Under the pieces are notes generated by a model, which saw only the letters and a program-made list of their open reading frames with translations, was not told the DNA's origin and searched no databases. Shown piece by piece: positions 1 to 56,222 of a stretch of DNA of 56,222 bases. The stretch is from Deltaproteobacteria bacterium (GTDB lineage: Bacteria; Desulfobacterota; Desulfobulbia; Desulfobulbales; Desulfocapsaceae): contig JAJRQL010000230.1 of NCBI GenBank assembly GCA_024280265.1, positions 1 through 56,222 on the forward strand, read 5' to 3'. Numbering within the stretch: the first letter of the stretch is position 1; every line of letters starts with the position of its first letter. Made by a program: the position numbers and the translations under genes.

Positions 1-419
1 AGGATAATGTTGTCATTGAGGCATTGGCAAAAATAAGGATACTTGCATCCACACTTGATACTCAGATGGGCGTCATGGACATGGGGAGTGTCTGCAGTGC
101 GTGTGCGGCAAGGGTTGATGGCTGCTGCTGCAGTGCCTACATGGGGAACGAAAATAATGATGCCTTACTGCTGCTGATGAATCGTCTTTCGGGGATAGAA
201 GTGAGTCTGGTTTGTGATAACGGGGTTGAGTGCTGTTTTCTTGGTGAGCGAGGCTGTACCCTGCTCTTAAAACCTGTTTTCTGTCTGAACTACCTTTGTG
301 CACACATCCGTGACAGAGCATCGTCTGGAGAAATAATTCTGCTGGAGCAGAAAAGCGGCGCACTGCTCACGGCACAATACCAGTTTGAGCAACTTTTGAT
401 TGATTTTTTACAACATTGA
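1..419 (+). CDS. Cysteine-rich YkgJ-like (CxxC) protein, 5' truncated by the window edge
   Basis: The reading frame is open from the first complete codon (position 3), so the true start probably lies upstream of the window; a TTG at 24 is the only start-like codon near the edge. The visible 138 or so residues contain CSACAARVDGCCC, then CCFLGERGC and VFCLNYLC. This spacing of cysteine clusters resembles the putative iron/zinc-chelating CxxC (YkgJ) family, in which a CxxCxxxCC motif is followed by a GC..RP..C..Y.C motif. No function is established for most members, and the metal ligand role is inference from the family. The gene converges on the binding-protein gene at 480-1364, with an inverted repeat between them. 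Confidence 0.55.
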   Translation, partial: DNVVIEALAKIRILASTLDTQMGVMDMGSVCSACAARVDGCCCSAYMGNENNDALLLLMNRLSGIEVSLVCDNGVECCFLGERGCTLLLKPVFCLNYLCAHIRDRASSGEIILLEQKSGALLTAQYQFEQLLIDFLQH

Positions 420-435
420 TCGGAAAAGATGTTTT

Positions 436-471
436 ATCTATCCCAGCCAGCTTTCGCTGTTTAGGATAGAT
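436..471. terminator. Inverted repeat between convergent genes, possible weak terminator
   Basis: An 8-bp perfect stem (ATCTATCC at 436-443 with GGATAGAT at 464-471) lies between the convergent ends at 419 and 480. Neither side carries a clean T-tract, so termination is only a suggestion from position. Confidence 0.3.
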
Positions 472-479
472 AGGGAATA

Positions 480-1364
480 TTATTCATAAGCTCCTACGCC
501 GAGTGCTTTCTGCAGTGCTTCCACTTCACTGTAGTCAAGTGGATCTGTCCAGCCAACAATTTTTGCCTTGGATGCGGCGGCATCATCCTGTTTGATCTGT
601 TTCAGTGCTGCAACCACTTCCCGGGCCAGAGTGTCAGGTGTCTCTGCAGTTTTTGCAAGTGGCCATTCGGGATAAAGGGTTGTTGAGTACACAAATGGAA
701 AGGAGGAGCTCTGCTTGTTGATGACTTTAAAATCTTCCATGGCTATGGCGCCGCTTGCAACCATACGTTCAAGGGTGTCTGTCCGTACCGTTCCAGCTTC
801 CACCGCTTCATTTTGAACGGCAAAAACGACGTTGTCATGTTTTCCGCCAAACTCCACCTTTGCAAAATCCCTGTTCGGATCGATTCCGGCGTCTTTTAAG
901 GTTTTATAAGCCATCTGCCAGCCACCAAAGGATGATTTTTTTACAGCCATGAATGTTTTTCCCTTGAGATCTTCAAGGGAATTTATGTCGTCATTGTAGG
1001 ATGTTGTGAAAATAACTCCACCAAAGGATTTTAATGCCTGGCCCTGGCGGGAGTTGACCATGGTGGCGATGGCGCTTGCGCCATATTTAACTTTGGCGGT
1101 GACGAACATTGAAGAGTTGATGAGGAAAAAATCAACGTCATCAGCTTCGATGGCAGGGTTTACTTTGTCGAAATCAAGGGGGACAATTTCAACTGGTTTT
1201 CCAAGTTTGGAAGATAAGTACTCTCCGGTGGCAGACCACTTTTTGAGGGCTTTTGCCGGTCCGTTTTTGGCCAGAACTCCAATCTTAATGGTGTCCGAAG
1301 CCTGTACCGAGACAGCACAGAGAAAAAAAAGAGTCAGAAAAAGAACGAAAAGACGCTGTTTCAT
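480..1364 (-). CDS. Phosphate/phosphonate-type ABC transporter periplasmic binding protein (PhnD-like)
   Basis: This 294-residue protein has an N-terminal signal peptide (hydrophobic stretch at residues 5-20, cleavage probably near VQA-S). The mature part begins with IKIGVLAKNGPAKALKKWS and runs through LSSKLGKPVEIVPLDFDK, DVDFFLINSSMF, LEDLKGKTFMAVKKSSFGG and the EAGTVRTDTLERM segment, the order seen in PhnD-type binding proteins (PF12974). Such proteins bind phosphonate, phosphite or other oxyanions, but stand-alone members may act as ligand sensors. No permease or ATPase gene lies beside it, so transport is unproven. A good ribosome site (GGGAGG) precedes the ATG. The substrate cannot be told from sequence. 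Length and domain are typical. Confidence 0.8.
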   Translation of the reverse strand: MKQRLFVLFLTLFFLCAVSVQASDTIKIGVLAKNGPAKALKKWSATGEYLSSKLGKPVEIVPLDFDKVNPAIEADDVDFFLINSSMFVTAKVKYGASAIATMVNSRQGQALKSFGGVIFTTSYNDDINSLEDLKGKTFMAVKKSSFGGWQMAYKTLKDAGIDPNRDFAKVEFGGKHDNVVFAVQNEAVEAGTVRTDTLERMVASGAIAMEDFKVINKQSSSFPFVYSTTLYPEWPLAKTAETPDTLAREVVAALKQIKQDDAAASKAKIVGWTDPLDYSEVEALQKALGVGAYE

Positions 1365-1560
1365 GGGAACCTCCCGAAGAAAATTGAAAAAGTATTGTGG
1401 AGTGTTCTAAACATACTCTACTGGGAAAATTCTTTCAAAAAGGAGAAGGGTTGTCAAGATGTTTATTATTAATGGCGTCGTAAAAACTCTTCACCTTTTT
1501 CGTTGCCCGGATTGCCATTATGAATACCTGCTCGCATTTTCCTGCCGTGGCCGCTGGTTC

Positions 1561-1582
1561 CGGAGTCTCGTTCCTCGCTTAC
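1561..1582 (-). repeat. 22-bp dispersed repeat, copy A, inside the dead transposase
   Basis: The reverse complement reads GTAAGCGAGGAACGAGACTC then CG. It interrupts the transposase exactly between RGRWF and CPSCH, two segments that should be contiguous, so it looks inserted. An inverted copy lies at 1769-1792 and a near copy at 17947-17964. Confidence 0.5.
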
Positions 1583-1768
1583 CTGTCCATCATGTCACGC
1601 TAAAAAGGTTGTCCAGTTTGGGGAAGTACTACGGAAAAACATATTCTACCCGGTTCCACACCGCCAATATGTTTTTAGTATCCCAATCATTCTTCGTAAA
1701 TTCTTACTTTTTTACGCACAGCCCTTGGGCTTGCTGACGGTATTTGTGGTGCGATAATGACCATTCAG

Positions 1769-1792
1769 GTAAGCGAGAGGAACGAGACTCCG
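1769..1792 (+). repeat. 24-bp dispersed repeat, copy B, inverted relative to copy A
   Basis: GTAAGCGAGAGGAACGAGAC followed by TCCG; compared with copy A it has two extra bases (AG). It sits just before FGDYAKWHPHIH of the transposase remnant, again between segments that would be adjacent in an intact gene (AIMTIQ and FGDYA). Confidence 0.5.
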
Positions 1793-2465
1793 GGCTTTCG
1801 GAGATTACGCCAAATGGCATCCACATATCCATACTATCGTAGCTGATGGATGATTTAACAGAAGCGGTATCTTTTATGAAATGCCCAAAATATCCATACG
1901 ACCTCTGGCAGAACTGTTCCGGGCAAAAGTCCTGTCTATGCTGAAAAAAGGGACTTATCGATGATGACTTCATAACCATGATCATGAAATGGCGTCACAC
2001 CTCTGGTGTTAGTGTGGATAATACAGTCTGTATTGCCAGAGACGATGAAATCGGAATAACCAACCTGGCGGGAGTGCATCAAGAAAGTATGGGAGGTTGA
2101 CCCATTAAAATGCCCACATTGTCAGGGAGAGATGAAGATTATCAGTTTCATCAAAGATCGGGACGTTATTCGGAGATAAGCGAGCTATAAAAAAATGTAC
2201 ATTTACGAGACTTCGAAATACTTGAACAGCTGAATTTGTGGCGCATCCCGAAACAACCCCGTCCGCCACCGGAAAACAAGTTTACACTGCCGCAACACAA
2301 TCCATGCCCGCCCGTGACAGAGCAGGAAGAATTTTTTTGATGATGGATGGCCGGGCTATGCATACAAGACACTTTTGCGCAATCAATTAACTGGTAATAT
2401 TGTTGTATTTATAGATAGTTAAGATAAAATGGCTTTTTACGAATCCATCATTATTGAGAAAGGCA

Positions 2466-2501
2466 TGAAAAAATCCCTGCAGAAATTATTCTGCAGGGAT
2501 T
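2466..2501 (-). terminator. Rho-independent terminator of the glutamate synthase operon
   Basis: An 11-bp perfect stem (AATCCCTGCAG at 2472-2482 with CTGCAGGGATT at 2491-2501) and an 8-base loop are followed on the minus strand by a run of six T. It lies 66 bases past the stop of the gene at 2567-4930. Confidence 0.8.
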
Positions 2502-2566
2502 AAAAAAAGTAATTACCGATGATTAACAAGTAGCAGTCAGAAAAGCTGTAAGGGCTGTTTTATACG

Positions 2567-4930
2567 TTAGAAAGTTTGCATGGTCCAGATACCACAGGGA
2601 CAGGTGTCTGCACAAAACCCGCAGGCGATACACTTCTTGTCATCGGAGACATATTCGTATGAGGCACCAAGTCCTGATTCGTATCCATTGCGGTGAGAAG
2701 TCTCAAGCTCACGCCGGGTGATGGCACCTTCAGGACAGATGGTCTCGCAAAGATGACAGTCACGACATGATGCACAGGAGAGGCAGCGGTCGGCAGAATC
2801 CTCCTGAGAGTGCTCATGTTCGGTTTCCGGCGTGTAGTGAGTGATGGTAAGTGCTTGTTGAGTGATTACCTTTTTGGTAAATGGCTTCCACTCCTCATTT
2901 TTTAACTGGGAAATGATGTATTCCGCCGCGGTCTTACCGGCACCAAGGGCGTTGGTGGCAAGGCCGGGTTTTTCAACATCGCCAATGGCCAGAACTTTGG
3001 GATCTGTAGTGAGGTGAGCCTCATCGGTTTTCATCCATGCGGCACCACCGACAGTGAGAGTTTCCACAGAGTCGGGTAGGAACTGTAATTTGGGAACGTC
3101 ACCAATAGAAATAATAACGGTCTGGGCGGGTATCACTTCACCTGTATCCATGACAAGACCTTCAGAGGTGACCTCTTTGGTCATTACCGGCCAGCGGAAC
3201 TCGGCACCCAGAGCTTCGGCTGCCTCTTTCTCCTTACCAAAGGCAAGGGGCTTCTGGATATCAACCAATGTCACTTTTTCGGCACCGAGACGATAGGCTT
3301 CACAGGCAACATCACAGCCGACATTTCCAGCACCAATGATAACAACCTCTTTGCCAACCTTTACCGGATTGTCGCTCTTGGCTTTCTTGAGAAAATCCAG
3401 GGCTGGGATGACTGATTCGTGACCGGGAAATGGTATCTTTCGTGGTTCATGGGTTCCAACAGCTACAATCACGTAGTCAAAGTCTTCTTTGAGTTTTTCA
3501 AAAGTTTCTTTATTCATATCTACACCAAGGTTGGTATGGATATGAGGAGTTTCAAGAAAGCGTTTTATTTCCTGATCCCAGATGGCCTGGGAGAGGCGTT
3601 CCCATGGGATTACCTGAGCGAGTTTTCCGCCAATAAAGTTGTCCTTTTCAAAAATGTGGGCTTCAACACCGGCGTGAGCCAGCTGCCATGCGGCATTCAT
3701 ACCCGCAGGGCCACCACCGATAATTGCCACTTTTTTACCGAGTGACGGAGCAACTTCAGGAGATTTGGCACCAGCGACTGCACGACCCAGGACCTGTACT
3801 TCGATGGAATCATCTACTTCCTGACGGGAACAGTTTTCCATACAGAGGTTAGGGCAGACAGCACCGCAGATGGAGGCTGGAAGCGGGCTGTAACGGAGCA
3901 GCATCTCGTATGCCTCGTCAATCCGCCCCTCGCGAATGAGACGTAAGCGATCGACTGTCGGGATATGAACCGGACAGTAGTAGGTGCATGGGGCCGCAGA
4001 TTCACGGTGGGCCCAGAAGGGTTTTTTCCGTCTCAGACTATCCGTTGGAATAACTACAATGGGGCTGCGGTCAAGGCCAGGAGCAAGATCTCGCAGGGGA
4101 TCTCCGCCACCAAAGGCCTGGTTCCAGTGTTTATTCCGAAATTCTGCCATGGTCATGGGACCGGAGAACATCAGAGCTCGTTCCTGTGGTGATACTGCGT
4201 TTAGTACCTGCCATTCTTCCCGGATGAGAAGTGTGGATTGCAGCTCTTCACGTCCGATTTTAGCAAGGTAGGCAGGCATATTCGTTTCAAGCCATTGCCA
4301 CTGCTCGTCGGTTGGGGGTGCTAACCTGGCATTATTTCTGGAGTATGACCCATCTGTTTTTCCACGAAAAAAGATGGTGCCACCAACCATGCCCACACAG
4401 GGGCGATAGCCAAGGACGTTGTCAGGGTTTTTTGCATCAACTCCGCAGACAACAGCGACACCGCCGCAGTTGAATTCCGCAAAGGAATCGCCGCTTGAAC
4501 CAAGGATCCAGAGTTCCGGTTTTTCATAGTCCGGGTTCCATTTGGTCATAGTCAGGCCACGGGCGCCAATGGATCCTGCAATAAAGACTTTCCCGTTAGC
4601 CATGGCATTGCAGACACCGTTGGTGGCATCACCGAGTACAGTGATCTCTGCACCAATGTTGAGATATCCGACATCATCACTGGCAGCACCTTTGCAGGTG
4701 ATGGTGGTTCCAGGCATTCCCATACAGCCAAGCCGCTGTCCGGTAGGGCCTTGAACCTCTATGGTCAAACCGTCTGCATGTTGAAGTCGAATACCAATGT
4801 TATGCTGCCCCATGGATTCGAGTTGGATGACATTGCTGGTTTTGGCAGCTGCCTGAACCATGGCTTCAAATTCCATGGAACTGATTCTTCGGCCATTTTT
4901 ATCCAGGCCTTTTACAACAGTCGCACTCAC
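2567..4930 (-). CDS. Glutamate synthase GXGXG domain fused to a GltD-like FAD/NAD(P) oxidoreductase and ferredoxin
   Basis: This 787-residue protein joins three parts. Residues 1-240 or so are the GXGXG beta-helix of the glutamate synthase large subunit (MGMPGTTITCKGAASDDVG, GVAVVCG). The middle and later part is a GltD-like oxidoreductase, with cysteines in CTYYCPVHIPTV and CGAVCPNLCMENC, an FAD fold KKVAIIGGGPAGMNAAWQ and an NAD(P) fold EVVIIGAGNVGCDVACEA. The C-terminus carries two 4Fe-4S motifs (CRDCHLCETICP and CIACGFCADTCP). It should pass electrons from NAD(P)H or ferredoxin to the FMN site of the neighbouring subunit. Translation starts at GTG, placed by AAGGAG six bases upstream. It is the last gene of the operon and is separated from its partner by a MITE-like element. 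Confidence 0.85.
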   Translation of the reverse strand: MSATVVKGLDKNGRRISSMEFEAMVQAAAKTSNVIQLESMGQHNIGIRLQHADGLTIEVQGPTGQRLGCMGMPGTTITCKGAASDDVGYLNIGAEITVLGDATNGVCNAMANGKVFIAGSIGARGLTMTKWNPDYEKPELWILGSSGDSFAEFNCGGVAVVCGVDAKNPDNVLGYRPCVGMVGGTIFFRGKTDGSYSRNNARLAPPTDEQWQWLETNMPAYLAKIGREELQSTLLIREEWQVLNAVSPQERALMFSGPMTMAEFRNKHWNQAFGGGDPLRDLAPGLDRSPIVVIPTDSLRRKKPFWAHRESAAPCTYYCPVHIPTVDRLRLIREGRIDEAYEMLLRYSPLPASICGAVCPNLCMENCSRQEVDDSIEVQVLGRAVAGAKSPEVAPSLGKKVAIIGGGPAGMNAAWQLAHAGVEAHIFEKDNFIGGKLAQVIPWERLSQAIWDQEIKRFLETPHIHTNLGVDMNKETFEKLKEDFDYVIVAVGTHEPRKIPFPGHESVIPALDFLKKAKSDNPVKVGKEVVIIGAGNVGCDVACEAYRLGAEKVTLVDIQKPLAFGKEKEAAEALGAEFRWPVMTKEVTSEGLVMDTGEVIPAQTVIISIGDVPKLQFLPDSVETLTVGGAAWMKTDEAHLTTDPKVLAIGDVEKPGLATNALGAGKTAAEYIISQLKNEEWKPFTKKVITQQALTITHYTPETEHEHSQEDSADRCLSCASCRDCHLCETICPEGAITRRELETSHRNGYESGLGASYEYVSDDKKCIACGFCADTCPCGIWTMQTF

Positions 4931-4971
4931 AGAAAACTCCTTATAAAAGAAAGTCTTAGTTATTAAAAACT

Positions 4972-5138
4972 GATGGCGTCGTAAAAACTCTTCACCTCTT
5001 TCGTTGCTTCACATTTTTAATCATTACGACGTACTCTAGCACGCCGAAACAATTGAAAATGTTTAGGATTCGGATGTTAAGTTTTTCGAAGTCTACGCGT
5101 ATCTACTTAGCCATCTGTAATTTTAGGTTTTTACGGGC
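4972..5138. mobile_element. MITE-like element (about 167 bp) between two glutamate synthase genes
   Basis: The element is bounded by inverted ends (left TCGTAAAAAC at 4979-4988; right GTTTTTACGG at 5128-5137) and flanked by a perfect 12-bp direct repeat TTATTAAAAACT (4960-4971 and 5139-5150) that looks like a target duplication. It contains no ORF. Its first 35 bases recur at 1472-1506 with one mismatch. The rest of the 4931-5247 gap is AT-rich with nothing else recognised. The element lies within the presumed transcript of the operon. Confidence 0.65.
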
Positions 5139-5247
5139 TTATTAAAAACTAAAAACATAGAGCTGAAAATATCAGTGACAAAGTTTACAAATTGGATACC
5201 GATATCCCTGCATAGGGAGAACAGCCCCCCAAAAAATCCCGGTGTCA

Positions 5248-6888
5248 TTAACAGACATATTTAATATTTAACCTGTCTGCGGCAGCTTGGTCGCCGATAC
5301 CAAGGGCATCGGACATGCCAACCGGCAGGGATTGAGAACGTCCCAGCGGTGCCATGATCTTTTTCATCTCGGTACGAATGGACATGAACACCTCTCCCAC
5401 ACGCTCGGCAACCAGATCAGGATCAAGCCGACGATACAACTTTGGATTTTGGCTGGTGATGCCTTTGGGACAGATACCAACGTTACAGACGTTGCAGCGA
5501 TTTTTTTCGTTACCGAGACAACCAGCAACAGACTGCATCATATATTTCCCAATATGAACCCCGGAAGCGCCAAGCATGATGAGGGCCATACCATTCTGGG
5601 TTACATTACCATTCTTACCCACACCACCGGCAGCATAGATGGGGATTTCGTTCTGCTTGCCCTGGGCAACCAGATCAAGATAGCATTCGCGTACATTAGA
5701 GGCGATGGGGTGTCCGGTAGCATCCATGGAGACGTTGTAAGCAGCACCTGTCCCACCATCAATACCGTCAATCAGTAATCCACCGGCGTAGGGGTTGCGC
5801 ACCAGATTATTGAGCACAGATTTAGCACTTGTCGACGCTGATATTTTGGGATAGATCGGTACCTTGTGACTAAATGCGGTTGACAGAGTCTGGATCATCT
5901 TCATCACCGACTCCTCAATGGAGTAGAGGGTCTGATGAACAGGAGGCGATGGAAGGTCTACACCCTCTGGAACCCCGCGCAGTCGAGCGATGAGCTTGGA
6001 GACTTTGAACCACATCAGCAGGCCGCCGTCACCTGGTTTTGCACCCTGACCATATTTAATTTCAATGGCAGCAGGGTCACACTGCATGTCGGGAATGGCG
6101 CGGATGATCTCATCCCAGCCGAAATAACCAGATGCGATCTGCAGCACGATGTATTTCAGATAAGGGCTTTTGAGCACCCATGGCGGACAACCACCTTCGC
6201 CGGTACACATGACAACGGGAATGCCAAGTACCTCGTTACAGTAGGCAACGCCCTGAAGCAGACCAAGCCACATATTTGGGGACAATGCTCCAAAGGACAT
6301 GGAACCTATAATAAAAGGGAAAATTTCCCGTGTCGGTGGAATCCACCCACCCTCACGGGTACGTTTCAGAAACTCTGCAGGGTCAAGGGTACGTCCAAGA
6401 GTGGTGGTAAGGTTGAATTCATGACGACCGGCCTCGAGTGCCGGATCGGTGAGCATGGAAATCCGGTTGAACATTATCCGGTCAAGGAGGGTGGGGCCTA
6501 CCACGTTTCGTCGACCACCACGTTTATTCGGCTCGCCCTTTTGATTGTTAAAGAAAAGTGTGCGGTGTTCATTGGTATTGGGAACGGGCTGGATTGCCTC
6601 ATTGGGGCATACCATGGAACACATGGAACAACCGATACAGGCATTGGCCATGTTCTTTTTCTGACGAATACCGACAAAGGTCCGGTATTCGTTGCCACGT
6701 TTCTTTTTGAGAACGTCCAGTTTTGGGATTCTCTGGCGTCTGTAGGCGAGGTAGATAGCCTCTTTAGGACAGACTGCAGTGCAGTGACCGCAGAGAGTAC
6801 ATCTATCTTCGCGATGCTGGATTATCCAGGGCAGGTCAGTGTAACTTAAGCTGCCTGGTCCAACGGATACGGATCGTGCTGAGACCAT
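5248..6888 (-). CDS. gltB: Glutamate synthase FMN-binding (synthase) subunit with N-terminal ferredoxin domain
   Basis: The 546-residue protein starts with a two-cluster ferredoxin module (CTLCGHCTAVCP and CIGCSMCSMVCP, residues about 31-95). It then carries the glutamate synthase TIM barrel: FIIGSMSFGALS, CTGEGGCPP, EIKYGQGAKPGDGG, DGIDGGTGAA, YAAGGVGKNG, and the cysteine cluster CNVCNVGICPKGI. It makes glutamate from 2-oxoglutarate and ammonia delivered by the glutaminase subunit. This is the archaeal-type split arrangement, in which domains of bacterial GltB are separate proteins. The ATG overlaps the upstream gene by 43 bases and is preceded by AAAGGAA, suggesting translational coupling. 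Confidence 0.88.
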   Translation of the reverse strand: MVSARSVSVGPGSLSYTDLPWIIQHREDRCTLCGHCTAVCPKEAIYLAYRRQRIPKLDVLKKKRGNEYRTFVGIRQKKNMANACIGCSMCSMVCPNEAIQPVPNTNEHRTLFFNNQKGEPNKRGGRRNVVGPTLLDRIMFNRISMLTDPALEAGRHEFNLTTTLGRTLDPAEFLKRTREGGWIPPTREIFPFIIGSMSFGALSPNMWLGLLQGVAYCNEVLGIPVVMCTGEGGCPPWVLKSPYLKYIVLQIASGYFGWDEIIRAIPDMQCDPAAIEIKYGQGAKPGDGGLLMWFKVSKLIARLRGVPEGVDLPSPPVHQTLYSIEESVMKMIQTLSTAFSHKVPIYPKISASTSAKSVLNNLVRNPYAGGLLIDGIDGGTGAAYNVSMDATGHPIASNVRECYLDLVAQGKQNEIPIYAAGGVGKNGNVTQNGMALIMLGASGVHIGKYMMQSVAGCLGNEKNRCNVCNVGICPKGITSQNPKLYRRLDPDLVAERVGEVFMSIRTEMKKIMAPLGRSQSLPVGMSDALGIGDQAAADRLNIKYVC

Positions 6889-7988
6889 ATTGTCAGTTCC
6901 TTTCGTTCTGGTGGTACAATGATTGTGTGTTCACGCATGGGTTGAAAATCAAGTGATGGGTCACGGTCAGGAACCATGGCATCAACTCCGCACATCTCTG
7001 AAGCAATAGCCCAGGCGCCTGGTCTGCCACCCACGGTTGCAGGACGCAGTTTTTTCTGGTCCATGACCAGCATACAGGTTTCATCTGGCAGGGTGCCAAT
7101 GACCGCATTGGGTCCATCTATTATCAGACGGCGACAACTGTCCCGCAGGCCGGTGAGGAATTTTGACTGCGGATGGTTTGCAAGTTCAACACCTCGTAGC
7201 GGGGTGATGATGTGCTTGTAGGCCTGAAGTGGCAGCTTGAGATGTTTCAGGGTGTAGTGGAGAATGTGAGTAAAGGTCTCCGAATCACTCTGGTATCCGG
7301 TGTATCCCGGGAAGTGTTTGCCAAGGAGCCAGTCACGGATGGGAACAAATGCAGTGTTCTCACCGTTGGTCATGGTGGCAATTCCCTGAATAAAGAATGG
7401 ATGACAGGCGTAAAGGTTAATACCATAATTAGTATTCTGTCTTCCCTGGGCCATACAGACTCTGGACTTAATCCGGTTGTCCGAGAGATTGAGGGCGTCA
7501 CCAATCTCAAGGGGCCAGCCCACTTCTTTAATGGTGGCAACATCTGGCCAGAAAGAAAAGCAGGTCAGGTCGTTGCCATGATCCTCACCATTTTTGCGCA
7601 GTGCAAGGCGGGTGAGCATCAGTTCGGTCTCAATTTCATCCTGTGACGTTGCAGATAGCGCTGAAGGTATCTTGTAAGCACGGAGGAAATAGCGATACCG
7701 GTCTTTGGCTTCAATCAGTTCAGGGCGGGTCTCAAACTCGTGATCGTATTTGAGTTCAAAACCACGTTTTTCCATAAAGCTGGTCAGACGGTGCCAGGCC
7801 TCTTCAGAGTGGGCAATGCCAGAAAGAATGGGATATTTCGAGTTATACTTAAAATCTTCGAAATGAAGACCCCGCAAGAGAAGTCCGAGGCCAGAGCCAT
7901 CGTAACCTTCCTGCATAGCCTCCATTCCTTGAAGCACTTCGTAAGGCGAGAAGGCGTCACTGGCTGTTTTCAGGGCTAAACGACACAT
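6846..7988 (-). CDS. Glutamate synthase glutaminase subunit (class II glutamine amidotransferase)
   Basis: The 380-residue protein begins Met-Cys, so Cys2 becomes the N-terminal nucleophile typical of class II glutamine amidotransferases once Met is removed. Family motifs are visible: an RxxY-rich central part, TMTNGEN (about 208-214) and GYQSDSET (about 232-239). It should release ammonia from glutamine for the synthase subunit encoded next. It is the first gene of the three-gene operon; the start is preceded by CAGGAG. Compared with the N-terminal domain of fused bacterial GltB, it is a free-standing subunit, as in archaea and some anaerobes. Confidence 0.85.
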   Translation of the reverse strand: MCRLALKTASDAFSPYEVLQGMEAMQEGYDGSGLGLLLRGLHFEDFKYNSKYPILSGIAHSEEAWHRLTSFMEKRGFELKYDHEFETRPELIEAKDRYRYFLRAYKIPSALSATSQDEIETELMLTRLALRKNGEDHGNDLTCFSFWPDVATIKEVGWPLEIGDALNLSDNRIKSRVCMAQGRQNTNYGINLYACHPFFIQGIATMTNGENTAFVPIRDWLLGKHFPGYTGYQSDSETFTHILHYTLKHLKLPLQAYKHIITPLRGVELANHPQSKFLTGLRDSCRRLIIDGPNAVIGTLPDETCMLVMDQKKLRPATVGGRPGAWAIASEMCGVDAMVPDRDPSLDFQPMREHTIIVPPERKELTIWSQHDPYPLDQAA

Positions 7989-8189
7989 GCATTACTCCTG
8001 ATAAATTTAAAGGGAGATCGACCGATTTGACAAACGGCATATCTGTTTGCTTGTTATAGTTCCCGACTCATCGTTTTATCCGGTTTATGGGAGAAAAGAT
8101 GGAGAGAGTGGGCAAACCCAAATGCTTACAACGTAACCCATTTCTTGTCAAGGTGAAAGCGGACTGACAGGAGAGGAATTATTTGGGGT

Positions 8190-8324
8190 ATGGGTTTAAG
8201 CTGCGCTGGAATATGGTATCATAGTAAAAATGAGATATCTCAAGAAGCCAGCGCCATTGAAGAGCTGGCTGAAAATGATTTGGACTTGATCAGTATTATT
8301 CTATCCTGTGTGACAAGGTTGTGA
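8190..8324 (+). CDS. Possible 44-residue small ORF, unrecognised
   Basis: The frame starts with ATG at 8190 with GAGAGGA about 12 bases upstream and ends with TGA at 8322-8324. The peptide has an acidic centre (EISQEASAIEELAENDLDLI). It lies 44 bases before the binding-protein gene at 8369. I recognise no family, and short chance ORFs are common. The rest of the 7989-8368 gap shows nothing else I can support. Confidence 0.2.
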   Translation: MGLSCAGIWYHSKNEISQEASAIEELAENDLDLISIILSCVTRL

Positions 8325-8368
8325 AGAGGTAGTTTTTTTCAGGAAAATCTCACGCAGAGGTGTAATAA

Positions 8369-9115
8369 ATGAGAAAGGTTATAGGGGACCTTGGGCTTAC
8401 ATTTATCTGGGTCTGCCTGGTATGGATTCTCAGCTGCAGGGGTGTGGAGGCGCAAACAGTAATCAAAGTTGTCGGTAACCATGCTCCTCCATACAGAATC
8501 ATCAAAGGCGATGAATGTTCGGGTATTTACAATGATACTATGAAAGAATTGGGCAGGAGAATGGGAGTTGAAATTCATTTTGCTAATGTTCCTTTTGCAA
8601 GGGCCCTGATGATGATGAAACAGGGAAAAAACGCCGATATTATGTTGGGTCCGAACAGAAATCCGCAAAGGGAATCCTATATGGTTTATACCCAGGCTAC
8701 TTTTTCACGGGAGAATAAAGCTTTTTACGTACATCCTGATTCCCCAGGTATCACAAAATATGAAGATCTCAGGGGCAAAAATATCTCTGTGCATAGAGGG
8801 AAGATCTATTTTTCTAAATTTGATCAGGATACATCTCTGATAAAAGAACCCGTCAGTGAATATATAATTGGTATCAGGAAAGTTGCGAAAAAACGCAATG
8901 ATGTCATAGTTATGCCTGAAAAAGAGGGGGGTCGATTGTTAAAGGAACACAGTGTAAAGTTAAAAAAATCTTCCTATATTGTTAAAGGGGAAATTTCATA
9001 CATCACTATTTCAAAAAAATCACCAGTGCTTAAACTTCAAGAGAGGCTTGAAGAGACGATGGAGCAGATCAAAAAAGATGGAACCATGAAAGCAATTCGA
9101 GAACGCTATAAATAA
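8369..9115 (+). CDS. Periplasmic solute-binding protein of the amino-acid type (SBP family 3)
   Basis: This 248-residue protein has a signal peptide (hydrophobic residues 9-24, cleavage near VEA-Q). It has the two-lobed binding-protein layout: APPYRIIKGDECSGIYNDTMKELGRR at the start, FARALMMMKQGKNADIMLGP, then YEDLRGKNISVHRGKIYFSKF and a C-terminal LQERLEETMEQIKKDGTMKAI. Members bind amino acids or other small molecules for ABC uptake or as sensors. No transporter genes lie beside it, so ligand and partner are unknown. The gene stands alone, with divergent glutamate synthase genes behind it; a nitrogen-related role would be a guess. Confidence 0.75.
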   Translation: MRKVIGDLGLTFIWVCLVWILSCRGVEAQTVIKVVGNHAPPYRIIKGDECSGIYNDTMKELGRRMGVEIHFANVPFARALMMMKQGKNADIMLGPNRNPQRESYMVYTQATFSRENKAFYVHPDSPGITKYEDLRGKNISVHRGKIYFSKFDQDTSLIKEPVSEYIIGIRKVAKKRNDVIVMPEKEGGRLLKEHSVKLKKSSYIVKGEISYITISKKSPVLKLQERLEETMEQIKKDGTMKAIRERYK

Positions 9116-9261
9116 CGTGTTCTTTTCACGCCTCTGTGGAGGTTTGCATGTTCAGATAATACGGGGTGAACAGGATTTGGTGTCAAGGAGAAGTTCTTGC
9201 GGTTCCCGGTGTTCCATTTCACTGCTACAGTGTGAATATTGCAGCACAGGGCATGAATGCT

Positions 9262-9573
9262 TTATTCAGAGTGCTCAGTGATAAACTGGTAGTAGATTGA
9301 GTTTACTTTTAAAAAGAGAAGCCCAATACCGCCGTCACCACCATGGCGGATAGAACCATATGCTTCTATGGTTGTTTCCTCGTTTTCCTCTGCAATGGCA
9401 AGAGATACTGTACATTCTGTGCCAACCACCAGGTTTAAATCAGATTCACACTCTAAGAAAATTCCGCTCATACTCATGTCCCGCGTTTCTCCCTCGATGG
9501 TTTCGCCATTTGCAAGTTTAAGAAGGGCAAATTTTCTGATAAGAAGACGTTCATAATTGCGACGATCTGACAT
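9262..9573 (-). CDS. PilZ-domain protein
   Basis: The 103-residue protein is a single PilZ domain. It shows the N-terminal RRNYER arginine motif (residues 4-9) and DMSMSGIF (about 32-39), matching the RxxxR and D/NxSxxG signatures that bind cyclic di-GMP. The target is unknown because no motility, polysaccharide or cyclase gene is adjacent. It is transcribed alone, convergent with the binding protein at 8369-9115. Cyclic di-GMP binding is a family expectation, not shown here. Confidence 0.8.
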   Translation of the reverse strand: MSDRRNYERLLIRKFALLKLANGETIEGETRDMSMSGIFLECESDLNLVVGTECTVSLAIAEENEETTIEAYGSIRHGGDGGIGLLFLKVNSIYYQFITEHSE

Positions 9574-9691
9574 GGGTGCACCTCAGTTGAGTGACAAAAC
9601 AATTAATTTGATTTGAGTTGCCCTAATGTAAGGATATGTCAGATTGAAGAGAGTTGTCAAGGAGGGGAATGCTGTGGGAGCTTGGGGATAC

Positions 9692-9722
9692 AAAAAAAGG
9701 AGAACCCATTCGGATTCTCCTT
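9692..9722 (-). terminator. Rho-independent terminator of the tatA pair
   Basis: Stem AAGGAGAA (9697-9704) with TTCTCCTT (9715-9722), loop of ten bases, followed on the minus strand by seven T. It lies 30 bases past the stop of the gene at 9752-9997. Confidence 0.85.
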
Positions 9723-9751
9723 GATATGACGGTTTGAGAAGGAGGTCTTTG

Positions 9752-9997
9752 TTACTTGAGGATATTTCCTATATTCTTAACAGCATCGACCTTATCTTTC
9801 ACCGCAGCCACCTCCTTGACACCAGGGACGTCTGAAAGAATCTCCTTGCCGCTGTTTTCAACGTCGCTGATACCGTTTTTAAAAGACGAAATTGCCTTTC
9901 CCAGTCCTGAACCAATCTCCGGCAATTTTTTTCCACCAAAAACAAGCACCGCAATTCCCAGGATAACGATTAATTCAGGGGTTCCAAGTCCAAACAT
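9752..9997 (-). CDS. tatA: Twin-arginine translocase TatA/TatE family protein
   Basis: This 81-residue protein has the TatA layout: one N-terminal membrane helix (PELIVILGIAVLVFGG, residues 6-21), the hinge [14 protein letters not shown] and an amphipathic helix with F39 in SSFKNGI, then a charged tail. TatA forms the protein-conducting element for folded Tat substrates at the cytoplasmic membrane. A second, shorter TatA-like gene lies 40 bases upstream in the same direction. No tatB or tatC is present in the window. Confidence 0.85.
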   Translation of the reverse strand: MFGLGTPELIVILGIAVLVFGGKKLPEIGSGLGKAISSFKNGISDVENSGKEILSDVPGVKEVAAVKDKVDAVKNIGNILK

Positions 9998-10037
9998 GGT
10001 ATTCTCCAGTTAAGATGATGATGCTGAAATTCTATCC

Positions 10038-10223
10038 TCAGCTCTGTGAATCGCCTTTTGTTTCGTCGTCGATAGTCTTTGTTTCTTCTTTTTTGGTGGC
10101 GTCTTTAAAGTTTTTTATGCCTTTACCAATTCCTGACCCTATTTCCGGAAGTTTGCCAGCACCAAAAATAATTACAATGATGACAAGAATAACAATCAGT
10201 TCCGGCATGCCAAGTCCAAACAT
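10038..10223 (-). CDS. tatA: Second TatA/TatE family protein, short form
   Basis: A 61-residue paralogue of its downstream neighbour, with nearly identical N-terminus ([21 protein letters not shown]), the same hinge ([13 protein letters not shown]) and amphipathic stretch (KNFKDAT), but a shorter tail. GAGGGCG precedes the ATG. The pair probably arose by tandem duplication. It may be a TatE-like component or the B-type partner; sequence alone does not decide. Confidence 0.8.
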
Positions 10224-10256
10224 AATACGCCCTCTATATGTATAAAATCATAGTTA

Positions 10257-10396
10257 GTTCCTGTCCAGAAACGGCCTTTTTCTTCTGACTTTTCGTTACA
10301 TTAAAATATCACCTTCGGAATATAAGATACATGCCTGCGGTAAAATTTGTTCTGCGCCACGATTAAGACGGAAAAATTTCATTTATGGATGGACAC
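10257..10396. mobile_element. Second MITE-like element (about 140 bp) upstream of the tatA pair
   Basis: The ends GTTCCTGTCCAGAAA (10257-10271) and TTTATGGATGGACAC (10382-10396) are imperfect inverted repeats (10 of 15). They are flanked by perfect TAGTTA copies (10251-10256 and 10397-10402), a plausible 6-bp target duplication. No ORF is inside. It is a different family from the element at 4972-5138. It fills most of the gap between the deaminase gene and the tatA genes. Confidence 0.5.
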
Positions 10397-10457
10397 TAGT
10401 TAACAGCTTTTTCTCTACCCTTAAGAGTTCTAAATGTAGAGCAGTAATCCCAGAATG

Positions 10458-11786
10458 TCAATCCTTTCCATGCTCCGCTATACTTTGGCCCATAATACAC
10501 ATTTGATCCAGGATTTTATTCTCATCAAGGGTCTGCAGAATTCTATTTTCCATGAGGATGCGTCCATTGATCACTGAGTGGAGGACATCGGCCCCACGTG
10601 CAGCGTAGACGAGGTGTGAGGGGATGTTGTAGAGCGGGGTGAGGTGGGGCTGGTTCATATTCAGCACTATCATGTCCGCTTTTTTGCCAACAGCAAGACT
10701 TCCCGTTTTATTTTGGTGTCCCAGAGCCCGGGCACCACCAAGGGTCGCGGCGTAGAGGGTCTGCTCGGCGTTCATGGCGGTTGCGTCCATCCTGTCAACT
10801 TTATGGATTTTGGCCACAGTATGCATTTCTCCAAACATGTCAACATCATTGTTTGATGCAGCACCATCAGTGCCAATGCTTACAGTAATTCCAGCTTGCA
10901 GCATCCTGACAACGGGTGCAGTTCCGGAGGCCAGTTTCATGTTGGATTCCTGGCAGTGAGAAACCTTAACCTGCTGTTCGGCCAGGGTATCAATGTCCTT
11001 GTCAGATAACGCTACACAGTGGGCAGCCAGAGTTTGTGGCCCCAGCAGGCCTAGTTTATGAAGATGTTCAACTGGACCACACCCAAAGCGGTCTTTGCAG
11101 GTATTGACCTCTGCTAAATTCTCAGAGAGGTGGATGCTGTAGAGGCTGCCGTGATCTTCTGCAACCCTGCCAAGCCTTGTTAAGAGCTCTGGAGCACAGG
11201 TGTACACGGAATGTGGTGTTGTGGTGATGCTGATGAGGGGATGGCCTCTGTACTGCTCAAAGAGATCGTCCACATAGGAAAAACCACTTTCCAGGTCGCC
11301 GTAGCAGGGAGAGGGGAAATCATAGAGTACCTCACCTATCAATGCTCGCATCCCGGATTCTGCGGTTGCCCGGGCAACCTCTTTTGAGAAAAGGTACATG
11401 TCACAGAAACTGGTGGTACCTGATTTAATCATCTCTGCAATGGAGAGGAGGGTGGACTGGTAAACCATATCCGGAGTACGACTGGCCTCAACGGGGAAGA
11501 TATACTCCTCCAGCCAGGTCATCAGTGGCAGGTCATCTGCCAGGCCACGGAAACAGGCCATGGCGGCATGGGTGTGCGTGTTTATCAGGCCTGGCATGAT
11601 CAGGCCGTAATCGGTGTGCAGATGTCTGTCTGTACTATACCGTTCAAGAATGGTGACACTCTCACCAAGGGCAGTGATGGTGTCACCGTTTATGGCCACG
11701 GCGCCTTTTTTAACGAGGCTCTGTTGCGTGGCGTCCGGTAGCAGATAGTCACCTGAGATAATCAGGTCAACGTGGGATTTCGTCAT
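10458..11786 (-). CDS. mtaD: 5'-methylthioadenosine/S-adenosylhomocysteine deaminase (amidohydrolase)
   Basis: The 442-residue protein is a metal-dependent amidohydrolase. Visible ligands and active-site residues include H71 and H73 in PGLINTHTHAAM, H219 in SIHLSEN, H256 in AAHCVAL, H277 in SHCQESNMKL and D307 in GTDGAASNND. These signatures match the MtaD/SAH deaminase group, which converts adenosine-type thioethers to inosine derivatives. Its ATG overlaps the end of the purine nucleoside phosphorylase gene by four bases (ATGA). The pair therefore suggests a route from methylthioadenosine to methylthioinosine and then to hypoxanthine plus a sugar phosphate; this is inference. Exact substrate preference cannot be told. 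Confidence 0.85.
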   Translation of the reverse strand: MTKSHVDLIISGDYLLPDATQQSLVKKGAVAINGDTITALGESVTILERYSTDRHLHTDYGLIMPGLINTHTHAAMACFRGLADDLPLMTWLEEYIFPVEASRTPDMVYQSTLLSIAEMIKSGTTSFCDMYLFSKEVARATAESGMRALIGEVLYDFPSPCYGDLESGFSYVDDLFEQYRGHPLISITTTPHSVYTCAPELLTRLGRVAEDHGSLYSIHLSENLAEVNTCKDRFGCGPVEHLHKLGLLGPQTLAAHCVALSDKDIDTLAEQQVKVSHCQESNMKLASGTAPVVRMLQAGITVSIGTDGAASNNDVDMFGEMHTVAKIHKVDRMDATAMNAEQTLYAATLGGARALGHQNKTGSLAVGKKADMIVLNMNQPHLTPLYNIPSHLVYAARGADVLHSVINGRILMENRILQTLDENKILDQMCIMGQSIAEHGKD

Positions 11787-12625
11787 ATCTGAATCCGTCC
11801 TGTTATTTCGACTAGCAGCTTTTCCAGTTTCGGTTCCATGGCTTCTGCGGTTTTGATGATGTCTTCGAGAATAATCGGCTCAAAATTGTCAGGGTCATTG
11901 ACGTTGGATACAACCGAAAGCCCTAAAACGTCCATGCCTCCGTGTTTTGCAACGATCACCTCGGGGATTGACGACATTCCGACAGCATCAGCACCGCATT
12001 CCCTGAGCCATCTGGTTTCTGCTGGTGTTTCCAGGCTGGGGCCGGGGATGCATACGTATATTCCGCTGATAACATTATTGATTTTGCAATGACTGGCACT
12101 GTTCAGGGCGGTTTTGATGAGACCCGGATGGTAGGGAGGTGAAAAATCGGGAAAACGCGGCCCCCATGCATCAATGTTTGGGCCTCGCAGGGGGTTTTCC
12201 CCCAGGAAGTTTAAATGATCCCGGAACACCATAATGGAACCTGCCTTGTAGAGCGGATTCAGACCACCTGCAGCATTCGGGAGGATAAGAGTTTTAGCGC
12301 CAAGCAACGACAGTACCCGGATGGGGAAGGCCACTTCCTTTGTTGAGTAACCCTCATAGTAGTGAAAGCGTCCCTGGAGCACGGCAACCTTTCTACCTTC
12401 AAGGCAACCAAGGATCAGGTTGCCGCTGTGGCTGTCAACCGTGGAGCTCGGGAAATGCGGAATGTCACCATAGGCAAGATTCAACTTGCTGTTAATCTTT
12501 TTTGCAAAATTACCAAGGCCCGTACCTAATTGAATAATGATGTCGGGCATGAAAGGCAGTGTTTCCCTGAGGCAGTTGACACACTTTTCCACCTGGCTTT
12601 GGTATTCTCCTTTTTTCGGTTTCAC
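11783..12625 (-). CDS. punA: Purine nucleoside phosphorylase, class I (trimeric type)
   Basis: The 280-residue protein shows the class I signatures: LGTGLG (residues 33-38, phosphate loop), GRFHYYEGY (85-93), LPNAAGGLNP (115-124), FRDHLNF (134-140), GPSLETPAE with the base-contacting Glu (195-203) and GMSSIPEV (216-223). It phosphorolyses inosine or guanosine-type nucleosides. The alternative name, methylthioadenosine phosphorylase, is less likely because the HYYEG and NPLRGPN segments follow the purine nucleoside enzyme pattern. It starts 12 bases after thrC and overlaps the deaminase gene, which may feed it inosine-type substrates. Confidence 0.85.
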   Translation of the reverse strand: MKPKKGEYQSQVEKCVNCLRETLPFMPDIIIQLGTGLGNFAKKINSKLNLAYGDIPHFPSSTVDSHSGNLILGCLEGRKVAVLQGRFHYYEGYSTKEVAFPIRVLSLLGAKTLILPNAAGGLNPLYKAGSIMVFRDHLNFLGENPLRGPNIDAWGPRFPDFSPPYHPGLIKTALNSASHCKINNVISGIYVCIPGPSLETPAETRWLRECGADAVGMSSIPEVIVAKHGGMDVLGLSVVSNVNDPDNFEPIILEDIIKTAEAMEPKLEKLLVEITGRIQI

Positions 12626-12637
12626 AGCAGAATCCTG

Positions 12638-14041
12638 TCAGGTCTTTTTGGCGTGGGCTTTGACGTATTCCTGGATCAAATTCTTGTCAGCATCCATGAG
12701 TTCACAGCGTGATTCGCGACCCGGGGTCAGAAGATCGGTGATAGCTTGCGGCAATTCAAGCTCCTTCAGGATGCTTTTTTCAACAACATCACCAAATTTT
12801 CCAGGATGGGCGGTGGCCAGGCAGCAAACCGGAATACCTTTTTTCTGATGTTTCAGGGCGCAGTGTACTCCAACTGCGGTGTGAGGATCTATGATGTAGC
12901 CGTACTCCTTGTAAAAATTGGAAATAGTTTTGTCAACATCAGCCTCACTTGCCTTTTCAGTGGTGAAATCCCTCTGTATCTGAACTTGAAAGTCGCTGAG
13001 ATCCATTTTACCGTTTTCTGCAAAATGCTCCATCGCCTGACGGGTTCTACCCGGCTCTTCGTCAAGCAGGTAATAAAGGTAGCGTTCAAAGTTGGAAGCC
13101 GACTGGATATCCATGGAAGGACTTGAGGTTGCGACGACGTCTCCAAGGGAGTAGTCACCGTCACTCACCATTCTGGAGAGGATATCGTTTGAGTTGGTGG
13201 CCAGTAACAGTTTTCTGATGGTCCCCTCGGGGAGCATGCGTTTGGCGATGTAACCGGCGAAGATATCACCGAAATTTCCGGTTGGGACTGAAAAATCAGT
13301 TGCCTTGTCAGTTTCATGGCTGGATATATGGAGGCAGGCATGGACGTAATAGACTACCTGGGCAAGAACTCTGGCCCAGTTGATGGAGTTGATTGCGCCA
13401 AGATTTTGCTGCTCTTTAAAATCAAGATCATTGAAGAGTGCCTTTACTATGGCCTGGCCGTCGTCAAAGGTTCCATGGATAGCAATGTTGAACACATTGT
13501 CATCCATCACCGTGGTCATCTGTTTTTCCTGGACTTTACTTATCCTTCCCTTGGGGTGGAGGATGAAAATGTTAATCCGTTCTTTGCCGCGGACTCCGTA
13601 AATGGCAGCGCTGCCGGTATCTCCGGATGTGGCGCCAAGGACGTTCATGATGGAGTCGTTTTTCTCCAGTAGATATTCAAAGATATTTCCGAGAAACTGC
13701 AGGGCGATGTCCTTGAAGGCGAGGGTAGGTCCGTGAAAGAGCTCCATGATGTGGAGAGGTCCTTGATGCACTATGGGAACTACCTGCTCTGCGTCAAATG
13801 TGGAGTAGGAGCGGTTGATTATTTCACGTAGCTCGGCTTCCGGAATGTCATCAATGAAGCGTGACATGATTTCAAAGGCCAGCTCCTGATAGGAGAGTTG
13901 CTTCCATTCTTCGTAAGTGTCGCTGCCAATTCTCGGGATGGCTCTCGGGAGGAGCAGGCCGCCGTCATCGGCAAGTCCCATCATTACAGCTTTGGTGAAG
14001 GGGACGGAGTCGATGCCGCCTCGGGTACTGATATATTGCAT
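12638..14041 (-). CDS. thrC: Threonine synthase
   Basis: The 467-residue protein matches the long bacterial threonine synthase type. The N-terminus YISTRGG is characteristic, the pyridoxal phosphate lysine is K110 in GPTLAFKDIALQF, and SGDTGSAA (about 145-152) provides the phosphate-binding loop. VPTGNFGDIFAGY and TAHPGKFGD follow further on. It converts O-phosphohomoserine to threonine and phosphate. It starts three bases after the rsfS stop and is followed 12 bases later by the nucleoside phosphorylase, so it is translated within one operon. No other threonine gene is near. Confidence 0.93.
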   Translation of the reverse strand: MQYISTRGGIDSVPFTKAVMMGLADDGGLLLPRAIPRIGSDTYEEWKQLSYQELAFEIMSRFIDDIPEAELREIINRSYSTFDAEQVVPIVHQGPLHIMELFHGPTLAFKDIALQFLGNIFEYLLEKNDSIMNVLGATSGDTGSAAIYGVRGKERINIFILHPKGRISKVQEKQMTTVMDDNVFNIAIHGTFDDGQAIVKALFNDLDFKEQQNLGAINSINWARVLAQVVYYVHACLHISSHETDKATDFSVPTGNFGDIFAGYIAKRMLPEGTIRKLLLATNSNDILSRMVSDGDYSLGDVVATSSPSMDIQSASNFERYLYYLLDEEPGRTRQAMEHFAENGKMDLSDFQVQIQRDFTTEKASEADVDKTISNFYKEYGYIIDPHTAVGVHCALKHQKKGIPVCCLATAHPGKFGDVVEKSILKELELPQAITDLLTPGRESRCELMDADKNLIQEYVKAHAKKT

Positions 14042-14044
14042 GTT

Positions 14045-14422
14045 TTAGCTCTCGTTTATTTCCACTCTTGGGGCGTCGTGCCACAGCCCTTCCAGATCGT
14101 AAAAAGATCGCTGTTCATGATAGAAAATATGAACTACTACATCTCCAAAGTCAAGAAGAACCCACATTCCTTCCTGAATTCCTTCGGCTTTGGCGGCACT
14201 GATACGCTTGGATCTCATGATACTTTCCACTGCCTCGGCAAGTCCCTGCACGTGACGGCTGGAACGTCCACTCATAATAACAAAGTAGTCGGTGAAAGAG
14301 GAGAGTCCCTGGACATCGAGGACGACCAGATCTTCGGCTTTTGTGTCTAGGGCAGTCTGGGCGCATATGGTAGCAAGTTCAAGGCTACTCTTGTCCTGCA
14401 GTTCTTTTTTGAGTTTTTTCAT
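14045..14422 (-). CDS. rsfS: Ribosome silencing factor
   Basis: The 125-residue protein is of usual RsfS/Iojap length. The family core is visible: KKAEDLVVLDVQGLSSFTDYF-like residues 32-52, then VIMSGRSSRHVQGLAEAV and the conserved WVLLDFGDVVVHIFYHEQRSFYDLEGLW segment. It binds ribosomal protein uL14 on the large subunit and blocks subunit joining under starvation. It lies between topB (23 bases upstream) and thrC (three bases downstream), all on the minus strand. Confidence 0.93.
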   Translation of the reverse strand: MKKLKKELQDKSSLELATICAQTALDTKAEDLVVLDVQGLSSFTDYFVIMSGRSSRHVQGLAEAVESIMRSKRISAAKAEGIQEGMWVLLDFGDVVVHIFYHEQRSFYDLEGLWHDAPRVEINES

Positions 14423-14445
14423 AATAAGTTTTGAAGCTGTGCCTC

Positions 14446-16911
14446 TTAGTTGTTGCTTTTAGCCTGAGTTTTCCGCTTTCGTGGCGGAAATTCAAAGCTT
14501 ATTTTACCTGCTTTATTAATGAGAAGATAAGCGTCAAAAGGTCTCTTTTTCTTGGAAATGAATTTGGTTATCAGTTCAGTCTTACCATCGTTAAGCAACT
14601 GTCTTATGTGGTCCACGGTGATGGCACGATCGAGGATAATTTTTGAAATCTGTAGGCCCTTTTCTTTGTCGCCAGCAAGCTTTGAGGCCGACATATATGC
14701 TGCAGGCGTTTCAAAGACCGGGGTGTCATCAATGGGGGAGAGTCCCAGGGGAGAAGTTTTCTTAATGGCCTCCACGTCAAGATCGTCAATGGAATCGGCA
14801 AAGAGAAATTCGATTTTGTTGTTGGTTAGACGGACGGATGCAGTGAACAGTTTACCGCGTTTGCTCCTGAAATCATTGAATGGTCCCAGGGTCTTTCCCT
14901 TGATGAGGCTGACAATTTCTTCCTGAGACATGATCCGTCCACCCAGTATTTTCCGCAAGGTGATCTTTTCGTCTTCGGAAATATAGGCGGTGGGAGTTTC
15001 CAGGAATCGAGTCTCACCAACAGGGCTGAAGGGTGCTTCCGCCATTGTTGGTGACTTCTCAAATTTGTGGATCTGGGCAATGATATGCCTGGTCAACTCA
15101 CGGATCTCTTCCATAAACTGTTTCCGGGTAAATTTACCCTGGAGGATCTGGTTCAACTTCAGCTCCCATTCCCCTGTCATCTGTGGTGAGGCAAGAACTT
15201 CAATCTTTAATGCCTCCAGCAGCGACAGCAGCTCAAATGCTTTACCGGTAGGAGTGAGTTCCCGGCCTTCACGGACAATGTACTTTTCCTTTAGGAGCTT
15301 CTCAATGATTGCAGCCCGGGTGGAAGGTGTGCCAAGACCACTTTCTTTCATTGCCTCGGCGAGTTCCTCGTCATCTACAAACTTCCCGGAATGCTCCATG
15401 GCAGAGAGAAGTGTTGCCTCGTTGAATCGTGGCGGTGGTTTGGTCGCTGATTTCTCTTTGGAGACATCCTTGCAGTGAACATCACTTCCATCAGGTATCT
15501 CAGCGAGCAGTTTGTCACTTTCCTGCTGGCCGTTGCCCTGGTAGATGATCTTCCAGCCCGGATCAGTTTGGATTTTCCCTTCTGTAAGGAAGGCCTCCTT
15601 TTTAACTATGGAGATTCTTTTGGTGTTGAGGTACCGGGCCGGTGGAAAAAAGACAGCGAGGAATCGCTGTACCACCATGGTGTAAATTTTGAGTTCCGCT
15701 TCGCTCAGGGAGGCGGGTAATAGTGTTGTCGGGATAATAGCGTGATGATCTGAGATCTTCCTGTTGTTGAAGATCAGTTTGTCTTTTTTCAGATACCTCT
15801 TGTCCAGTGCTGTGCGGGCATGTGTAGACAGCTGCCAGTCCAGTTGCTGTTTGACGGTGTTTTTGACATTCCCCAGGTAATCTTCGGGAAGGTGCCGACT
15901 GTCAGTTCTTGGGTAGGTGAGGATCTTGTGCCGTTCGTAGAGTGCCTGGGCGATGGAAAGGGTGTTTTTTGCAGAAAATCCGAAACGACCATTTGCCTCT
16001 CGCTGCAGAGAGGTCAGGTCGTAAAGTGCTGGAGCGCGCTGTGAAGACTTTTTGCTGGTCTCGGTCACCTCTGCAGGTTGATTGGCACATTTTGCAAGCA
16101 GTTTGTCTGCCTCCTTTTCCTGCCAGATCCTGTCTGCTCTGGCATGCTTATTTTTTGGGTCTTTTTTGAATCCGGGGTTGATCCATTTGCCGCTGTAGCT
16201 GCCCTGGTCAAAGGAGAAAGTTGCCTGGACGGTGAAGTAATCACGTGGCTCAAAGGCCAGGCGAATCTGCTCTCTTTTAACGAGCAGGGAGAGGGTGGGG
16301 GTCTGAACTCTGCCACAGGGGGTGAGGAAGAAACCACCCTTTCTCGAGTTGAATCCTGTGAGTGCGCGGGTTGCGTTGAGCCCAATGAGCCAATCGGATT
16401 CGGACCTGCAGAGAGCGGCATCTTCCAGGGCATGCATTTCTTCGTTGTTGCGAAGATTGGCAAATGCCTCTTTGATCGATTCGCGGGTCATGGACTGCAG
16501 CCAGAGTCTCTTGAAACTCTTTTTGGCCACCGATTTATTCCAGACATAACGCAGGATGTATTTGAAGATGAGTTCGCCTTCGCGTCCTGCATCACAACCA
16601 TTTATGATTTCGGAGACATCTTTTCGGCGAATCAGTTTCTGTAGTGCGTTCAACTGCCCTTTTGTTCCCGGTAGTCCTTTTAAGGGGAATTCCTCGGGAA
16701 TTATTGGGAGGTTGCTCAAGGACCAGTTCTTGTATTTCGGGTCTATCTCTTCCGGATACTGAATGGCAACCAGGTGGCCGATGGCGTAAGAGACAATATG
16801 CGAGTCACTTTCGTAATGGGTCTTGGTCTTTTTGAATTTCCCGGGTAGAACCCTTGCTAGGTCACCAGCCACACTGGGTTTTTCTGCAATGATGAGCGTT
16901 TTATTGGTCAT
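14446..16911 (-). CDS. topB: DNA topoisomerase III (type IA) with extra C-terminal repeats
   Basis: The 821-residue protein has the Toprim domain at the N-terminus (IIAEKPSVAGDLA; DAGREGELIF at 107-116) and the type IA core, with active-site Tyr333 in ILTYPRTDSRHLPE. HHAIIPTT and GLGTPSTRAAIIEKL are also present. It passes single strands through a transient break to decatenate DNA. E. coli TopB is about 650 residues; the surplus is two related C-terminal modules, from about 650, beginning FLETPTAYIS and VFETPAAYMS and containing GPFNDFRSKRGKLF and KRPFDAYLL, like the topoisomerase C-terminal repeat. It heads a block with rsfS and thrC. The tail ends in basic residues (PPRKRKTQAKSNN). Confidence 0.9.
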   Translation of the reverse strand: MTNKTLIIAEKPSVAGDLARVLPGKFKKTKTHYESDSHIVSYAIGHLVAIQYPEEIDPKYKNWSLSNLPIIPEEFPLKGLPGTKGQLNALQKLIRRKDVSEIINGCDAGREGELIFKYILRYVWNKSVAKKSFKRLWLQSMTRESIKEAFANLRNNEEMHALEDAALCRSESDWLIGLNATRALTGFNSRKGGFFLTPCGRVQTPTLSLLVKREQIRLAFEPRDYFTVQATFSFDQGSYSGKWINPGFKKDPKNKHARADRIWQEKEADKLLAKCANQPAEVTETSKKSSQRAPALYDLTSLQREANGRFGFSAKNTLSIAQALYERHKILTYPRTDSRHLPEDYLGNVKNTVKQQLDWQLSTHARTALDKRYLKKDKLIFNNRKISDHHAIIPTTLLPASLSEAELKIYTMVVQRFLAVFFPPARYLNTKRISIVKKEAFLTEGKIQTDPGWKIIYQGNGQQESDKLLAEIPDGSDVHCKDVSKEKSATKPPPRFNEATLLSAMEHSGKFVDDEELAEAMKESGLGTPSTRAAIIEKLLKEKYIVREGRELTPTGKAFELLSLLEALKIEVLASPQMTGEWELKLNQILQGKFTRKQFMEEIRELTRHIIAQIHKFEKSPTMAEAPFSPVGETRFLETPTAYISEDEKITLRKILGGRIMSQEEIVSLIKGKTLGPFNDFRSKRGKLFTASVRLTNNKIEFLFADSIDDLDVEAIKKTSPLGLSPIDDTPVFETPAAYMSASKLAGDKEKGLQISKIILDRAITVDHIRQLLNDGKTELITKFISKKKRPFDAYLLINKAGKISFEFPPRKRKTQAKSNN

Positions 16912-17006
16912 TTCATTTCTATATAGAGTGCTTGTAACAAGCAGGTTCAGTCATGCGTGAACAGCGCCTGATTCAGAGAGCGTCACTTTTTTTGTGACTG
17001 GTTGGA

Positions 17007-17606
17007 TTATCCGGTTACGGCTTTGGTGAAATCAACCAGTGATCTGTGCCAGAGATCGGGTTGTTCGAGGTAGCAGGGATGTTTGGCTCCTGCAAAAATC
17101 ACAAGTTTCGAGCCAGCTATTTCGCTTTTCAGCAGTTCACCGTTGGCCGGGTCTGAAATCTGGTCATTTTCACCCCATAATATAAGAGTCTGTGCGGGAA
17201 GATTTTTTAATCGCTCCTGGTTCTCCGTTACTCCCACAGCCCCGATAAGGACCAGTCCGACAACTTTGTTCTGGTTATCCAGAGTATACTCAATGGCAAT
17301 TTTACCACCCATGGAGGGGCCGACCAGGATGGCATCCTTTATGTCCATGGTCTCAAGTACTCCATTGATTACCTTTTCAGGAGTAATTTCAGCCTCGGGG
17401 CTTTTACCGAATCCTGGAAGATCCAGGGCTACAAAAGAAAGCCCTGCTGCGGCGACTGCGTCCAGAGTGCCGAGTTCCTGCCAGGTAGCGGCTTGAAATG
17501 CTTTGCCATGCAGAAAGACAAGAGAGTTTGCTGTGGTTTTCCCGCTTTGGAGAATGTTGATGGAACATCCGTCAACAGCAATGGTGGCGTTTCGAATTGT
17601 TGTCAT
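17007..17606 (-). CDS. Alpha/beta hydrolase (ABHD14-like)
   Basis: The 199-residue protein is a compact alpha/beta hydrolase without a lid. The oxyanion segment is FLHGKAFQAATW (31-42). Ser98 in GPSMGG is the nucleophile, Asp148 in WGENDQISD the acid and His176 in GAKHPCYLEQP the base. The sequence GTLDAVAAAGLSFVALDLPGFGKS resembles the ABHD14/CIB group. The substrate is unknown. It lies 95 bases upstream of topB on the same strand and could share its transcript. Confidence 0.8.
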   Translation of the reverse strand: MTTIRNATIAVDGCSINILQSGKTTANSLVFLHGKAFQAATWQELGTLDAVAAAGLSFVALDLPGFGKSPEAEITPEKVINGVLETMDIKDAILVGPSMGGKIAIEYTLDNQNKVVGLVLIGAVGVTENQERLKNLPAQTLILWGENDQISDPANGELLKSEIAGSKLVIFAGAKHPCYLEQPDLWHRSLVDFTKAVTG

Positions 17607-17946
17607 ATGTATTTGTCAGGCTATTGTTTTTTTTACCATTATTTTGTGCTTCTATATATGGTGCTTTTCGGTGAAAGTTGTAGGTCTGTTTTTGTTCAGC
17701 ACAACTACTTTTACCCTGAAGTTGCAGATGTTGTATTAATCCCTCATCGGTTTGTCAATCGCTATTTGCAGGTTTTCGGGAAGTGGGTCATGTGAAAAGC
17801 GAAGTTTTATCGTGGGTGCCTTTCCTGTTATTGTGCTGTAAATACATGCTTAAATGGGGAAGTTGGCATGGGCCGTTTGATTTGTCAGAGGAGGCGTTTG
17901 TCATTTAGTGCCTTACTCCATTAAAACTGTAATAAAAAGCAGATAT

Positions 17947-18050
17947 GCGAGGTACGAGACTCCGAGAAACCGTGAGAGCTTATTTGAAGTCAGAAGTTCA
18001 GGGTTACCACCAAGGCACTTATCCAGCGACTCTAAAAAGTTTTCTGACTT
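17947..18050 (+). repeat. Interspersed repeat with inverted core
   Basis: It opens with GCGAGGTACGAGACTCCG (17947-17964), differing by one base from the repeat in the dead transposase (1561-1578, reverse strand). It continues to a segment bounded by perfect 9-bp inverted repeats, AAGTCAGAA (17987-17995) and TTCTGACTT (18042-18050). No ORF is present. It looks like a MITE-like or REP-like unit. Confidence 0.45.
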
Positions 18051-18168
18051 GTCGGGTTAGGCCGTTTTGTGACTTTTGGAGAGAGAGGTGCTTTTCCGGG
18101 GTGGTTAGGCAGAAGGCTGGGATGGGGTTGAGGCCGGTGGAGGGGCTTCTTTGGGTGAATGCAATTTC

Positions 18169-18199
18169 TTGACAGTGTGTATTTTTTATGTTCTATTAC
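18169..18199 (+). promoter_or_regulatory. Likely sigma70-type promoter of the tRNA-Gly/rimP-nusA block
   Basis: A perfect TTGACA (18169-18174) is followed after 17-19 bases by TCTATTAC, which contains weak -10 candidates. The tRNA begins at 18220. The -35 is strong, the -10 uncertain. Confidence 0.45.
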
Positions 18200-18219
18200 T
18201 TGACTGGAACGGGATGTGA

Positions 18220-18295
18220 GCGGGTGTAGCTCAGTTGGTAGAGTACAAGCTTCCCAAGCTTGGGGTCGCGAGTTCAAACCTCGTCGCCCGCTCCA
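18220..18295 (+). tRNA. tRNA-Gly (anticodon CCC)
   Basis: The cloverleaf can be drawn by eye. The acceptor pairs GCGGGTG with CGCCCGC, the D-arm contains TAGCTCAGTTGGTAGAG, the anticodon stem CAAGC/GCTTG encloses the loop TTCCCAA, the T-arm contains GTTCAAACC, and the CCA end is encoded. The CCC anticodon reads glycine GGG. It lies directly before rimP-nusA, the place occupied by an initiator tRNA gene in E. coli. Confidence 0.93.
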
Positions 18296-18365
18296 GTGTC
18301 GATGGGGCTGGTGTTTCCGGTCTATTGATGCCATACCGCCCTCTGAGGAGGCTGCGGCTATGAAA

Positions 18366-18388
18366 GTGGGCTCTGCCCGCTTTTTTTT
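18366..18388 (+). terminator. Terminator between tRNA-Gly and rimP
   Basis: A short stem GTGGGC (18366-18371) with GCCCGC (18375-18380), loop TCT, is followed by eight T. It may end the tRNA transcript or act as a partial terminator before rimP, which begins 43 bases later. Confidence 0.65.
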
Positions 18389-18431
18389 ATGCCTGATTTA
18401 CTGAGGCAGGAGCAAAATCGGACAGGGAAGT

Positions 18432-18887
18432 ATGAGTGACTATGTTATAGGAAAAATTCAGGAGTTTGTGGGGAGTCTTCTGCCTTCCATGGATCTTGAG
18501 CTTGTTGAAATACAGTATCGTCAGGAAGGTGAGGGCTGGGTACTTCGGTTGTTTATCGACGGCCCCGATGGTATTGGAATTGATCAGTGCACAAAGGTGA
18601 GTCGTGAGTTGAGTTTTTTTCTCGACGTTGAGGATCTGATTCCCCACGCATTTAATCTGGAAGTGTCGTCCCCGGGGCTCGAGCGGCCCTTGCGTGAACT
18701 GAAGGACTATAAACGTTTTGCAGGAAAGAAGGCTCGAATAAAACTCCGTCATCCCGTTGATGGGCAAAAAGTGTTTATAGGGCTGATCGGAGAGTGTGAT
18801 GAACACGGTTTTGATTTGCTCCTTGAAGATGGAAGCAGGAGCCACTATATGATGGACCAGGTAAGGAAGGCGAGGCTGACCTTGTGA
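18432..18887 (+). CDS. rimP: Ribosome maturation factor RimP
   Basis: The 151-residue protein has the RimP two-domain layout. The N-terminal part contains ELVEIQYRQEGEGWVLRLFIDGPDGIGIDQCTKVSREL (about 20-57), followed by the conserved LEVSSPGLERPLRELKDYKRFAGKKARIKL linker (about 77-106) and an SH3-like end. It binds the 30S subunit and assists its late assembly. It opens the classic rimP-nusA-infB order. A 202-base AT-rich gap separates it from nusA, longer than usual. Confidence 0.92.
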   Translation: MSDYVIGKIQEFVGSLLPSMDLELVEIQYRQEGEGWVLRLFIDGPDGIGIDQCTKVSRELSFFLDVEDLIPHAFNLEVSSPGLERPLRELKDYKRFAGKKARIKLRHPVDGQKVFIGLIGECDEHGFDLLLEDGSRSHYMMDQVRKARLTL

Positions 18888-19089
18888 TTAAAGCAGGTTT
18901 GGCACCTAGTATAATATAACAGTAAAGAACAGCTCTTAAAAAGAGAAAAACAAAACATATAAGATAATAACAATCTCAGGAAAACCTGAAATTACAAATT
19001 GTCAGTAATAGTTTATTCTGTATGGGAGAAACCCGACAACAGGAGTCGCTGTGCTGCAATGAAAGATTGTTTTTTTTGTGGGGAACAAC

Positions 19090-20487
19090 ATGCTATCGGA
19101 TTTAAAACGCATCATTGACCAGATCTGCAGAGATCGGGGTTTTGATAAAAAGCTTCTGATTGAGGCCATTGAAGAAGCTGTGGAATCGGCAGCTAAGAAA
19201 AAGCTGGGCTCCAGGCGTGATATTGAAGTTCGCTTCAATGAGGAGTTTGGTGAGGTTGAGGTCTTTCAATTCCGGACCGTTGTGCAGGAAGTTGCAGATG
19301 AGCAGACTGAAATAACACTCGATGAGGCACGTAAACTTGACCCTGAAGTGCAGCTTGAGGATGAGCTGGGCGAGAAGATGGAAAACATTGAGGATCTTGG
19401 TCGTATTGCTGCACAATCCGCAAAGCAGGTTATCATCCATAAGATGAAGGATGCGGAACGTGAAGTGATTTACGAGATGTTTAAAGACCGTAAGGGAGAG
19501 GTTGTCAGTGGTATTGTGCAGCGTTTTGAGCGCGGTAATATGATAGTAAACCTTGGTCGCACTGATGCTATTTTACCTCGCGATCAGCAGATCCCCAAAC
19601 GTTCTTTTAAGCAGGGCGATCGTATCAGGGCATATCTTGATGACGTGCGGCAGAATGCCAGAGATTCACAGCTTATTCTGTCCAGAACCTGTAATGATTT
19701 CCTGGCCAAGCTGTTTACCATGGAAGTACCTGAGATTGCAGAGGGAATTGTCGAGATCATGGGGGTGAGCCGTGAGCCTGGTTTTCGGGCCAAGATAGCA
19801 GTCAGTTCCCTTGAGACTGATGTAGATCCGGTTGGTGCCTGTGTTGGTATGAAAGGTTCCCGTGTTCAGAATGTGGTTCAGGAGCTGCAGGGAGAGCGTA
19901 TAGATATCGTTCCCTGGAGTCCGGATCCTGCAAAATATGTCTACAACGCGCTGGCTCCGGCTCATGTATCCATGGTTATGGCCGATGAGGAGGCAAAGAC
20001 TCTTCTTGTTGTAGTGCCCAACGATCAGCTCTCCCTGGCCATTGGTCGCCAGGGGCAAAACGTTCGCCTGGCCTCCAGGTTACTTGGGTGGCGTATTGAT
20101 GTGAAAAGTGAACAGCGCTACGCAAATCTTGAAGATCCAGGGTATCAAGGCCTTCTTTCTATTGATGGCATTGAAGAACCATTGGCAGACCAACTCCTTA
20201 GCCGAGGCGTTTTCTCCATAGAAAAACTTGCCGAAGCAGCGGTTGAGGAACTCATTGTTATTCGTTCCCTTGATGAGGAGCAGGCACAGCAGCTCATAGA
20301 GACAGCTGTAAAAAGGGTTGCGGATGGACAGGGGACTGTTGCTCCGGATGCTGGTGCAGATGAGGGTGATACTGCCGAGGGGGATAACAAGGAAGCAACT
20401 GGCACTGATGAAATTGGTGAGGAAGCAGTTGTCCAGGTGGAAGGGGAAGAAATGGAAAATCAGCCTGTAGAGGATGGACAAAAATAA
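19090..20487 (+). CDS. nusA: Transcription termination/antitermination factor NusA
   Basis: NusA binds RNA polymerase and nascent RNA and modulates pausing, termination and antitermination. I place the start at ATG 19090, giving the family N-terminus MLSDLKRIIDQICRDRG with GGGGAA just upstream; an in-frame GTG at 19078 lacks a ribosome site. The 465-residue product shows the N-terminal polymerase-binding domain, an S1 domain (GEVVSGIVQRFERGNMIVNLG, about 137-157), two KH domains (ACVGMKGSRVQNVVQEL and IGRQGQNVRLASRLLGWRIDV) and a helix-hairpin-helix-like C-terminus. The last 50 or so residues are acidic and low in complexity. It overlaps ylxR by 14 bases. Confidence 0.95.
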   Translation: MLSDLKRIIDQICRDRGFDKKLLIEAIEEAVESAAKKKLGSRRDIEVRFNEEFGEVEVFQFRTVVQEVADEQTEITLDEARKLDPEVQLEDELGEKMENIEDLGRIAAQSAKQVIIHKMKDAEREVIYEMFKDRKGEVVSGIVQRFERGNMIVNLGRTDAILPRDQQIPKRSFKQGDRIRAYLDDVRQNARDSQLILSRTCNDFLAKLFTMEVPEIAEGIVEIMGVSREPGFRAKIAVSSLETDVDPVGACVGMKGSRVQNVVQELQGERIDIVPWSPDPAKYVYNALAPAHVSMVMADEEAKTLLVVVPNDQLSLAIGRQGQNVRLASRLLGWRIDVKSEQRYANLEDPGYQGLLSIDGIEEPLADQLLSRGVFSIEKLAEAAVEELIVIRSLDEEQAQQLIETAVKRVADGQGTVAPDAGADEGDTAEGDNKEATGTDEIGEEAVVQVEGEEMENQPVEDGQK

Positions 20488-20704
20488 AAAAACTCAGCCA
20501 CTTCGAAGCTGTGTCGTCTGCCGCAAACGCAACGCTAAAAATCTGTTGCAGCGATATGTGTGGGATAAGGCCAGGGCTGATATTATTTCTGATCAGCAGC
20601 AGATATTGACCGGAAGAGGTGCGTATTGTTGCCTGGACGGGATCTGTAGAGAACGTTTTATTGGCAGGAAACAGAGTTGGAAAAAGGCTTTTCGATTGAA
20701 TTGA
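20474..20704 (+). CDS. ylxR: YlxR/RnpM family RNA-binding protein (DUF448)
   Basis: The 76-residue protein has the YlxR signature RSCVVCRKRNAKNLLQRYVW (about 11-30) and TGRGAYCCLDGICRERF. In Bacillus and relatives this protein binds and modulates RNase P. It overlaps the end of nusA by 14 bases and precedes infB, its standard position. Length is slightly below the usual 90. Confidence 0.88.
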   Translation: MDKNKKTQPLRSCVVCRKRNAKNLLQRYVWDKARADIISDQQQILTGRGAYCCLDGICRERFIGRKQSWKKAFRLN

Positions 20705-20767
20705 AGTTTTATAGAGTTGTAAATTTATTGATGTTTCTTAATGGAACAGGAATGACAGGAGTAGGGA

Positions 20768-23476
20768 ATGGGCAGGGTTAGGATTTATGAGTTGGCCAAA
20801 GAGGCCGGTATGGCCAGTAAAGCACTGGCTGAGAAACTGATTGGGCTAGGTTATGATGTTAAGGGCCATAGCTCGACGGTTGACGAAGAGACTGCTTTGA
20901 AGATCCGTAAAGAAGTGCTGCAGAGTTCTGATTCCGAATTGGTCGAAAAACGAATTGAAGCTGACACTGGTGGAACCACGGTGATTCGTCGTCGGGCAAC
21001 AGTTATTCGCAGGCGCCCCAAAAAAGTTGTTGAGGAAGTTGAGGAGGTTTCCAGTACTTCTGATTCCACGGAACCTGAGTTTGAGGCTCAGGCGGAGAAA
21101 ACTCCGGCTCCTGAAGGGGATTCCATGACGGGTGCAGTTCCAGATCCTCCGGCTGAGTCAGCTGCTGATGAGGCTGTTGGGTCAGAGCCTGCTGCCGAAC
21201 CGGCGTCGGTCGCAGAAGAAACTGGCACAGCTGAAAATTCAAAAGAGGCTCCGGCAATTGAAGAAAAACCTGCTGCAGTAGAGGCAAGAATTCCTTCAAA
21301 GACAGGAATTGCAAAGGTTGTAGGTACAATTGAGCTTCCAAAGGAAGAACCCAAAAGTTCGCCTTCTCGCAGAAAGAGTAGCCGGCCGCCGGCAAGACGA
21401 CCCGCCCCAAGACCTCAGAATACCCAGGCTCCAATGGATCCAGCCGCGGTCAGCCGTGGTAAAAAGAAAGGTAAAAAGGGTGAGGCTCCTCAAGGAGAAG
21501 ATGATTCGCGCAAGGGCGGGAAAGGTGCTTGGAAGGGTGCCAGGAAGGGTCGTAAAAACATGAAAGTTACCCGTTTTGGTTATGAGGGTGATTATTACGG
21601 CAAACGTGGTAAAAAAGGTAAAAATAAGGCACGTAGTGCTCCTCAGCAGCCTGCTGCTGAAATGAAGGCGTCGAAGAAACGGATCAAAGTTTATGAGACT
21701 ATCAGTGTTGGAGACCTTGCCCATCGTATGCGCGTTAAATCCAATGAGATCATTGCCAAATTGATGGGATTGGGTGTTATGGCAACTGTGAATCAGGCAC
21801 TGGATGTTGATACCGCAGTACTTGTTGCCTCAGATTTTGGTTATGAGGTTGAACAGGCCATGACCGAAGAGATCGGGATCGAGCAGCTTGGTAAAAGTGA
21901 GGGTGGTGGGGATGCTGTACCACGCTCCCCGGTTATTACTGTAATGGGCCACGTTGATCATGGTAAAACCTCCATCCTTGATGCCATCCGGAAAACTGAT
22001 GTGGTAGACGGTGAAGCTGGGGGGATTACCCAGCATATCGGTGCATATCATGTACAGTCTGAAGCTGGTGATGTGACTTTTGTTGATACTCCAGGTCATG
22101 CGGCTTTTACTGAGATGCGCTCCCGTGGTGCCCAGATCACGGATCTGGTGATCCTCGTTGTTGCCGCAGATGACGGGGTTATGGATCAGACCCGTGAAGC
22201 AATACACCACGCTCAGGCAGCGGAAGTGCCTCTCCTTGTTGCAATGAATAAAATTGATAAGGATAATGCCGATCCAGAAAGGGTGAAGCGGGAACTTGCC
22301 GAGCTGAATCTCGCCCCCGAAGAGGGGGGTGGTGAAACGATTTTTGTTGAGATGTCAGCCAAGAAAAATATCGGTATCGATACGCTCATGGAAAACATTG
22401 AGCTGATGGCTGAGATGATGGAGCTGAAGGCCGATCCCAATAGAAAGGCAAGGGGCCGTGTTGTTGAGGCCAAGCTCGATAAGGGACGCGGCGCAGTTGC
22501 CACTGTTCTTGTCCAGGAGGGGACTCTGAAGGCTGGAGATCATTTTGTTGTTGGCCAGTACTCCGGAAAGGTTCGGGCCCTTCTCAATGACAAGAGTAAG
22601 CCCATCAAGAGCGCAGGGCCTTCCATTCCTGTGGAAGTACAGGGTATCACAGGGGTTCCTTCTGCCGGTGATGAGTTTATTGTGGTAACGGATGAGAAGA
22701 TGGCCAAAAATGTGTCTCAGGTCAGAACACTGAAGGCCCGTGAAAGTGAGCTCGCAGCTGGTTCAAAAGTTTCACTCGATTCCCTCTTTGAGAAGTTGAG
22801 TGAAGGGGACGTACAGGAACTGAGAATTGTTCTGCGTGCTGATGTTCAGGGTACCCTTGAGGCTTTCGGCAAGGCTGCAGAAAAGCTCTCCACAGATGAA
22901 GTCAAGGTGAAAATTCTCCATGAGGGTACAGGCACCATGACTGATTCCGATGTGCTGCTTGCTTCGGCTTCCGAGGCCATTATCATTGGATTTAATGTCC
23001 GGCCGTCTGGTAAGGTCAAAGAACTTGCTAGCAAAGAGAATGTTGATATACGTTCCTACGATGTCATATACCATGCCCTTGACGACATTACCCAGGCCAT
23101 GGTGGGAATGCTTTCACCTGATTTTATTGAAGATGTTATTGGAAATGCAGAGGTTCGGGAGACATTTAATGCACCCAAAGTTGGAACCATTGCCGGTTGC
23201 TTTGTGACCGACGGGAAAATTACCCGTAATGCCATGGTTCATGTGCTACGGGATGGTGTAGTTGTGTACACCGGAAAAATTGAATCGTTACGACGTTTTA
23301 AAGACGACGCCAAAGAGGTCTTGTCCGGTTATGAATGTGGTATTTCCATAGAGAATTTCAACGATATAAAGGTTGGTGACAATCTTGAGGTTTATGTCAT
23401 GAAGGAAGTTGCCGCAAAACTCGGTTCGACTCAGCAGGAGAAAGATGCTGAAAAAGAGGCCGAGGGAGATGAGTAG
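20768..23476 (+). CDS. infB: Translation initiation factor IF-2
   Basis: The 902-residue protein starts with the IF2 N-terminal helical module (MGRVRIYELAKEAGMASKAL). A long low-complexity linker follows, first acidic and Ala/Pro rich (about 100-190), then basic (about 195-300). After a second IF2_N-like module (ETISVGDLAHRMRVKSNEIIAKLM) comes the GTPase: GHVDHGKTS near residue 393, DTPGHAAF and MNKIDKD. The C-terminal domains II-IV end with GYECGISIENFNDIKVGD. It brings initiator tRNA to the 30S subunit. GGAGTAGGG precedes the ATG. Confidence 0.96.
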   Translation: MGRVRIYELAKEAGMASKALAEKLIGLGYDVKGHSSTVDEETALKIRKEVLQSSDSELVEKRIEADTGGTTVIRRRATVIRRRPKKVVEEVEEVSSTSDSTEPEFEAQAEKTPAPEGDSMTGAVPDPPAESAADEAVGSEPAAEPASVAEETGTAENSKEAPAIEEKPAAVEARIPSKTGIAKVVGTIELPKEEPKSSPSRRKSSRPPARRPAPRPQNTQAPMDPAAVSRGKKKGKKGEAPQGEDDSRKGGKGAWKGARKGRKNMKVTRFGYEGDYYGKRGKKGKNKARSAPQQPAAEMKASKKRIKVYETISVGDLAHRMRVKSNEIIAKLMGLGVMATVNQALDVDTAVLVASDFGYEVEQAMTEEIGIEQLGKSEGGGDAVPRSPVITVMGHVDHGKTSILDAIRKTDVVDGEAGGITQHIGAYHVQSEAGDVTFVDTPGHAAFTEMRSRGAQITDLVILVVAADDGVMDQTREAIHHAQAAEVPLLVAMNKIDKDNADPERVKRELAELNLAPEEGGGETIFVEMSAKKNIGIDTLMENIELMAEMMELKADPNRKARGRVVEAKLDKGRGAVATVLVQEGTLKAGDHFVVGQYSGKVRALLNDKSKPIKSAGPSIPVEVQGITGVPSAGDEFIVVTDEKMAKNVSQVRTLKARESELAAGSKVSLDSLFEKLSEGDVQELRIVLRADVQGTLEAFGKAAEKLSTDEVKVKILHEGTGTMTDSDVLLASASEAIIIGFNVRPSGKVKELASKENVDIRSYDVIYHALDDITQAMVGMLSPDFIEDVIGNAEVRETFNAPKVGTIAGCFVTDGKITRNAMVHVLRDGVVVYTGKIESLRRFKDDAKEVLSGYECGISIENFNDIKVGDNLEVYVMKEVAAKLGSTQQEKDAEKEAEGDE

Positions 23477-23526
23477 CAGCACTTTTTCTGAGTTAGCATC
23501 AGTAGAAGTACAGCCCTGGTAATACT

Positions 23527-23940
23527 ATGTGGGATCCTAAAGAAACTATAGAATCTGTTGGCCTTGGCAAAAGGGAACGGAAGCGCTCCACCCGTGTGGC
23601 GGAGGTCATTCAAATGGAGTGGTCTCTCTTTTTTCTGCAAAAAGTACGGGATCAGAAGTTGAGTGACGTGACCATCAGTCGGGTGGAAGTCTCGGATGAT
23701 TTAAAAAATGCCCGTATTTTTTACACTGTTTCCAGTGGAGAGAAAGGACGTAACAAGGCTGCTTCAGCGTTGAAAAATGCCACAGGCTTTGTCCGTAGTC
23801 ACCTGGCTAAGATTCTAAACCTGCGTTATACTCCGGCCTTGAAATTTATCTTTGATGTAAAGGCTGAAAAAGTACAGGAGATGGAAGCACTGCTGGATCA
23901 GATCGCCTCGGAAAGGAGTATGAAAGAAGGTGATAGCTGA
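23527..23940 (+). CDS. rbfA: Ribosome-binding factor A
   Basis: The 137-residue protein matches RbfA: RVAEVIQMEWSLFFLQKVRDQKL, the strand SRVEVSDDLKNARIFYTV (about 56-73) and LNLRYTPALKFIFD near the end. It binds the 30S subunit near helix 1 of 16S rRNA during maturation and cold adaptation. The upstream in-frame segment MWDPKETIES is longer than typical, so a later start is possible. It overlaps nrnA by 11 bases. Confidence 0.9.
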   Translation: MWDPKETIESVGLGKRERKRSTRVAEVIQMEWSLFFLQKVRDQKLSDVTISRVEVSDDLKNARIFYTVSSGEKGRNKAASALKNATGFVRSHLAKILNLRYTPALKFIFDVKAEKVQEMEALLDQIASERSMKEGDS

Positions 23941-24919
23941 ACCCGTTACAGCCCTTTTAAGAGACGCCAGTCATGTTGTTCTTGCAACCCACATCCATCC
24001 TGATGGTGATGCGCTAGGCTCATTGTTTGGGCTTGCTGATATTCTAGAAGCTCAAGGGAAAAATGTCTTTTGTTACCTTGAAGAGCCCGTTTCACATCTC
24101 TATAATTTTCTCCCCACCATCACCCGTGCAAGTTCGGATCTTGATGCCGCGCTGCAGTTTGCCAGGCAAGCAAAGGATTCAGGCAATACTGTTGTCGCCG
24201 TGGCGCTTGACTGTGGGGATGCGGATCGACTTGGTGCTGCAAAAGAACAACTCCTTTCCATTACCCCCTTTATTGTAATTGATCATCATCGTGGGCACCG
24301 GAAGTTTGGAGATCATCTCTGGCTGGAGAGTGGTTGCTCTTCCACTGGTGAAATGGTGTATGAGCTTGCCGAAGAGCTTGGGGCCAAGGTCTCTGTTGAT
24401 GCCGCATTTTGTCTCTATGTTGCTCTGGTGACAGATACTGGATCTTTTCGTTATGAAAGTACCAGTCCACGGACTCTACGGATTGCAGCTGATCTTGTGG
24501 AAACTGGAGTGAAGCCGGATGAGGTGGCTGAGAGGGTCTATGATAATTATACCCTTGCCCGGTTGCGCCTTATGGAACTGGTTCTTGCAACGCTTGCAGT
24601 TCATGCAGATGGGCGGATTGCCTTGATCAGGGCGACAGCTGATATGTTTGAACGTTGTGGTGCCACCAGTGACGATGTTGAAGGTTTTATCAATTACCCG
24701 CGTTCGCTTGCCTCAGTGCAGGTTGCAGGTTTTGTAAAAGAGACCAGTGAGGGTACTGTTTCGGTGAGCCTCAGGGCTAAAGGGCAGGTTGATGTCGCTA
24801 CTGTCGCTGCAGGTTTTGGCGGTGGAGGGCACAAGAATGCAGCCGGCTTTCGCCTTACCGGAAAGTCTGTTGCTGAAGTGCAGAATCTGGTGCTTGATGC
24901 CCTGAAACGGGTTATCTGA
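23930..24919 (+). CDS. nrnA: DHH/DHHA1 phosphoesterase, NrnA-type oligoribonuclease/pAp phosphatase
   Basis: The 329-residue protein carries the DHH motifs: THIHPDGDALGSL (about 20-32), DCGDADRLG, IDHHRGHRKFGD with the DHH triad (about 111-113) and VTDTGSFRYEST. The C-terminal DHHA1 domain ends with FGGGGHKNAAGF. NrnA degrades nanoRNAs and dephosphorylates pAp, which matters in sulfur-metabolising cells. The start is a GTG inside rbfA, which suggests coupled translation. It lies between rbfA and truB, the common order. Confidence 0.9.
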   Translation: MIAEPVTALLRDASHVVLATHIHPDGDALGSLFGLADILEAQGKNVFCYLEEPVSHLYNFLPTITRASSDLDAALQFARQAKDSGNTVVAVALDCGDADRLGAAKEQLLSITPFIVIDHHRGHRKFGDHLWLESGCSSTGEMVYELAEELGAKVSVDAAFCLYVALVTDTGSFRYESTSPRTLRIAADLVETGVKPDEVAERVYDNYTLARLRLMELVLATLAVHADGRIALIRATADMFERCGATSDDVEGFINYPRSLASVQVAGFVKETSEGTVSVSLRAKGQVDVATVAAGFGGGGHKNAAGFRLTGKSVAEVQNLVLDALKRVI

Positions 24920-24929
24920 ATCTTGGTCA

Positions 24930-25682
24930 ATGTTGCAACAGATGAAACACGAATTTGAAGCTGGGGTCTTTTTGGTAGATAAACCTGAGGGTGCCAGTTC
25001 GTTTTACATTGTGCGTAAGGTTCGAAAGGCACTTGGCATGAAAAAGGTTGGCCATGCCGGAACCCTTGATCCATTTGCCACTGGTCTGTTAGTGATCTGT
25101 GCAGGACGCCCTGCAACAAAGATGATTAGTCAGATAATGGAGGGCGAGAAGGAGTATTTTGCTACCCTGCGCCTTGGAATTGAGACCACCACCCAGGATC
25201 CTGAGGGTGAAGTCGTTGCTAAGCGTAGTGTGGGGTCTCTTTCAGTTGAGAGAGTTGAAAGCTGTCTTGCCCGGTTTTGTGGGGAACAGCTACAGGTTCC
25301 GCCCATCTACTCAGCTTTGAAACATAAGGGCAAACCTCTCTATCACTACGCCAGAAAAGGTATAGCCATTGAGAAACCGCCGCGAAATATTACCATACAC
25401 AGACTTGAACGAAAAGATGATGGTGCAGTACCTAACGATTCCTCGCCATGGTTGACCATACGAGTGGTGTGCAGTAAAGGAACCTATATTCGCACTCTGG
25501 GTGCAGATATCGGTGCTGCCCTTGGATGTGGTGCATATCTGACAGCATTGCGGCGTGTTCGAAGTGGTTTGTTTGATGTAAGCAACAGTGTTCCTGGTAA
25601 ATGCCTGATGCAGAATGATGCTCGTGACATACTTTTGAAAAGCGTCTTATCTGTTTCTGATGTGCGTAATCTGTTGCAATAA
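24930..25682 (+). CDS. truB: tRNA pseudouridine(55) synthase TruB
   Basis: The 250-residue protein shows GVFLVDKPEGASSF (12-25) and the catalytic motif GHAGTLDPFATGLL with Asp47. It also has GEKEYFATLRLG, PPIYSALKHKGKPLYHYARKG and CSKGTYIRTLGADIG. It makes pseudouridine 55 in the T-loop of tRNAs. It is shorter than E. coli TruB (314), lacking most of the C-terminal PUA region. It begins 10 bases after nrnA. Confidence 0.93.
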   Translation: MLQQMKHEFEAGVFLVDKPEGASSFYIVRKVRKALGMKKVGHAGTLDPFATGLLVICAGRPATKMISQIMEGEKEYFATLRLGIETTTQDPEGEVVAKRSVGSLSVERVESCLARFCGEQLQVPPIYSALKHKGKPLYHYARKGIAIEKPPRNITIHRLERKDDGAVPNDSSPWLTIRVVCSKGTYIRTLGADIGAALGCGAYLTALRRVRSGLFDVSNSVPGKCLMQNDARDILLKSVLSVSDVRNLLQ

Positions 25683-25799
25683 TTTTGTGACGTGGTACAT
25701 GGTATAGTTAGATTGGTGTTTGAAATGTCCCCGCCACCGGGACTTGGTAGGAATAAAAAAATAAAATAGTTTTGCATATACAGAAACAGGAGGTTTGTC

Positions 25800-26069
25800 T
25801 TGGCACAATCAGCAGTTAAAAAAAATGAAATTATCGAGAAGTTTAAGCTTCACCCTAATGATACCGGTTCTTCCGAGGTGCAGATAGCACTTATCACTGA
25901 TAGAATTCAGTATCTCACCGACCATTTTAAGACTCACAAAAAGGACCATCATTCCCGTCAGGGGCTCTTGAAACTTGTTGGCCAGAGAAGAAGTCTTCTC
26001 GATTATTTGAAGAAAAAAGATGTAAGCAAGTATCGTTACCTTATTCAGGCACTCGGTATCAGAAAATAG
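25800..26069 (+). CDS. rpsO: Ribosomal protein uS15
   Basis: The 89-residue product has the family length and core: [40 protein letters not shown] and [21 protein letters not shown]. It binds 16S rRNA early in 30S assembly. Translation starts at TTG, decided by a strong AGGAGG six bases before it and by the family N-terminus MAQSA. The gene is followed by a strong hairpin before pnp. Confidence 0.96.
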
Positions 26070-26130
26070 TTTTTCCTAAGAGATGCATTTGGCATTTCTT
26101 TATTGTAAATATGGCGCTAAACCTGGCGCC

Positions 26131-26196
26131 GATTGATCATTCAGGTGTATCCTTGCCGCGATGCAGCAAGGATACACCTGTTTTTTTTGATCAATC
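26131..26196 (+). terminator. rpsO terminator/pnp leader hairpin with nested outer stem
   Basis: The inner part is a perfect 15-bp stem (26142-26156 with 26166-26180) with a nine-base loop and eight T at 26181-26188, a strong intrinsic terminator. Outside the T-run a second perfect 9-bp pair, GATTGATCA (26131-26139) with TGATCAATC (26188-26196), can extend the structure. It lies 37 bases before pnp. In E. coli a comparable rpsO-pnp region contains a terminator and an RNase III-cut leader hairpin that controls pnp; the parallel here is inferred. Confidence 0.85.
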
Positions 26197-26232
26197 AACC
26201 ATGCCGCAATAGGGCGGCTGGAGAGAATAGTT

Positions 26233-28305
26233 ATGTTTAAGAAAGTTGAAGTTGTTGTAGGTGGCAAAACCATTTCCGTAGAAACCGGAAAGGTTGCCAA
26301 ACAGGCAGATGGTTCAGTTATCCTGCAATATGGTGATACAGTTGTTCTGGTCACCGCAGTAGCTGGAAAAGAGAATAAACCGGAACTTGGTTTCCTGCCG
26401 CTCACCATTGAGTATCAGGAACGCATGGCTGCGGTTGGCAGGATTCCCGGTAATTATTTCCGTCGTGAAATCGGACGTCCAAGTGATCAGGAGGTTCTTA
26501 CCTGTCGTATCATTGATCGGCCCCTGCGCCCTCTGTTTGCAGATGGGTATTTTTCAGAAACCCAGATTATTGCCACCGTACTTTCAGCTGACCAGCAGAA
26601 TGATCCGGATGTCCTTGCATTAAACGGTGCCTCCTGTGCCCTCAGTATTTCAGATATTCCCTTTGAGGGCCCCATTGCCGGTGCTCGTGTAGGTTACATA
26701 GATGGTGAATATGTTCTGAATCCAACCAAGGATGAGCTTGAAAATTCCCGCATGGATATGATAGTTGCCTGTACAGACAAGGCTGTGACCATGGTGGAAG
26801 GAAAGGTAGACACCATGAGCGAAGAAGAGGTGTTGGATGCCATCTTCTATGTTTTTGAGGAAGTGCAGCCCCTGATTGATATGCAGAAAGACCTGCAGGG
26901 ATCAAATGGGAAAGAAAAACGCGTTGTTGAGCCTCTCCCTGTTAATGAGGAGCTTCTGGCAAATGTCCAGGAAATTGCAGCAGCTGGAATGGAGAAAGTA
27001 ATATCCACCGCTGATAAAATGGAACGTGGCCGGGTTTACGATGAGCTTAAGAAAAGTGTCATTGCAGAACTTGATCCCGAAGGTGAGAATGCCAAAGAGA
27101 TCGGCAACCTGCTTTCCGGATACAAAAAGAAAACCATGCGGGCCAAAATTGTAGATGAGGCTGTTCGCCTGGATGGTCGTACCTTTGACGAGGTTCGTCC
27201 AATCAGCAGTGAAGTAACCTACCTTCCGCAAACCCATGGCTCTGCACTGTTTACTCGTGGTGAGACCCAGGCAATGGTAACAGCCACTCTAGGCAGTCAG
27301 CGAGATGCCCAGCGTGTTGAGACTCTGCAGGGTGAAGATAATCGCCGCTTTATGGTCCATTACAACTTTCCTCCATACTGTGTTGGTGAAGCCCGTTTTC
27401 TCCGGGGACCATCCCGTCGCGATATTGGTCATGGAATGCTTGCACTGCGCGGACTTGAAGCGGTACTGCCCGATGAAGAGGACTTTCCGTACTCAATTCG
27501 TGTGGTATCTGAAATTATGGAATCAAACGGATCCTCATCCATGGCCACCGTCTGTGGTGGGAGCATGGCCATGATGGATGCCGGGGTTCCACTGAAGGCA
27601 CCTGTGTCAGGTATTGCCATGGGTCTTATCAAAGAAAATGACAAGGTTGTGATTCTTTCAGATATTCTTGGTGATGAAGATCACTTGGGAGACATGGATT
27701 TTAAAGTTGTTGGAACCACAGATGGAATCACCTCGCTACAGATGGACATTAAGATTGATGGTGTTGATCGTGAGATTATGGCGAGTGCCCTTTCTCAGGC
27801 CAGGGACGGTCGTATTCATATCCTTGGCGAAATGGCTAAGGGTATTGAGGCTTCAAGAACTGAGGTAGCAGAGCATGCTCCAAAATACTTCAGTTACAAG
27901 ATCAATACTGACAAGATTCGCGATATTATCGGACCTGGTGGAAAGATTATCAAGGAGATGTCTGCCTTCTACGATGCCACCATTGAGGTTGATGATTCCG
28001 GTCTTGTGAAAATGTTTACCAAGGACGGCAGCAAGGCTGATGTGCTCCTGAATAAGATCAAGGAAATGACAGCCACTGCTGAGGTTGGTAAAGTCTATAA
28101 GGGTACTGTGAAGACCATTAAGGATTTTGGCGCCTTTGTTGAGATTTTGCCCGGAACCGATGGCTTGGTTCATATTTCAGAGCTTGCCAACGAGCGTGTT
28201 GCCAAGGTGACTGATGTTCTGAAAGAGGGGCAGGAACTTGAGGTAAAAGTCCTTGAGGTTGATTCCCGGGGTCGTATCCGTTTGAGCCGTAAAGCACTGT
28301 TGTAA
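26233..28305 (+). CDS. pnp: Polyribonucleotide nucleotidyltransferase (PNPase)
   Basis: The 690-residue protein has the full PNPase order. The first RNase PH domain begins VEVVVGGKTISVETGK and contains FFR-type loop residues FRREIGRPSDQE. An all-helical linker follows, then the second RNase PH domain with the catalytic region FPYSIRVVSEIMESNGSSSM and GDEDHLGDMDFKV. A KH domain (IRDIIGPGGKIIKEMS, about 557-572) and an S1 domain (GKVYKGTVKTIKDFGAFVEI, about 619-638) complete it. It degrades RNA 3' to 5' by phosphorolysis. It is followed by its own terminator. Confidence 0.97.
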   Translation: MFKKVEVVVGGKTISVETGKVAKQADGSVILQYGDTVVLVTAVAGKENKPELGFLPLTIEYQERMAAVGRIPGNYFRREIGRPSDQEVLTCRIIDRPLRPLFADGYFSETQIIATVLSADQQNDPDVLALNGASCALSISDIPFEGPIAGARVGYIDGEYVLNPTKDELENSRMDMIVACTDKAVTMVEGKVDTMSEEEVLDAIFYVFEEVQPLIDMQKDLQGSNGKEKRVVEPLPVNEELLANVQEIAAAGMEKVISTADKMERGRVYDELKKSVIAELDPEGENAKEIGNLLSGYKKKTMRAKIVDEAVRLDGRTFDEVRPISSEVTYLPQTHGSALFTRGETQAMVTATLGSQRDAQRVETLQGEDNRRFMVHYNFPPYCVGEARFLRGPSRRDIGHGMLALRGLEAVLPDEEDFPYSIRVVSEIMESNGSSSMATVCGGSMAMMDAGVPLKAPVSGIAMGLIKENDKVVILSDILGDEDHLGDMDFKVVGTTDGITSLQMDIKIDGVDREIMASALSQARDGRIHILGEMAKGIEASRTEVAEHAPKYFSYKINTDKIRDIIGPGGKIIKEMSAFYDATIEVDDSGLVKMFTKDGSKADVLLNKIKEMTATAEVGKVYKGTVKTIKDFGAFVEILPGTDGLVHISELANERVAKVTDVLKEGQELEVKVLEVDSRGRIRLSRKALL

Positions 28306-28335
28306 GACTTGCGGTAAAGAACCTGAGTGCTTTGA

Positions 28336-28373
28336 GGGCTGTTCCAATTGTTTTTGGAGCAGCCCTTTTTTTA
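28336..28373 (+). terminator. Rho-independent terminator of pnp
   Basis: Stem GGGCTGTTCC (28336-28345) with GGAGCAGCCC (28356-28365), one G-U pair, then seven T. Its tail overlaps the stop codon of the convergent pseudouridine synthase gene. Confidence 0.85.
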
Positions 28374-29300
28374 TTTATCCAGGCTTTGGTTCAGGGGGAG
28401 GGTCGTTTCGGCAGCCTTTTGGGAAAGTGCAAGGCGGGCATAAAAAATACCAGGTACAGTCAGAGAAAAATCGAGTTCGAGGGATGGGACAGCAAGACGC
28501 TGTGAAAAGAGAAACATCTGCTGTTCTTCTACCCCTTCTTTTTTTCCGTATTTTCTATCTCCCACAATGGGATAACCATATCGAGCAAGTTGAACACGAA
28601 GCTGATGGGTCCTTCCGGTGTGCAACCTGGCATGCAGCAATGTTCGTTCTGGTCCATGTTCCAGCACCATAAATTCACTGATAGCCTCTTTTGCACCATT
28701 TTTATCATCCGGATGAACCCGCACCCTATCGGCCTCTTTTTTCAGGAAGTTCCTGAGAATAAAGTGATCTTTCTGTATGCTTCCCTCAACGAGTACGGCG
28801 TATTCCTTTTCAACATCATGTTGTCGAATCAGTGCCGAAAGCTTTCGTGCGGTCAGACGATTCCTGGCTCCCATAACAACACCTGATGTCATTTTATCGA
28901 TTCGGTGCACAAAACAGAACTGCGGATTTCCAGTGTGGCGGACGATTAGTTCCAGAAGTCCGTACTCATGGCGGCTACCACTGTGCATCACCATGCCAGC
29001 CGGTTTATTGCAAAGGATTATGTTTTCGTCCTGGTAAATGATTACCTGCTCCATCAGTCTCTGCTGTTGAGTGGAGAGTTTGATTATTTCTCTTGCAGCA
29101 GTGGGAGCTGAGGCTTCCCATACCCTTACAATGTCACCTTCCTGCAGCCTGTAGTTCTGTTTTTTTTTCTTCCGGTTTACTTTGACATTTCCTTTGCGTA
29201 TCATTTTGAAGATGCCAGATAAGGGGATTTCCCGATACGTTTTTTTGAGGAACCTGTCGAGTCTGACATTATGAAAGTCCTGGTTTATGGTAAATTCCAT
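28371..29300 (-). CDS. RluA-family pseudouridine synthase (RluC/RluD type)
   Basis: The protein has an N-terminal S4 RNA-binding domain (VRLDRFLKKTYREIPLSGIFKMIRKGNVKVN) and the RluA catalytic domain with CNKPAGMVMHSGS, the catalytic Asp in HRIDKMTSG, and LLHARLHTGRTHQLRVQLA. It modifies uridines, probably in 23S rRNA. I chose the ATG at 29300 (MEFTINQDFHNVRLD), giving 309 residues; an upstream ATG at 29375 would add 25 residues that do not look like the family and has no ribosome site. The rRNA position it modifies cannot be told. Confidence 0.88.
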   Translation of the reverse strand: MEFTINQDFHNVRLDRFLKKTYREIPLSGIFKMIRKGNVKVNRKKKKQNYRLQEGDIVRVWEASAPTAAREIIKLSTQQQRLMEQVIIYQDENIILCNKPAGMVMHSGSRHEYGLLELIVRHTGNPQFCFVHRIDKMTSGVVMGARNRLTARKLSALIRQHDVEKEYAVLVEGSIQKDHFILRNFLKKEADRVRVHPDDKNGAKEAISEFMVLEHGPERTLLHARLHTGRTHQLRVQLARYGYPIVGDRKYGKKEGVEEQQMFLFSQRLAVPSLELDFSLTVPGIFYARLALSQKAAETTLPLNQSLDK

Positions 29301-29427
29301 GAAGAAGTCCGCTTGAGTTGTGGTGAAAGGTACTGGAGATGGCTGATTTGTACCTTTTTGGAAGATACTTGGCAATGTTAATTGTTGTTTTTATGGCCTC
29401 ATCTCAAGAGATCAGGTATGGTATTGC

Positions 29428-29889
29428 ATGGATCAAAAAGAGATAACAGTCAATATAAGCTGGTTGAATCCAGAGGAGAGCAAAGATCTTTCCCTGCCCG
29501 CATATCAGTCCACGCTGGCTGCAGGAATGGATATTTCTGCAGCCGTTAAGGAACCTTATGTCCTGGATCCAGGCGAGATTTACCTGTTTCCCAGTGGATT
29601 TTGTGTAGCCATCCCATCTGGCTATGAAATTCAGATACGACCAAGAAGTGGCCTTGCGGTAAAGCATGGTGTCACCATAATAAACAGCCCCGGAACCATT
29701 GATGCTGATTACAGGGGAGAGCTGCGGGTGGCCCTCATTAATCTTGGAAAAACTGCGTTCACTATTAATCGTGGTGATCGTATTGCCCAGATGGTTCTGG
29801 CCCCTGTGATACAGGCGCAATTGAACGTTACCTTAACTCTTGACGAGACAGAGCGTGGCAGTGGTGGTTTTGGGCACACAGGGATCTGA
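29428..29889 (+). CDS. dut: dUTP pyrophosphatase
   Basis: The 153-residue protein has the five trimeric dUTPase motifs in order: AGMDISAA (about 32-39), [25 protein letters not shown] with the catalytic Asp, RIAQMV and the C-terminal [10 protein letters not shown] arm. It hydrolyses dUTP to dUMP, protecting DNA from uracil and supplying thymidylate synthesis. The downstream broken beta-lactamase-fold gene starts 16 bases after its stop, indicating a two-gene unit. Confidence 0.95.
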
Positions 29890-29905
29890 GGGGTAGTAAT
29901 CAACT

Positions 29906-30676
29906 ATGTATTTTTCGGTTCTTGGTTCAGGCAGTAAAGGGAACGCTCTCTATATTGAATCTGGAAGCACCTCTATTCTCATCGATGCCGGCTTTTCTGG
30001 TAAAGAGATAGCTAGAAGAATGGCCATCCACGGTAAGACTCCTGAAAATCTCACCGGGCTTTTTCTTACCCATTAGCATGGTGATCATATTTCAGGTGCA
30101 GGAGTTATTTCAAGGCGTTGTAGGATTCCCGTTCATGCTAATGAAGGAACCTTTCGTGGCAGTGACAAAAAAGTAGGAAAGCTCCACAAAAGAATGGAAT
30201 TTGAAACCGGAAAAGCAGTGGTGCTGCAGGATCTTGAGATTCGTTCATTCAGGATTTCCCATGATACCAGAGACCCTGTGGGATTTCTGGTCAGTGATGG
30301 CAATGTCTGTCTTGCCCTGTGTACTGACACCGGCAAGGTTTCCCAGCTTGTTGCCAGCAGACTGAGCGGATGTGATGCCGTGATTCTGGAATTTAATCAT
30401 GATCCTTTGATGTTGAAACAGGGGCCTTATCCATTTTCACTGCAGCAGCGGGTTCGTTCCAGCCAGGGACATCTAGCAAATGAAGATGCAGCATCTTTTC
30501 TACAAACGCTCCTGCATGACAGAATGCAGTGTATCGTTCTTGCCCATTTAAGTGAAACAAACAATACTCACCATCTTGCGTTGAAGAGTGCTGAGTCTGT
30601 GGTTCATCCGGAGCAGCGTGGGTGCCTTCGTGTTGCTTGCCAGTCAAACCCCACTGAATTGTTTGAACTTCCATGA
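29906..30676 (+). pseudogene. YycJ/WalJ-like metallo-beta-lactamase-fold exonuclease with in-frame amber codon at 57
   Basis: The frame begins MYFSVLGSGSKGNALYIESG, typical of the YycJ group. It runs to FLTH at codon 56, meets TAG at 30074-30076 and continues without another stop for 199 codons. The stop falls inside the metal-binding motif HxHxDH (H56, stop, H58, G59, D60, H61), where relatives usually have Glu. The later part is well preserved: FRISHDTRDPVGF, CTDTGK, LEFNHD and VLAHLSETNNTHHLA. A single base change (GAG or CAG to TAG) explains it. It may be a fresh null mutation, a sequencing error or a suppressed codon. Intact relatives are DNA exonucleases linked to repair and cell-wall control. 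Confidence 0.8.
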
Positions 30677-31013
30677 CTTTGTCTTAGGTTGCTCCGTGGT
30701 CCTTTTTTTACTTGACCCGGTCTTTTTTTTCATTTTAACCTGTATTGTTTTTATAACCAGATGGCTCGCTGCCTGTTCTCTATCTCCCATCAAAGATACA
30801 AGAACGGGATGAATTCAGGGAGCCATCCTGTAGAAGGAATGAGGCTGGCTTGTGTATGATATGTGGCCATATCTGACCACCCTACCCTGGTGGTTACAGC
30901 AGAGCCATCATGGGTGGATTATGTCTTTCCATATAATGGGGCCGGAACAGTTCTGGGTTTGTAAAGGTGAGTTACGATGGAAATCAGTGAAACAGCATGT
31001 ACATGGAGATTGG
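30677..31013. other. 337-bp gap between convergent genes
   Basis: Nothing firmly recognised. A T-rich stretch at 30700-30750 and two small stems (GATAT/ATATC near 30857 and ACCACC/GGTGGT near 30877) are the only structures seen; neither has a clear T-tract. Confidence 0.4.
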
Positions 31014-31355
31014 TCAGGAGGGAAGTCTGATCTGTTTCTCTTTGTCTAGTTTGGGGTTCTTCTTATAGAGCAAGATAGTTTTTCCAATGATCTGGACCAG
31101 ACTGCTTTCGCTGCTGGTTGAGAGTGTCTCCGCGGTTTCCTGCCTGGAGACGGGGCTGCTTTTTCCGACCTTTACTTTAATCAGTTCGTGGCGTCCCAGC
31201 TCAAGTAATGTTGCTGTAATGATTTTTTCACCAAGGCCTTCTTTTCCAATGGAGACAACGGGACTCAGGCTGTGACCCAGACCCTTGAGGAATTTCTTCT
31301 GTTTGGATGTCAGTTGTGGGCCGGCTTTCTTTTTGTCTGTGCTCTGTTCGTTCAT
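31014..31355 (-). CDS. yhbY: YhbY/CRM-domain RNA-binding protein
   Basis: The 113-residue protein contains the CRM fold: LTSKQKKFLKGLGHSLSPVVSIGKEGL (about 15-41), TATLLELGRHELIKVKV and SLVQIIGKTILLYKKNPK, the usual YhbY landmarks. Members associate with pre-50S ribosomal particles. A charged N-terminal extension of about 13 residues and a basic tail are additions. It lies 62 bases downstream of the TraB-family gene on the same strand. Confidence 0.9.
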   Translation of the reverse strand: MNEQSTDKKKAGPQLTSKQKKFLKGLGHSLSPVVSIGKEGLGEKIITATLLELGRHELIKVKVGKSSPVSRQETAETLSTSSESSLVQIIGKTILLYKKNPKLDKEKQIRLPS

Positions 31356-31417
31356 GTTCGTTTATTGTATTTTGTAATGGTTTACGTGATGTTATGTAGG
31401 TTTATGTAAGTAATGGC

Positions 31418-32614
31418 TTAGCTGATAAGATTTTTAATGATCTCATAACCTCCCACATAGGTTCCAATAGAAGAGCCAAAGCCAGTGAAGAGAAAGACCA
31501 GAAAAAGTCGTAATAGCTTGTTTTTCCACCATCCTTTTATGGTTCCCATATCCTCCCCAACGGTTTCAAATTCGCGAACTACAGGGGGGGTGCGCATTAC
31601 CTGGATAAATGCCGCAACGTATCCGGCACCTATAACAGGTGTCAGGCTTGTGATAGGGGCAGCCGCAAAAGCTCCAATGACTGTTAAAGGGTTGGCAAAG
31701 GCAAGTACGCCGCCAATGGCTGATGGGATGCCGTTGGCAAGAATCCAGTAGAGCAGATTGGCACCGGCATCGGTTATTCCCTTCTGTATGCCAATGGTGA
31801 CTAGCGAGCCAATGATAAGGATAGGGATGGACCAGCCAAGAAGTTTCCAGACTTTTGAGATGGGTGGAATGGTGTTGATATCTTCGAGCTCATTGCTGTG
31901 GTCTACATTAATCAGTTTTTTGATACCTTCCACGTGACCTGCTCCAACCACGGCAACCAGACGTTTACCTGTGGCTGCTTTTATTTTCTCTGAGAGGTAA
32001 ATATCACGTTCGTCGATGAGAACTCTCTTGACATCGGGTAGTGCCTCCCCCATTTCATCCATCAGGTCTGAGAGGACATCTTTCTGTTTCATTTCAGCCA
32101 ATTTTTCTTCGCTGATTTCTGTTGAATCAAAAAGTGAGGAAAAAAGGGTGACCAGTAGATAGCCTTTTTTGAAAAAGCCGGTGGATTTCCATGCCCGGCG
32201 CAAGGTGATCCGGACATCCCGATCACAAAGTTCAATAGGAATATCATGGGCTTTGGCTGTCTCAGCAGCTTTGAGGAGCTCGGCTCCCGGTTTAATACCA
32301 AGCTGGTTTCCCAGTTTTTTCTGGTATGAAGCCATGAGCAGATTGATCATAAGAGTGGAGAGCTGCTTATCTTTGATGATCTGTTTCAAATCCAGGGATT
32401 GCCACTTTTTTTTCTGAGTAAGGGCCTGGTAGCGTTTTTCATCAAGTTCAATGCAGACACAGTCAGGTTTTTCCCGGCTGATGATCTCTTCCACAAGGGT
32501 AACTGACTCCTGTGATATATGGGCGGTGCCGATGAGGAGAATGGTCTTTTCTCCATAGATAATGGTGTGGACATCTGCTGAGAATTCAGGGGGGAGTGGT
32601 TCTGGATTTGTCAT
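31418..32614 (-). CDS. TraB/PrgY family membrane protein
   Basis: The 398-residue protein has the TraB domain motifs: LLIGTAHISQESVTLVEE (about 26-43), CIELDEKRYQAL, IDERDIYLSEKI and AVVGAGHVEGIKKL. About four hydrophobic segments follow in the C-terminal 150 residues (near 248-265, 278-292, 296-330 and 370-390). In Enterococcus, PrgY of this family blocks peptide pheromone; a protease-like fold has been suggested. Its role in Gram-negative anaerobes is unknown. Confidence 0.85.
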   Translation of the reverse strand: MTNPEPLPPEFSADVHTIIYGEKTILLIGTAHISQESVTLVEEIISREKPDCVCIELDEKRYQALTQKKKWQSLDLKQIIKDKQLSTLMINLLMASYQKKLGNQLGIKPGAELLKAAETAKAHDIPIELCDRDVRITLRRAWKSTGFFKKGYLLVTLFSSLFDSTEISEEKLAEMKQKDVLSDLMDEMGEALPDVKRVLIDERDIYLSEKIKAATGKRLVAVVGAGHVEGIKKLINVDHSNELEDINTIPPISKVWKLLGWSIPILIIGSLVTIGIQKGITDAGANLLYWILANGIPSAIGGVLAFANPLTVIGAFAAAPITSLTPVIGAGYVAAFIQVMRTPPVVREFETVGEDMGTIKGWWKNKLLRLFLVFLFTGFGSSIGTYVGGYEIIKNLIS

Positions 32615-32763
32615 TGTATTATCAATATAAAATAAGGATTTTGAGATTTTGTTGTCGGGGGGGGCAGTCTCGTACCCTGATCGACTGTGCTTCTTTTAAA
32701 AGGGGAGCCTTAGTATGATGATTGGGGGGGAGTAAATTTCCAGTCAGTACCCATCACAGCCTG

Positions 32764-34482
32764 TCAGACATTTCTGACTTTGAGTTTTATGCCGGGATGG
32801 ATCCGGTTGGATTTAAGTTTGTTCCATGCTTTGAGTTGCTTGGTGGAGAGGTTGAATTTCCGGGCAATTGCCCAGAGAGAGTCTCCTTGGCGAACCTGAT
32901 ACCAGCTGACCTGGGTGACAACAGGCCGGGGGTTATTGTCGGTGACAGAATGTTTTTTCTGTTCGGCCAAAGTAATAACTGCTGAAAGAGTATCCGGGGC
33001 GGTGGTGACCTTGGGGGCTCGGTCTTTCTTTTCGGTAATGGTTATGGTCTTACCAGCCCCTTCAATATAAAGAGCCAGTTGCTGCCCGGCACGAATTTTG
33101 TGAACACTTTTGAGTCCGTTCCAGTTGACAATCAAGCTGACAGGAACATTGTATGATCTGGCAATCTTTGATAGTGTTTCCCCCGGGTTAATTGTGTGGA
33201 GGATGAGATCGTTTGCTGCTATACGCTGCTCTTCGCCTTTGTTTATCAGGCGGTATTTGGTGGTGCTGTAGGGTATTCGCAGGTGCTTCCCCGCAAGGAG
33301 TTCGTTGCTGCGCAAGTTATTGACTTTCAGCAGAGTTGTTTTGTTGATATTGTACCGTTTACAGATTTTGGACAGGCTGTCCCCCTTTCTGATCACATGA
33401 GTCTTGTAACCGGTACTCACGACACTATTGAGTCGAGGCAAGTTGGTTTTGGCGAGTTCTGTGGTTCCGGGGGGAATCTGAACATTGTAATGACCCTTGT
33501 TTAGCGGGGTTTTTCCTGTCTTCAGTTCCTGGTTGAGCTTCTTGATAACCTTGCTGTCAACGTTGCAGATAAGAGCAACTGCATCCAGGCTGAACCCCGG
33601 TCCAACGCGGAGGGTTTCATACTCCAGCGGTTTTTGATATTTGATGTTGGTAAAACCGTATTGCTCCGGATTCTTGGCTATGAGGATTGCTGCAATGAGT
33701 TTGGGGACATAACGTTTTGTCTCCAGCTGCAGATAGCGGTGCTGAGCCAGGCTCCAGAAATCATCAGCCTTGTAGCGTTTCAGACCACGTCTGATTTTGC
33801 CGGGTCCGGCATTATATCCGGCAACGGCAAGGTGCCAGTCACCAAAATCCGCATAAAGGTCTGAGAGAAAGGAGACGGCAGCGCGGGTTGATTTCTCTGA
33901 ATGACGACGTTCATCAACATATTGGTCAATCCGCAGATTATACTGCTTGCCGGTTCCCTTGATGAACTGCCAGAGTCCGACGGCTTTTGCTCTGGAATAG
34001 GCCCGCTGGTTAAATCCACTTTCAATCATCGCCAAGTAGGCAAGATCTTCGGGAAGACCTGCATCGCGTAGTTCTTTCTGGAACATGGGGAGATATTTTC
34101 CCGAACGTTCAAGCCAGCGGCGGAAGGTCTTTTTCTGCCTGTTCTGGAAGATATCCAGGTATGCTTCGACCTGTTTGTTTATGACAATCGGGAAATCGTA
34201 GGTGGTTTCCTCTTCTTTAGCGCTGAAAACCAGTTGGTCATTTTCAGGATGCCATGTCCCTGTACGTCGCAGTATTTCAAGCTCCTCTGTCAGGCACTGC
34301 TCCGTTTCTGTTTCGACTAGAAGCAGTTCCGGGTCGGTGGAGAGTGAGCTGACAGGAGAGGCAATGTCGTCGCTGGGCAGAGGGTATAAAACAGCAGTGT
34401 TCTGGTTGCTGCAAGAAGTGAGAGCCAGCAGAGTCAGGCTTACCCAGAAAGTTTGAAATAAAAAAGATGAGATTCGCAACAT
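32764..34482 (-). CDS. mltD: MltD-type membrane-bound lytic murein transglycosylase with three LysM domains
   Basis: I start the gene at the ATG at 34482, which gives a lipoprotein signal peptide MLRISSFLFQTF...LALTSC with a lipobox Cys; the longer frame to 34596 would hide it. The 572-residue protein has an SLT domain (LAYLAMIESGFNQRAYSRAKAVGLWQFI-type, catalytic Glu in MIESGF; VAGYNAGPGKIRRG later). Three LysM repeats follow, starting HVIRKGDSLSKIC, HTINPGETLSKIA and YQVRQGDSLWAIA. It cleaves peptidoglycan glycan strands with formation of anhydromuramic ends. It is divergent from the large penicillin-binding protein at 34743, so both may respond to wall growth. Confidence 0.9.
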   Translation of the reverse strand: MLRISSFLFQTFWVSLTLLALTSCSNQNTAVLYPLPSDDIASPVSSLSTDPELLLVETETEQCLTEELEILRRTGTWHPENDQLVFSAKEEETTYDFPIVINKQVEAYLDIFQNRQKKTFRRWLERSGKYLPMFQKELRDAGLPEDLAYLAMIESGFNQRAYSRAKAVGLWQFIKGTGKQYNLRIDQYVDERRHSEKSTRAAVSFLSDLYADFGDWHLAVAGYNAGPGKIRRGLKRYKADDFWSLAQHRYLQLETKRYVPKLIAAILIAKNPEQYGFTNIKYQKPLEYETLRVGPGFSLDAVALICNVDSKVIKKLNQELKTGKTPLNKGHYNVQIPPGTTELAKTNLPRLNSVVSTGYKTHVIRKGDSLSKICKRYNINKTTLLKVNNLRSNELLAGKHLRIPYSTTKYRLINKGEEQRIAANDLILHTINPGETLSKIARSYNVPVSLIVNWNGLKSVHKIRAGQQLALYIEGAGKTITITEKKDRAPKVTTAPDTLSAVITLAEQKKHSVTDNNPRPVVTQVSWYQVRQGDSLWAIARKFNLSTKQLKAWNKLKSNRIHPGIKLKVRNV

Positions 34483-34742
34483 AAAAGTATTAGTAAAGTA
34501 AGGGGGAAGTAGGAATATATGAGTATGATGCAAATTGTTTAAATTTTTCTGACAGAGTGAATGCATCCTTGAGGTATATGTATGAAAACGGTACAATCCT
34601 ATAAACCATAACAGTTAAACTCGAAGCAGCTATAAATTGCAACAAAAAATAGTGGCTTGGGGTTTCAATAAACAGCCATTTTCACTGCGTTAGCACTGGA
34701 ATATTTCCTGGAGAAATTGAGGAGGTTTCACGTGTTTTTCTT

Positions 34743-37700
34743 ATGTTAAAAAAAATATTTCTCTTTTTCGTTTCTGTGATTCTACTTGTGCTTCTGGCAG
34801 TTGCAGGAGGTTTGTATTACTTGGTTGTTTTGAATCCCGGCCAGGAGATATCCATCGAGAATATTCAGAGTATTCTTGGAAAGGAAAGCCCGGTGCTCTA
34901 CAGCGACGGGGTAACCCCCCTTGGTGTTTTTTTTGATGATGCTCACAGGCAGTATGTGCGATGGGATCAGATTCCGGAAACTTTTGTAGATGCCCTTGTT
35001 GCCTCCGAGGATAACAGGTTTTTTGAGCATTATGGTTTTGATGTTGTTTCCATCACCCGAGCAGCCATGAAAAACTACCAGGCTGGAAGGGTGGTGCAGG
35101 GAGGTAGTACCCTGACTCAGCAGACAGCTAAAAATCTCTTTAAGCGTTCAGGGCGTTCCTATGAGGCCAAATTGAAAGAACTGCTATATGCCCTGCGTCT
35201 TGAGTATCATTATTCCAAACAGAAGATTTTTGAGTTTTACTGCAACCAGTTTTATGTTCGGGGTAACGGGCATGGACTTGGAGTGGCCGCGCGATACTAT
35301 TTTAACAAAAAGGTTGAAGACCTGACTCTACTTGAAAGTGTTTTTATTGCAGGGAGTGTCAAGCGTCCTAACTATTACAATCCTTTTAACAGAAAGTCTG
35401 CATCGGTCCGAAAAGAGGTACGGGAAAGGGTTAAAATCCGGATGGCCTACGTACTGAAACAGATGCGGAGGCTTGATAAAATCAGCCAGAAAGAGTACGA
35501 GAAAGCACTGGCGGAGGATATTGTTTTTACCGAAGGCCAGGTCGGTTATGCCCTCGATTATGTGATGGAGATGGTGAACGATGCTGTTGCCACAGATGAG
35601 GTGACTGATGCCCTTGAGGAACATGGCATTTCCAACCTTGCTACTGCAGGAGTCCGTGTCATTACCAGCGTCGATAAAGGCCTGCAGGAAAACACTCTCT
35701 ATGCCCTGCGCCATGAACTGTCACGGCTTGACGTGCGGCTTCGTGGTTACGATCGCGAAGAGGTACAGAGGCAACTTGCTGAAACCAGTTATCGCGGTGA
35801 TCAGGAAGTCAAAAAGGGCGCTTTTCTCTTCGGTACCCTGACAGATGTTCAGGTCGATGAAACTCTCGGGCAACCTGTGGCTCTTACCGTTGATTTCGGT
35901 GGTGAGCGTGGGGTTGGTGTTATACAGAGAGATGGATTGGAGAGAACACTGACTGCCCTTGTGAAATGGCAGAAGAATCGCTGGAGCGAAGTTGCTGAAA
36001 CAGATCTTCCACTGCTCATGGAGCAACTGCAGAGTGGTGATCGGGTGTGGGTCAGTGTTAGAAAAATTGATACGGATGGAACTGTCTTTCTTGATCTCGA
36101 ACGTTTTCCCCAGATGCAGGGTGGGGCACTTATACTTCAGAATGGTATGATCAAGGCCATGGCAGGTGGCGTTGAAAACCGCTTCTTTAACAGGGCAATT
36201 TCCGCTAGAAGGAACATGGGGTCAGCCTTTAAACCCTATCTTTTTGCAGCAGCCCTGCAGTTGGGCTGGAACGCTGCAGATCTTCTCAATAACAGACGGG
36301 ATATCTTTGTCTTCCAGGGGCAACCGTATTTTCCAAGACCAGACCACAAAATCAGCAGTGAAGAGGTCTCCATGAGCTGGGCAGGAGTAAGGTCTGAGAA
36401 TCTGGCCTCTGTCTGGCTGCTCTATCATCTCTGTGACCAGCTCGCAGGTGATGAGTTTAAAGAAGTCGCATCAAGAGTCGGGCTTGCGCCTCGTTTTCGA
36501 AATAACAAAGAGGAACCGTATACACGTTATAGAAACAGAATCAGAGATAAATACGGAATTATAATGAGTCGATCTACCCTGCAGGCGGCCGCTTTTCGAA
36601 ATGCTGTGCGTGATCTGGAGACCGATTTTATTTTTGAAGATCTTGTTGCTGAGTATGATGTACTCAAGAACCTCCATTATGGTCTGCAGTTTGCCAAATT
36701 CCGGGAAGAGATTGACAGATCCCTGGCTGATCTTGAAATCAGGGAAAGTGAGATAAAAGAACTGAATTTCAGAAAAGAGCTGCTGAGGATAAATTATCTC
36801 TCCCTGGTGCTACGGCAACAACAACTCAGGCAGTACAGGAAAACCCTGCAGGATCGTGAAGAAATTGATCCCTTTGATATTGGTTTTTTTTCGGATCCCA
36901 CGGTACTTTGTTTTGATAACAGTCTGCAGCGGTATGCTTTTGTGGAAAGAGAATATCTGACCCCGGAACAGGTACCGGTTGACCGAAAACGTCTCAAAGA
37001 TTATTTGTCCAGTATCAGTGCTGAGAGCCAGAAAGATTTCTGGGATATGATTCGACTAGATGGGATAATGACATCGAGGGCTGTTGCTCTTGTCGAGAAG
37101 CAGGTACGTCAAGAATATCAAAGACTTGCGACACTTTCTCCATATAGCCTGGATGTGCTGTCCGGAGTTAATGATTTTCGGATTATGGTGGGGCTCAGAT
37201 ATCTTGTAGAGTATGGAAAAGAGATGGGTATCTCCAGTAAACTTGACCCTGTCCTCTCCTTTCCGCTTGGTTCCAACGTGGTGAGCTTGCTGGAAATGGT
37301 TCGCCTGTATGAAACCCTGGTCACAGGTTCTGTATATCTTAATGGTGAAAATCCCGGAATGAACAGAGATCTGCTCACGGTGCTGGACAGGATTGAAACT
37401 GCCGATGGAGAAGTTGTGTATCGCGCAGTTCCTCATAAAAAAGAGCTGCTTGGCCCAGAGCAGCGCCTTGCCCTTGGCGGAATCCTCGAGAACACTGTGA
37501 AATTCGGTACGGGTAGATATGCCCAGAAACATGCCCGATTGCCAGCAATGGAAGAGACAGGACTTGCTGAAGCAGAGGCCATGAATTTGGTTATTCCCCT
37601 TCTTGGGAAGACAGGGACCGCAAATAACTATACAAATGCCTCCTTTTTTGGTTACCTCCCTGCCGTATCCATGGGGGGAACCGGAATGGTAATTGACGGC

Positions 37701-38099
37701 GGCTACTCCATTGGAGTGTATGTCGGCTTTGACAATAACAGGCCCATGCGGCGAAAATCCACTCGTATAACCGGAGCTGGAGGTGCATTACCTGCCTGGA
37801 CGGATCTGGTTAACATTATCCTGCGGGAAAAATCATATGCGGAACGATTGGATCCTGTGGATCTTTCCTTCTATGGTCTGACTCTGCTTCGTGACGAGCT
37901 TGGGCAGGTGAACCTGGGTGTTGATCGCAATGATGGTGGCAGGATCTTGGAGCCGGCAGTTGAAGTGGATGATAATAATCGGGATATCCCGTCGATCATG
38001 ACATTTGGACAACTGTACGAGAATGGAACCTTTTCGCCCAGCAGGTACTATGCGCCATTTTGGGGTGACTCTGCCATGTTGATAGAGAGTGATTTGTAG
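34743..38099 (+). CDS. Very large class A penicillin-binding protein with a helical insertion
   Basis: The 1118-residue protein has one N-terminal membrane helix (5-29) and a GT51 glycosyltransferase domain with catalytic Glu89 in ASEDNRFFEHYG and GGSTLTQQTAKNLF. The transpeptidase has the three penicillin-binding motifs: SAFK (about 494-497, in NMGSAFKP), SEN (about 551-553) and KTGT (about 956-959). Class A proteins are usually 700-900 residues; here about 300 residues rich in charged heptad-like helices (for example IDRSLADLEIRESEIKELNF) sit between SEN and KTGT. It polymerises and crosslinks peptidoglycan. Family subtype (PBP1A or PBP1C-like) is not settled. Confidence 0.87.
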   Translation: MLKKIFLFFVSVILLVLLAVAGGLYYLVVLNPGQEISIENIQSILGKESPVLYSDGVTPLGVFFDDAHRQYVRWDQIPETFVDALVASEDNRFFEHYGFDVVSITRAAMKNYQAGRVVQGGSTLTQQTAKNLFKRSGRSYEAKLKELLYALRLEYHYSKQKIFEFYCNQFYVRGNGHGLGVAARYYFNKKVEDLTLLESVFIAGSVKRPNYYNPFNRKSASVRKEVRERVKIRMAYVLKQMRRLDKISQKEYEKALAEDIVFTEGQVGYALDYVMEMVNDAVATDEVTDALEEHGISNLATAGVRVITSVDKGLQENTLYALRHELSRLDVRLRGYDREEVQRQLAETSYRGDQEVKKGAFLFGTLTDVQVDETLGQPVALTVDFGGERGVGVIQRDGLERTLTALVKWQKNRWSEVAETDLPLLMEQLQSGDRVWVSVRKIDTDGTVFLDLERFPQMQGGALILQNGMIKAMAGGVENRFFNRAISARRNMGSAFKPYLFAAALQLGWNAADLLNNRRDIFVFQGQPYFPRPDHKISSEEVSMSWAGVRSENLASVWLLYHLCDQLAGDEFKEVASRVGLAPRFRNNKEEPYTRYRNRIRDKYGIIMSRSTLQAAAFRNAVRDLETDFIFEDLVAEYDVLKNLHYGLQFAKFREEIDRSLADLEIRESEIKELNFRKELLRINYLSLVLRQQQLRQYRKTLQDREEIDPFDIGFFSDPTVLCFDNSLQRYAFVEREYLTPEQVPVDRKRLKDYLSSISAESQKDFWDMIRLDGIMTSRAVALVEKQVRQEYQRLATLSPYSLDVLSGVNDFRIMVGLRYLVEYGKEMGISSKLDPVLSFPLGSNVVSLLEMVRLYETLVTGSVYLNGENPGMNRDLLTVLDRIETADGEVVYRAVPHKKELLGPEQRLALGGILENTVKFGTGRYAQKHARLPAMEETGLAEAEAMNLVIPLLGKTGTANNYTNASFFGYLPAVSMGGTGMVIDGGYSIGVYVGFDNNRPMRRKSTRITGAGGALPAWTDLVNIILREKSYAERLDPVDLSFYGLTLLRDELGQVNLGVDRNDGGRILEPAVEVDDNNRDIPSIMTFGQLYENGTFSPSRYYAPFWGDSAMLIESDL

Positions 38100-38219
38100 A
38101 AATCCGGAGGAACACCCTGTTGAATTCTCCACTTCTCTATGCTACAACATGCCTGTCTGCTTAAATACGTGAATGTTGATGTGAAGTTGTTATTTCCTTA
38201 ACTTTAAAATAATAGACCA

Positions 38220-40070
38220 ATGAAAATTCGTTATACTACTCTGTCCCTTGCTTTATGCTGTTCTCTGCTTGCCACCGGTTGTGCTTATGACAAGAAGAGG
38301 ATAGCTTCTTCCACTGGCAGCACCATGACAACCTCTCCAAGACTTGAGACAACGGAAGATCCGGGGCCCAAGGTTGTGACGCAACCTCGTCCGGCTGGAG
38401 GGGCCAGTCAGCAGTATCCGGACGATGGTTTCGAACAGGATCTTCCCGGATTTGGTGATGGGAACGATGGGGCGGTGCTTCCTGAAATTCAATATGTGAA
38501 AGATCGGATTTTTGAATATGGAAGGAAGCTTGATCGCTGGAAGGAGTTGGATGACCAGGCAGTGGTGATGGATCTTGATGAAAAGGCATCCGAAGAGATG
38601 GTACGTTGCTTCAAAGATCTGCAAAAAGTTCTCAATGGATACAACCATATCCATGAATTACTGTTGCGCCAGGATTTTCTTGATTCCGAAAGTCAGATAT
38701 CCACCAGTGAAGTGCTGAAACTTGGCCAGAGGGACGTAGCCTTCCTTGAATCCAGTTGCGGCCGGTTGCTGAAGGGTGGAGAAGATGCAGGTGAAGGTTG
38801 GGAGCAGCGTGGCGAACAGGCGGATTTACCTCAAATAGAGACCCTCATAGAACGTTATGCGGGAAGCAGTGAGTTTGAAGAAGTGGTGCAGGTGTGGCAG
38901 CAGATTCCGGAGAATCAGCTTGACAGGGTTCATTTGAATACACGGATCTCCTACGGGAATGCCCTTATGGCACTTCATCAGGAGGGTGAGGCTGCTAAGG
39001 TGTATCAGGGAATCATCGACCTGATGTCATCCTCTGATGATCAGCGGACTGATATCTTGTCTTTGCGGAAGATTTTGGCGGATCTCTATACTGCCTCGGG
39101 TGATTATAAAAAGGCAGAAGAACAGTATGTTGAAATATCAAAAGATTACAGCGACCTTGCCCGGATTGAAGATTGGGCTGCCCTGCAGCTTTCAATCCTT
39201 GAGCGAAGTGAATTGGGGAGCCCGGAATTGTCGGAATATTCTTCTCTTCTGAGGAATTATCTCGGATATAGTCCTCAGCGTGATGGATATAAACTGGTAT
39301 GGCAGGCTGATAAGTTTCTGGCTGATTATCCCTATTCACCGGTATCCTCCAATGTAGATATTATAAAAACTTCAACACTGGCCAGGGCAGATAAGTGGCT
39401 TGAAGACTTTCTTCTTGAAGTTGACGCTCTGGCAGCTGAAGAAAAATTTCAGGATGCTTTGATGCAACTTGAAACCCTTCCTGAAGATATCTTAAGTGGT
39501 GAGAAGTTGATAGAGGTTCGGAAGAAGAGTGATGATCTCACCCTGGCTGAAGCAGTGAGTCGTGAAAAGAAAAAGATAGAGAAAATACAGGCTCAGCAGC
39601 GTCAGTGGAATAATGCTCTGCTCCTCATTGATCAAGGGCTCTACGATGATGCCATAGAAATCCTGACCAGCATGCTGGATACTGATTACGCCTTAAAGGC
39701 TGATGCCAAGATCGCTGAAGTATCCCTGCTCGCGGCAAGGGCGGAACGAAGAAAAGCTGCTGACCTTTTTATCCGCTTTACAAAAACCACAGATATTGAG
39801 TCCAAGAAAAAACTTCTACTGGAGTCAAGAAGAAGGCTTGTGGATATTCTGACCAAGTATCCTGATGTTGGCATAACGGAGAAGGTACTGGGTAACATCA
39901 AACGAGTGGAAAAAGAGATGGATGCCATAGATCCCATGCTCAAATCTCAGACAGATACGATGGAGGAGGAGTTTACACCCGTACAGGACGCCTTTAGTAT
40001 TCCTGTTACAACCCCGGAGGTTCAGGCTCCTCTTGAGATAAAAACCATGGATGAGGAAATTCTCCGTTAA
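38220..40070 (+). CDS. Tetratricopeptide-like outer membrane or periplasmic lipoprotein
   Basis: The 616-residue protein begins with a lipoprotein signal (lipobox LLATGC, Cys at 21). A Ser/Thr/Pro-rich linker follows, and then helical repeats resembling TPR units, for example NALMALHQEGEAAKVYQGII, LADLYTASGDYKKAEEQYVEI and ALLLIDQGLYDDAIEILTSM. No catalytic motif is visible. It lies 120 bases after the large penicillin-binding protein and may scaffold wall synthesis; this is inference from position. It is followed by a strong terminator. Confidence 0.7.
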   Translation: MKIRYTTLSLALCCSLLATGCAYDKKRIASSTGSTMTTSPRLETTEDPGPKVVTQPRPAGGASQQYPDDGFEQDLPGFGDGNDGAVLPEIQYVKDRIFEYGRKLDRWKELDDQAVVMDLDEKASEEMVRCFKDLQKVLNGYNHIHELLLRQDFLDSESQISTSEVLKLGQRDVAFLESSCGRLLKGGEDAGEGWEQRGEQADLPQIETLIERYAGSSEFEEVVQVWQQIPENQLDRVHLNTRISYGNALMALHQEGEAAKVYQGIIDLMSSSDDQRTDILSLRKILADLYTASGDYKKAEEQYVEISKDYSDLARIEDWAALQLSILERSELGSPELSEYSSLLRNYLGYSPQRDGYKLVWQADKFLADYPYSPVSSNVDIIKTSTLARADKWLEDFLLEVDALAAEEKFQDALMQLETLPEDILSGEKLIEVRKKSDDLTLAEAVSREKKKIEKIQAQQRQWNNALLLIDQGLYDDAIEILTSMLDTDYALKADAKIAEVSLLAARAERRKAADLFIRFTKTTDIESKKKLLLESRRRLVDILTKYPDVGITEKVLGNIKRVEKEMDAIDPMLKSQTDTMEEEFTPVQDAFSIPVTTPEVQAPLEIKTMDEEILR

Positions 40071-40118
40071 TTGTATCTGTAGCAAAGAGCCTGGAAACCC
40101 TTTCAGGCAGAAACTGGA

Positions 40119-40160
40119 AAATCCCGGTCAGATGAATCTAATCTGGCCGGGATTTTTTTT
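40119..40160 (+). terminator. Rho-independent terminator of the lipoprotein gene
   Basis: A stem of 13 positions, ATCCCGGTCAGAT (40121-40133) with ATCTGGCCGGGAT (40141-40153), one G-U pair, followed by eight T. Confidence 0.9.
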
Positions 40161-40811
40161 GTTTCTTTGTTATGGCTTGTCGGGAGGGTCTATGTGGCTC
40201 GCCAAACTCTCCCAACTACACCTCAGTCCACAGGGTCCATTTCGGACAAAGGGATGTTTCATTTTGGAACTTCAGCGTTGTGTCAACTTTTTTTTTCTAT
40301 AGTCTACAGTGCCCGCAGACCTGGTTTGTGGTCTTGTTTCACAATGAAACGTGGGTTGCCGTTTTCATGATCAAATAGTTTCTTCCTGAAAGATCCTCTG
40401 TTTTGCCAAGGTAGTTATGTCCTTATCTGCCTGATTCACCGATGTTTAACTGAGTACATTTCTTTTTTCTATATAAGTGAATCCTTTGGCACGTCCATTG
40501 CTTTAAGTTCCCTGTTCCATATCTGGAGAGGCAGGTAATTCTTGAATTGTCATGTTGAAATCCAGGTACATTTTAAAAAGTGTGGTGATGAGTTGCTGCG
40601 CTTATAAGAGTATGAATCTGTCCCAGTCAGTGGAGTATGGCGGGGGGCATCATGTTGGTTGTTCGTCTGGTGAAGGCGCCGAGAGTGAAGGATTCAGGCT
40701 GAAGATTATAACAGGAGTAGAGAAACATGAAGAGAGGAAAAGGCGAAGAAAAACGAATGAATGGTGCAATAATGTCAGTTGTGTTGAAGGATTAATGGAG
40801 GAGGGAATATT
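40161..40811. other. 650-bp regulatory gap upstream of the sigma54 operon
   Basis: No gene is supported. It contains the sigma54 promoter at 40486-40502, and 136 bases before that a small dyad GTTTC-ACAAT-GAAAC (40336-40350) that could be an activator site. The leader from the promoter to the first gene is about 300 bases long; an ORF at 40552-40857 overlaps the permease start out of frame and looks non-coding. Confidence 0.5.
40486..40502 (+). promoter_or_regulatory. Near-consensus sigma54 (RpoN) promoter
   Basis: TTGGCACGTCCATTGCT matches the -24/-12 consensus TGGCAC-N5-TTGC exactly, with the GG and GC doublets 12 bases apart. Sigma54 promoters need an AAA+ activator; one is encoded at the end of this cluster (48968-50335). 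Confidence 0.8.
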
Positions 40812-41750
40812 ATGTTACATATGTATTTGCCCATTGCAGGAAACAGCGTCAATGTAATCCTGATTTTAGGTCTTGGCGGTTTTGTGGGATTGTTGTCAGG
40901 TATTTTCGGCGTTGGTGGAGGGTTCTTAATGACACCTTTGCTGATGATGTTTGGTATTCCGCCAACGGTGGCTGCCGCATCAGATTCTAATCAGATTGTG
41001 GGGGCTTCAACTTCCGGGACTCTGGCTCATATGCGTTTGGGAAATGTGGATGTCCCCATGGGAGTGGTGCTTCTTATAGGTGGTGTTGGAGGTGGTACTG
41101 TCGGGGTGCAACTCATTAAGCTGCTTCGTGCCATGGGGAATGCTGATTTCCTTATCGCCATCACCTATGTCATCATGCTTGGTGGCGTTGGCGGCTATAT
41201 GTTCTGGGAAAGTCTTCAGGGCTTGAAAAAGGACAAGCAGGGAATGGTGGCAACTGTTCAGGCCGAGGAGAAGGAGGCTGTCAAAAGTGGCAAGACGTTT
41301 TTGCAGCGCCTTCCGCTTCAGTATAAATTTGAGAAGTCCGGATGTGAAGTTTCCATGCTTGTTCCGTTATCCATTGGAGTTCTGGTTGGCATTCTAGCAG
41401 CCATAATGGGTGTTGGAGGTGGTTTCATCATGGTTCCTGTCATGGTGTACTTACTGCGGATGCCGATGCATGTTGTGGTTGGAACTTCTCTGTTTCAGAT
41501 TCTGTTCACCTGCATCAATGTAACCATAATGCAGTCCTATTCCAACCACACAGTGGATTTCGTTCTGGCTGTACTTCTGCTCCTGGGCTCAACGATTGGG
41601 GCTCAGGCAGGGACAGCGGTTTCAAAACGTCTCAAGGCGGATCAGCTGAAGATAATGTTGGCAAGCTTGGTACTACTGGTTTGTGCCAAGATGACAGCGG
41701 GACTTTTAATGACTCCTGCCATTATGGTAGCCCTGAAAGGAGGACATTGA
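40812..41750 (+). CDS. TauE/SafE family permease (putative sulfite/organosulfonate exporter)
   Basis: The 312-residue protein has two homologous halves, each opening with the family glycine motif: GLLSGIFGVGGGFLMTPLLM (about 24-43) and GILAAIMGVGGGFIMVPVMV (about 196-215). About eight membrane segments are visible, with a soluble central loop (about 135-175). TauE/SafE proteins are proposed anion exporters for sulfite, sulfoacetate or related compounds. GGAGGAGGG precedes the ATG. It is the first gene behind the sigma54 promoter and ends one base before the next gene. Substrate unknown. Confidence 0.88.
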   Translation: MLHMYLPIAGNSVNVILILGLGGFVGLLSGIFGVGGGFLMTPLLMMFGIPPTVAAASDSNQIVGASTSGTLAHMRLGNVDVPMGVVLLIGGVGGGTVGVQLIKLLRAMGNADFLIAITYVIMLGGVGGYMFWESLQGLKKDKQGMVATVQAEEKEAVKSGKTFLQRLPLQYKFEKSGCEVSMLVPLSIGVLVGILAAIMGVGGGFIMVPVMVYLLRMPMHVVVGTSLFQILFTCINVTIMQSYSNHTVDFVLAVLLLLGSTIGAQAGTAVSKRLKADQLKIMLASLVLLVCAKMTAGLLMTPAIMVALKGGH

Positions 41751-41751
41751 G

Positions 41752-42540
41752 ATGAATTTGATGAGAGTTTTCAAAATTACGATTGTTAGTTTTCTGGGGG
41801 CGTGGCTGTTGATTCCAGTCCTGGAACTTTCTGCAGATGCTGCAGAAAGTGATGTGTCACTTGAGCTTGCCCTGGACACCATTGAGATATCCACGTTCTA
41901 CAATGGCACAACTCTGGAAGTGAGCGGTGAGGTCGCAGTGGCTGATGACGTTGTTCTGCTGGTGAGTGGTCCGAGAGAAGAGGTTCACCTGAAGGAAAAA
42001 GGTAAGGTCGCCGGTTTTCTGTGGATGAACAAAAATGATGTCATATTGGAGAATACACCTGCGGTTTATATGGTTTACAGTCCTGAAGGGAGCAGTGAAA
42101 AGTATGTCTCTTCCAAGTTGGGTATCGGGTACCAGGCGCTGCTTACAGACATCTCCATTATACCAGCGTCTGCTGATAAGGCTTTTGTTTTTGGGGAATA
42201 TGTGAAGCTGATGGAACAGTCTGGCGTCTACGCTGTTCATGCTGCAACTGTTCAGTATGGCGTACCTGAAAATGGCATGAAAAGTTTTAAGGCTGTACTT
42301 GTCATTCCATCAAAAATGGCAGCAGGGACATACCGTGTAGAAGCCATTGCTTTGAAAGATGGCGCTGTTGTGGATCGGACTCGGTCAGAGTTGACTCTCG
42401 AGCTTACGGGACTTCCAGCTGTTATCTCTTCCCTGGCTTATGGGCGGCCCCTGCTGTTTGGTTTTATGGCGGTATTTATTGCCATTGCAACTGGGTTGCT
42501 GATCGGGGTTGTTTTTAGAGGCGGCGGTGGCGCTCATTAA
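41752..42540 (+). CDS. TIGR02186 family (Alph_Pro_TM-like) exported membrane protein
   Basis: The 262-residue protein has an N-terminal signal or anchor helix (8-26) and an extracytoplasmic beta-rich domain, with IEISTFYNGTTLEVSGEV, VVLLVSGPREEVHLKEKGKVAGFLWMN and IPSKMAAGTYRVEAIALKDG. It ends in a C-terminal helix (about 235-257). This pattern matches TIGR02186, a family of unknown function that often lies beside TauE-like permeases. The adjacency here agrees, so the two may form one transport or sensing unit. The start ATG lies one base after the permease stop. Confidence 0.75.
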   Translation: MNLMRVFKITIVSFLGAWLLIPVLELSADAAESDVSLELALDTIEISTFYNGTTLEVSGEVAVADDVVLLVSGPREEVHLKEKGKVAGFLWMNKNDVILENTPAVYMVYSPEGSSEKYVSSKLGIGYQALLTDISIIPASADKAFVFGEYVKLMEQSGVYAVHAATVQYGVPENGMKSFKAVLVIPSKMAAGTYRVEAIALKDGAVVDRTRSELTLELTGLPAVISSLAYGRPLLFGFMAVFIAIATGLLIGVVFRGGGGAH

Positions 42541-42571
42541 AGTGAATTTGTTACGAGGAACAGAAGAGCAA

Positions 42572-45136
42572 ATGAGAAATTTTCTACAGCAGTTTGCTAA
42601 GCGCTTTGTCAGGAAAGAAAAGAGCAGCATAGCATTTAAAGTGTTATTTGCCGATTTTAAGAAGAGCCTGGAGTTAAACAATCAGATTCTGGATATCATT
42701 GGTGATGCCAATGATAAACTGAGCGGCGATTATATCTTTGATGAGCACTATATCCACACTACCTGTGAACAGCTGACGGGTCTGCTGCGAGAACTCATTG
42801 TGACCATTAATCACCTCACATCCCAGAAGTACCCTGGACTGTTTAACAGTTTTCATCGGATAGAGGAAGATCTGACTCTTATTCTGCAAGGAAAGGTTCT
42901 GTCACAGGATATACCATTAACCCTGCCGTATTCTGAGATCACCAGGGATCATATTGACGCTGTGGGAGGAAAAAACTGCCATATTGCAGAGATTGGTTCG
43001 TATCTTGGCCTGAGAATACCCAGGGGATTTGCAATAACAACTTCTGCTTTCGAGTTGTACTGGAAGGCAGGGGGCCTTGGCGAGCCTGTAGCTCGGATTA
43101 AGGAACAGTGGCTTGGTGAGAAGCTCTCTTTATCAGAGGCATCTTTAAAAATCCAGGAGCTTATTTTTAAGACTCCTGTGCCGGATATCCTGGAGAAAGC
43201 GATTCTTGCGGCAGTAACAGAGGTTGTTGGAAAGGATGGTCCGTGTGAACCCTGTTTCGCTGTCCGCTCCAGTGCCCTTGGGGAGGATGGTGTTACATCC
43301 TTTGCCGGGCAATACCAGAGTTGTTTGAGTATTTCTCCGGACCAGATTTCCGGTGCTTATAAGCAGGTAGTTGCCAGTCTCTACAGTCAGCAGGCCATGG
43401 AATATCGGTTGAAAAAAGATTTCCGGCCTGAAGAGATCATGATGGCTGTCGCCTGTCAGTTGATGATACCTGCTAAAGTCAGTGGGGTTATGTACACCTA
43501 CGACCCGTTACGGCCTGAGGATGAAACCATACTGATCAGCTCAGCCTGGGGGCTTGGAGAGCCTGTTGTCTCTGGTGCAGTTCCCACGGATCATTTTGTC
43601 CTGGAGAGGAAACCTCCCCATAAGGTAATTGAGATGCAGATTGTGTGTAAGGATGAGTCTATGGTTATTACGGAACACGGTGGACCTACCAGCGCACCTG
43701 TCCGAGAAGAGCAGCGTATGGAACCAAGTCTGAAGGCCAGGCAGTTACATGATATGGCTGAGATAGGGATTTTACTCGAAAGATACTTCAGGGCTCCTCA
43801 GGATGTTGAGTTCGCCATTGACCAGGCGGGGCAGATTGTTCTCCTGCAGTCCAGACAGTTGCAGCTCTACTATGATCGCCCACCCCGGGCCAGTGATCTT
43901 TCCGGGCTTGATGGGAGATATCCTGTTCTTCTACGGGGAAAAGGTGTTGCCGCCATGGAAGGTGTAGCCTCCGGACCGATATGGATCCTGGAAGCAGGGA
44001 AAGATTTGGCTGATTTTCCGATGGGCGCTGTTCTGGTGGCCAGGTACGCCTCACCACAACTTGCAAAGGTGATCCATAAAGCAGCGGGGTTTATCACAGA
44101 CATTGGTTCTACAACCGGGCATCTGGCGACGGTCGCCAGGGAATTTCGGGTTCCGGCTCTTTTTAATACCGGAGATGCCACTACCATTCTGAATGATGGC
44201 TGCGAAATAACCATGGATATAGAGTGCCTGACCATCTATGAAGGGCAGGTTTCGGAGCTGGGTCACTACAGTCTTCAAGAGGAAGTCATTGAGGACATGT
44301 TTGAATACCGTCAGTTACGCCGGATTCTTAGAAAGATAGAGCCACTTAATCTTGTCGATCCTGAGAGTGACAACTTTAGCCCGGAGCACTGTAAAACCTA
44401 CCATGATCTCACAAGATTTATCCATGAAAAAGCTGTGGAAGCCATTATTGATATCGGCTTTTATCATGCTCACCACAGGGACACTCAGGCCGGGAAACTT
44501 CTATGGGAGTATCCCCTTGATCTTGTGATTATTGATGTGGGTGGAGGGGTCGAAGGAGAGCATACCAAGGGCGTTCTGGCTGAAGAGATCAATTCTGTTC
44601 CCATGCAGGAATTGCTTCGGGGCATGTCCTGGCCAGGAGTTTGGGATATGACACCATCCAGGGTTGATGTTAACAGTTTTATGTCAAGTCTTACCCGGAC
44701 AGTGCCAATACAAAACAGCAGCCCCCAAGATGTTGGACGCAATCTGGCCGTTATTTCAAGTGAGTATACCAACATAAATTTTCGTCTTGGCTACCACTTT
44801 ACGGTAATTGATGCCTATATCTCGGAGAACATTCTTGATAATCATCTGTATTTCAGGTTTTCCGGTGGAGTAACAGATACCGTGAGGCGTTCCCGCCGAA
44901 TTAAGCTTCTTGGCGTCATTTTGTCATATTACGATTTTCTCTGTGAGACTCATGGGGATACGATGGTGGCTCGTCTGAAGAGAATGGACAGGAAAAGTAT
45001 GTTGAAACGGCTGTTTCTGCTGGGGCTGCTTGTCGCTTTTACCCGACAGCTGGACGTTAAAATGATAAACGACGCCAGAATAGATCAATATTTTAAAGAA
45101 ATACAAACCATAATGGAGGAGAGCAATGACGATTGA
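42572..45136 (+). CDS. PEP synthase-like protein (pyruvate/PEP-binding plus swivelling His domain) with atypical C-terminus
   Basis: I start at ATG 42572 (MRNFLQQFAKRFVRKEK), because the longer frame runs into the upstream gene; this gives 854 residues. A helical N-terminal region of about 110 residues precedes an ATP-grasp PPDK_N domain (ITRDHIDAVGGKNCHIAEIG, FAVRSSALGEDGVTSFAGQY). The swivelling PEP-utilising domain follows, with His about 516 in DIGSTTGHLATVAREFRVPA. The last 270 residues (LWEYPLDLVIIDVGGGVEG, FRFSGGVTDTVRRSRRI) do not show the PEP-binding barrel motifs of true PEP synthase. It may be a phosphotransfer or regulatory enzyme. It overlaps the receiver gene by 11 bases. Confidence 0.75.
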   Translation: MRNFLQQFAKRFVRKEKSSIAFKVLFADFKKSLELNNQILDIIGDANDKLSGDYIFDEHYIHTTCEQLTGLLRELIVTINHLTSQKYPGLFNSFHRIEEDLTLILQGKVLSQDIPLTLPYSEITRDHIDAVGGKNCHIAEIGSYLGLRIPRGFAITTSAFELYWKAGGLGEPVARIKEQWLGEKLSLSEASLKIQELIFKTPVPDILEKAILAAVTEVVGKDGPCEPCFAVRSSALGEDGVTSFAGQYQSCLSISPDQISGAYKQVVASLYSQQAMEYRLKKDFRPEEIMMAVACQLMIPAKVSGVMYTYDPLRPEDETILISSAWGLGEPVVSGAVPTDHFVLERKPPHKVIEMQIVCKDESMVITEHGGPTSAPVREEQRMEPSLKARQLHDMAEIGILLERYFRAPQDVEFAIDQAGQIVLLQSRQLQLYYDRPPRASDLSGLDGRYPVLLRGKGVAAMEGVASGPIWILEAGKDLADFPMGAVLVARYASPQLAKVIHKAAGFITDIGSTTGHLATVAREFRVPALFNTGDATTILNDGCEITMDIECLTIYEGQVSELGHYSLQEEVIEDMFEYRQLRRILRKIEPLNLVDPESDNFSPEHCKTYHDLTRFIHEKAVEAIIDIGFYHAHHRDTQAGKLLWEYPLDLVIIDVGGGVEGEHTKGVLAEEINSVPMQELLRGMSWPGVWDMTPSRVDVNSFMSSLTRTVPIQNSSPQDVGRNLAVISSEYTNINFRLGYHFTVIDAYISENILDNHLYFRFSGGVTDTVRRSRRIKLLGVILSYYDFLCETHGDTMVARLKRMDRKSMLKRLFLLGLLVAFTRQLDVKMINDARIDQYFKEIQTIMEESNDD

Positions 45137-45515
45137 GCAAACCAGTATTTTGATCCTGGATGATGAACCCATCGTGAGTAAACGATTAAAACCCTCCCTT
45201 GAGAAAAAGGGATATGAAGTGGAGACTTTTACCCGGAGTTCCGAGGCGTTACAGAGGGTGACGGAGAGACAGTTTAATATAGTGATAACTGATCTTAAGA
45301 TGGAAGGTATGGATGGTATGCAGTTTCTCACTGAAGTGAAAGAGCTGAATCCAGATACCGAGGTGATAGTCATGACCGGATTTGCGACCATGGCGACAGC
45401 AAAGGAATCATACAATAAAGGCGTTTTTGATTTTCTGGCTAAACCCTTCAAGTTAGGGGAGATTTTCGAGGTTATTGCCAAGGCTGAAAAAAAGATTAAA
45501 AGGCTTGAGAGGTGA
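45126..45515 (+). CDS. Single-domain response regulator (CheY-like receiver)
   Basis: The 129-residue protein is a lone receiver: acidic pair DDE at 12-14, phosphoacceptor Asp about 56 in IVITDLKMEGMDG, conserved Thr about 84 in VIVMTGF and Lys about 106 in LAKPFK. No output domain is present, so it must act by protein contact, perhaps within a phosphorelay with the kinase at 47512. It overlaps the PEP-synthase-like gene and is followed four bases later by a Usp-like gene. Confidence 0.88.
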   Translation: MTIEQTSILILDDEPIVSKRLKPSLEKKGYEVETFTRSSEALQRVTERQFNIVITDLKMEGMDGMQFLTEVKELNPDTEVIVMTGFATMATAKESYNKGVFDFLAKPFKLGEIFEVIAKAEKKIKRLER

Positions 45516-45519
45516 AGAA

Positions 45520-46329
45520 ATGTTAAAAACACTGCTGTATATAAATGAAGATCTGGCATCAAGTATTGCTCTGCGTTTTACAGATTATCTGAGTCGTTTT
45601 GTGAACCTTTCACTCTTTATTGCCCATGTGGAAGAGCCGGATGAAAATGAACAGGTGGGTACCGGTTGGGTTCGTCGCACCTGGGAAGATGGTGTGGCTT
45701 CCAGTGGCAAGAGGCTTGTAGATCGAATGCTGCGAACCGAAAATATAAACTGTTCTCTTGCCGGACGTCCTAAGGTTTTTGTTGGTGAAATGGAAAAAGA
45801 GATGATTCTCGAGTTGCGCAATGGCTTCTATCAGTTGTTTATAAAGGGCTATCTGGATTCTGCTAATCCAGAGCCGTTTTACGATCTTATCAGCTCGTCA
45901 CTTTGTGTAGAAACATCATGCCCGATGTTGGTGGTGAAAAATCTCTCACTGAGCAAGAAGTGTGCTTTGCTCTGTGCAGACAGCGTGGATCCAAGGGTGC
46001 TTGTGGAGCAGTCCATGAAGGTAGTTGGTGAGTCCAGCTTTGAAATCGATATCGTTTATTTTAAATTCCAGGAAAGTAGTCAGGTTCAGATTCTGGACCG
46101 CCGAGAGGGGGGAAACAATTTAGGGGAGACCGAGTCTCTTCTGGCAGCAGCCGGTAAAACTGTTGTGAATACCACGGTACTGACCGGTGCGCCGGAACAG
46201 GTTAGTGATTATTTGAAAGAGTATGCACTGGTGGTTTCCACCATGCCAAAGAGAAAGAGTATACATATACACGTGTTGGCCCATTCGCTGGCATCAGTAC
46301 TTTTGGTACGAGATACTGCACAGAAATAA
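45520..46329 (+). CDS. Usp-like (universal stress) protein, divergent
   Basis: Starting at ATG 45520 with GAGGTGAAG just upstream, the product has 269 residues in two weak Usp-like halves. The first contains LLYINEDLASSIALRFTDYLSRF and ends with CVETSCPMLVVKNL; the second contains CALLCADSVDPRVLVEQSMKVVG and ends with HSLASVLLVRD. The CP(M/V)LVV and VLLVR endings fit the last strand of the Usp fold. The ATP-binding GxxGx9GS motif is not clear, so it may not bind ATP. It shares a transcript with the receiver and the next Usp-like gene. Confidence 0.6.
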   Translation: MLKTLLYINEDLASSIALRFTDYLSRFVNLSLFIAHVEEPDENEQVGTGWVRRTWEDGVASSGKRLVDRMLRTENINCSLAGRPKVFVGEMEKEMILELRNGFYQLFIKGYLDSANPEPFYDLISSSLCVETSCPMLVVKNLSLSKKCALLCADSVDPRVLVEQSMKVVGESSFEIDIVYFKFQESSQVQILDRREGGNNLGETESLLAAAGKTVVNTTVLTGAPEQVSDYLKEYALVVSTMPKRKSIHIHVLAHSLASVLLVRDTAQK

Positions 46330-46361
46330 CAATAATAAATCAGATTTAAAAGGGGAGTGGA

Positions 46362-47210
46362 ATGAAAATATTAGTCGCTTTGGATGGAAAATTCTACAGT
46401 AGGGGGATTGTAAAAGAAGTGGCCCGCTTGTCCGAAAGTACCCTCGCTGATGTGGTCTTTCTTGGTGTTCAGGATTCGGAAACTGAGGTGTCACAATCGC
46501 AGCAGATGGTTCTTCATGAGTGTCAGCAGGACCTGTACAGCTATTTCAGGCCTGATGAACTACCTTATGCCGATTTTTCCCTTGAGAAGTGGCAGAAGAT
46601 CGCTAGTGGAGACTGGAAGGTGTCGGCTACAGGAATGAAAGAATTCACACTTCGAATCAGAAGTGGTAGTGTGGCCAAAGCGGTTGTTGACGTTGCCGGT
46701 GAAATGGAGTGTGATCTGGTGGTCCTGGGCTGTGATCTTAAGCATGGCTGTGACTGGGATGGTGATATGAACGTCCCGCTTCGGATAGCGGAAGATGCAC
46801 CCTGTTCGGTACTGGTAATAAAACAGAGCGGTAATACCCGGGAAATTGTATCCATTCTTGACCAGTCTGAGGTTCATCAGGAGGCTATAGAAATGGTAAA
46901 TCAGCTTGTAACGCTTCATAGTGCAGATCTTACAATTGTGGGTGTTCAGGAAAAAAATGAAGATAAAAAGGATCAGATGGAACAGCGTATGGTTGAGTTA
47001 CTGAAATACTATAATGATCGGGCAGTGAGTGCGTGGGCTAAAGTGATAAATAGTGCCATGGTGACAGACTACGTGACAGAATCTTCCCAGAACGCAATAA
47101 TTGCCCTCTGGATGGGAGGTAAGCAGTCTCTTTTGAAACGGCTGTTTTCTCACAGTATGGTGGATAAACTTCTCAATACTTCGAAATCCTCAGTGTTTAT
47201 TCTCCGGTAG
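46362..47210 (+). CDS. Universal stress protein, tandem Usp domains
   Basis: The 282-residue protein begins MKILVALDGKFYSRGIVKEV, the first strand and loop of a Usp domain. The first domain ends with CDLVVLGCDLKHG and APCSVLVIKQ (about 127-153). A second, more diverged domain begins REIVSILDQSEVHQEAIEMV and ends LNTSKSSVFILR. Usp proteins bind nucleotides or sense stress; no exact function can be given. AAAGGGGAG lies before the start. It is the last gene before the palindrome at 47233. Confidence 0.75.
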   Translation: MKILVALDGKFYSRGIVKEVARLSESTLADVVFLGVQDSETEVSQSQQMVLHECQQDLYSYFRPDELPYADFSLEKWQKIASGDWKVSATGMKEFTLRIRSGSVAKAVVDVAGEMECDLVVLGCDLKHGCDWDGDMNVPLRIAEDAPCSVLVIKQSGNTREIVSILDQSEVHQEAIEMVNQLVTLHSADLTIVGVQEKNEDKKDQMEQRMVELLKYYNDRAVSAWAKVINSAMVTDYVTESSQNAIIALWMGGKQSLLKRLFSHSMVDKLLNTSKSSVFILR

Positions 47211-47232
47211 AGGTCTGTAGTGATAAGTCCTG

Positions 47233-47272
47233 TGCAGTGCTCTGATTTTTTTAAAAAAATCAGAGCACTGCA
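47233..47272. repeat. 40-bp perfect palindrome
   Basis: The left arm (47233-47252) reads TGCAGTGCTCTGATTTTTTT and the right arm (47253-47272) is its exact reverse complement with no spacer. The A/T tract lies at the centre, unlike an ordinary terminator. It lies 23 bases past the second Usp-like gene. It may act as a processing hairpin, a bidirectional terminator or a protein site. The rest of the 47211-47511 gap has a small dyad GTTACCTGTAAC (47466-47477) and nothing else I can support. Confidence 0.85.
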
Positions 47273-47511
47273 TATGCATATGGTCTTTCGTCGGTTTTTC
47301 TGGGGACAAGAATAGATGGTAGAGATTTCGTGTGATTAAAGAGTACATCAGTTCCACCCTCTGGGTGAATAAGTGGTAACTGTCATTGTAAAACTGTTAC
47401 GCCTGGTATGCAGGTGAGTATCGTGAATGTCTTTGTGGAAAAATGTAGTCATTGTCTGATCAATGGTTACCTGTAACTGACTCTGGAGTTTCTCCAGGGA
47501 GAGAGAACTTT

Positions 47512-48966
47512 ATGAAAATATCATGTTTTTTTAGTGCATGTACCATCAGGCAACGTTTGATTTTTATTAACTCCATGACCATCGTTTTTGTTTTTGTCCT
47601 TATTTCAATTTATACTTTTCAGTTGATTACGGTGGAGAATAACCTGGTGACAATGGAACGGGTTGATGATCTCTTCAGCTCCATCCTTGGTCTACGCCGC
47701 TATGAGAAAAATATCATGTTGAAGCTTGATGAGGATAATGTTGCCAAAGCCACACAGTCAATATCAATAATTGAGATGTACTTAAATTCTTTAAAGCCTG
47801 AAATAATGACAGAAGAGGGAAACAGGCTGTTTATTCGTCTTGAGAAAGATTTTAACAGATATGAAACTACATTTAATCGCTGGTGTTCAGGAGGGGGATG
47901 TCTTGAACAGCTGCCTGGCAGTGCGGATTTTCGTCTTATCCGTCAGCAGGGCCAGGAACTGGTGGAGTCTGCCGTAGAACTTGCCCGGCTTAATCGAAAA
48001 ACAATAAGTGGGAGGTTCAAAACCATTCTGTTCTGGTTGACTTTTTTACCGGCCATTGTTTTTTCAGTTGGAGTGTTGCTGTTTTTTTCTCAGGTCAAAA
48101 ACATTCTGGATCGTCTCGGCTCTCTCAAAAAAGCAACTAAAAGCCTTGCAGCTGGTAAGTTTAAACCTGTCGTAATCACAGGTTCTCCGGATGAAATAAC
48201 CCAATTGATACTAAATTTTAACCAGATGGGAGTAGAGCTTGAAGAAAAACAGGAACAGTTGATTCAGTCAAAAAAGATGGCTTCCATTGGTACATTTTCA
48301 TCGGGTATTGCCCATGAGATAAATAATCCTCTTAATAATATTTCACTCTCCACAGATACCCTGTTGGAAGAAATAGACACCATGGGTATGGAAGAGAGGA
48401 AAGAGATTCTTGATGACATTATGGCCCAAACTGAACGTGCCAGCAAGATAGTGCGGAATCTGCTCGATTTTTCGCGAGCACAGTCAGCGGAAATGCAGGT
48501 ATTGTATATTGACTATATCCTGCATACCACAATGGATCTTATTTCCAATGAGCTACAGATTCATCAGATAGAGCTGGTGAAAAAGATTGCAGACAGAATG
48601 CCCCAAATAAATGGTGGTTTACAGCAGTTGCAGCAGGTATTCCTGAACCTGGTAATTAATGCGGAACAGGCCATAGGGGAATCCGGAGAAATAATTGTAA
48701 AATCATATGTTTTTGATGATAATTATATTCGTACAGATATTATTGATAATGGTCCCGGGATCATTCAAGAGAATATGGAGCAGATTTTTGACCCGTTTTT
48801 TACAACCAAGGAGGCAGGAAAGGGGACAGGGCTGGGCCTGTCCATAGTCTATGGTATAGTAAAAAAGCATGGCGGCTATATTGAAGTAGCTTCTGTTGAG
48901 GGTAAAGGTACGACGTTTTCGGTGTATCTTCCAACTTACCAAGGAAATAAGAAAGGTACAAACTGA
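47512..48966 (+). CDS. Membrane-bound sensor histidine kinase
   Basis: I choose the ATG at 47512 (MKISCFFSACTIRQRL), preceded by AGGGAGAG, giving 484 residues. A membrane helix (about 17-39) is followed by a periplasmic domain of about 140 residues that is mostly helical, with CSGGGC near its end. A second membrane helix (about 168-192), a HAMP linker, the HisKA box with phosphoacceptor His in SSGIAHEINNPLNN, and the ATPase boxes NLVINAEQA, DNGPGI and GKGTGLGLSIVYGIVKKHGG complete it. It likely phosphorylates the regulator encoded one base downstream. The signal sensed is unknown. Confidence 0.9.
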   Translation: MKISCFFSACTIRQRLIFINSMTIVFVFVLISIYTFQLITVENNLVTMERVDDLFSSILGLRRYEKNIMLKLDEDNVAKATQSISIIEMYLNSLKPEIMTEEGNRLFIRLEKDFNRYETTFNRWCSGGGCLEQLPGSADFRLIRQQGQELVESAVELARLNRKTISGRFKTILFWLTFLPAIVFSVGVLLFFSQVKNILDRLGSLKKATKSLAAGKFKPVVITGSPDEITQLILNFNQMGVELEEKQEQLIQSKKMASIGTFSSGIAHEINNPLNNISLSTDTLLEEIDTMGMEERKEILDDIMAQTERASKIVRNLLDFSRAQSAEMQVLYIDYILHTTMDLISNELQIHQIELVKKIADRMPQINGGLQQLQQVFLNLVINAEQAIGESGEIIVKSYVFDDNYIRTDIIDNGPGIIQENMEQIFDPFFTTKEAGKGTGLGLSIVYGIVKKHGGYIEVASVEGKGTTFSVYLPTYQGNKKGTN

Positions 48967-48967
48967 C

Positions 48968-50335
48968 ATGACAAGCGTTGCGGTAATAGATGACGAGGAG
49001 ACAGCCAGAAAGATGACGGCTCGTATCCTTGAAAAGGCTGGTTATACGGTTGAGAGCTTTGGCAGTGGTTTGCCTTTTCTTCGGAAGATGGAGGTGGAAG
49101 CTTTTGATATAGTTTTCCTGGATCTGCATCTCCCTGATATGGGGGGGATGGAAATTCTCTCCCATATAAAATCCATCCATTGCTGGACTCAGGTAATAAT
49201 TGTAACAGGCTATGGCACAATTGAGAATGCTGTTAAAGCAACTCAGAAAGGAGCTTTTCAATACCTTACGAAACCATGTCGCAGTCACGATATCTGTCTT
49301 ATGGCCGCCCGGGCAGCTGAAAAAATATCATTGCATTGTGAAAATGACATACTTCGGTCACATGTAGATGCCCAGGGACTGTTTCCAGGTTTTATAGGTA
49401 ACAGTAAGGCGATGCAGGTGATTTTTAAGACAATCAGAAAAGTCGCCCAGGTAAATTGCAATGTGCTGCTTGAGGCAGAAACAGGGACGGGAAAACAACT
49501 GACGGCACAGGCTATTCACAATCTTGGGCCTAGAAGAGATGCCCCCTTTGTATACTTTAACTGTGGAGGTTTTACTGATGAGCTTATCTGTAGTGAACTT
49601 TTTGGGCATGAAAAGGGAGCCTTTACCGGAGCTGACAGTTGTAAGATCGGGTTGTTTGAATCGGCTGCCGGTGGAACAGTCTTCCTCGATGAAATCAGTG
49701 AAATGCCCCTGTCCATGCAGGTTAAATTGCTCCATGTTCTCCAGGAGCGGCAGGTGCTTCGTGTGGGCGGAACCCGGCCTGTGGATCTCCATATTCGTAT
49801 TATCGCGGCGACAAACCGGAACCTGAAACAGAGTGTTCAGGAGGTATTGTTTCGTGAAGATCTCTACTATCGCTTAAATGTGGTAACTATTCGACTCCCA
49901 AGACTCAGCGAGCGTAGAGACGATATTCCTCTTCTGGTTCATCATTTTATTGGGCGAGTGAATAAGGCTTTTGGCAGAGAAATCCGGGGAATATCATCAG
50001 AAGCCCTGGAGTTGCTGATGGATTATGATTTTCCAGGCAATGTTCGGGAACTTGAAAATATCATACAACACGCTGCGGCGCTGACTGATGAAACAAAGTT
50101 GATGCCGGAGGATCTGCCAGCAAGACTTCGTAAGGTTCACCAATGGGATAACATTTCCACTGAGTTTGTGGCCATGGAAGAAATAGAGAAACAGTATCTG
50201 GCCCAAGTATTGGCAAAAACCGGGCACAATATAAAGGCTGCTGTCAGTATCCTGAAAATTCCCAGGACTACACTCTGGAGAAAGATAAAAAAATACAATA
50301 TCACTCAGACCTCCCAGTCAGGTAAAGACTCCTGA
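48968..50335 (+). CDS. Sigma54-dependent response regulator (NtrC/AtoC type)
   Basis: Starting at ATG 48968 gives 455 residues. The receiver shows DDEE (9-12), Asp in IVFLDLHLPDMGG and Lys in LTKPCR. The AAA+ domain has Walker A AETGTGKQ, the sigma54-contacting GAFTGA loop in EKGAFTGADS, Walker B GTVFLDEISEMP, and the sensor FPGNVRELEN. A Fis-type helix-turn-helix (HNIKAAVSILKIPRTTLWRKI) ends the protein. It activates sigma54 polymerase after phosphorylation. The only strong sigma54 promoter seen in the window lies at 40486, ahead of the same cluster. It begins one base after the kinase stop. Confidence 0.93.
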   Translation: MTSVAVIDDEETARKMTARILEKAGYTVESFGSGLPFLRKMEVEAFDIVFLDLHLPDMGGMEILSHIKSIHCWTQVIIVTGYGTIENAVKATQKGAFQYLTKPCRSHDICLMAARAAEKISLHCENDILRSHVDAQGLFPGFIGNSKAMQVIFKTIRKVAQVNCNVLLEAETGTGKQLTAQAIHNLGPRRDAPFVYFNCGGFTDELICSELFGHEKGAFTGADSCKIGLFESAAGGTVFLDEISEMPLSMQVKLLHVLQERQVLRVGGTRPVDLHIRIIAATNRNLKQSVQEVLFREDLYYRLNVVTIRLPRLSERRDDIPLLVHHFIGRVNKAFGREIRGISSEALELLMDYDFPGNVRELENIIQHAAALTDETKLMPEDLPARLRKVHQWDNISTEFVAMEEIEKQYLAQVLAKTGHNIKAAVSILKIPRTTLWRKIKKYNITQTSQSGKDS

Positions 50336-50638
50336 CACTTCTCTTTTCTACTTCAGGTTGACTTCCTTACCCTGAAATATTTCGATCATAGACATTACCC
50401 TGTATATCGACCTTGCTTGTTGATGAAGATGTGGTGTCACATAGTAGTGACTTGGTGGAGGGAGGAAAATCGGGTGATTTTGAGGAGCTGTTGGGTAAGA
50501 CTTTTGAAGTTGCTGTAATTGTGGTAGTGTTGTAGGTTGTTTTTTTAATGATTTTTGCTGGAATTGGGGAGGGTTATTGTTGTAAAAGGGAGCTGTCGAC
50601 TTGCTTGCGGATGAGAAAAAGTCAAAGGATTCTTTTCA

Positions 50639-50685
50639 TGTCACTCTAAGCGCTGTTTTGTGGGAAGCAGAGTGACAGTTTCTTT
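50639..50685 (+). terminator. Hairpin with T-rich tail, possible terminator
   Basis: A 9-bp perfect stem, TGTCACTCT (50639-50647) with AGAGTGACA (50669-50677), a loop of 21 bases, and the tail GTTTCTTTTT. Confidence 0.5.
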
Positions 50686-50693
50686 TTACGGTC

Positions 50694-50726
50694 GCCCCCT
50701 TTCCACTGGAAAGGGGGGCACCTTTT
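50694..50726 (+). terminator. GC-rich hairpin with short T-tract
   Basis: GCCCCCTTTCC (50694-50704) pairs with GGAAAGGGGGGC (50708-50719), one extra G, loop ACT, followed by ACCTTTTT. It resembles a terminator or a barrier before the helicase gene. Confidence 0.55.
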
Positions 50727-50790
50727 TAGTGTGACATTATGATTTTATTGATAATGCAGTGTACGCGTGCTGCCAACTTCCAGGATCTGG

Positions 50791-53700
50791 ATGGCCGACG
50801 ATAGTCAGGTATTTCTGAACCGTTGCTTTCTGTTTGATATTGAAACAAACGAGAAGGGTGAGATCTACTCTCTGGGTGCCTGGTATAACGGGAAAAAATT
50901 TAACAGCCGGCAAGGTCAAAAGATCAGGAGAGAAGAGCTTGCCGAATTTGATAACTTCGGGCGTGGCGCGGAGTTTGTTCTTGGTCATAACATCCTTTCT
51001 CACGATCTTCCATGTCTGCGTGAATTTGAGCCGAGCCTCGCCCTCCTGCAGAAGCCGGTGGTTGACACTCTTTACCTCTCGCCCCTGGCCTTTCCGGAAA
51101 ACCCTTATCACAGGCTGGTCAAAAACTACCAGATAGTCAGGGACAGCATTAATAACCCGGCAGAAGATGCCATATTGGCCGGGAAAGTTTTCAGCGAACA
51201 GTGGGAGGCGTTTTTACAGTTACTGGCCGGTGGTTCCGACACCCCTCTGATTTACAGAGGATTTTTTCACCAGGTTGACAGGTTTGCCGGGATTTCTGCT
51301 GCTTTTGAAGCGATGGGGGTACCGCTTGTGGCGGGGGATGACCTTTACGAGGCCTTTTCCTGGCGTATCCAGAAGGATGTCTGCAGGGAGGCTCTGGAAA
51401 GACTCACCGAACAGCTTGTTGATGGGAGAATGGAGCACCCGCCACTGGCCTATGTTCTCGCCTGGTTAATCGTTTCTGGAGGGAATTCTGTCCTGCCACC
51501 CTGGGTTCGGCATCATTTCCCCATCGTGTCCACCATTCTCCATCAGTTACGGGAACAATCCTGCACTGATCCACACTGTGACTATTGTAAGACAAATCAT
51601 AATCCCAGGTTTTTTCTAAAGGAATTTTTTGGTTTTGAGGAGTTTCGGCCTACGCCAACCACTGAAGACGGGCAGAGTCTGCAGGGCGCCATTGTCAGTG
51701 CTGCCGCCCGCAATTCATCTCTTTTTGCCACCCTACCCACTGGTGGAGGGAAAACCCTCTGTTATCTGCTCCCTGCTCTGATGAGGTATCGTCGGCGCAA
51801 CAGTCTGACCATCGTTATTTCTCCATTGCAGGCCCTGATGAAAGATCAGGTGGATAATTTCGCGAAACAGACCGGGACCACCCTGGCCGCGGCCATTAAT
51901 GGAATGCTCTCAATGCCTGAGAGAGGTGAGGTGATGGACGGAGTTCGCCAGGGAGACGTTGGCGTTTTGTATGTCTCGCCGGAACAGTTGCGCAATCGCT
52001 CCTTTGTTCAGACAATCAGTCAGCGTGAAGTCGGTGCCTGGGTTTTTGATGAGGCCCATTGCCTCTCAAAATGTGGGCATGATTTTCGACCGGATTACCT
52101 CTATTCAATTCGCTTTATACGTGAATTTGCCCAGCAGGGAAAGTGTAAAATCCCACCTGTTCAGTGTTTTACTGCCACTGCAAAGAAGGATGTGCAGTCT
52201 GAAATTGTCGATATAATTGGACGAGAACTTGGCTTGCGTATCTTGATTTTCACTGGCGGTCATGAACGGGATAACCTGCATTATGAGGTGTGGCCGGTTG
52301 ATAAGTATGAAAAGGACCAGGCGATCCTGGCTCTACTGAAAAATCGTTATGACAACTCTGGTAGTGTTGTCATTTACTGTGCAACTCGTAAAAACACAGA
52401 AAATTTAGCTGATTTTCTGGCGGCTGCAGGCTACCGGGTTGAAGCCTTTCATGCCGGCCTCGAGCCTTTTGTCAAAAACCGTATCCAGAACGATTTTATC
52501 GCAGGTGAGATTCCGGTCATCTGTGCTACCAATGCCTTTGGAATGGGGATTGACAAGGACGACGTACGGATGGTGATTCATGCAGATATTCCAGGTTCTC
52601 TGGAAAATTATCTTCAGGAGGCGGGACGTGCAGGGCGGGATCGTGAAGAGGCTGAATGCATTCTTATCTTCACTGAGCAGGATGTGGAAGGTCAGTTTCG
52701 AATGAGCAGTAGTTCGAGGTTAACGCAGAGAGATATCGCCCAGATTCTGAAGGGTTTGCGTCATGCCGCAAAGGATAATGGTCAGGTGGTATTAACCTCC
52801 GGAGATATTATCAGGCTTGACAGTGTTGATATCGATGAGGATGAATTTGGCCAGGATAGATACACTAGGGTCAAGACTGCTGTCTCTTGGCTGGAGAGGA
52901 ACGGTTTTCTCCATCGGGATGAGAATAACACTAATGTTTTTCAAGGGAAACCACTGGTTGGTAATCTGGAAGAGGCTGAAAAAAAGATCGGAAAACTTGG
53001 TCTTTCCAGGAGGCAGCGTAAGCGCTGGTTGGATATTCTGACCGTCCTGATGGAAATCCCTCCAGCCAAAGGATTCAGTGCCGACGATCTTGCCGTTCTG
53101 GGATCTTTTGGCACCACAACCAATGACTCCGAGCAGGGAACCGAGACCCAGAGAGTGCTTCGGACCCTGGAAGATATGGCCAAACAGGGCCTTCTTTCAA
53201 AGGAGACTGTTTTAACAGCTTATATCCGTTTTAAGGTCAAAAACAGTTCGGAGAAATTTCTCAAACGGTTCTGCCTGGTGGAAAATGATTTTCTGAAAAT
53301 TCTTCAAGAGACTGTACCGGATGTGGAGCTGGATAAACAGCTGGTGCTAGATTTAAGACAAGTCAATCAACGCCTGATCGATATGGGGCACGGTTATAGT
53401 ACACTTGGGAGTCTGAGCCTGGTTCTTCGGGGCTTAAGTCGTGATGGTAAAGGGTTAGCGGGTCAGAAAGGAAGCGTCAGTATTAAATCAAGGGGTAACA
53501 ACCTCTTCTCTATTATGATCCACCGGGACTGGAAGTCCCTGCGTAAAACAGTCGCTATCCGTCAACAGGCCGCCCATGTGGCGCTTCAAGTTATTCAGTC
53601 CCAACTGCAGGCAACGGCAGGGCCAAGTGCTTCCTTACTGGTGGAATTTACCATGGAGAGGATCGTTGAAGGGCTCAATAAAGATCTGGTACTGTTTTCA

Positions 53701-55989
53701 GAACTTAGAGATCCACTAGCCGCCTCGGAACGGGCTTTGACGTTTATGCACGAGCAGGGAGTGATAATACTGCAGCAGGGGCTGGCTGTCTTCAGGCAAG
53801 CCATGACTATCACCATCGAAGAGGAGGCTAGGGGGAGGCGTTACACCAAGTCGGATTTTGAACCCCTGAAAACCCACTACTCCGAAAAAAATTTTCAGAT
53901 CCATGTTATTAATGAGTATGCCCGTTGTGCCATAAAGAAAATAAGTGTGGCCATGAATTTGGTGCAATCGTACTTCAATGATGAAAAAAATGAATTTGTA
54001 AAACGATTTTTTCCTGGTAAGAAGGAGCTGCTCGAGCGGGCCACCAGTGAACAGTCCTATCAGCGAATTGTTGAGGATTTGTACAACCCGGCTCAGGAGA
54101 GTGTAGTCGCTGCGCCCACTGAGAGCAATATGCTCATCATGGCTGGTCCGGGAGCAGGGAAGACTAGAACAGTTGCCCATCGTGTGGCATATCTGCTCCG
54201 GGTGAAACGGGTGAGACCCCAGGCAATACTGGTACTCTGTTTTAATCGCAGTGCTGCCATCGGCCTGAGGAGGAGGCTGAGGGAGCTGGTGGGTAAAGAT
54301 ATGAGCTGGGTTACAACTTTGACCTTTCATGGATTGGCTTTAAGGCTGACGGGCCGCTCCCTGGTTCGTCACACTGGAGGTGTGCGGGAGGAAGTCGATT
54401 TTTCCAACGTTATCCAAGATGCAGTCGCTCTGCTTAAGGGGAAGTGTGATGTCATAGGATTCGGTGACGATCAGCCGCGGGAGGTTCTGGTAGGCCGGTT
54501 CAGCCATATCCTGGTGGATGAGTATCAGGATATCGATGAGGAACAGTATGAGCTGGTTTCTTTGCTGGCTGGGCGGGAGCTTACAGAAAAGGAAGAGAAA
54601 CTCAGCATCCTGGCAGTGGGAGATGATGACCAGAATATCTATCACTTTCGTGGTGCAAATGTTGATTTTATCAGGCGCTTCAAGATCGATTATCTGGCCG
54701 ATGTCTGTTACCTCACAGAGAACTACCGGTCTACTGCTAATATCATTGCAGTTGCAAACTCGCTTATTGCGCATAACCGGAACAGAATGAAGGGCGAACA
54801 TCCCATTGAGATTAATAGAGCCAGGGCAACCTTACCGGCTGGTGGAAATTGGCAGCTCAGCGATCAGATTGCTTTTGGGAAGGTCCAGTGCCTGCGGGTG
54901 AAGGATAAAATTTCTCAGGCCTTGGTTTTGCTGGAGGAATTACAGCGCTTACAAAGTTTGAGCAGCGATTTTGACATTAACAATTGTGCCATACTGGCTA
55001 GAGAATGGCAGGAACTTGATATTGTACGCGAATTTTTTGAGGCTGAAGCTATTGCGGTGAGCTTGAACTGGGGGAGGAGTGCTTTTCCGAGTCTGACCCG
55101 TATCCGTGAGAATGCCTATCTACTAGACTATCTCCATAATTACAGTGAGGATCAGATCTCCGCTGATGTACTGCTGCAGATTTTACCAGAGCAACTGGCA
55201 AGGGATAATATCTGGCAGAAGAACCTGCGCTCCCTGATCATGGAGTGGCAGAATGAGACGAACAACAGCCCTCAACCGATTGGTCGGGTTGAGAATTATT
55301 TCTATGAATCACTGGTTGACCAGCACCGCTCGAGAAACCTGGAGAACGGTATTTTTCTCTCGACTGTTCATTCGATCAAAGGGCTGGAGTTTGATCACGT
55401 CTTTATCCTCGATGGCAACTGGAAGAAGAAAAGAGGGGAGGAGTTGGAAGAAGAGCGCAGGCTTTACTATGTGGCAATGTCTCGAGCCCGGGAGACCCTC
55501 CAGCTTTTTGACATAGATGGTTCGCAGAATCCACATATAAAGCTTCTTAATAATGAATCTATTATAACTCGTCAATTTTCGCCGGTTCACAAGCAGCATC
55601 GCCAGGTTCCATGCTATGAATTACTTGGAATGAAGGATCTTTTTATAGATTTTGCAGGGAAAAATCAAGACAGTCACCCGATTAATAGCGCTATCAGGGA
55701 ACTGACAACCGGTAGTCGTTTGACAATCAATGGGAAAAATAATGGGCTCTATCTTTTTAATAATGCAGGAATTACTGTGGCCCGCCTTTCAAAAACGGCG
55801 CAGGAAAGGTGGCAGTCCAGGGAAGATACAATAAAAGACATAACGGTCATTGCATTGGCCTGTCGTTACAAGACTGATATTAAGGATCTGGAGTATCAGA
55901 AGCGATGCCGGAGTGACAGCTGGGAGGTCCCTGTTGTTGAGCTGCGCTACTTGGAAGAGGATCCGAGCAGAGGCATGAACTTTGGTTAG
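50791..55989 (+). CDS. DEDD exonuclease-RecQ helicase-UvrD helicase fusion protein
   Basis: I use ATG 50791 with AGGA just upstream; the frame also extends to a GTG at 50767. The 1732-residue product starts with a DnaQ-like exonuclease: DIET (16-19), NILSHD (about 67-72) and NPAEDAILAG (Asp about 126). A CxxxxCxxC cluster near 245 precedes a RecQ helicase with LPTGGGKT (about 315-322), DEAH (420-423) and QEAGRAGRDR. After a middle region of about 450 residues comes a UvrD-type helicase: AGPGAGKT (about 1118), DEYQD (1243-1247), GDDDQNIYHFRGAN and YVAMSRARE (about 1560). All helicase motifs look intact. It probably acts in DNA repair or defence. Confidence 0.88.
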   Translation: MADDSQVFLNRCFLFDIETNEKGEIYSLGAWYNGKKFNSRQGQKIRREELAEFDNFGRGAEFVLGHNILSHDLPCLREFEPSLALLQKPVVDTLYLSPLAFPENPYHRLVKNYQIVRDSINNPAEDAILAGKVFSEQWEAFLQLLAGGSDTPLIYRGFFHQVDRFAGISAAFEAMGVPLVAGDDLYEAFSWRIQKDVCREALERLTEQLVDGRMEHPPLAYVLAWLIVSGGNSVLPPWVRHHFPIVSTILHQLREQSCTDPHCDYCKTNHNPRFFLKEFFGFEEFRPTPTTEDGQSLQGAIVSAAARNSSLFATLPTGGGKTLCYLLPALMRYRRRNSLTIVISPLQALMKDQVDNFAKQTGTTLAAAINGMLSMPERGEVMDGVRQGDVGVLYVSPEQLRNRSFVQTISQREVGAWVFDEAHCLSKCGHDFRPDYLYSIRFIREFAQQGKCKIPPVQCFTATAKKDVQSEIVDIIGRELGLRILIFTGGHERDNLHYEVWPVDKYEKDQAILALLKNRYDNSGSVVIYCATRKNTENLADFLAAAGYRVEAFHAGLEPFVKNRIQNDFIAGEIPVICATNAFGMGIDKDDVRMVIHADIPGSLENYLQEAGRAGRDREEAECILIFTEQDVEGQFRMSSSSRLTQRDIAQILKGLRHAAKDNGQVVLTSGDIIRLDSVDIDEDEFGQDRYTRVKTAVSWLERNGFLHRDENNTNVFQGKPLVGNLEEAEKKIGKLGLSRRQRKRWLDILTVLMEIPPAKGFSADDLAVLGSFGTTTNDSEQGTETQRVLRTLEDMAKQGLLSKETVLTAYIRFKVKNSSEKFLKRFCLVENDFLKILQETVPDVELDKQLVLDLRQVNQRLIDMGHGYSTLGSLSLVLRGLSRDGKGLAGQKGSVSIKSRGNNLFSIMIHRDWKSLRKTVAIRQQAAHVALQVIQSQLQATAGPSASLLVEFTMERIVEGLNKDLVLFSELRDPLAASERALTFMHEQGVIILQQGLAVFRQAMTITIEEEARGRRYTKSDFEPLKTHYSEKNFQIHVINEYARCAIKKISVAMNLVQSYFNDEKNEFVKRFFPGKKELLERATSEQSYQRIVEDLYNPAQESVVAAPTESNMLIMAGPGAGKTRTVAHRVAYLLRVKRVRPQAILVLCFNRSAAIGLRRRLRELVGKDMSWVTTLTFHGLALRLTGRSLVRHTGGVREEVDFSNVIQDAVALLKGKCDVIGFGDDQPREVLVGRFSHILVDEYQDIDEEQYELVSLLAGRELTEKEEKLSILAVGDDDQNIYHFRGANVDFIRRFKIDYLADVCYLTENYRSTANIIAVANSLIAHNRNRMKGEHPIEINRARATLPAGGNWQLSDQIAFGKVQCLRVKDKISQALVLLEELQRLQSLSSDFDINNCAILAREWQELDIVREFFEAEAIAVSLNWGRSAFPSLTRIRENAYLLDYLHNYSEDQISADVLLQILPEQLARDNIWQKNLRSLIMEWQNETNNSPQPIGRVENYFYESLVDQHRSRNLENGIFLSTVHSIKGLEFDHVFILDGNWKKKRGEELEEERRLYYVAMSRARETLQLFDIDGSQNPHIKLLNNESIITRQFSPVHKQHRQVPCYELLGMKDLFIDFAGKNQDSHPINSAIRELTTGSRLTINGKNNGLYLFNNAGITVARLSKTAQERWQSREDTIKDITVIALACRYKTDIKDLEYQKRCRSDSWEVPVVELRYLEEDPSRGMNFG

Positions 55990-56094
55990 CAGGTGTGTAT
56001 GTAACCTGTTCTGTTTTGATAGCAAGGTGCTGGTTAAGCAAGAAATGGAGATGTCAGGTTGCTAAAGGGAAACAGGACTTGGGTTTCGCAAGAC

Positions 56095-56134
56095 CAAAAA
56101 AAGGCCCCAATCAGAATAATCTGAATGGGGCCTT
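56095..56134 (-). terminator. Rho-independent terminator of the rRNA operon
   Basis: The stem AAGGCCCCA (56101-56109) with TGGGGCCTT (56126-56134) is extended inside by TCAGA/TCTGA after one mismatch. On the minus strand a T-run follows. It lies directly past the 5S rRNA 3' end. Confidence 0.88.
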
Positions 56135-56144
56135 TTCTGTAAGA

Positions 56145-56222
56145 AATCGGCGGTGACCTACTCTCCCACATAGTTGCCCATGCAGTACCATCGGCGCAGA
56201 AGAGCTTAACTTCCGTGTTCGG
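56145..56222 (-). rRNA. 5S rRNA, partial (3' part; 5' part beyond the window)
   Basis: The reverse complement contains the conserved 5S segments CCGAACACGGAAGTTAAGC, GCCGATGGTACTGC and GGGAGAGTAGGTCACCGCC. About 78 of roughly 117 bases are inside the window. An rRNA operon therefore runs in from the right on the minus strand. The exact 3' end is estimated. Confidence 0.93.

What the first reader, a model, noticed from the sequence alone, without database searches (positions are those of the whole stretch)
40486..50335. Self-contained sigma54 regulon: TauE permease, TIGR02186 protein, PEP-synthase-like protein, receiver, two Usp-like proteins, kinase and sigma54 activator
A near-perfect -24/-12 promoter precedes six tightly packed genes, and the cluster ends in a histidine kinase/NtrC-type pair. 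The pair is the natural activator of that promoter. An anion permease, a membrane protein of unknown function, an atypical dikinase-like protein and stress proteins under one two-component switch suggest an uncharacterised envelope or oxyanion stress response. The promoter and domains are seen; the circuit is inferred.
Basis: partly seen in the sequence, partly recalled or inferred. Interest (0 to 1): 0.7.

Follow-up and report, generated by a model that had tools for sequence, protein, structure and literature searches.

The report
Sigma54-switched sulfur-anion transporter operon
A six-gene operon for a membrane anion transporter, an unusual phosphate-transferring enzyme and helper proteins appears to be switched on by its own two-component regulator; the same layout and control sites recur in many relatives, but what it transports and why are not known.

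Summary
An exact -24/-12 element (40487-40502) precedes six packed genes: TauE/TSUP permease, PF09608 membrane protein, PEP-synthase-like enzyme (PEPd), lone receiver, two Usp-fold proteins. An HK/NtrC-type pair follows.

Comparison supports the inferred circuit. A tandem palindrome, GTTTCA-N3-TGAAAC (40256-40270, 40336-40350), lies upstream of the promoter. Two or more such sites (2 mismatches or fewer) lie upstream of the permease gene in 57 of 82 loci, in none of the shuffled or reversed controls. They track P0008-type activators (50 of 60 loci with, 5 of 18 without). No other pair in this draft genome lies within 100 bp.

TauE-PF09608-PEPd-receiver is complete in 67 of 83 loci. PEPd is not a PEP synthase: ATP and histidine residues are kept, but a conserved C-terminal domain without recognised relative replaces the PEP/pyruvate-binding part. 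A relative sits in a Desulfovibrio locus with the order of the published 'nitrate cluster', where permease, receiver and enzyme mutants share one phenotype (PMC4001038).

Most likely: a self-contained sulfur-oxyanion transporter with a PEPd-receiver control module. Substrate, direction and phosphoryl step are inferred.

The parts
40256..40270 (.). distal activator-site candidate, GTTTCATTTTGGAAC (one mismatch to GTTTCA-N3-TGAAAC)
   Evidence: 231 bp upstream of the -24 element; similar position in close relatives
40336..40350 (.). proximal activator-site candidate, GTTTCACAATGAAAC (exact palindrome)
   Evidence: 151 bp upstream of the -24 element, 80 bp from the distal site
40487..40502 (+). 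-24/-12 sigma54 promoter TGGCACGTCCATTGCT
40812..41750 (+). TauE/SafE (TSUP) permease, 312 aa (P0001)
   Evidence: PF01925 165.3 bits, cut-off 32.6
41752..42540 (+). PF09608 membrane-anchored protein with a predicted Ig-like beta-sandwich domain, 262 aa (P0002)
   Evidence: PF09608 145.8 bits, cut-off 24.5; AlphaFold2 model pLDDT 92; fold comparison
42572..45136 (+). PEPd: N-terminal part, ATP-grasp (PPDK_N), phosphohistidine mobile domain, C-terminal domain without recognised relative; 854 aa (P0003)
45126..45515 (+). lone receiver domain, 129 aa (P0004), phosphoacceptor candidate D56
   Evidence: PF00072; D56 in 76 of 76 aligned
45520..46329 (+). U1, Usp-like protein, 269 aa (P0005)
   Evidence: no Pfam/NCBIfam match; hhalign to U2, probability 98.5
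46362..47210 (+). U2, Usp protein, 282 aa (P0006)
   Evidence: PF00582 48.4 bits, cut-off 24
47234..47271 (+). perfect 19-bp inverted repeat between the operon and the HK gene (no T-tail)
47512..48966 (+). membrane sensor histidine kinase (P0007)
   Evidence: HisKA, HATPase_c, HAMP; alignment of the sensor part
48968..50335 (+). NtrC-type sigma54 activator: receiver, AAA+ with GAFTGA, Fis-type HTH (P0008)
   Evidence: PF00072, PF00158, PF02954; GAFTGA read

Best explanation
A self-contained, signal-induced anion-transport operon. The HK senses a periplasmic signal and phosphorylates P0008. P0008 binds the two palindromes at 40256 and 40336 and drives sigma54 polymerase at 40487. This makes a TSUP permease with a membrane-anchored extracytoplasmic partner (PF09608), most likely moving a small sulfur oxyanion (sulfite, thiosulfate or a sulfonate). 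It also makes a cytoplasmic control module: an ATP-dependent histidine phosphotransfer enzyme (PEPd) with a lone receiver, plus Usp-fold accessory proteins. Shown by sequence and comparison: promoter, tandem sites, their link to P0008-type regulators, conserved gene set, kept catalytic residues of PEPd and receiver. Inferred: binding of P0008, signal, substrate, direction, and that PEPd and the receiver act on or for the permease.
For: Exact promoter. Upstream regions with a -24/-12 of at most 1 mismatch: 24 of 79; at most 2: 46 of 79; reversed control 0 and 1 (one locus counted twice as L039/L065). Palindrome: at least one site with at most 1 mismatch in 54 of 82 loci (three shuffles 1, 0, 0; reversed 0), two or more with at most 2 mismatches in 57 of 82 (three shuffles and reversed 0). 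50 of 60 loci with a P0008-type activator (550 bits or more) have two or more, 5 of 18 without (Fisher p 2e-5, which ignores shared ancestry). In the own genome 25 sites with at most 1 mismatch (control 7); only the window pair lies within 100 bp. rpoN match over cut-off. TauE-PF09608-PEPd-receiver in 67 of 83 loci. PF09608 has TauE directly upstream in 29 of 29 loci examined, of 44 matches. H517, K134, R232, D411, E413, Q426 invariant in 24 PEPd sequences. A Desulfovibrio locus with the published nitrate-cluster order carries a PEPd relative. In that cluster permease, receiver and enzyme mutants share nitrate resistance, and cluster mutants were said to be mildly sick on thiosulfate (PMC4001038, table and passages).
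Against: No expression, binding or transport data for this operon. The nitrate cluster is a relative, not an orthologue: it has a phosphonate-type binding protein and a phosphatase instead of PF09608 and Usp; the enzyme at L162 is 31% identical; the thiosulfate data are unpublished remarks in that paper. 11 of 29 PF09608-TauE pairs lack PEPd directly downstream, so the pair can exist without it. TauE loci without the palindrome exist: L115, L116, L121, L129 from other phyla and L048, L077, L079, L117, L122, L127. L075 has the sites but no activator gene in its stretch. The draft genome gave no dsrA over cut-off, although aprA is present and 51 of 56 genomes of the set, the window's included, have dsrA.
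Confidence: 0.55

Rival explanations
1. General stress operon: the regulator answers a cell-envelope or energy stress; the Usp proteins and PEPd act in protection, and the permease only exports a toxic by-product such as sulfite.
For: Usp-type proteins (U1/U2 profiles) near PEPd in 47 of 83 loci, and a further Usp gene ahead of TauE in many relatives (5 of 5 tested by Pfam). In D. vulgaris a different sigma54 regulator, DVU3305, controls UspA-type genes in a stress response (PMC3333781, passages).
Against: TauE-PF09608-PEPd-receiver is the constant part; Usp genes come and go. No further gene was seen to be constant in the neighbourhood map, but most other ORFs there were not identified.
Confidence: 0.2
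2. PEPd is a metabolic or resistance-type phosphotransferase: it phosphorylates a small molecule bound by its C-terminal domain, and the permease moves the substrate or product; the receiver is regulatory only.
For: The architecture (ATP-grasp, mobile histidine domain and a separate third domain) resembles small-molecule dikinases; invariant H, D, R and Y residues in the C-terminal domain could form an active site.
Against: A lone receiver lies within two genes in 75 of 83 loci, more than a metabolic enzyme would need.
Confidence: 0.25
3. The HK/NtrC pair mainly controls other genes, and the TauE promoter is served by another activator.
For: HK/NtrC lies downstream, past a hairpin; sigma54 activators are many in such bacteria (recalled).
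Against: Palindromes track P0008-type regulators; no other close site pair in the genome. Of 15 of the 25 sites inspected, the window's own among them, none besides the window has a -24/-12 of at most 1 mismatch nearby; three have one with 2.
Confidence: 0.07

Closest known systems
Desulfovibrio 'nitrate cluster' DVU0251-DVU0245 / Dde_0597-Dde_0605 (PMC4001038)
   Same: TauE/TSUP permease, lone receiver, HK and PPDK_N plus mobile-domain enzyme in one cluster; locus L162 shows the same order, and its enzyme is a relative of P0003 over residues 24-844.
   Different: Has a phosphonate-type binding protein and a dual-specificity phosphatase; no PF09608, Usp or NtrC-type gene was found in the 18-kb L162 stretch by my profiles; enzyme 31% identical.
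Sigma54-dependent TSUP/PSE transporter operons of D. vulgaris (PMC4641369)
   Same: Nine sigma54 operons there encode TSUP or PSE transporters; one TSUP operon, DVU0132-DVU0133, is bound by two-component activators DVU0110 and DVUA0057 (passages).
   Different: The searched terms for PEPd-type enzymes do not occur in its main text; the activator motif described there was not compared with the one here.
PEP synthase / pyruvate phosphate dikinase
   Same: ATP-grasp domain and mobile phosphohistidine domain with conserved residues.
   Different: No recognisable PEP/pyruvate-binding domain; a different conserved C-terminal stretch of about 270 residues in its place.
Rifampin phosphotransferase (RPH)
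   Same: ATP-grasp plus mobile histidine domain with a third, substrate-specific domain.
   Different: Scores 200.5 bits against a cut-off of 999; in RPH the third domain lies between the other two (recalled), here it is C-terminal.

Membership tests
sigma54-dependent operon | -24/-12 promoter | tested here: met
   exact match, unique in the window; conserved upstream in relatives
sigma54-dependent operon | upstream sites for an enhancer-binding protein | tested here: met
   tandem palindrome, 57 of 82 loci against 0 in controls; binding itself not tested
sigma54-dependent operon | RpoN in the genome and RpoN-dependent transcription | tested here: inconclusive
   rpoN positions 74-434 over cut-off on one contig, a weak match to positions 1-70 on another; transcription not testable here
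NtrC-type activator | receiver, AAA+ with GAFTGA, Fis-type HTH | tested here: met
TSUP / TauE-SafE permease | PF01925 match over cut-off | tested here: met
   165.3 bits, cut-off 32.6
TSUP / TauE-SafE permease | transport of a sulfur anion | not testable with these tools
   no assay; no PDB chain at E up to 1 by phmmer
PF09608 (Alph_Pro_TM) | Pfam model over cut-off | tested here: met
   145.8 bits, cut-off 24.5
NCBIfam TIGR02186 | model score over its cut-off | tested here: not met
   79.6 bits, cut-off 255.25: a relative, not a member of that subfamily
PEP synthase / PPDK | ATP-grasp and mobile histidine domains with conserved residues | tested here: met
   PPDK_N 254.7 bits, PEP-utilizers 64.5 bits; invariant H517, K134, R232, D411, E413, Q426
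PEP synthase / PPDK | C-terminal PEP/pyruvate-binding domain | tested here: not met
   no Pfam match beyond residue 549 at E up to 0.01; best-scoring profile stretches on PDB chains end at or before position 587; TIGR01418 289.6 bits against cut-off 739.75
Rifampin phosphotransferase | NCBIfam model score over its cut-off | tested here: not met
   200.5 bits, cut-off 999
Desulfovibrio nitrate cluster | permease, lone receiver, HK and PEPd-type enzyme together | tested here: met
Desulfovibrio nitrate cluster | PtxB-like binding protein and dual-specificity phosphatase | tested here: not met
   no such Pfam match among the eight cluster proteins of the window; present at L162
Universal stress proteins | Usp domain | tested here: met
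   U2 by PF00582; U1 only by hhalign to U2
Universal stress proteins | ATP-binding motif of the G-2X-G-9X-G(S/T) kind (recalled) | tested here: not met
   a looser pattern, G2X-G6-12X-G(S/T), was found in neither U1 nor U2

The most novel reading that the evidence does not exclude
PEPd and the lone receiver form a new phosphorelay: ATP phosphorylates the mobile histidine (H517) of PEPd, the C-terminal domain docks the receiver or a metabolite, and phosphate passes to receiver D56, which gates or energises the TSUP-PF09608 transporter. It would be a PTS-like controlled sulfur-anion transporter built from PEP-synthase and two-component parts, with the Desulfovibrio nitrate cluster as a sister form.
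Probability: 0.18. Interest if true: 0.85.

Novelty: new variant of a known kind. Interest (0 to 1): 0.6.

Why it matters
Sulfate reducers carry many TSUP permeases whose function cannot be predicted from sequence (PMC5840216, passages). This operon ties one conserved TSUP subfamily to a fixed partner (PF09608), a recurrent enzyme-receiver module and a testable activator site. It also joins a nitrate-resistance cluster known only from genetics to a wider family of permease-PEPd-receiver systems. If the phosphoryl link is real, it is a new way to control anion transport in bacteria that cause souring and corrosion.

Tried and rejected
Rejected: PEPd as a PEP synthase (no recognisable PEP/pyruvate-binding domain, far below model cut-offs). 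Rejected: the 101-aa ORF at 40552-40857 as an operon gene. The leader has a blastn match only in L037 among 13 relatives compared, and tblastn of one relative's Usp against the window gave nothing there.

Led nowhere: the fold of the PEPd C-terminal domain. The model has pLDDT 72 and pTM 0.67, no Foldseek match with E at most 0.001, and VIA-align Z at most 5.7 to unlike proteins; neither a known nor a new fold can be claimed. The PF09608 model (pLDDT 92) looks like a common Ig-like beta sandwich (15 Foldseek matches with E at most 0.001, TM-scores low; best VIA-align Z 9.2, GbpA domain, 94 residues, 2.1 A), which says nothing of function. A Cys pair in the HK periplasmic loop was considered as a redox sensor; by eye it is in 12 of 74 aligned kinases, close relatives only, so it is not part of a general mechanism. 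A signal domain for the HK: none in Pfam. The first promoter scan looked at only 500 bases upstream: 33 of 85 with at most 2 mismatches; it was widened to 1400 bases. Paper searches: PF09608/TIGR02186 names gave 0 papers; combined searches for the gene set gave, judged from listings, the nitrate-cluster paper or nothing that fitted. These are open-licence PMC papers only. Carlson 2015 (PMC4438318) is not held.

Dropped rows: duplicates L057, L065, L133, L134 and other-type loci L053-L055 were left out (L044 also out of 93); loci with too little flank were left out of each count. In one search L039 and L065 are the same locus, and L048-L056 were not used. In one search 15 of the 25 own-genome sites were inspected, the window's own among them. 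The palindrome was first seen by eye in the window and then tested on the other loci. The loci are related, so counts are not independent events. The loci were found through PEPd, so they are not a random sample.
Full report
What is there. The window lies in a draft genome of 281 contigs. The nearest named record by PEPd is a Desulfobulbaceae MAG (87% identity). An exact -24/-12 element at 40487-40502 precedes six genes with gaps of 1, 31, -11, 4 and 32 bases (with start codons as): TauE/TSUP permease, PF09608 protein, PEPd, lone receiver, U1 and U2. Then come a 19-bp hairpin without a T-tail, a membrane HK, and an NtrC-type activator with GAFTGA and a Fis-type HTH.

Is it more than chance? 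Upstream of the permease gene, 46 of 79 sequences carry a -24/-12 with at most 2 mismatches and 24 with at most 1; the reversed control has 1 and 0. In loci that have an extra Usp gene ahead of TauE (Usp by Pfam in 5 of 5 tested) the promoter often lies further upstream, near -480 to -560.

The activator sites. Reading the upstream DNA showed a palindrome, GTTTCA-N3-TGAAAC. In the window it is exact at 40336-40350 and has one mismatch at 40256-40270, 151 and 231 bases before the promoter. Two or more sites (2 mismatches or fewer) occur in 57 of 82 loci within 1600 bases upstream of the permease gene, and in none of three shuffled sets or the reversed set; at least one site with at most 1 mismatch occurs in 54 of 82, against 1, 0, 0 and 0. 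In most close relatives the two positions are nearly fixed (about -232 and -152; L061 and L064 differ); in other groups the pair is often about 42, 65 or 82 bases apart (read by eye). Of 60 loci with a P0008-type activator (550 bits or more) 50 have the pair; of 18 without, 5 do. Of these five, L098 has a split regulator gene and L135 one cut by the contig end, while L075 is a plain exception. In the own genome 25 sites with at most 1 mismatch exist (control 7), and only the window pair lies within 100 bases of each other. Fifteen of the 25, the window's among them, were inspected for a nearby -24/-12: three others have an element with 2 mismatches and none has a better one. This is what a one-target activator would leave. 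Binding itself was not tested.

Conservation of the genes. Of 83 loci with enough flank, 73 have PF09608 directly upstream of PEPd, 73 have TauE two genes upstream, and 75 have a lone receiver close by (one gene before to two after); 67 meet all three. The 16 misses are listed there: some have the same genes in another order (L116, L118, L121), others lack one in the ORF list. The 80 records are mostly labelled as Desulfobacterota-type bacteria; seven are labelled Nitrospirota (4), Myxococcota, Zixibacteria and Terriglobia (1 each). These counts start from PEPd relatives and so are not a random sample. An independent start from PF09608 over 247 genomes of the phylum found it in 39 genomes (0 of 14 control genomes); in 29 of 29 loci examined (of 44 matches) TauE lies directly upstream, and in 18 PEPd directly downstream. 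So PF09608 is a fixed partner of this TSUP type, and PEPd with receiver is a frequent addition.

The enzyme. PEPd matches PPDK_N and the mobile phosphohistidine domain. K134, R232, D411, E413, Q426 and H517 are invariant in 24 relatives. That these correspond to catalytic residues of PPDK is partly recalled; the alignment to solved PEP synthases places H517 at their TSH/TCH motif. Nothing recognisable follows residue 587: no Pfam match, no PDB sequence match in the best stretches, no confident fold match. Yet the stretch is conserved, with 26 invariant columns among 59 sequences, including H47, D48, R51, H54 and H178 of the 290-residue piece, that is H611, D612, R615, H618 and H742. A transferase that keeps the ATP and histidine machinery and swaps the acceptor domain is the simplest reading. 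The neighbouring receiver keeps D12, D13, D56 and K106 in 76 of 76 sequences, so it can presumably be phosphorylated.

A related system with genetics. Two Desulfovibrio strains have a 'nitrate cluster': TauE permease, hypothetical protein, PtxB-like binding protein, HK (a pseudogene in D. vulgaris), receiver, PPDK_N/mobile-domain protein, phosphatase (PMC4001038, table and passages). Locus L162, in the genome of an uncultured Desulfovibrio, shows this order with matching Pfam domains. Its enzyme is 31% identical to P0003 over residues 24-844. In the paper, D. vulgaris insertion mutants of the permease, the hypothetical protein, the receiver and the enzyme grew alike with or without 100 mM nitrate; the phosphatase mutant and the control were inhibited. 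The pooled assay disagreed for the hypothetical protein. The authors suggest a leaky thiosulfate transporter. That permease, receiver and enzyme give one phenotype is the best evidence that they act together; it is carried over here by homology only. The D. vulgaris sequences themselves were not available, so L162 stands in for them by gene order.

How it most likely works. Sensor, activator, promoter and operon form a closed loop that switches on a TSUP transporter with its membrane partner and a cytoplasmic PEPd-receiver module. The circuit is strongly supported by comparison (my estimate 0.85 that P0008 acts at this promoter). That the cargo is a small sulfur oxyanion rests on the TSUP family, the sulfur-metabolising lineage (aprA in this genome; dsrA over cut-off in 51 of 56 genomes of the set) and the nitrate/thiosulfate genetics (about 0.6). 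That PEPd passes phosphate to the receiver is a bold but testable guess (0.18).

Against. The transport direction is unknown. The general-stress reading cannot be excluded, because Usp proteins are frequent. dsrA was not found over cut-off in this draft genome, which may be a gap. TauE loci without palindromes in other phyla, and in some Desulfobacterota-type records, show that the regulation is not universal.

Novelty. Sigma54-controlled TSUP operons (PMC4641369, passages) and the nitrate cluster are in print. In the ten searches made nothing seen described the TauE-PF09608-PEPd-receiver core, its tandem activator site, or the link between it and the nitrate cluster. The searches cover open-licence papers only; passages of five papers were read (PMC4001038, PMC4641369, PMC3333781, PMC10102598, PMC5840216), the rest seen as listings. 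Hence: a new variant of a known kind, with a transferase family whose acceptor is unknown.

Noticed in passing
L053 (own genome, contig C28, locus 4406-12364): A second, different permease-PEPd cluster in the same genome: receiver, 429-aa TauE, 228-aa protein without Pfam match, PEPd paralogue (34% identical), receiver, HK. A similar TauE, about 230-aa protein and PEPd set occurs in L043, L054 and L055.
   Followed up: partly
L162 (3637-13038): A locus with the gene order of the Desulfovibrio nitrate cluster, in an uncultured Desulfovibrio genome.
   Followed up: partly
L087, L090, L092, L099, L106, L108, L112, L126, L134: Two or three PEPd-type genes in one cluster behind a TauE gene; the meaning of the multiplication is unknown.
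   Followed up: no
window 47234-47271: Perfect 19-bp inverted repeat with a T7-A7 centre between U2 and HK; strong hairpin (z -5.2) without a T-tail, so an unusual terminator or an mRNA-stabilising element.
   Followed up: no
window 40503-40811: About 300 bases of leader between promoter and TauE, where many relatives have a Usp gene; blastn match only in L037 among 13 relatives compared.
   Followed up: partly
window 47512-48966: The HK sensor part has a widely shared RRYEKN-type motif, and a Cys pair in a loop (CSGGGC) seen by eye in 12 of 74 aligned kinases, close relatives only.
   Followed up: no
window 50767-55989: 1740-aa fusion of a DEAD-box, RecQ-like helicase part (residues about 305-625; RecQ by eye) and a UvrD-like helicase (about 1107-1579) in one polypeptide.
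   Followed up: no
own genome G000: No dsrA over cut-off in a 96% complete draft, although aprA is present and 51 of 56 genomes of the set have dsrA: an assembly gap or a true loss.
   Followed up: no
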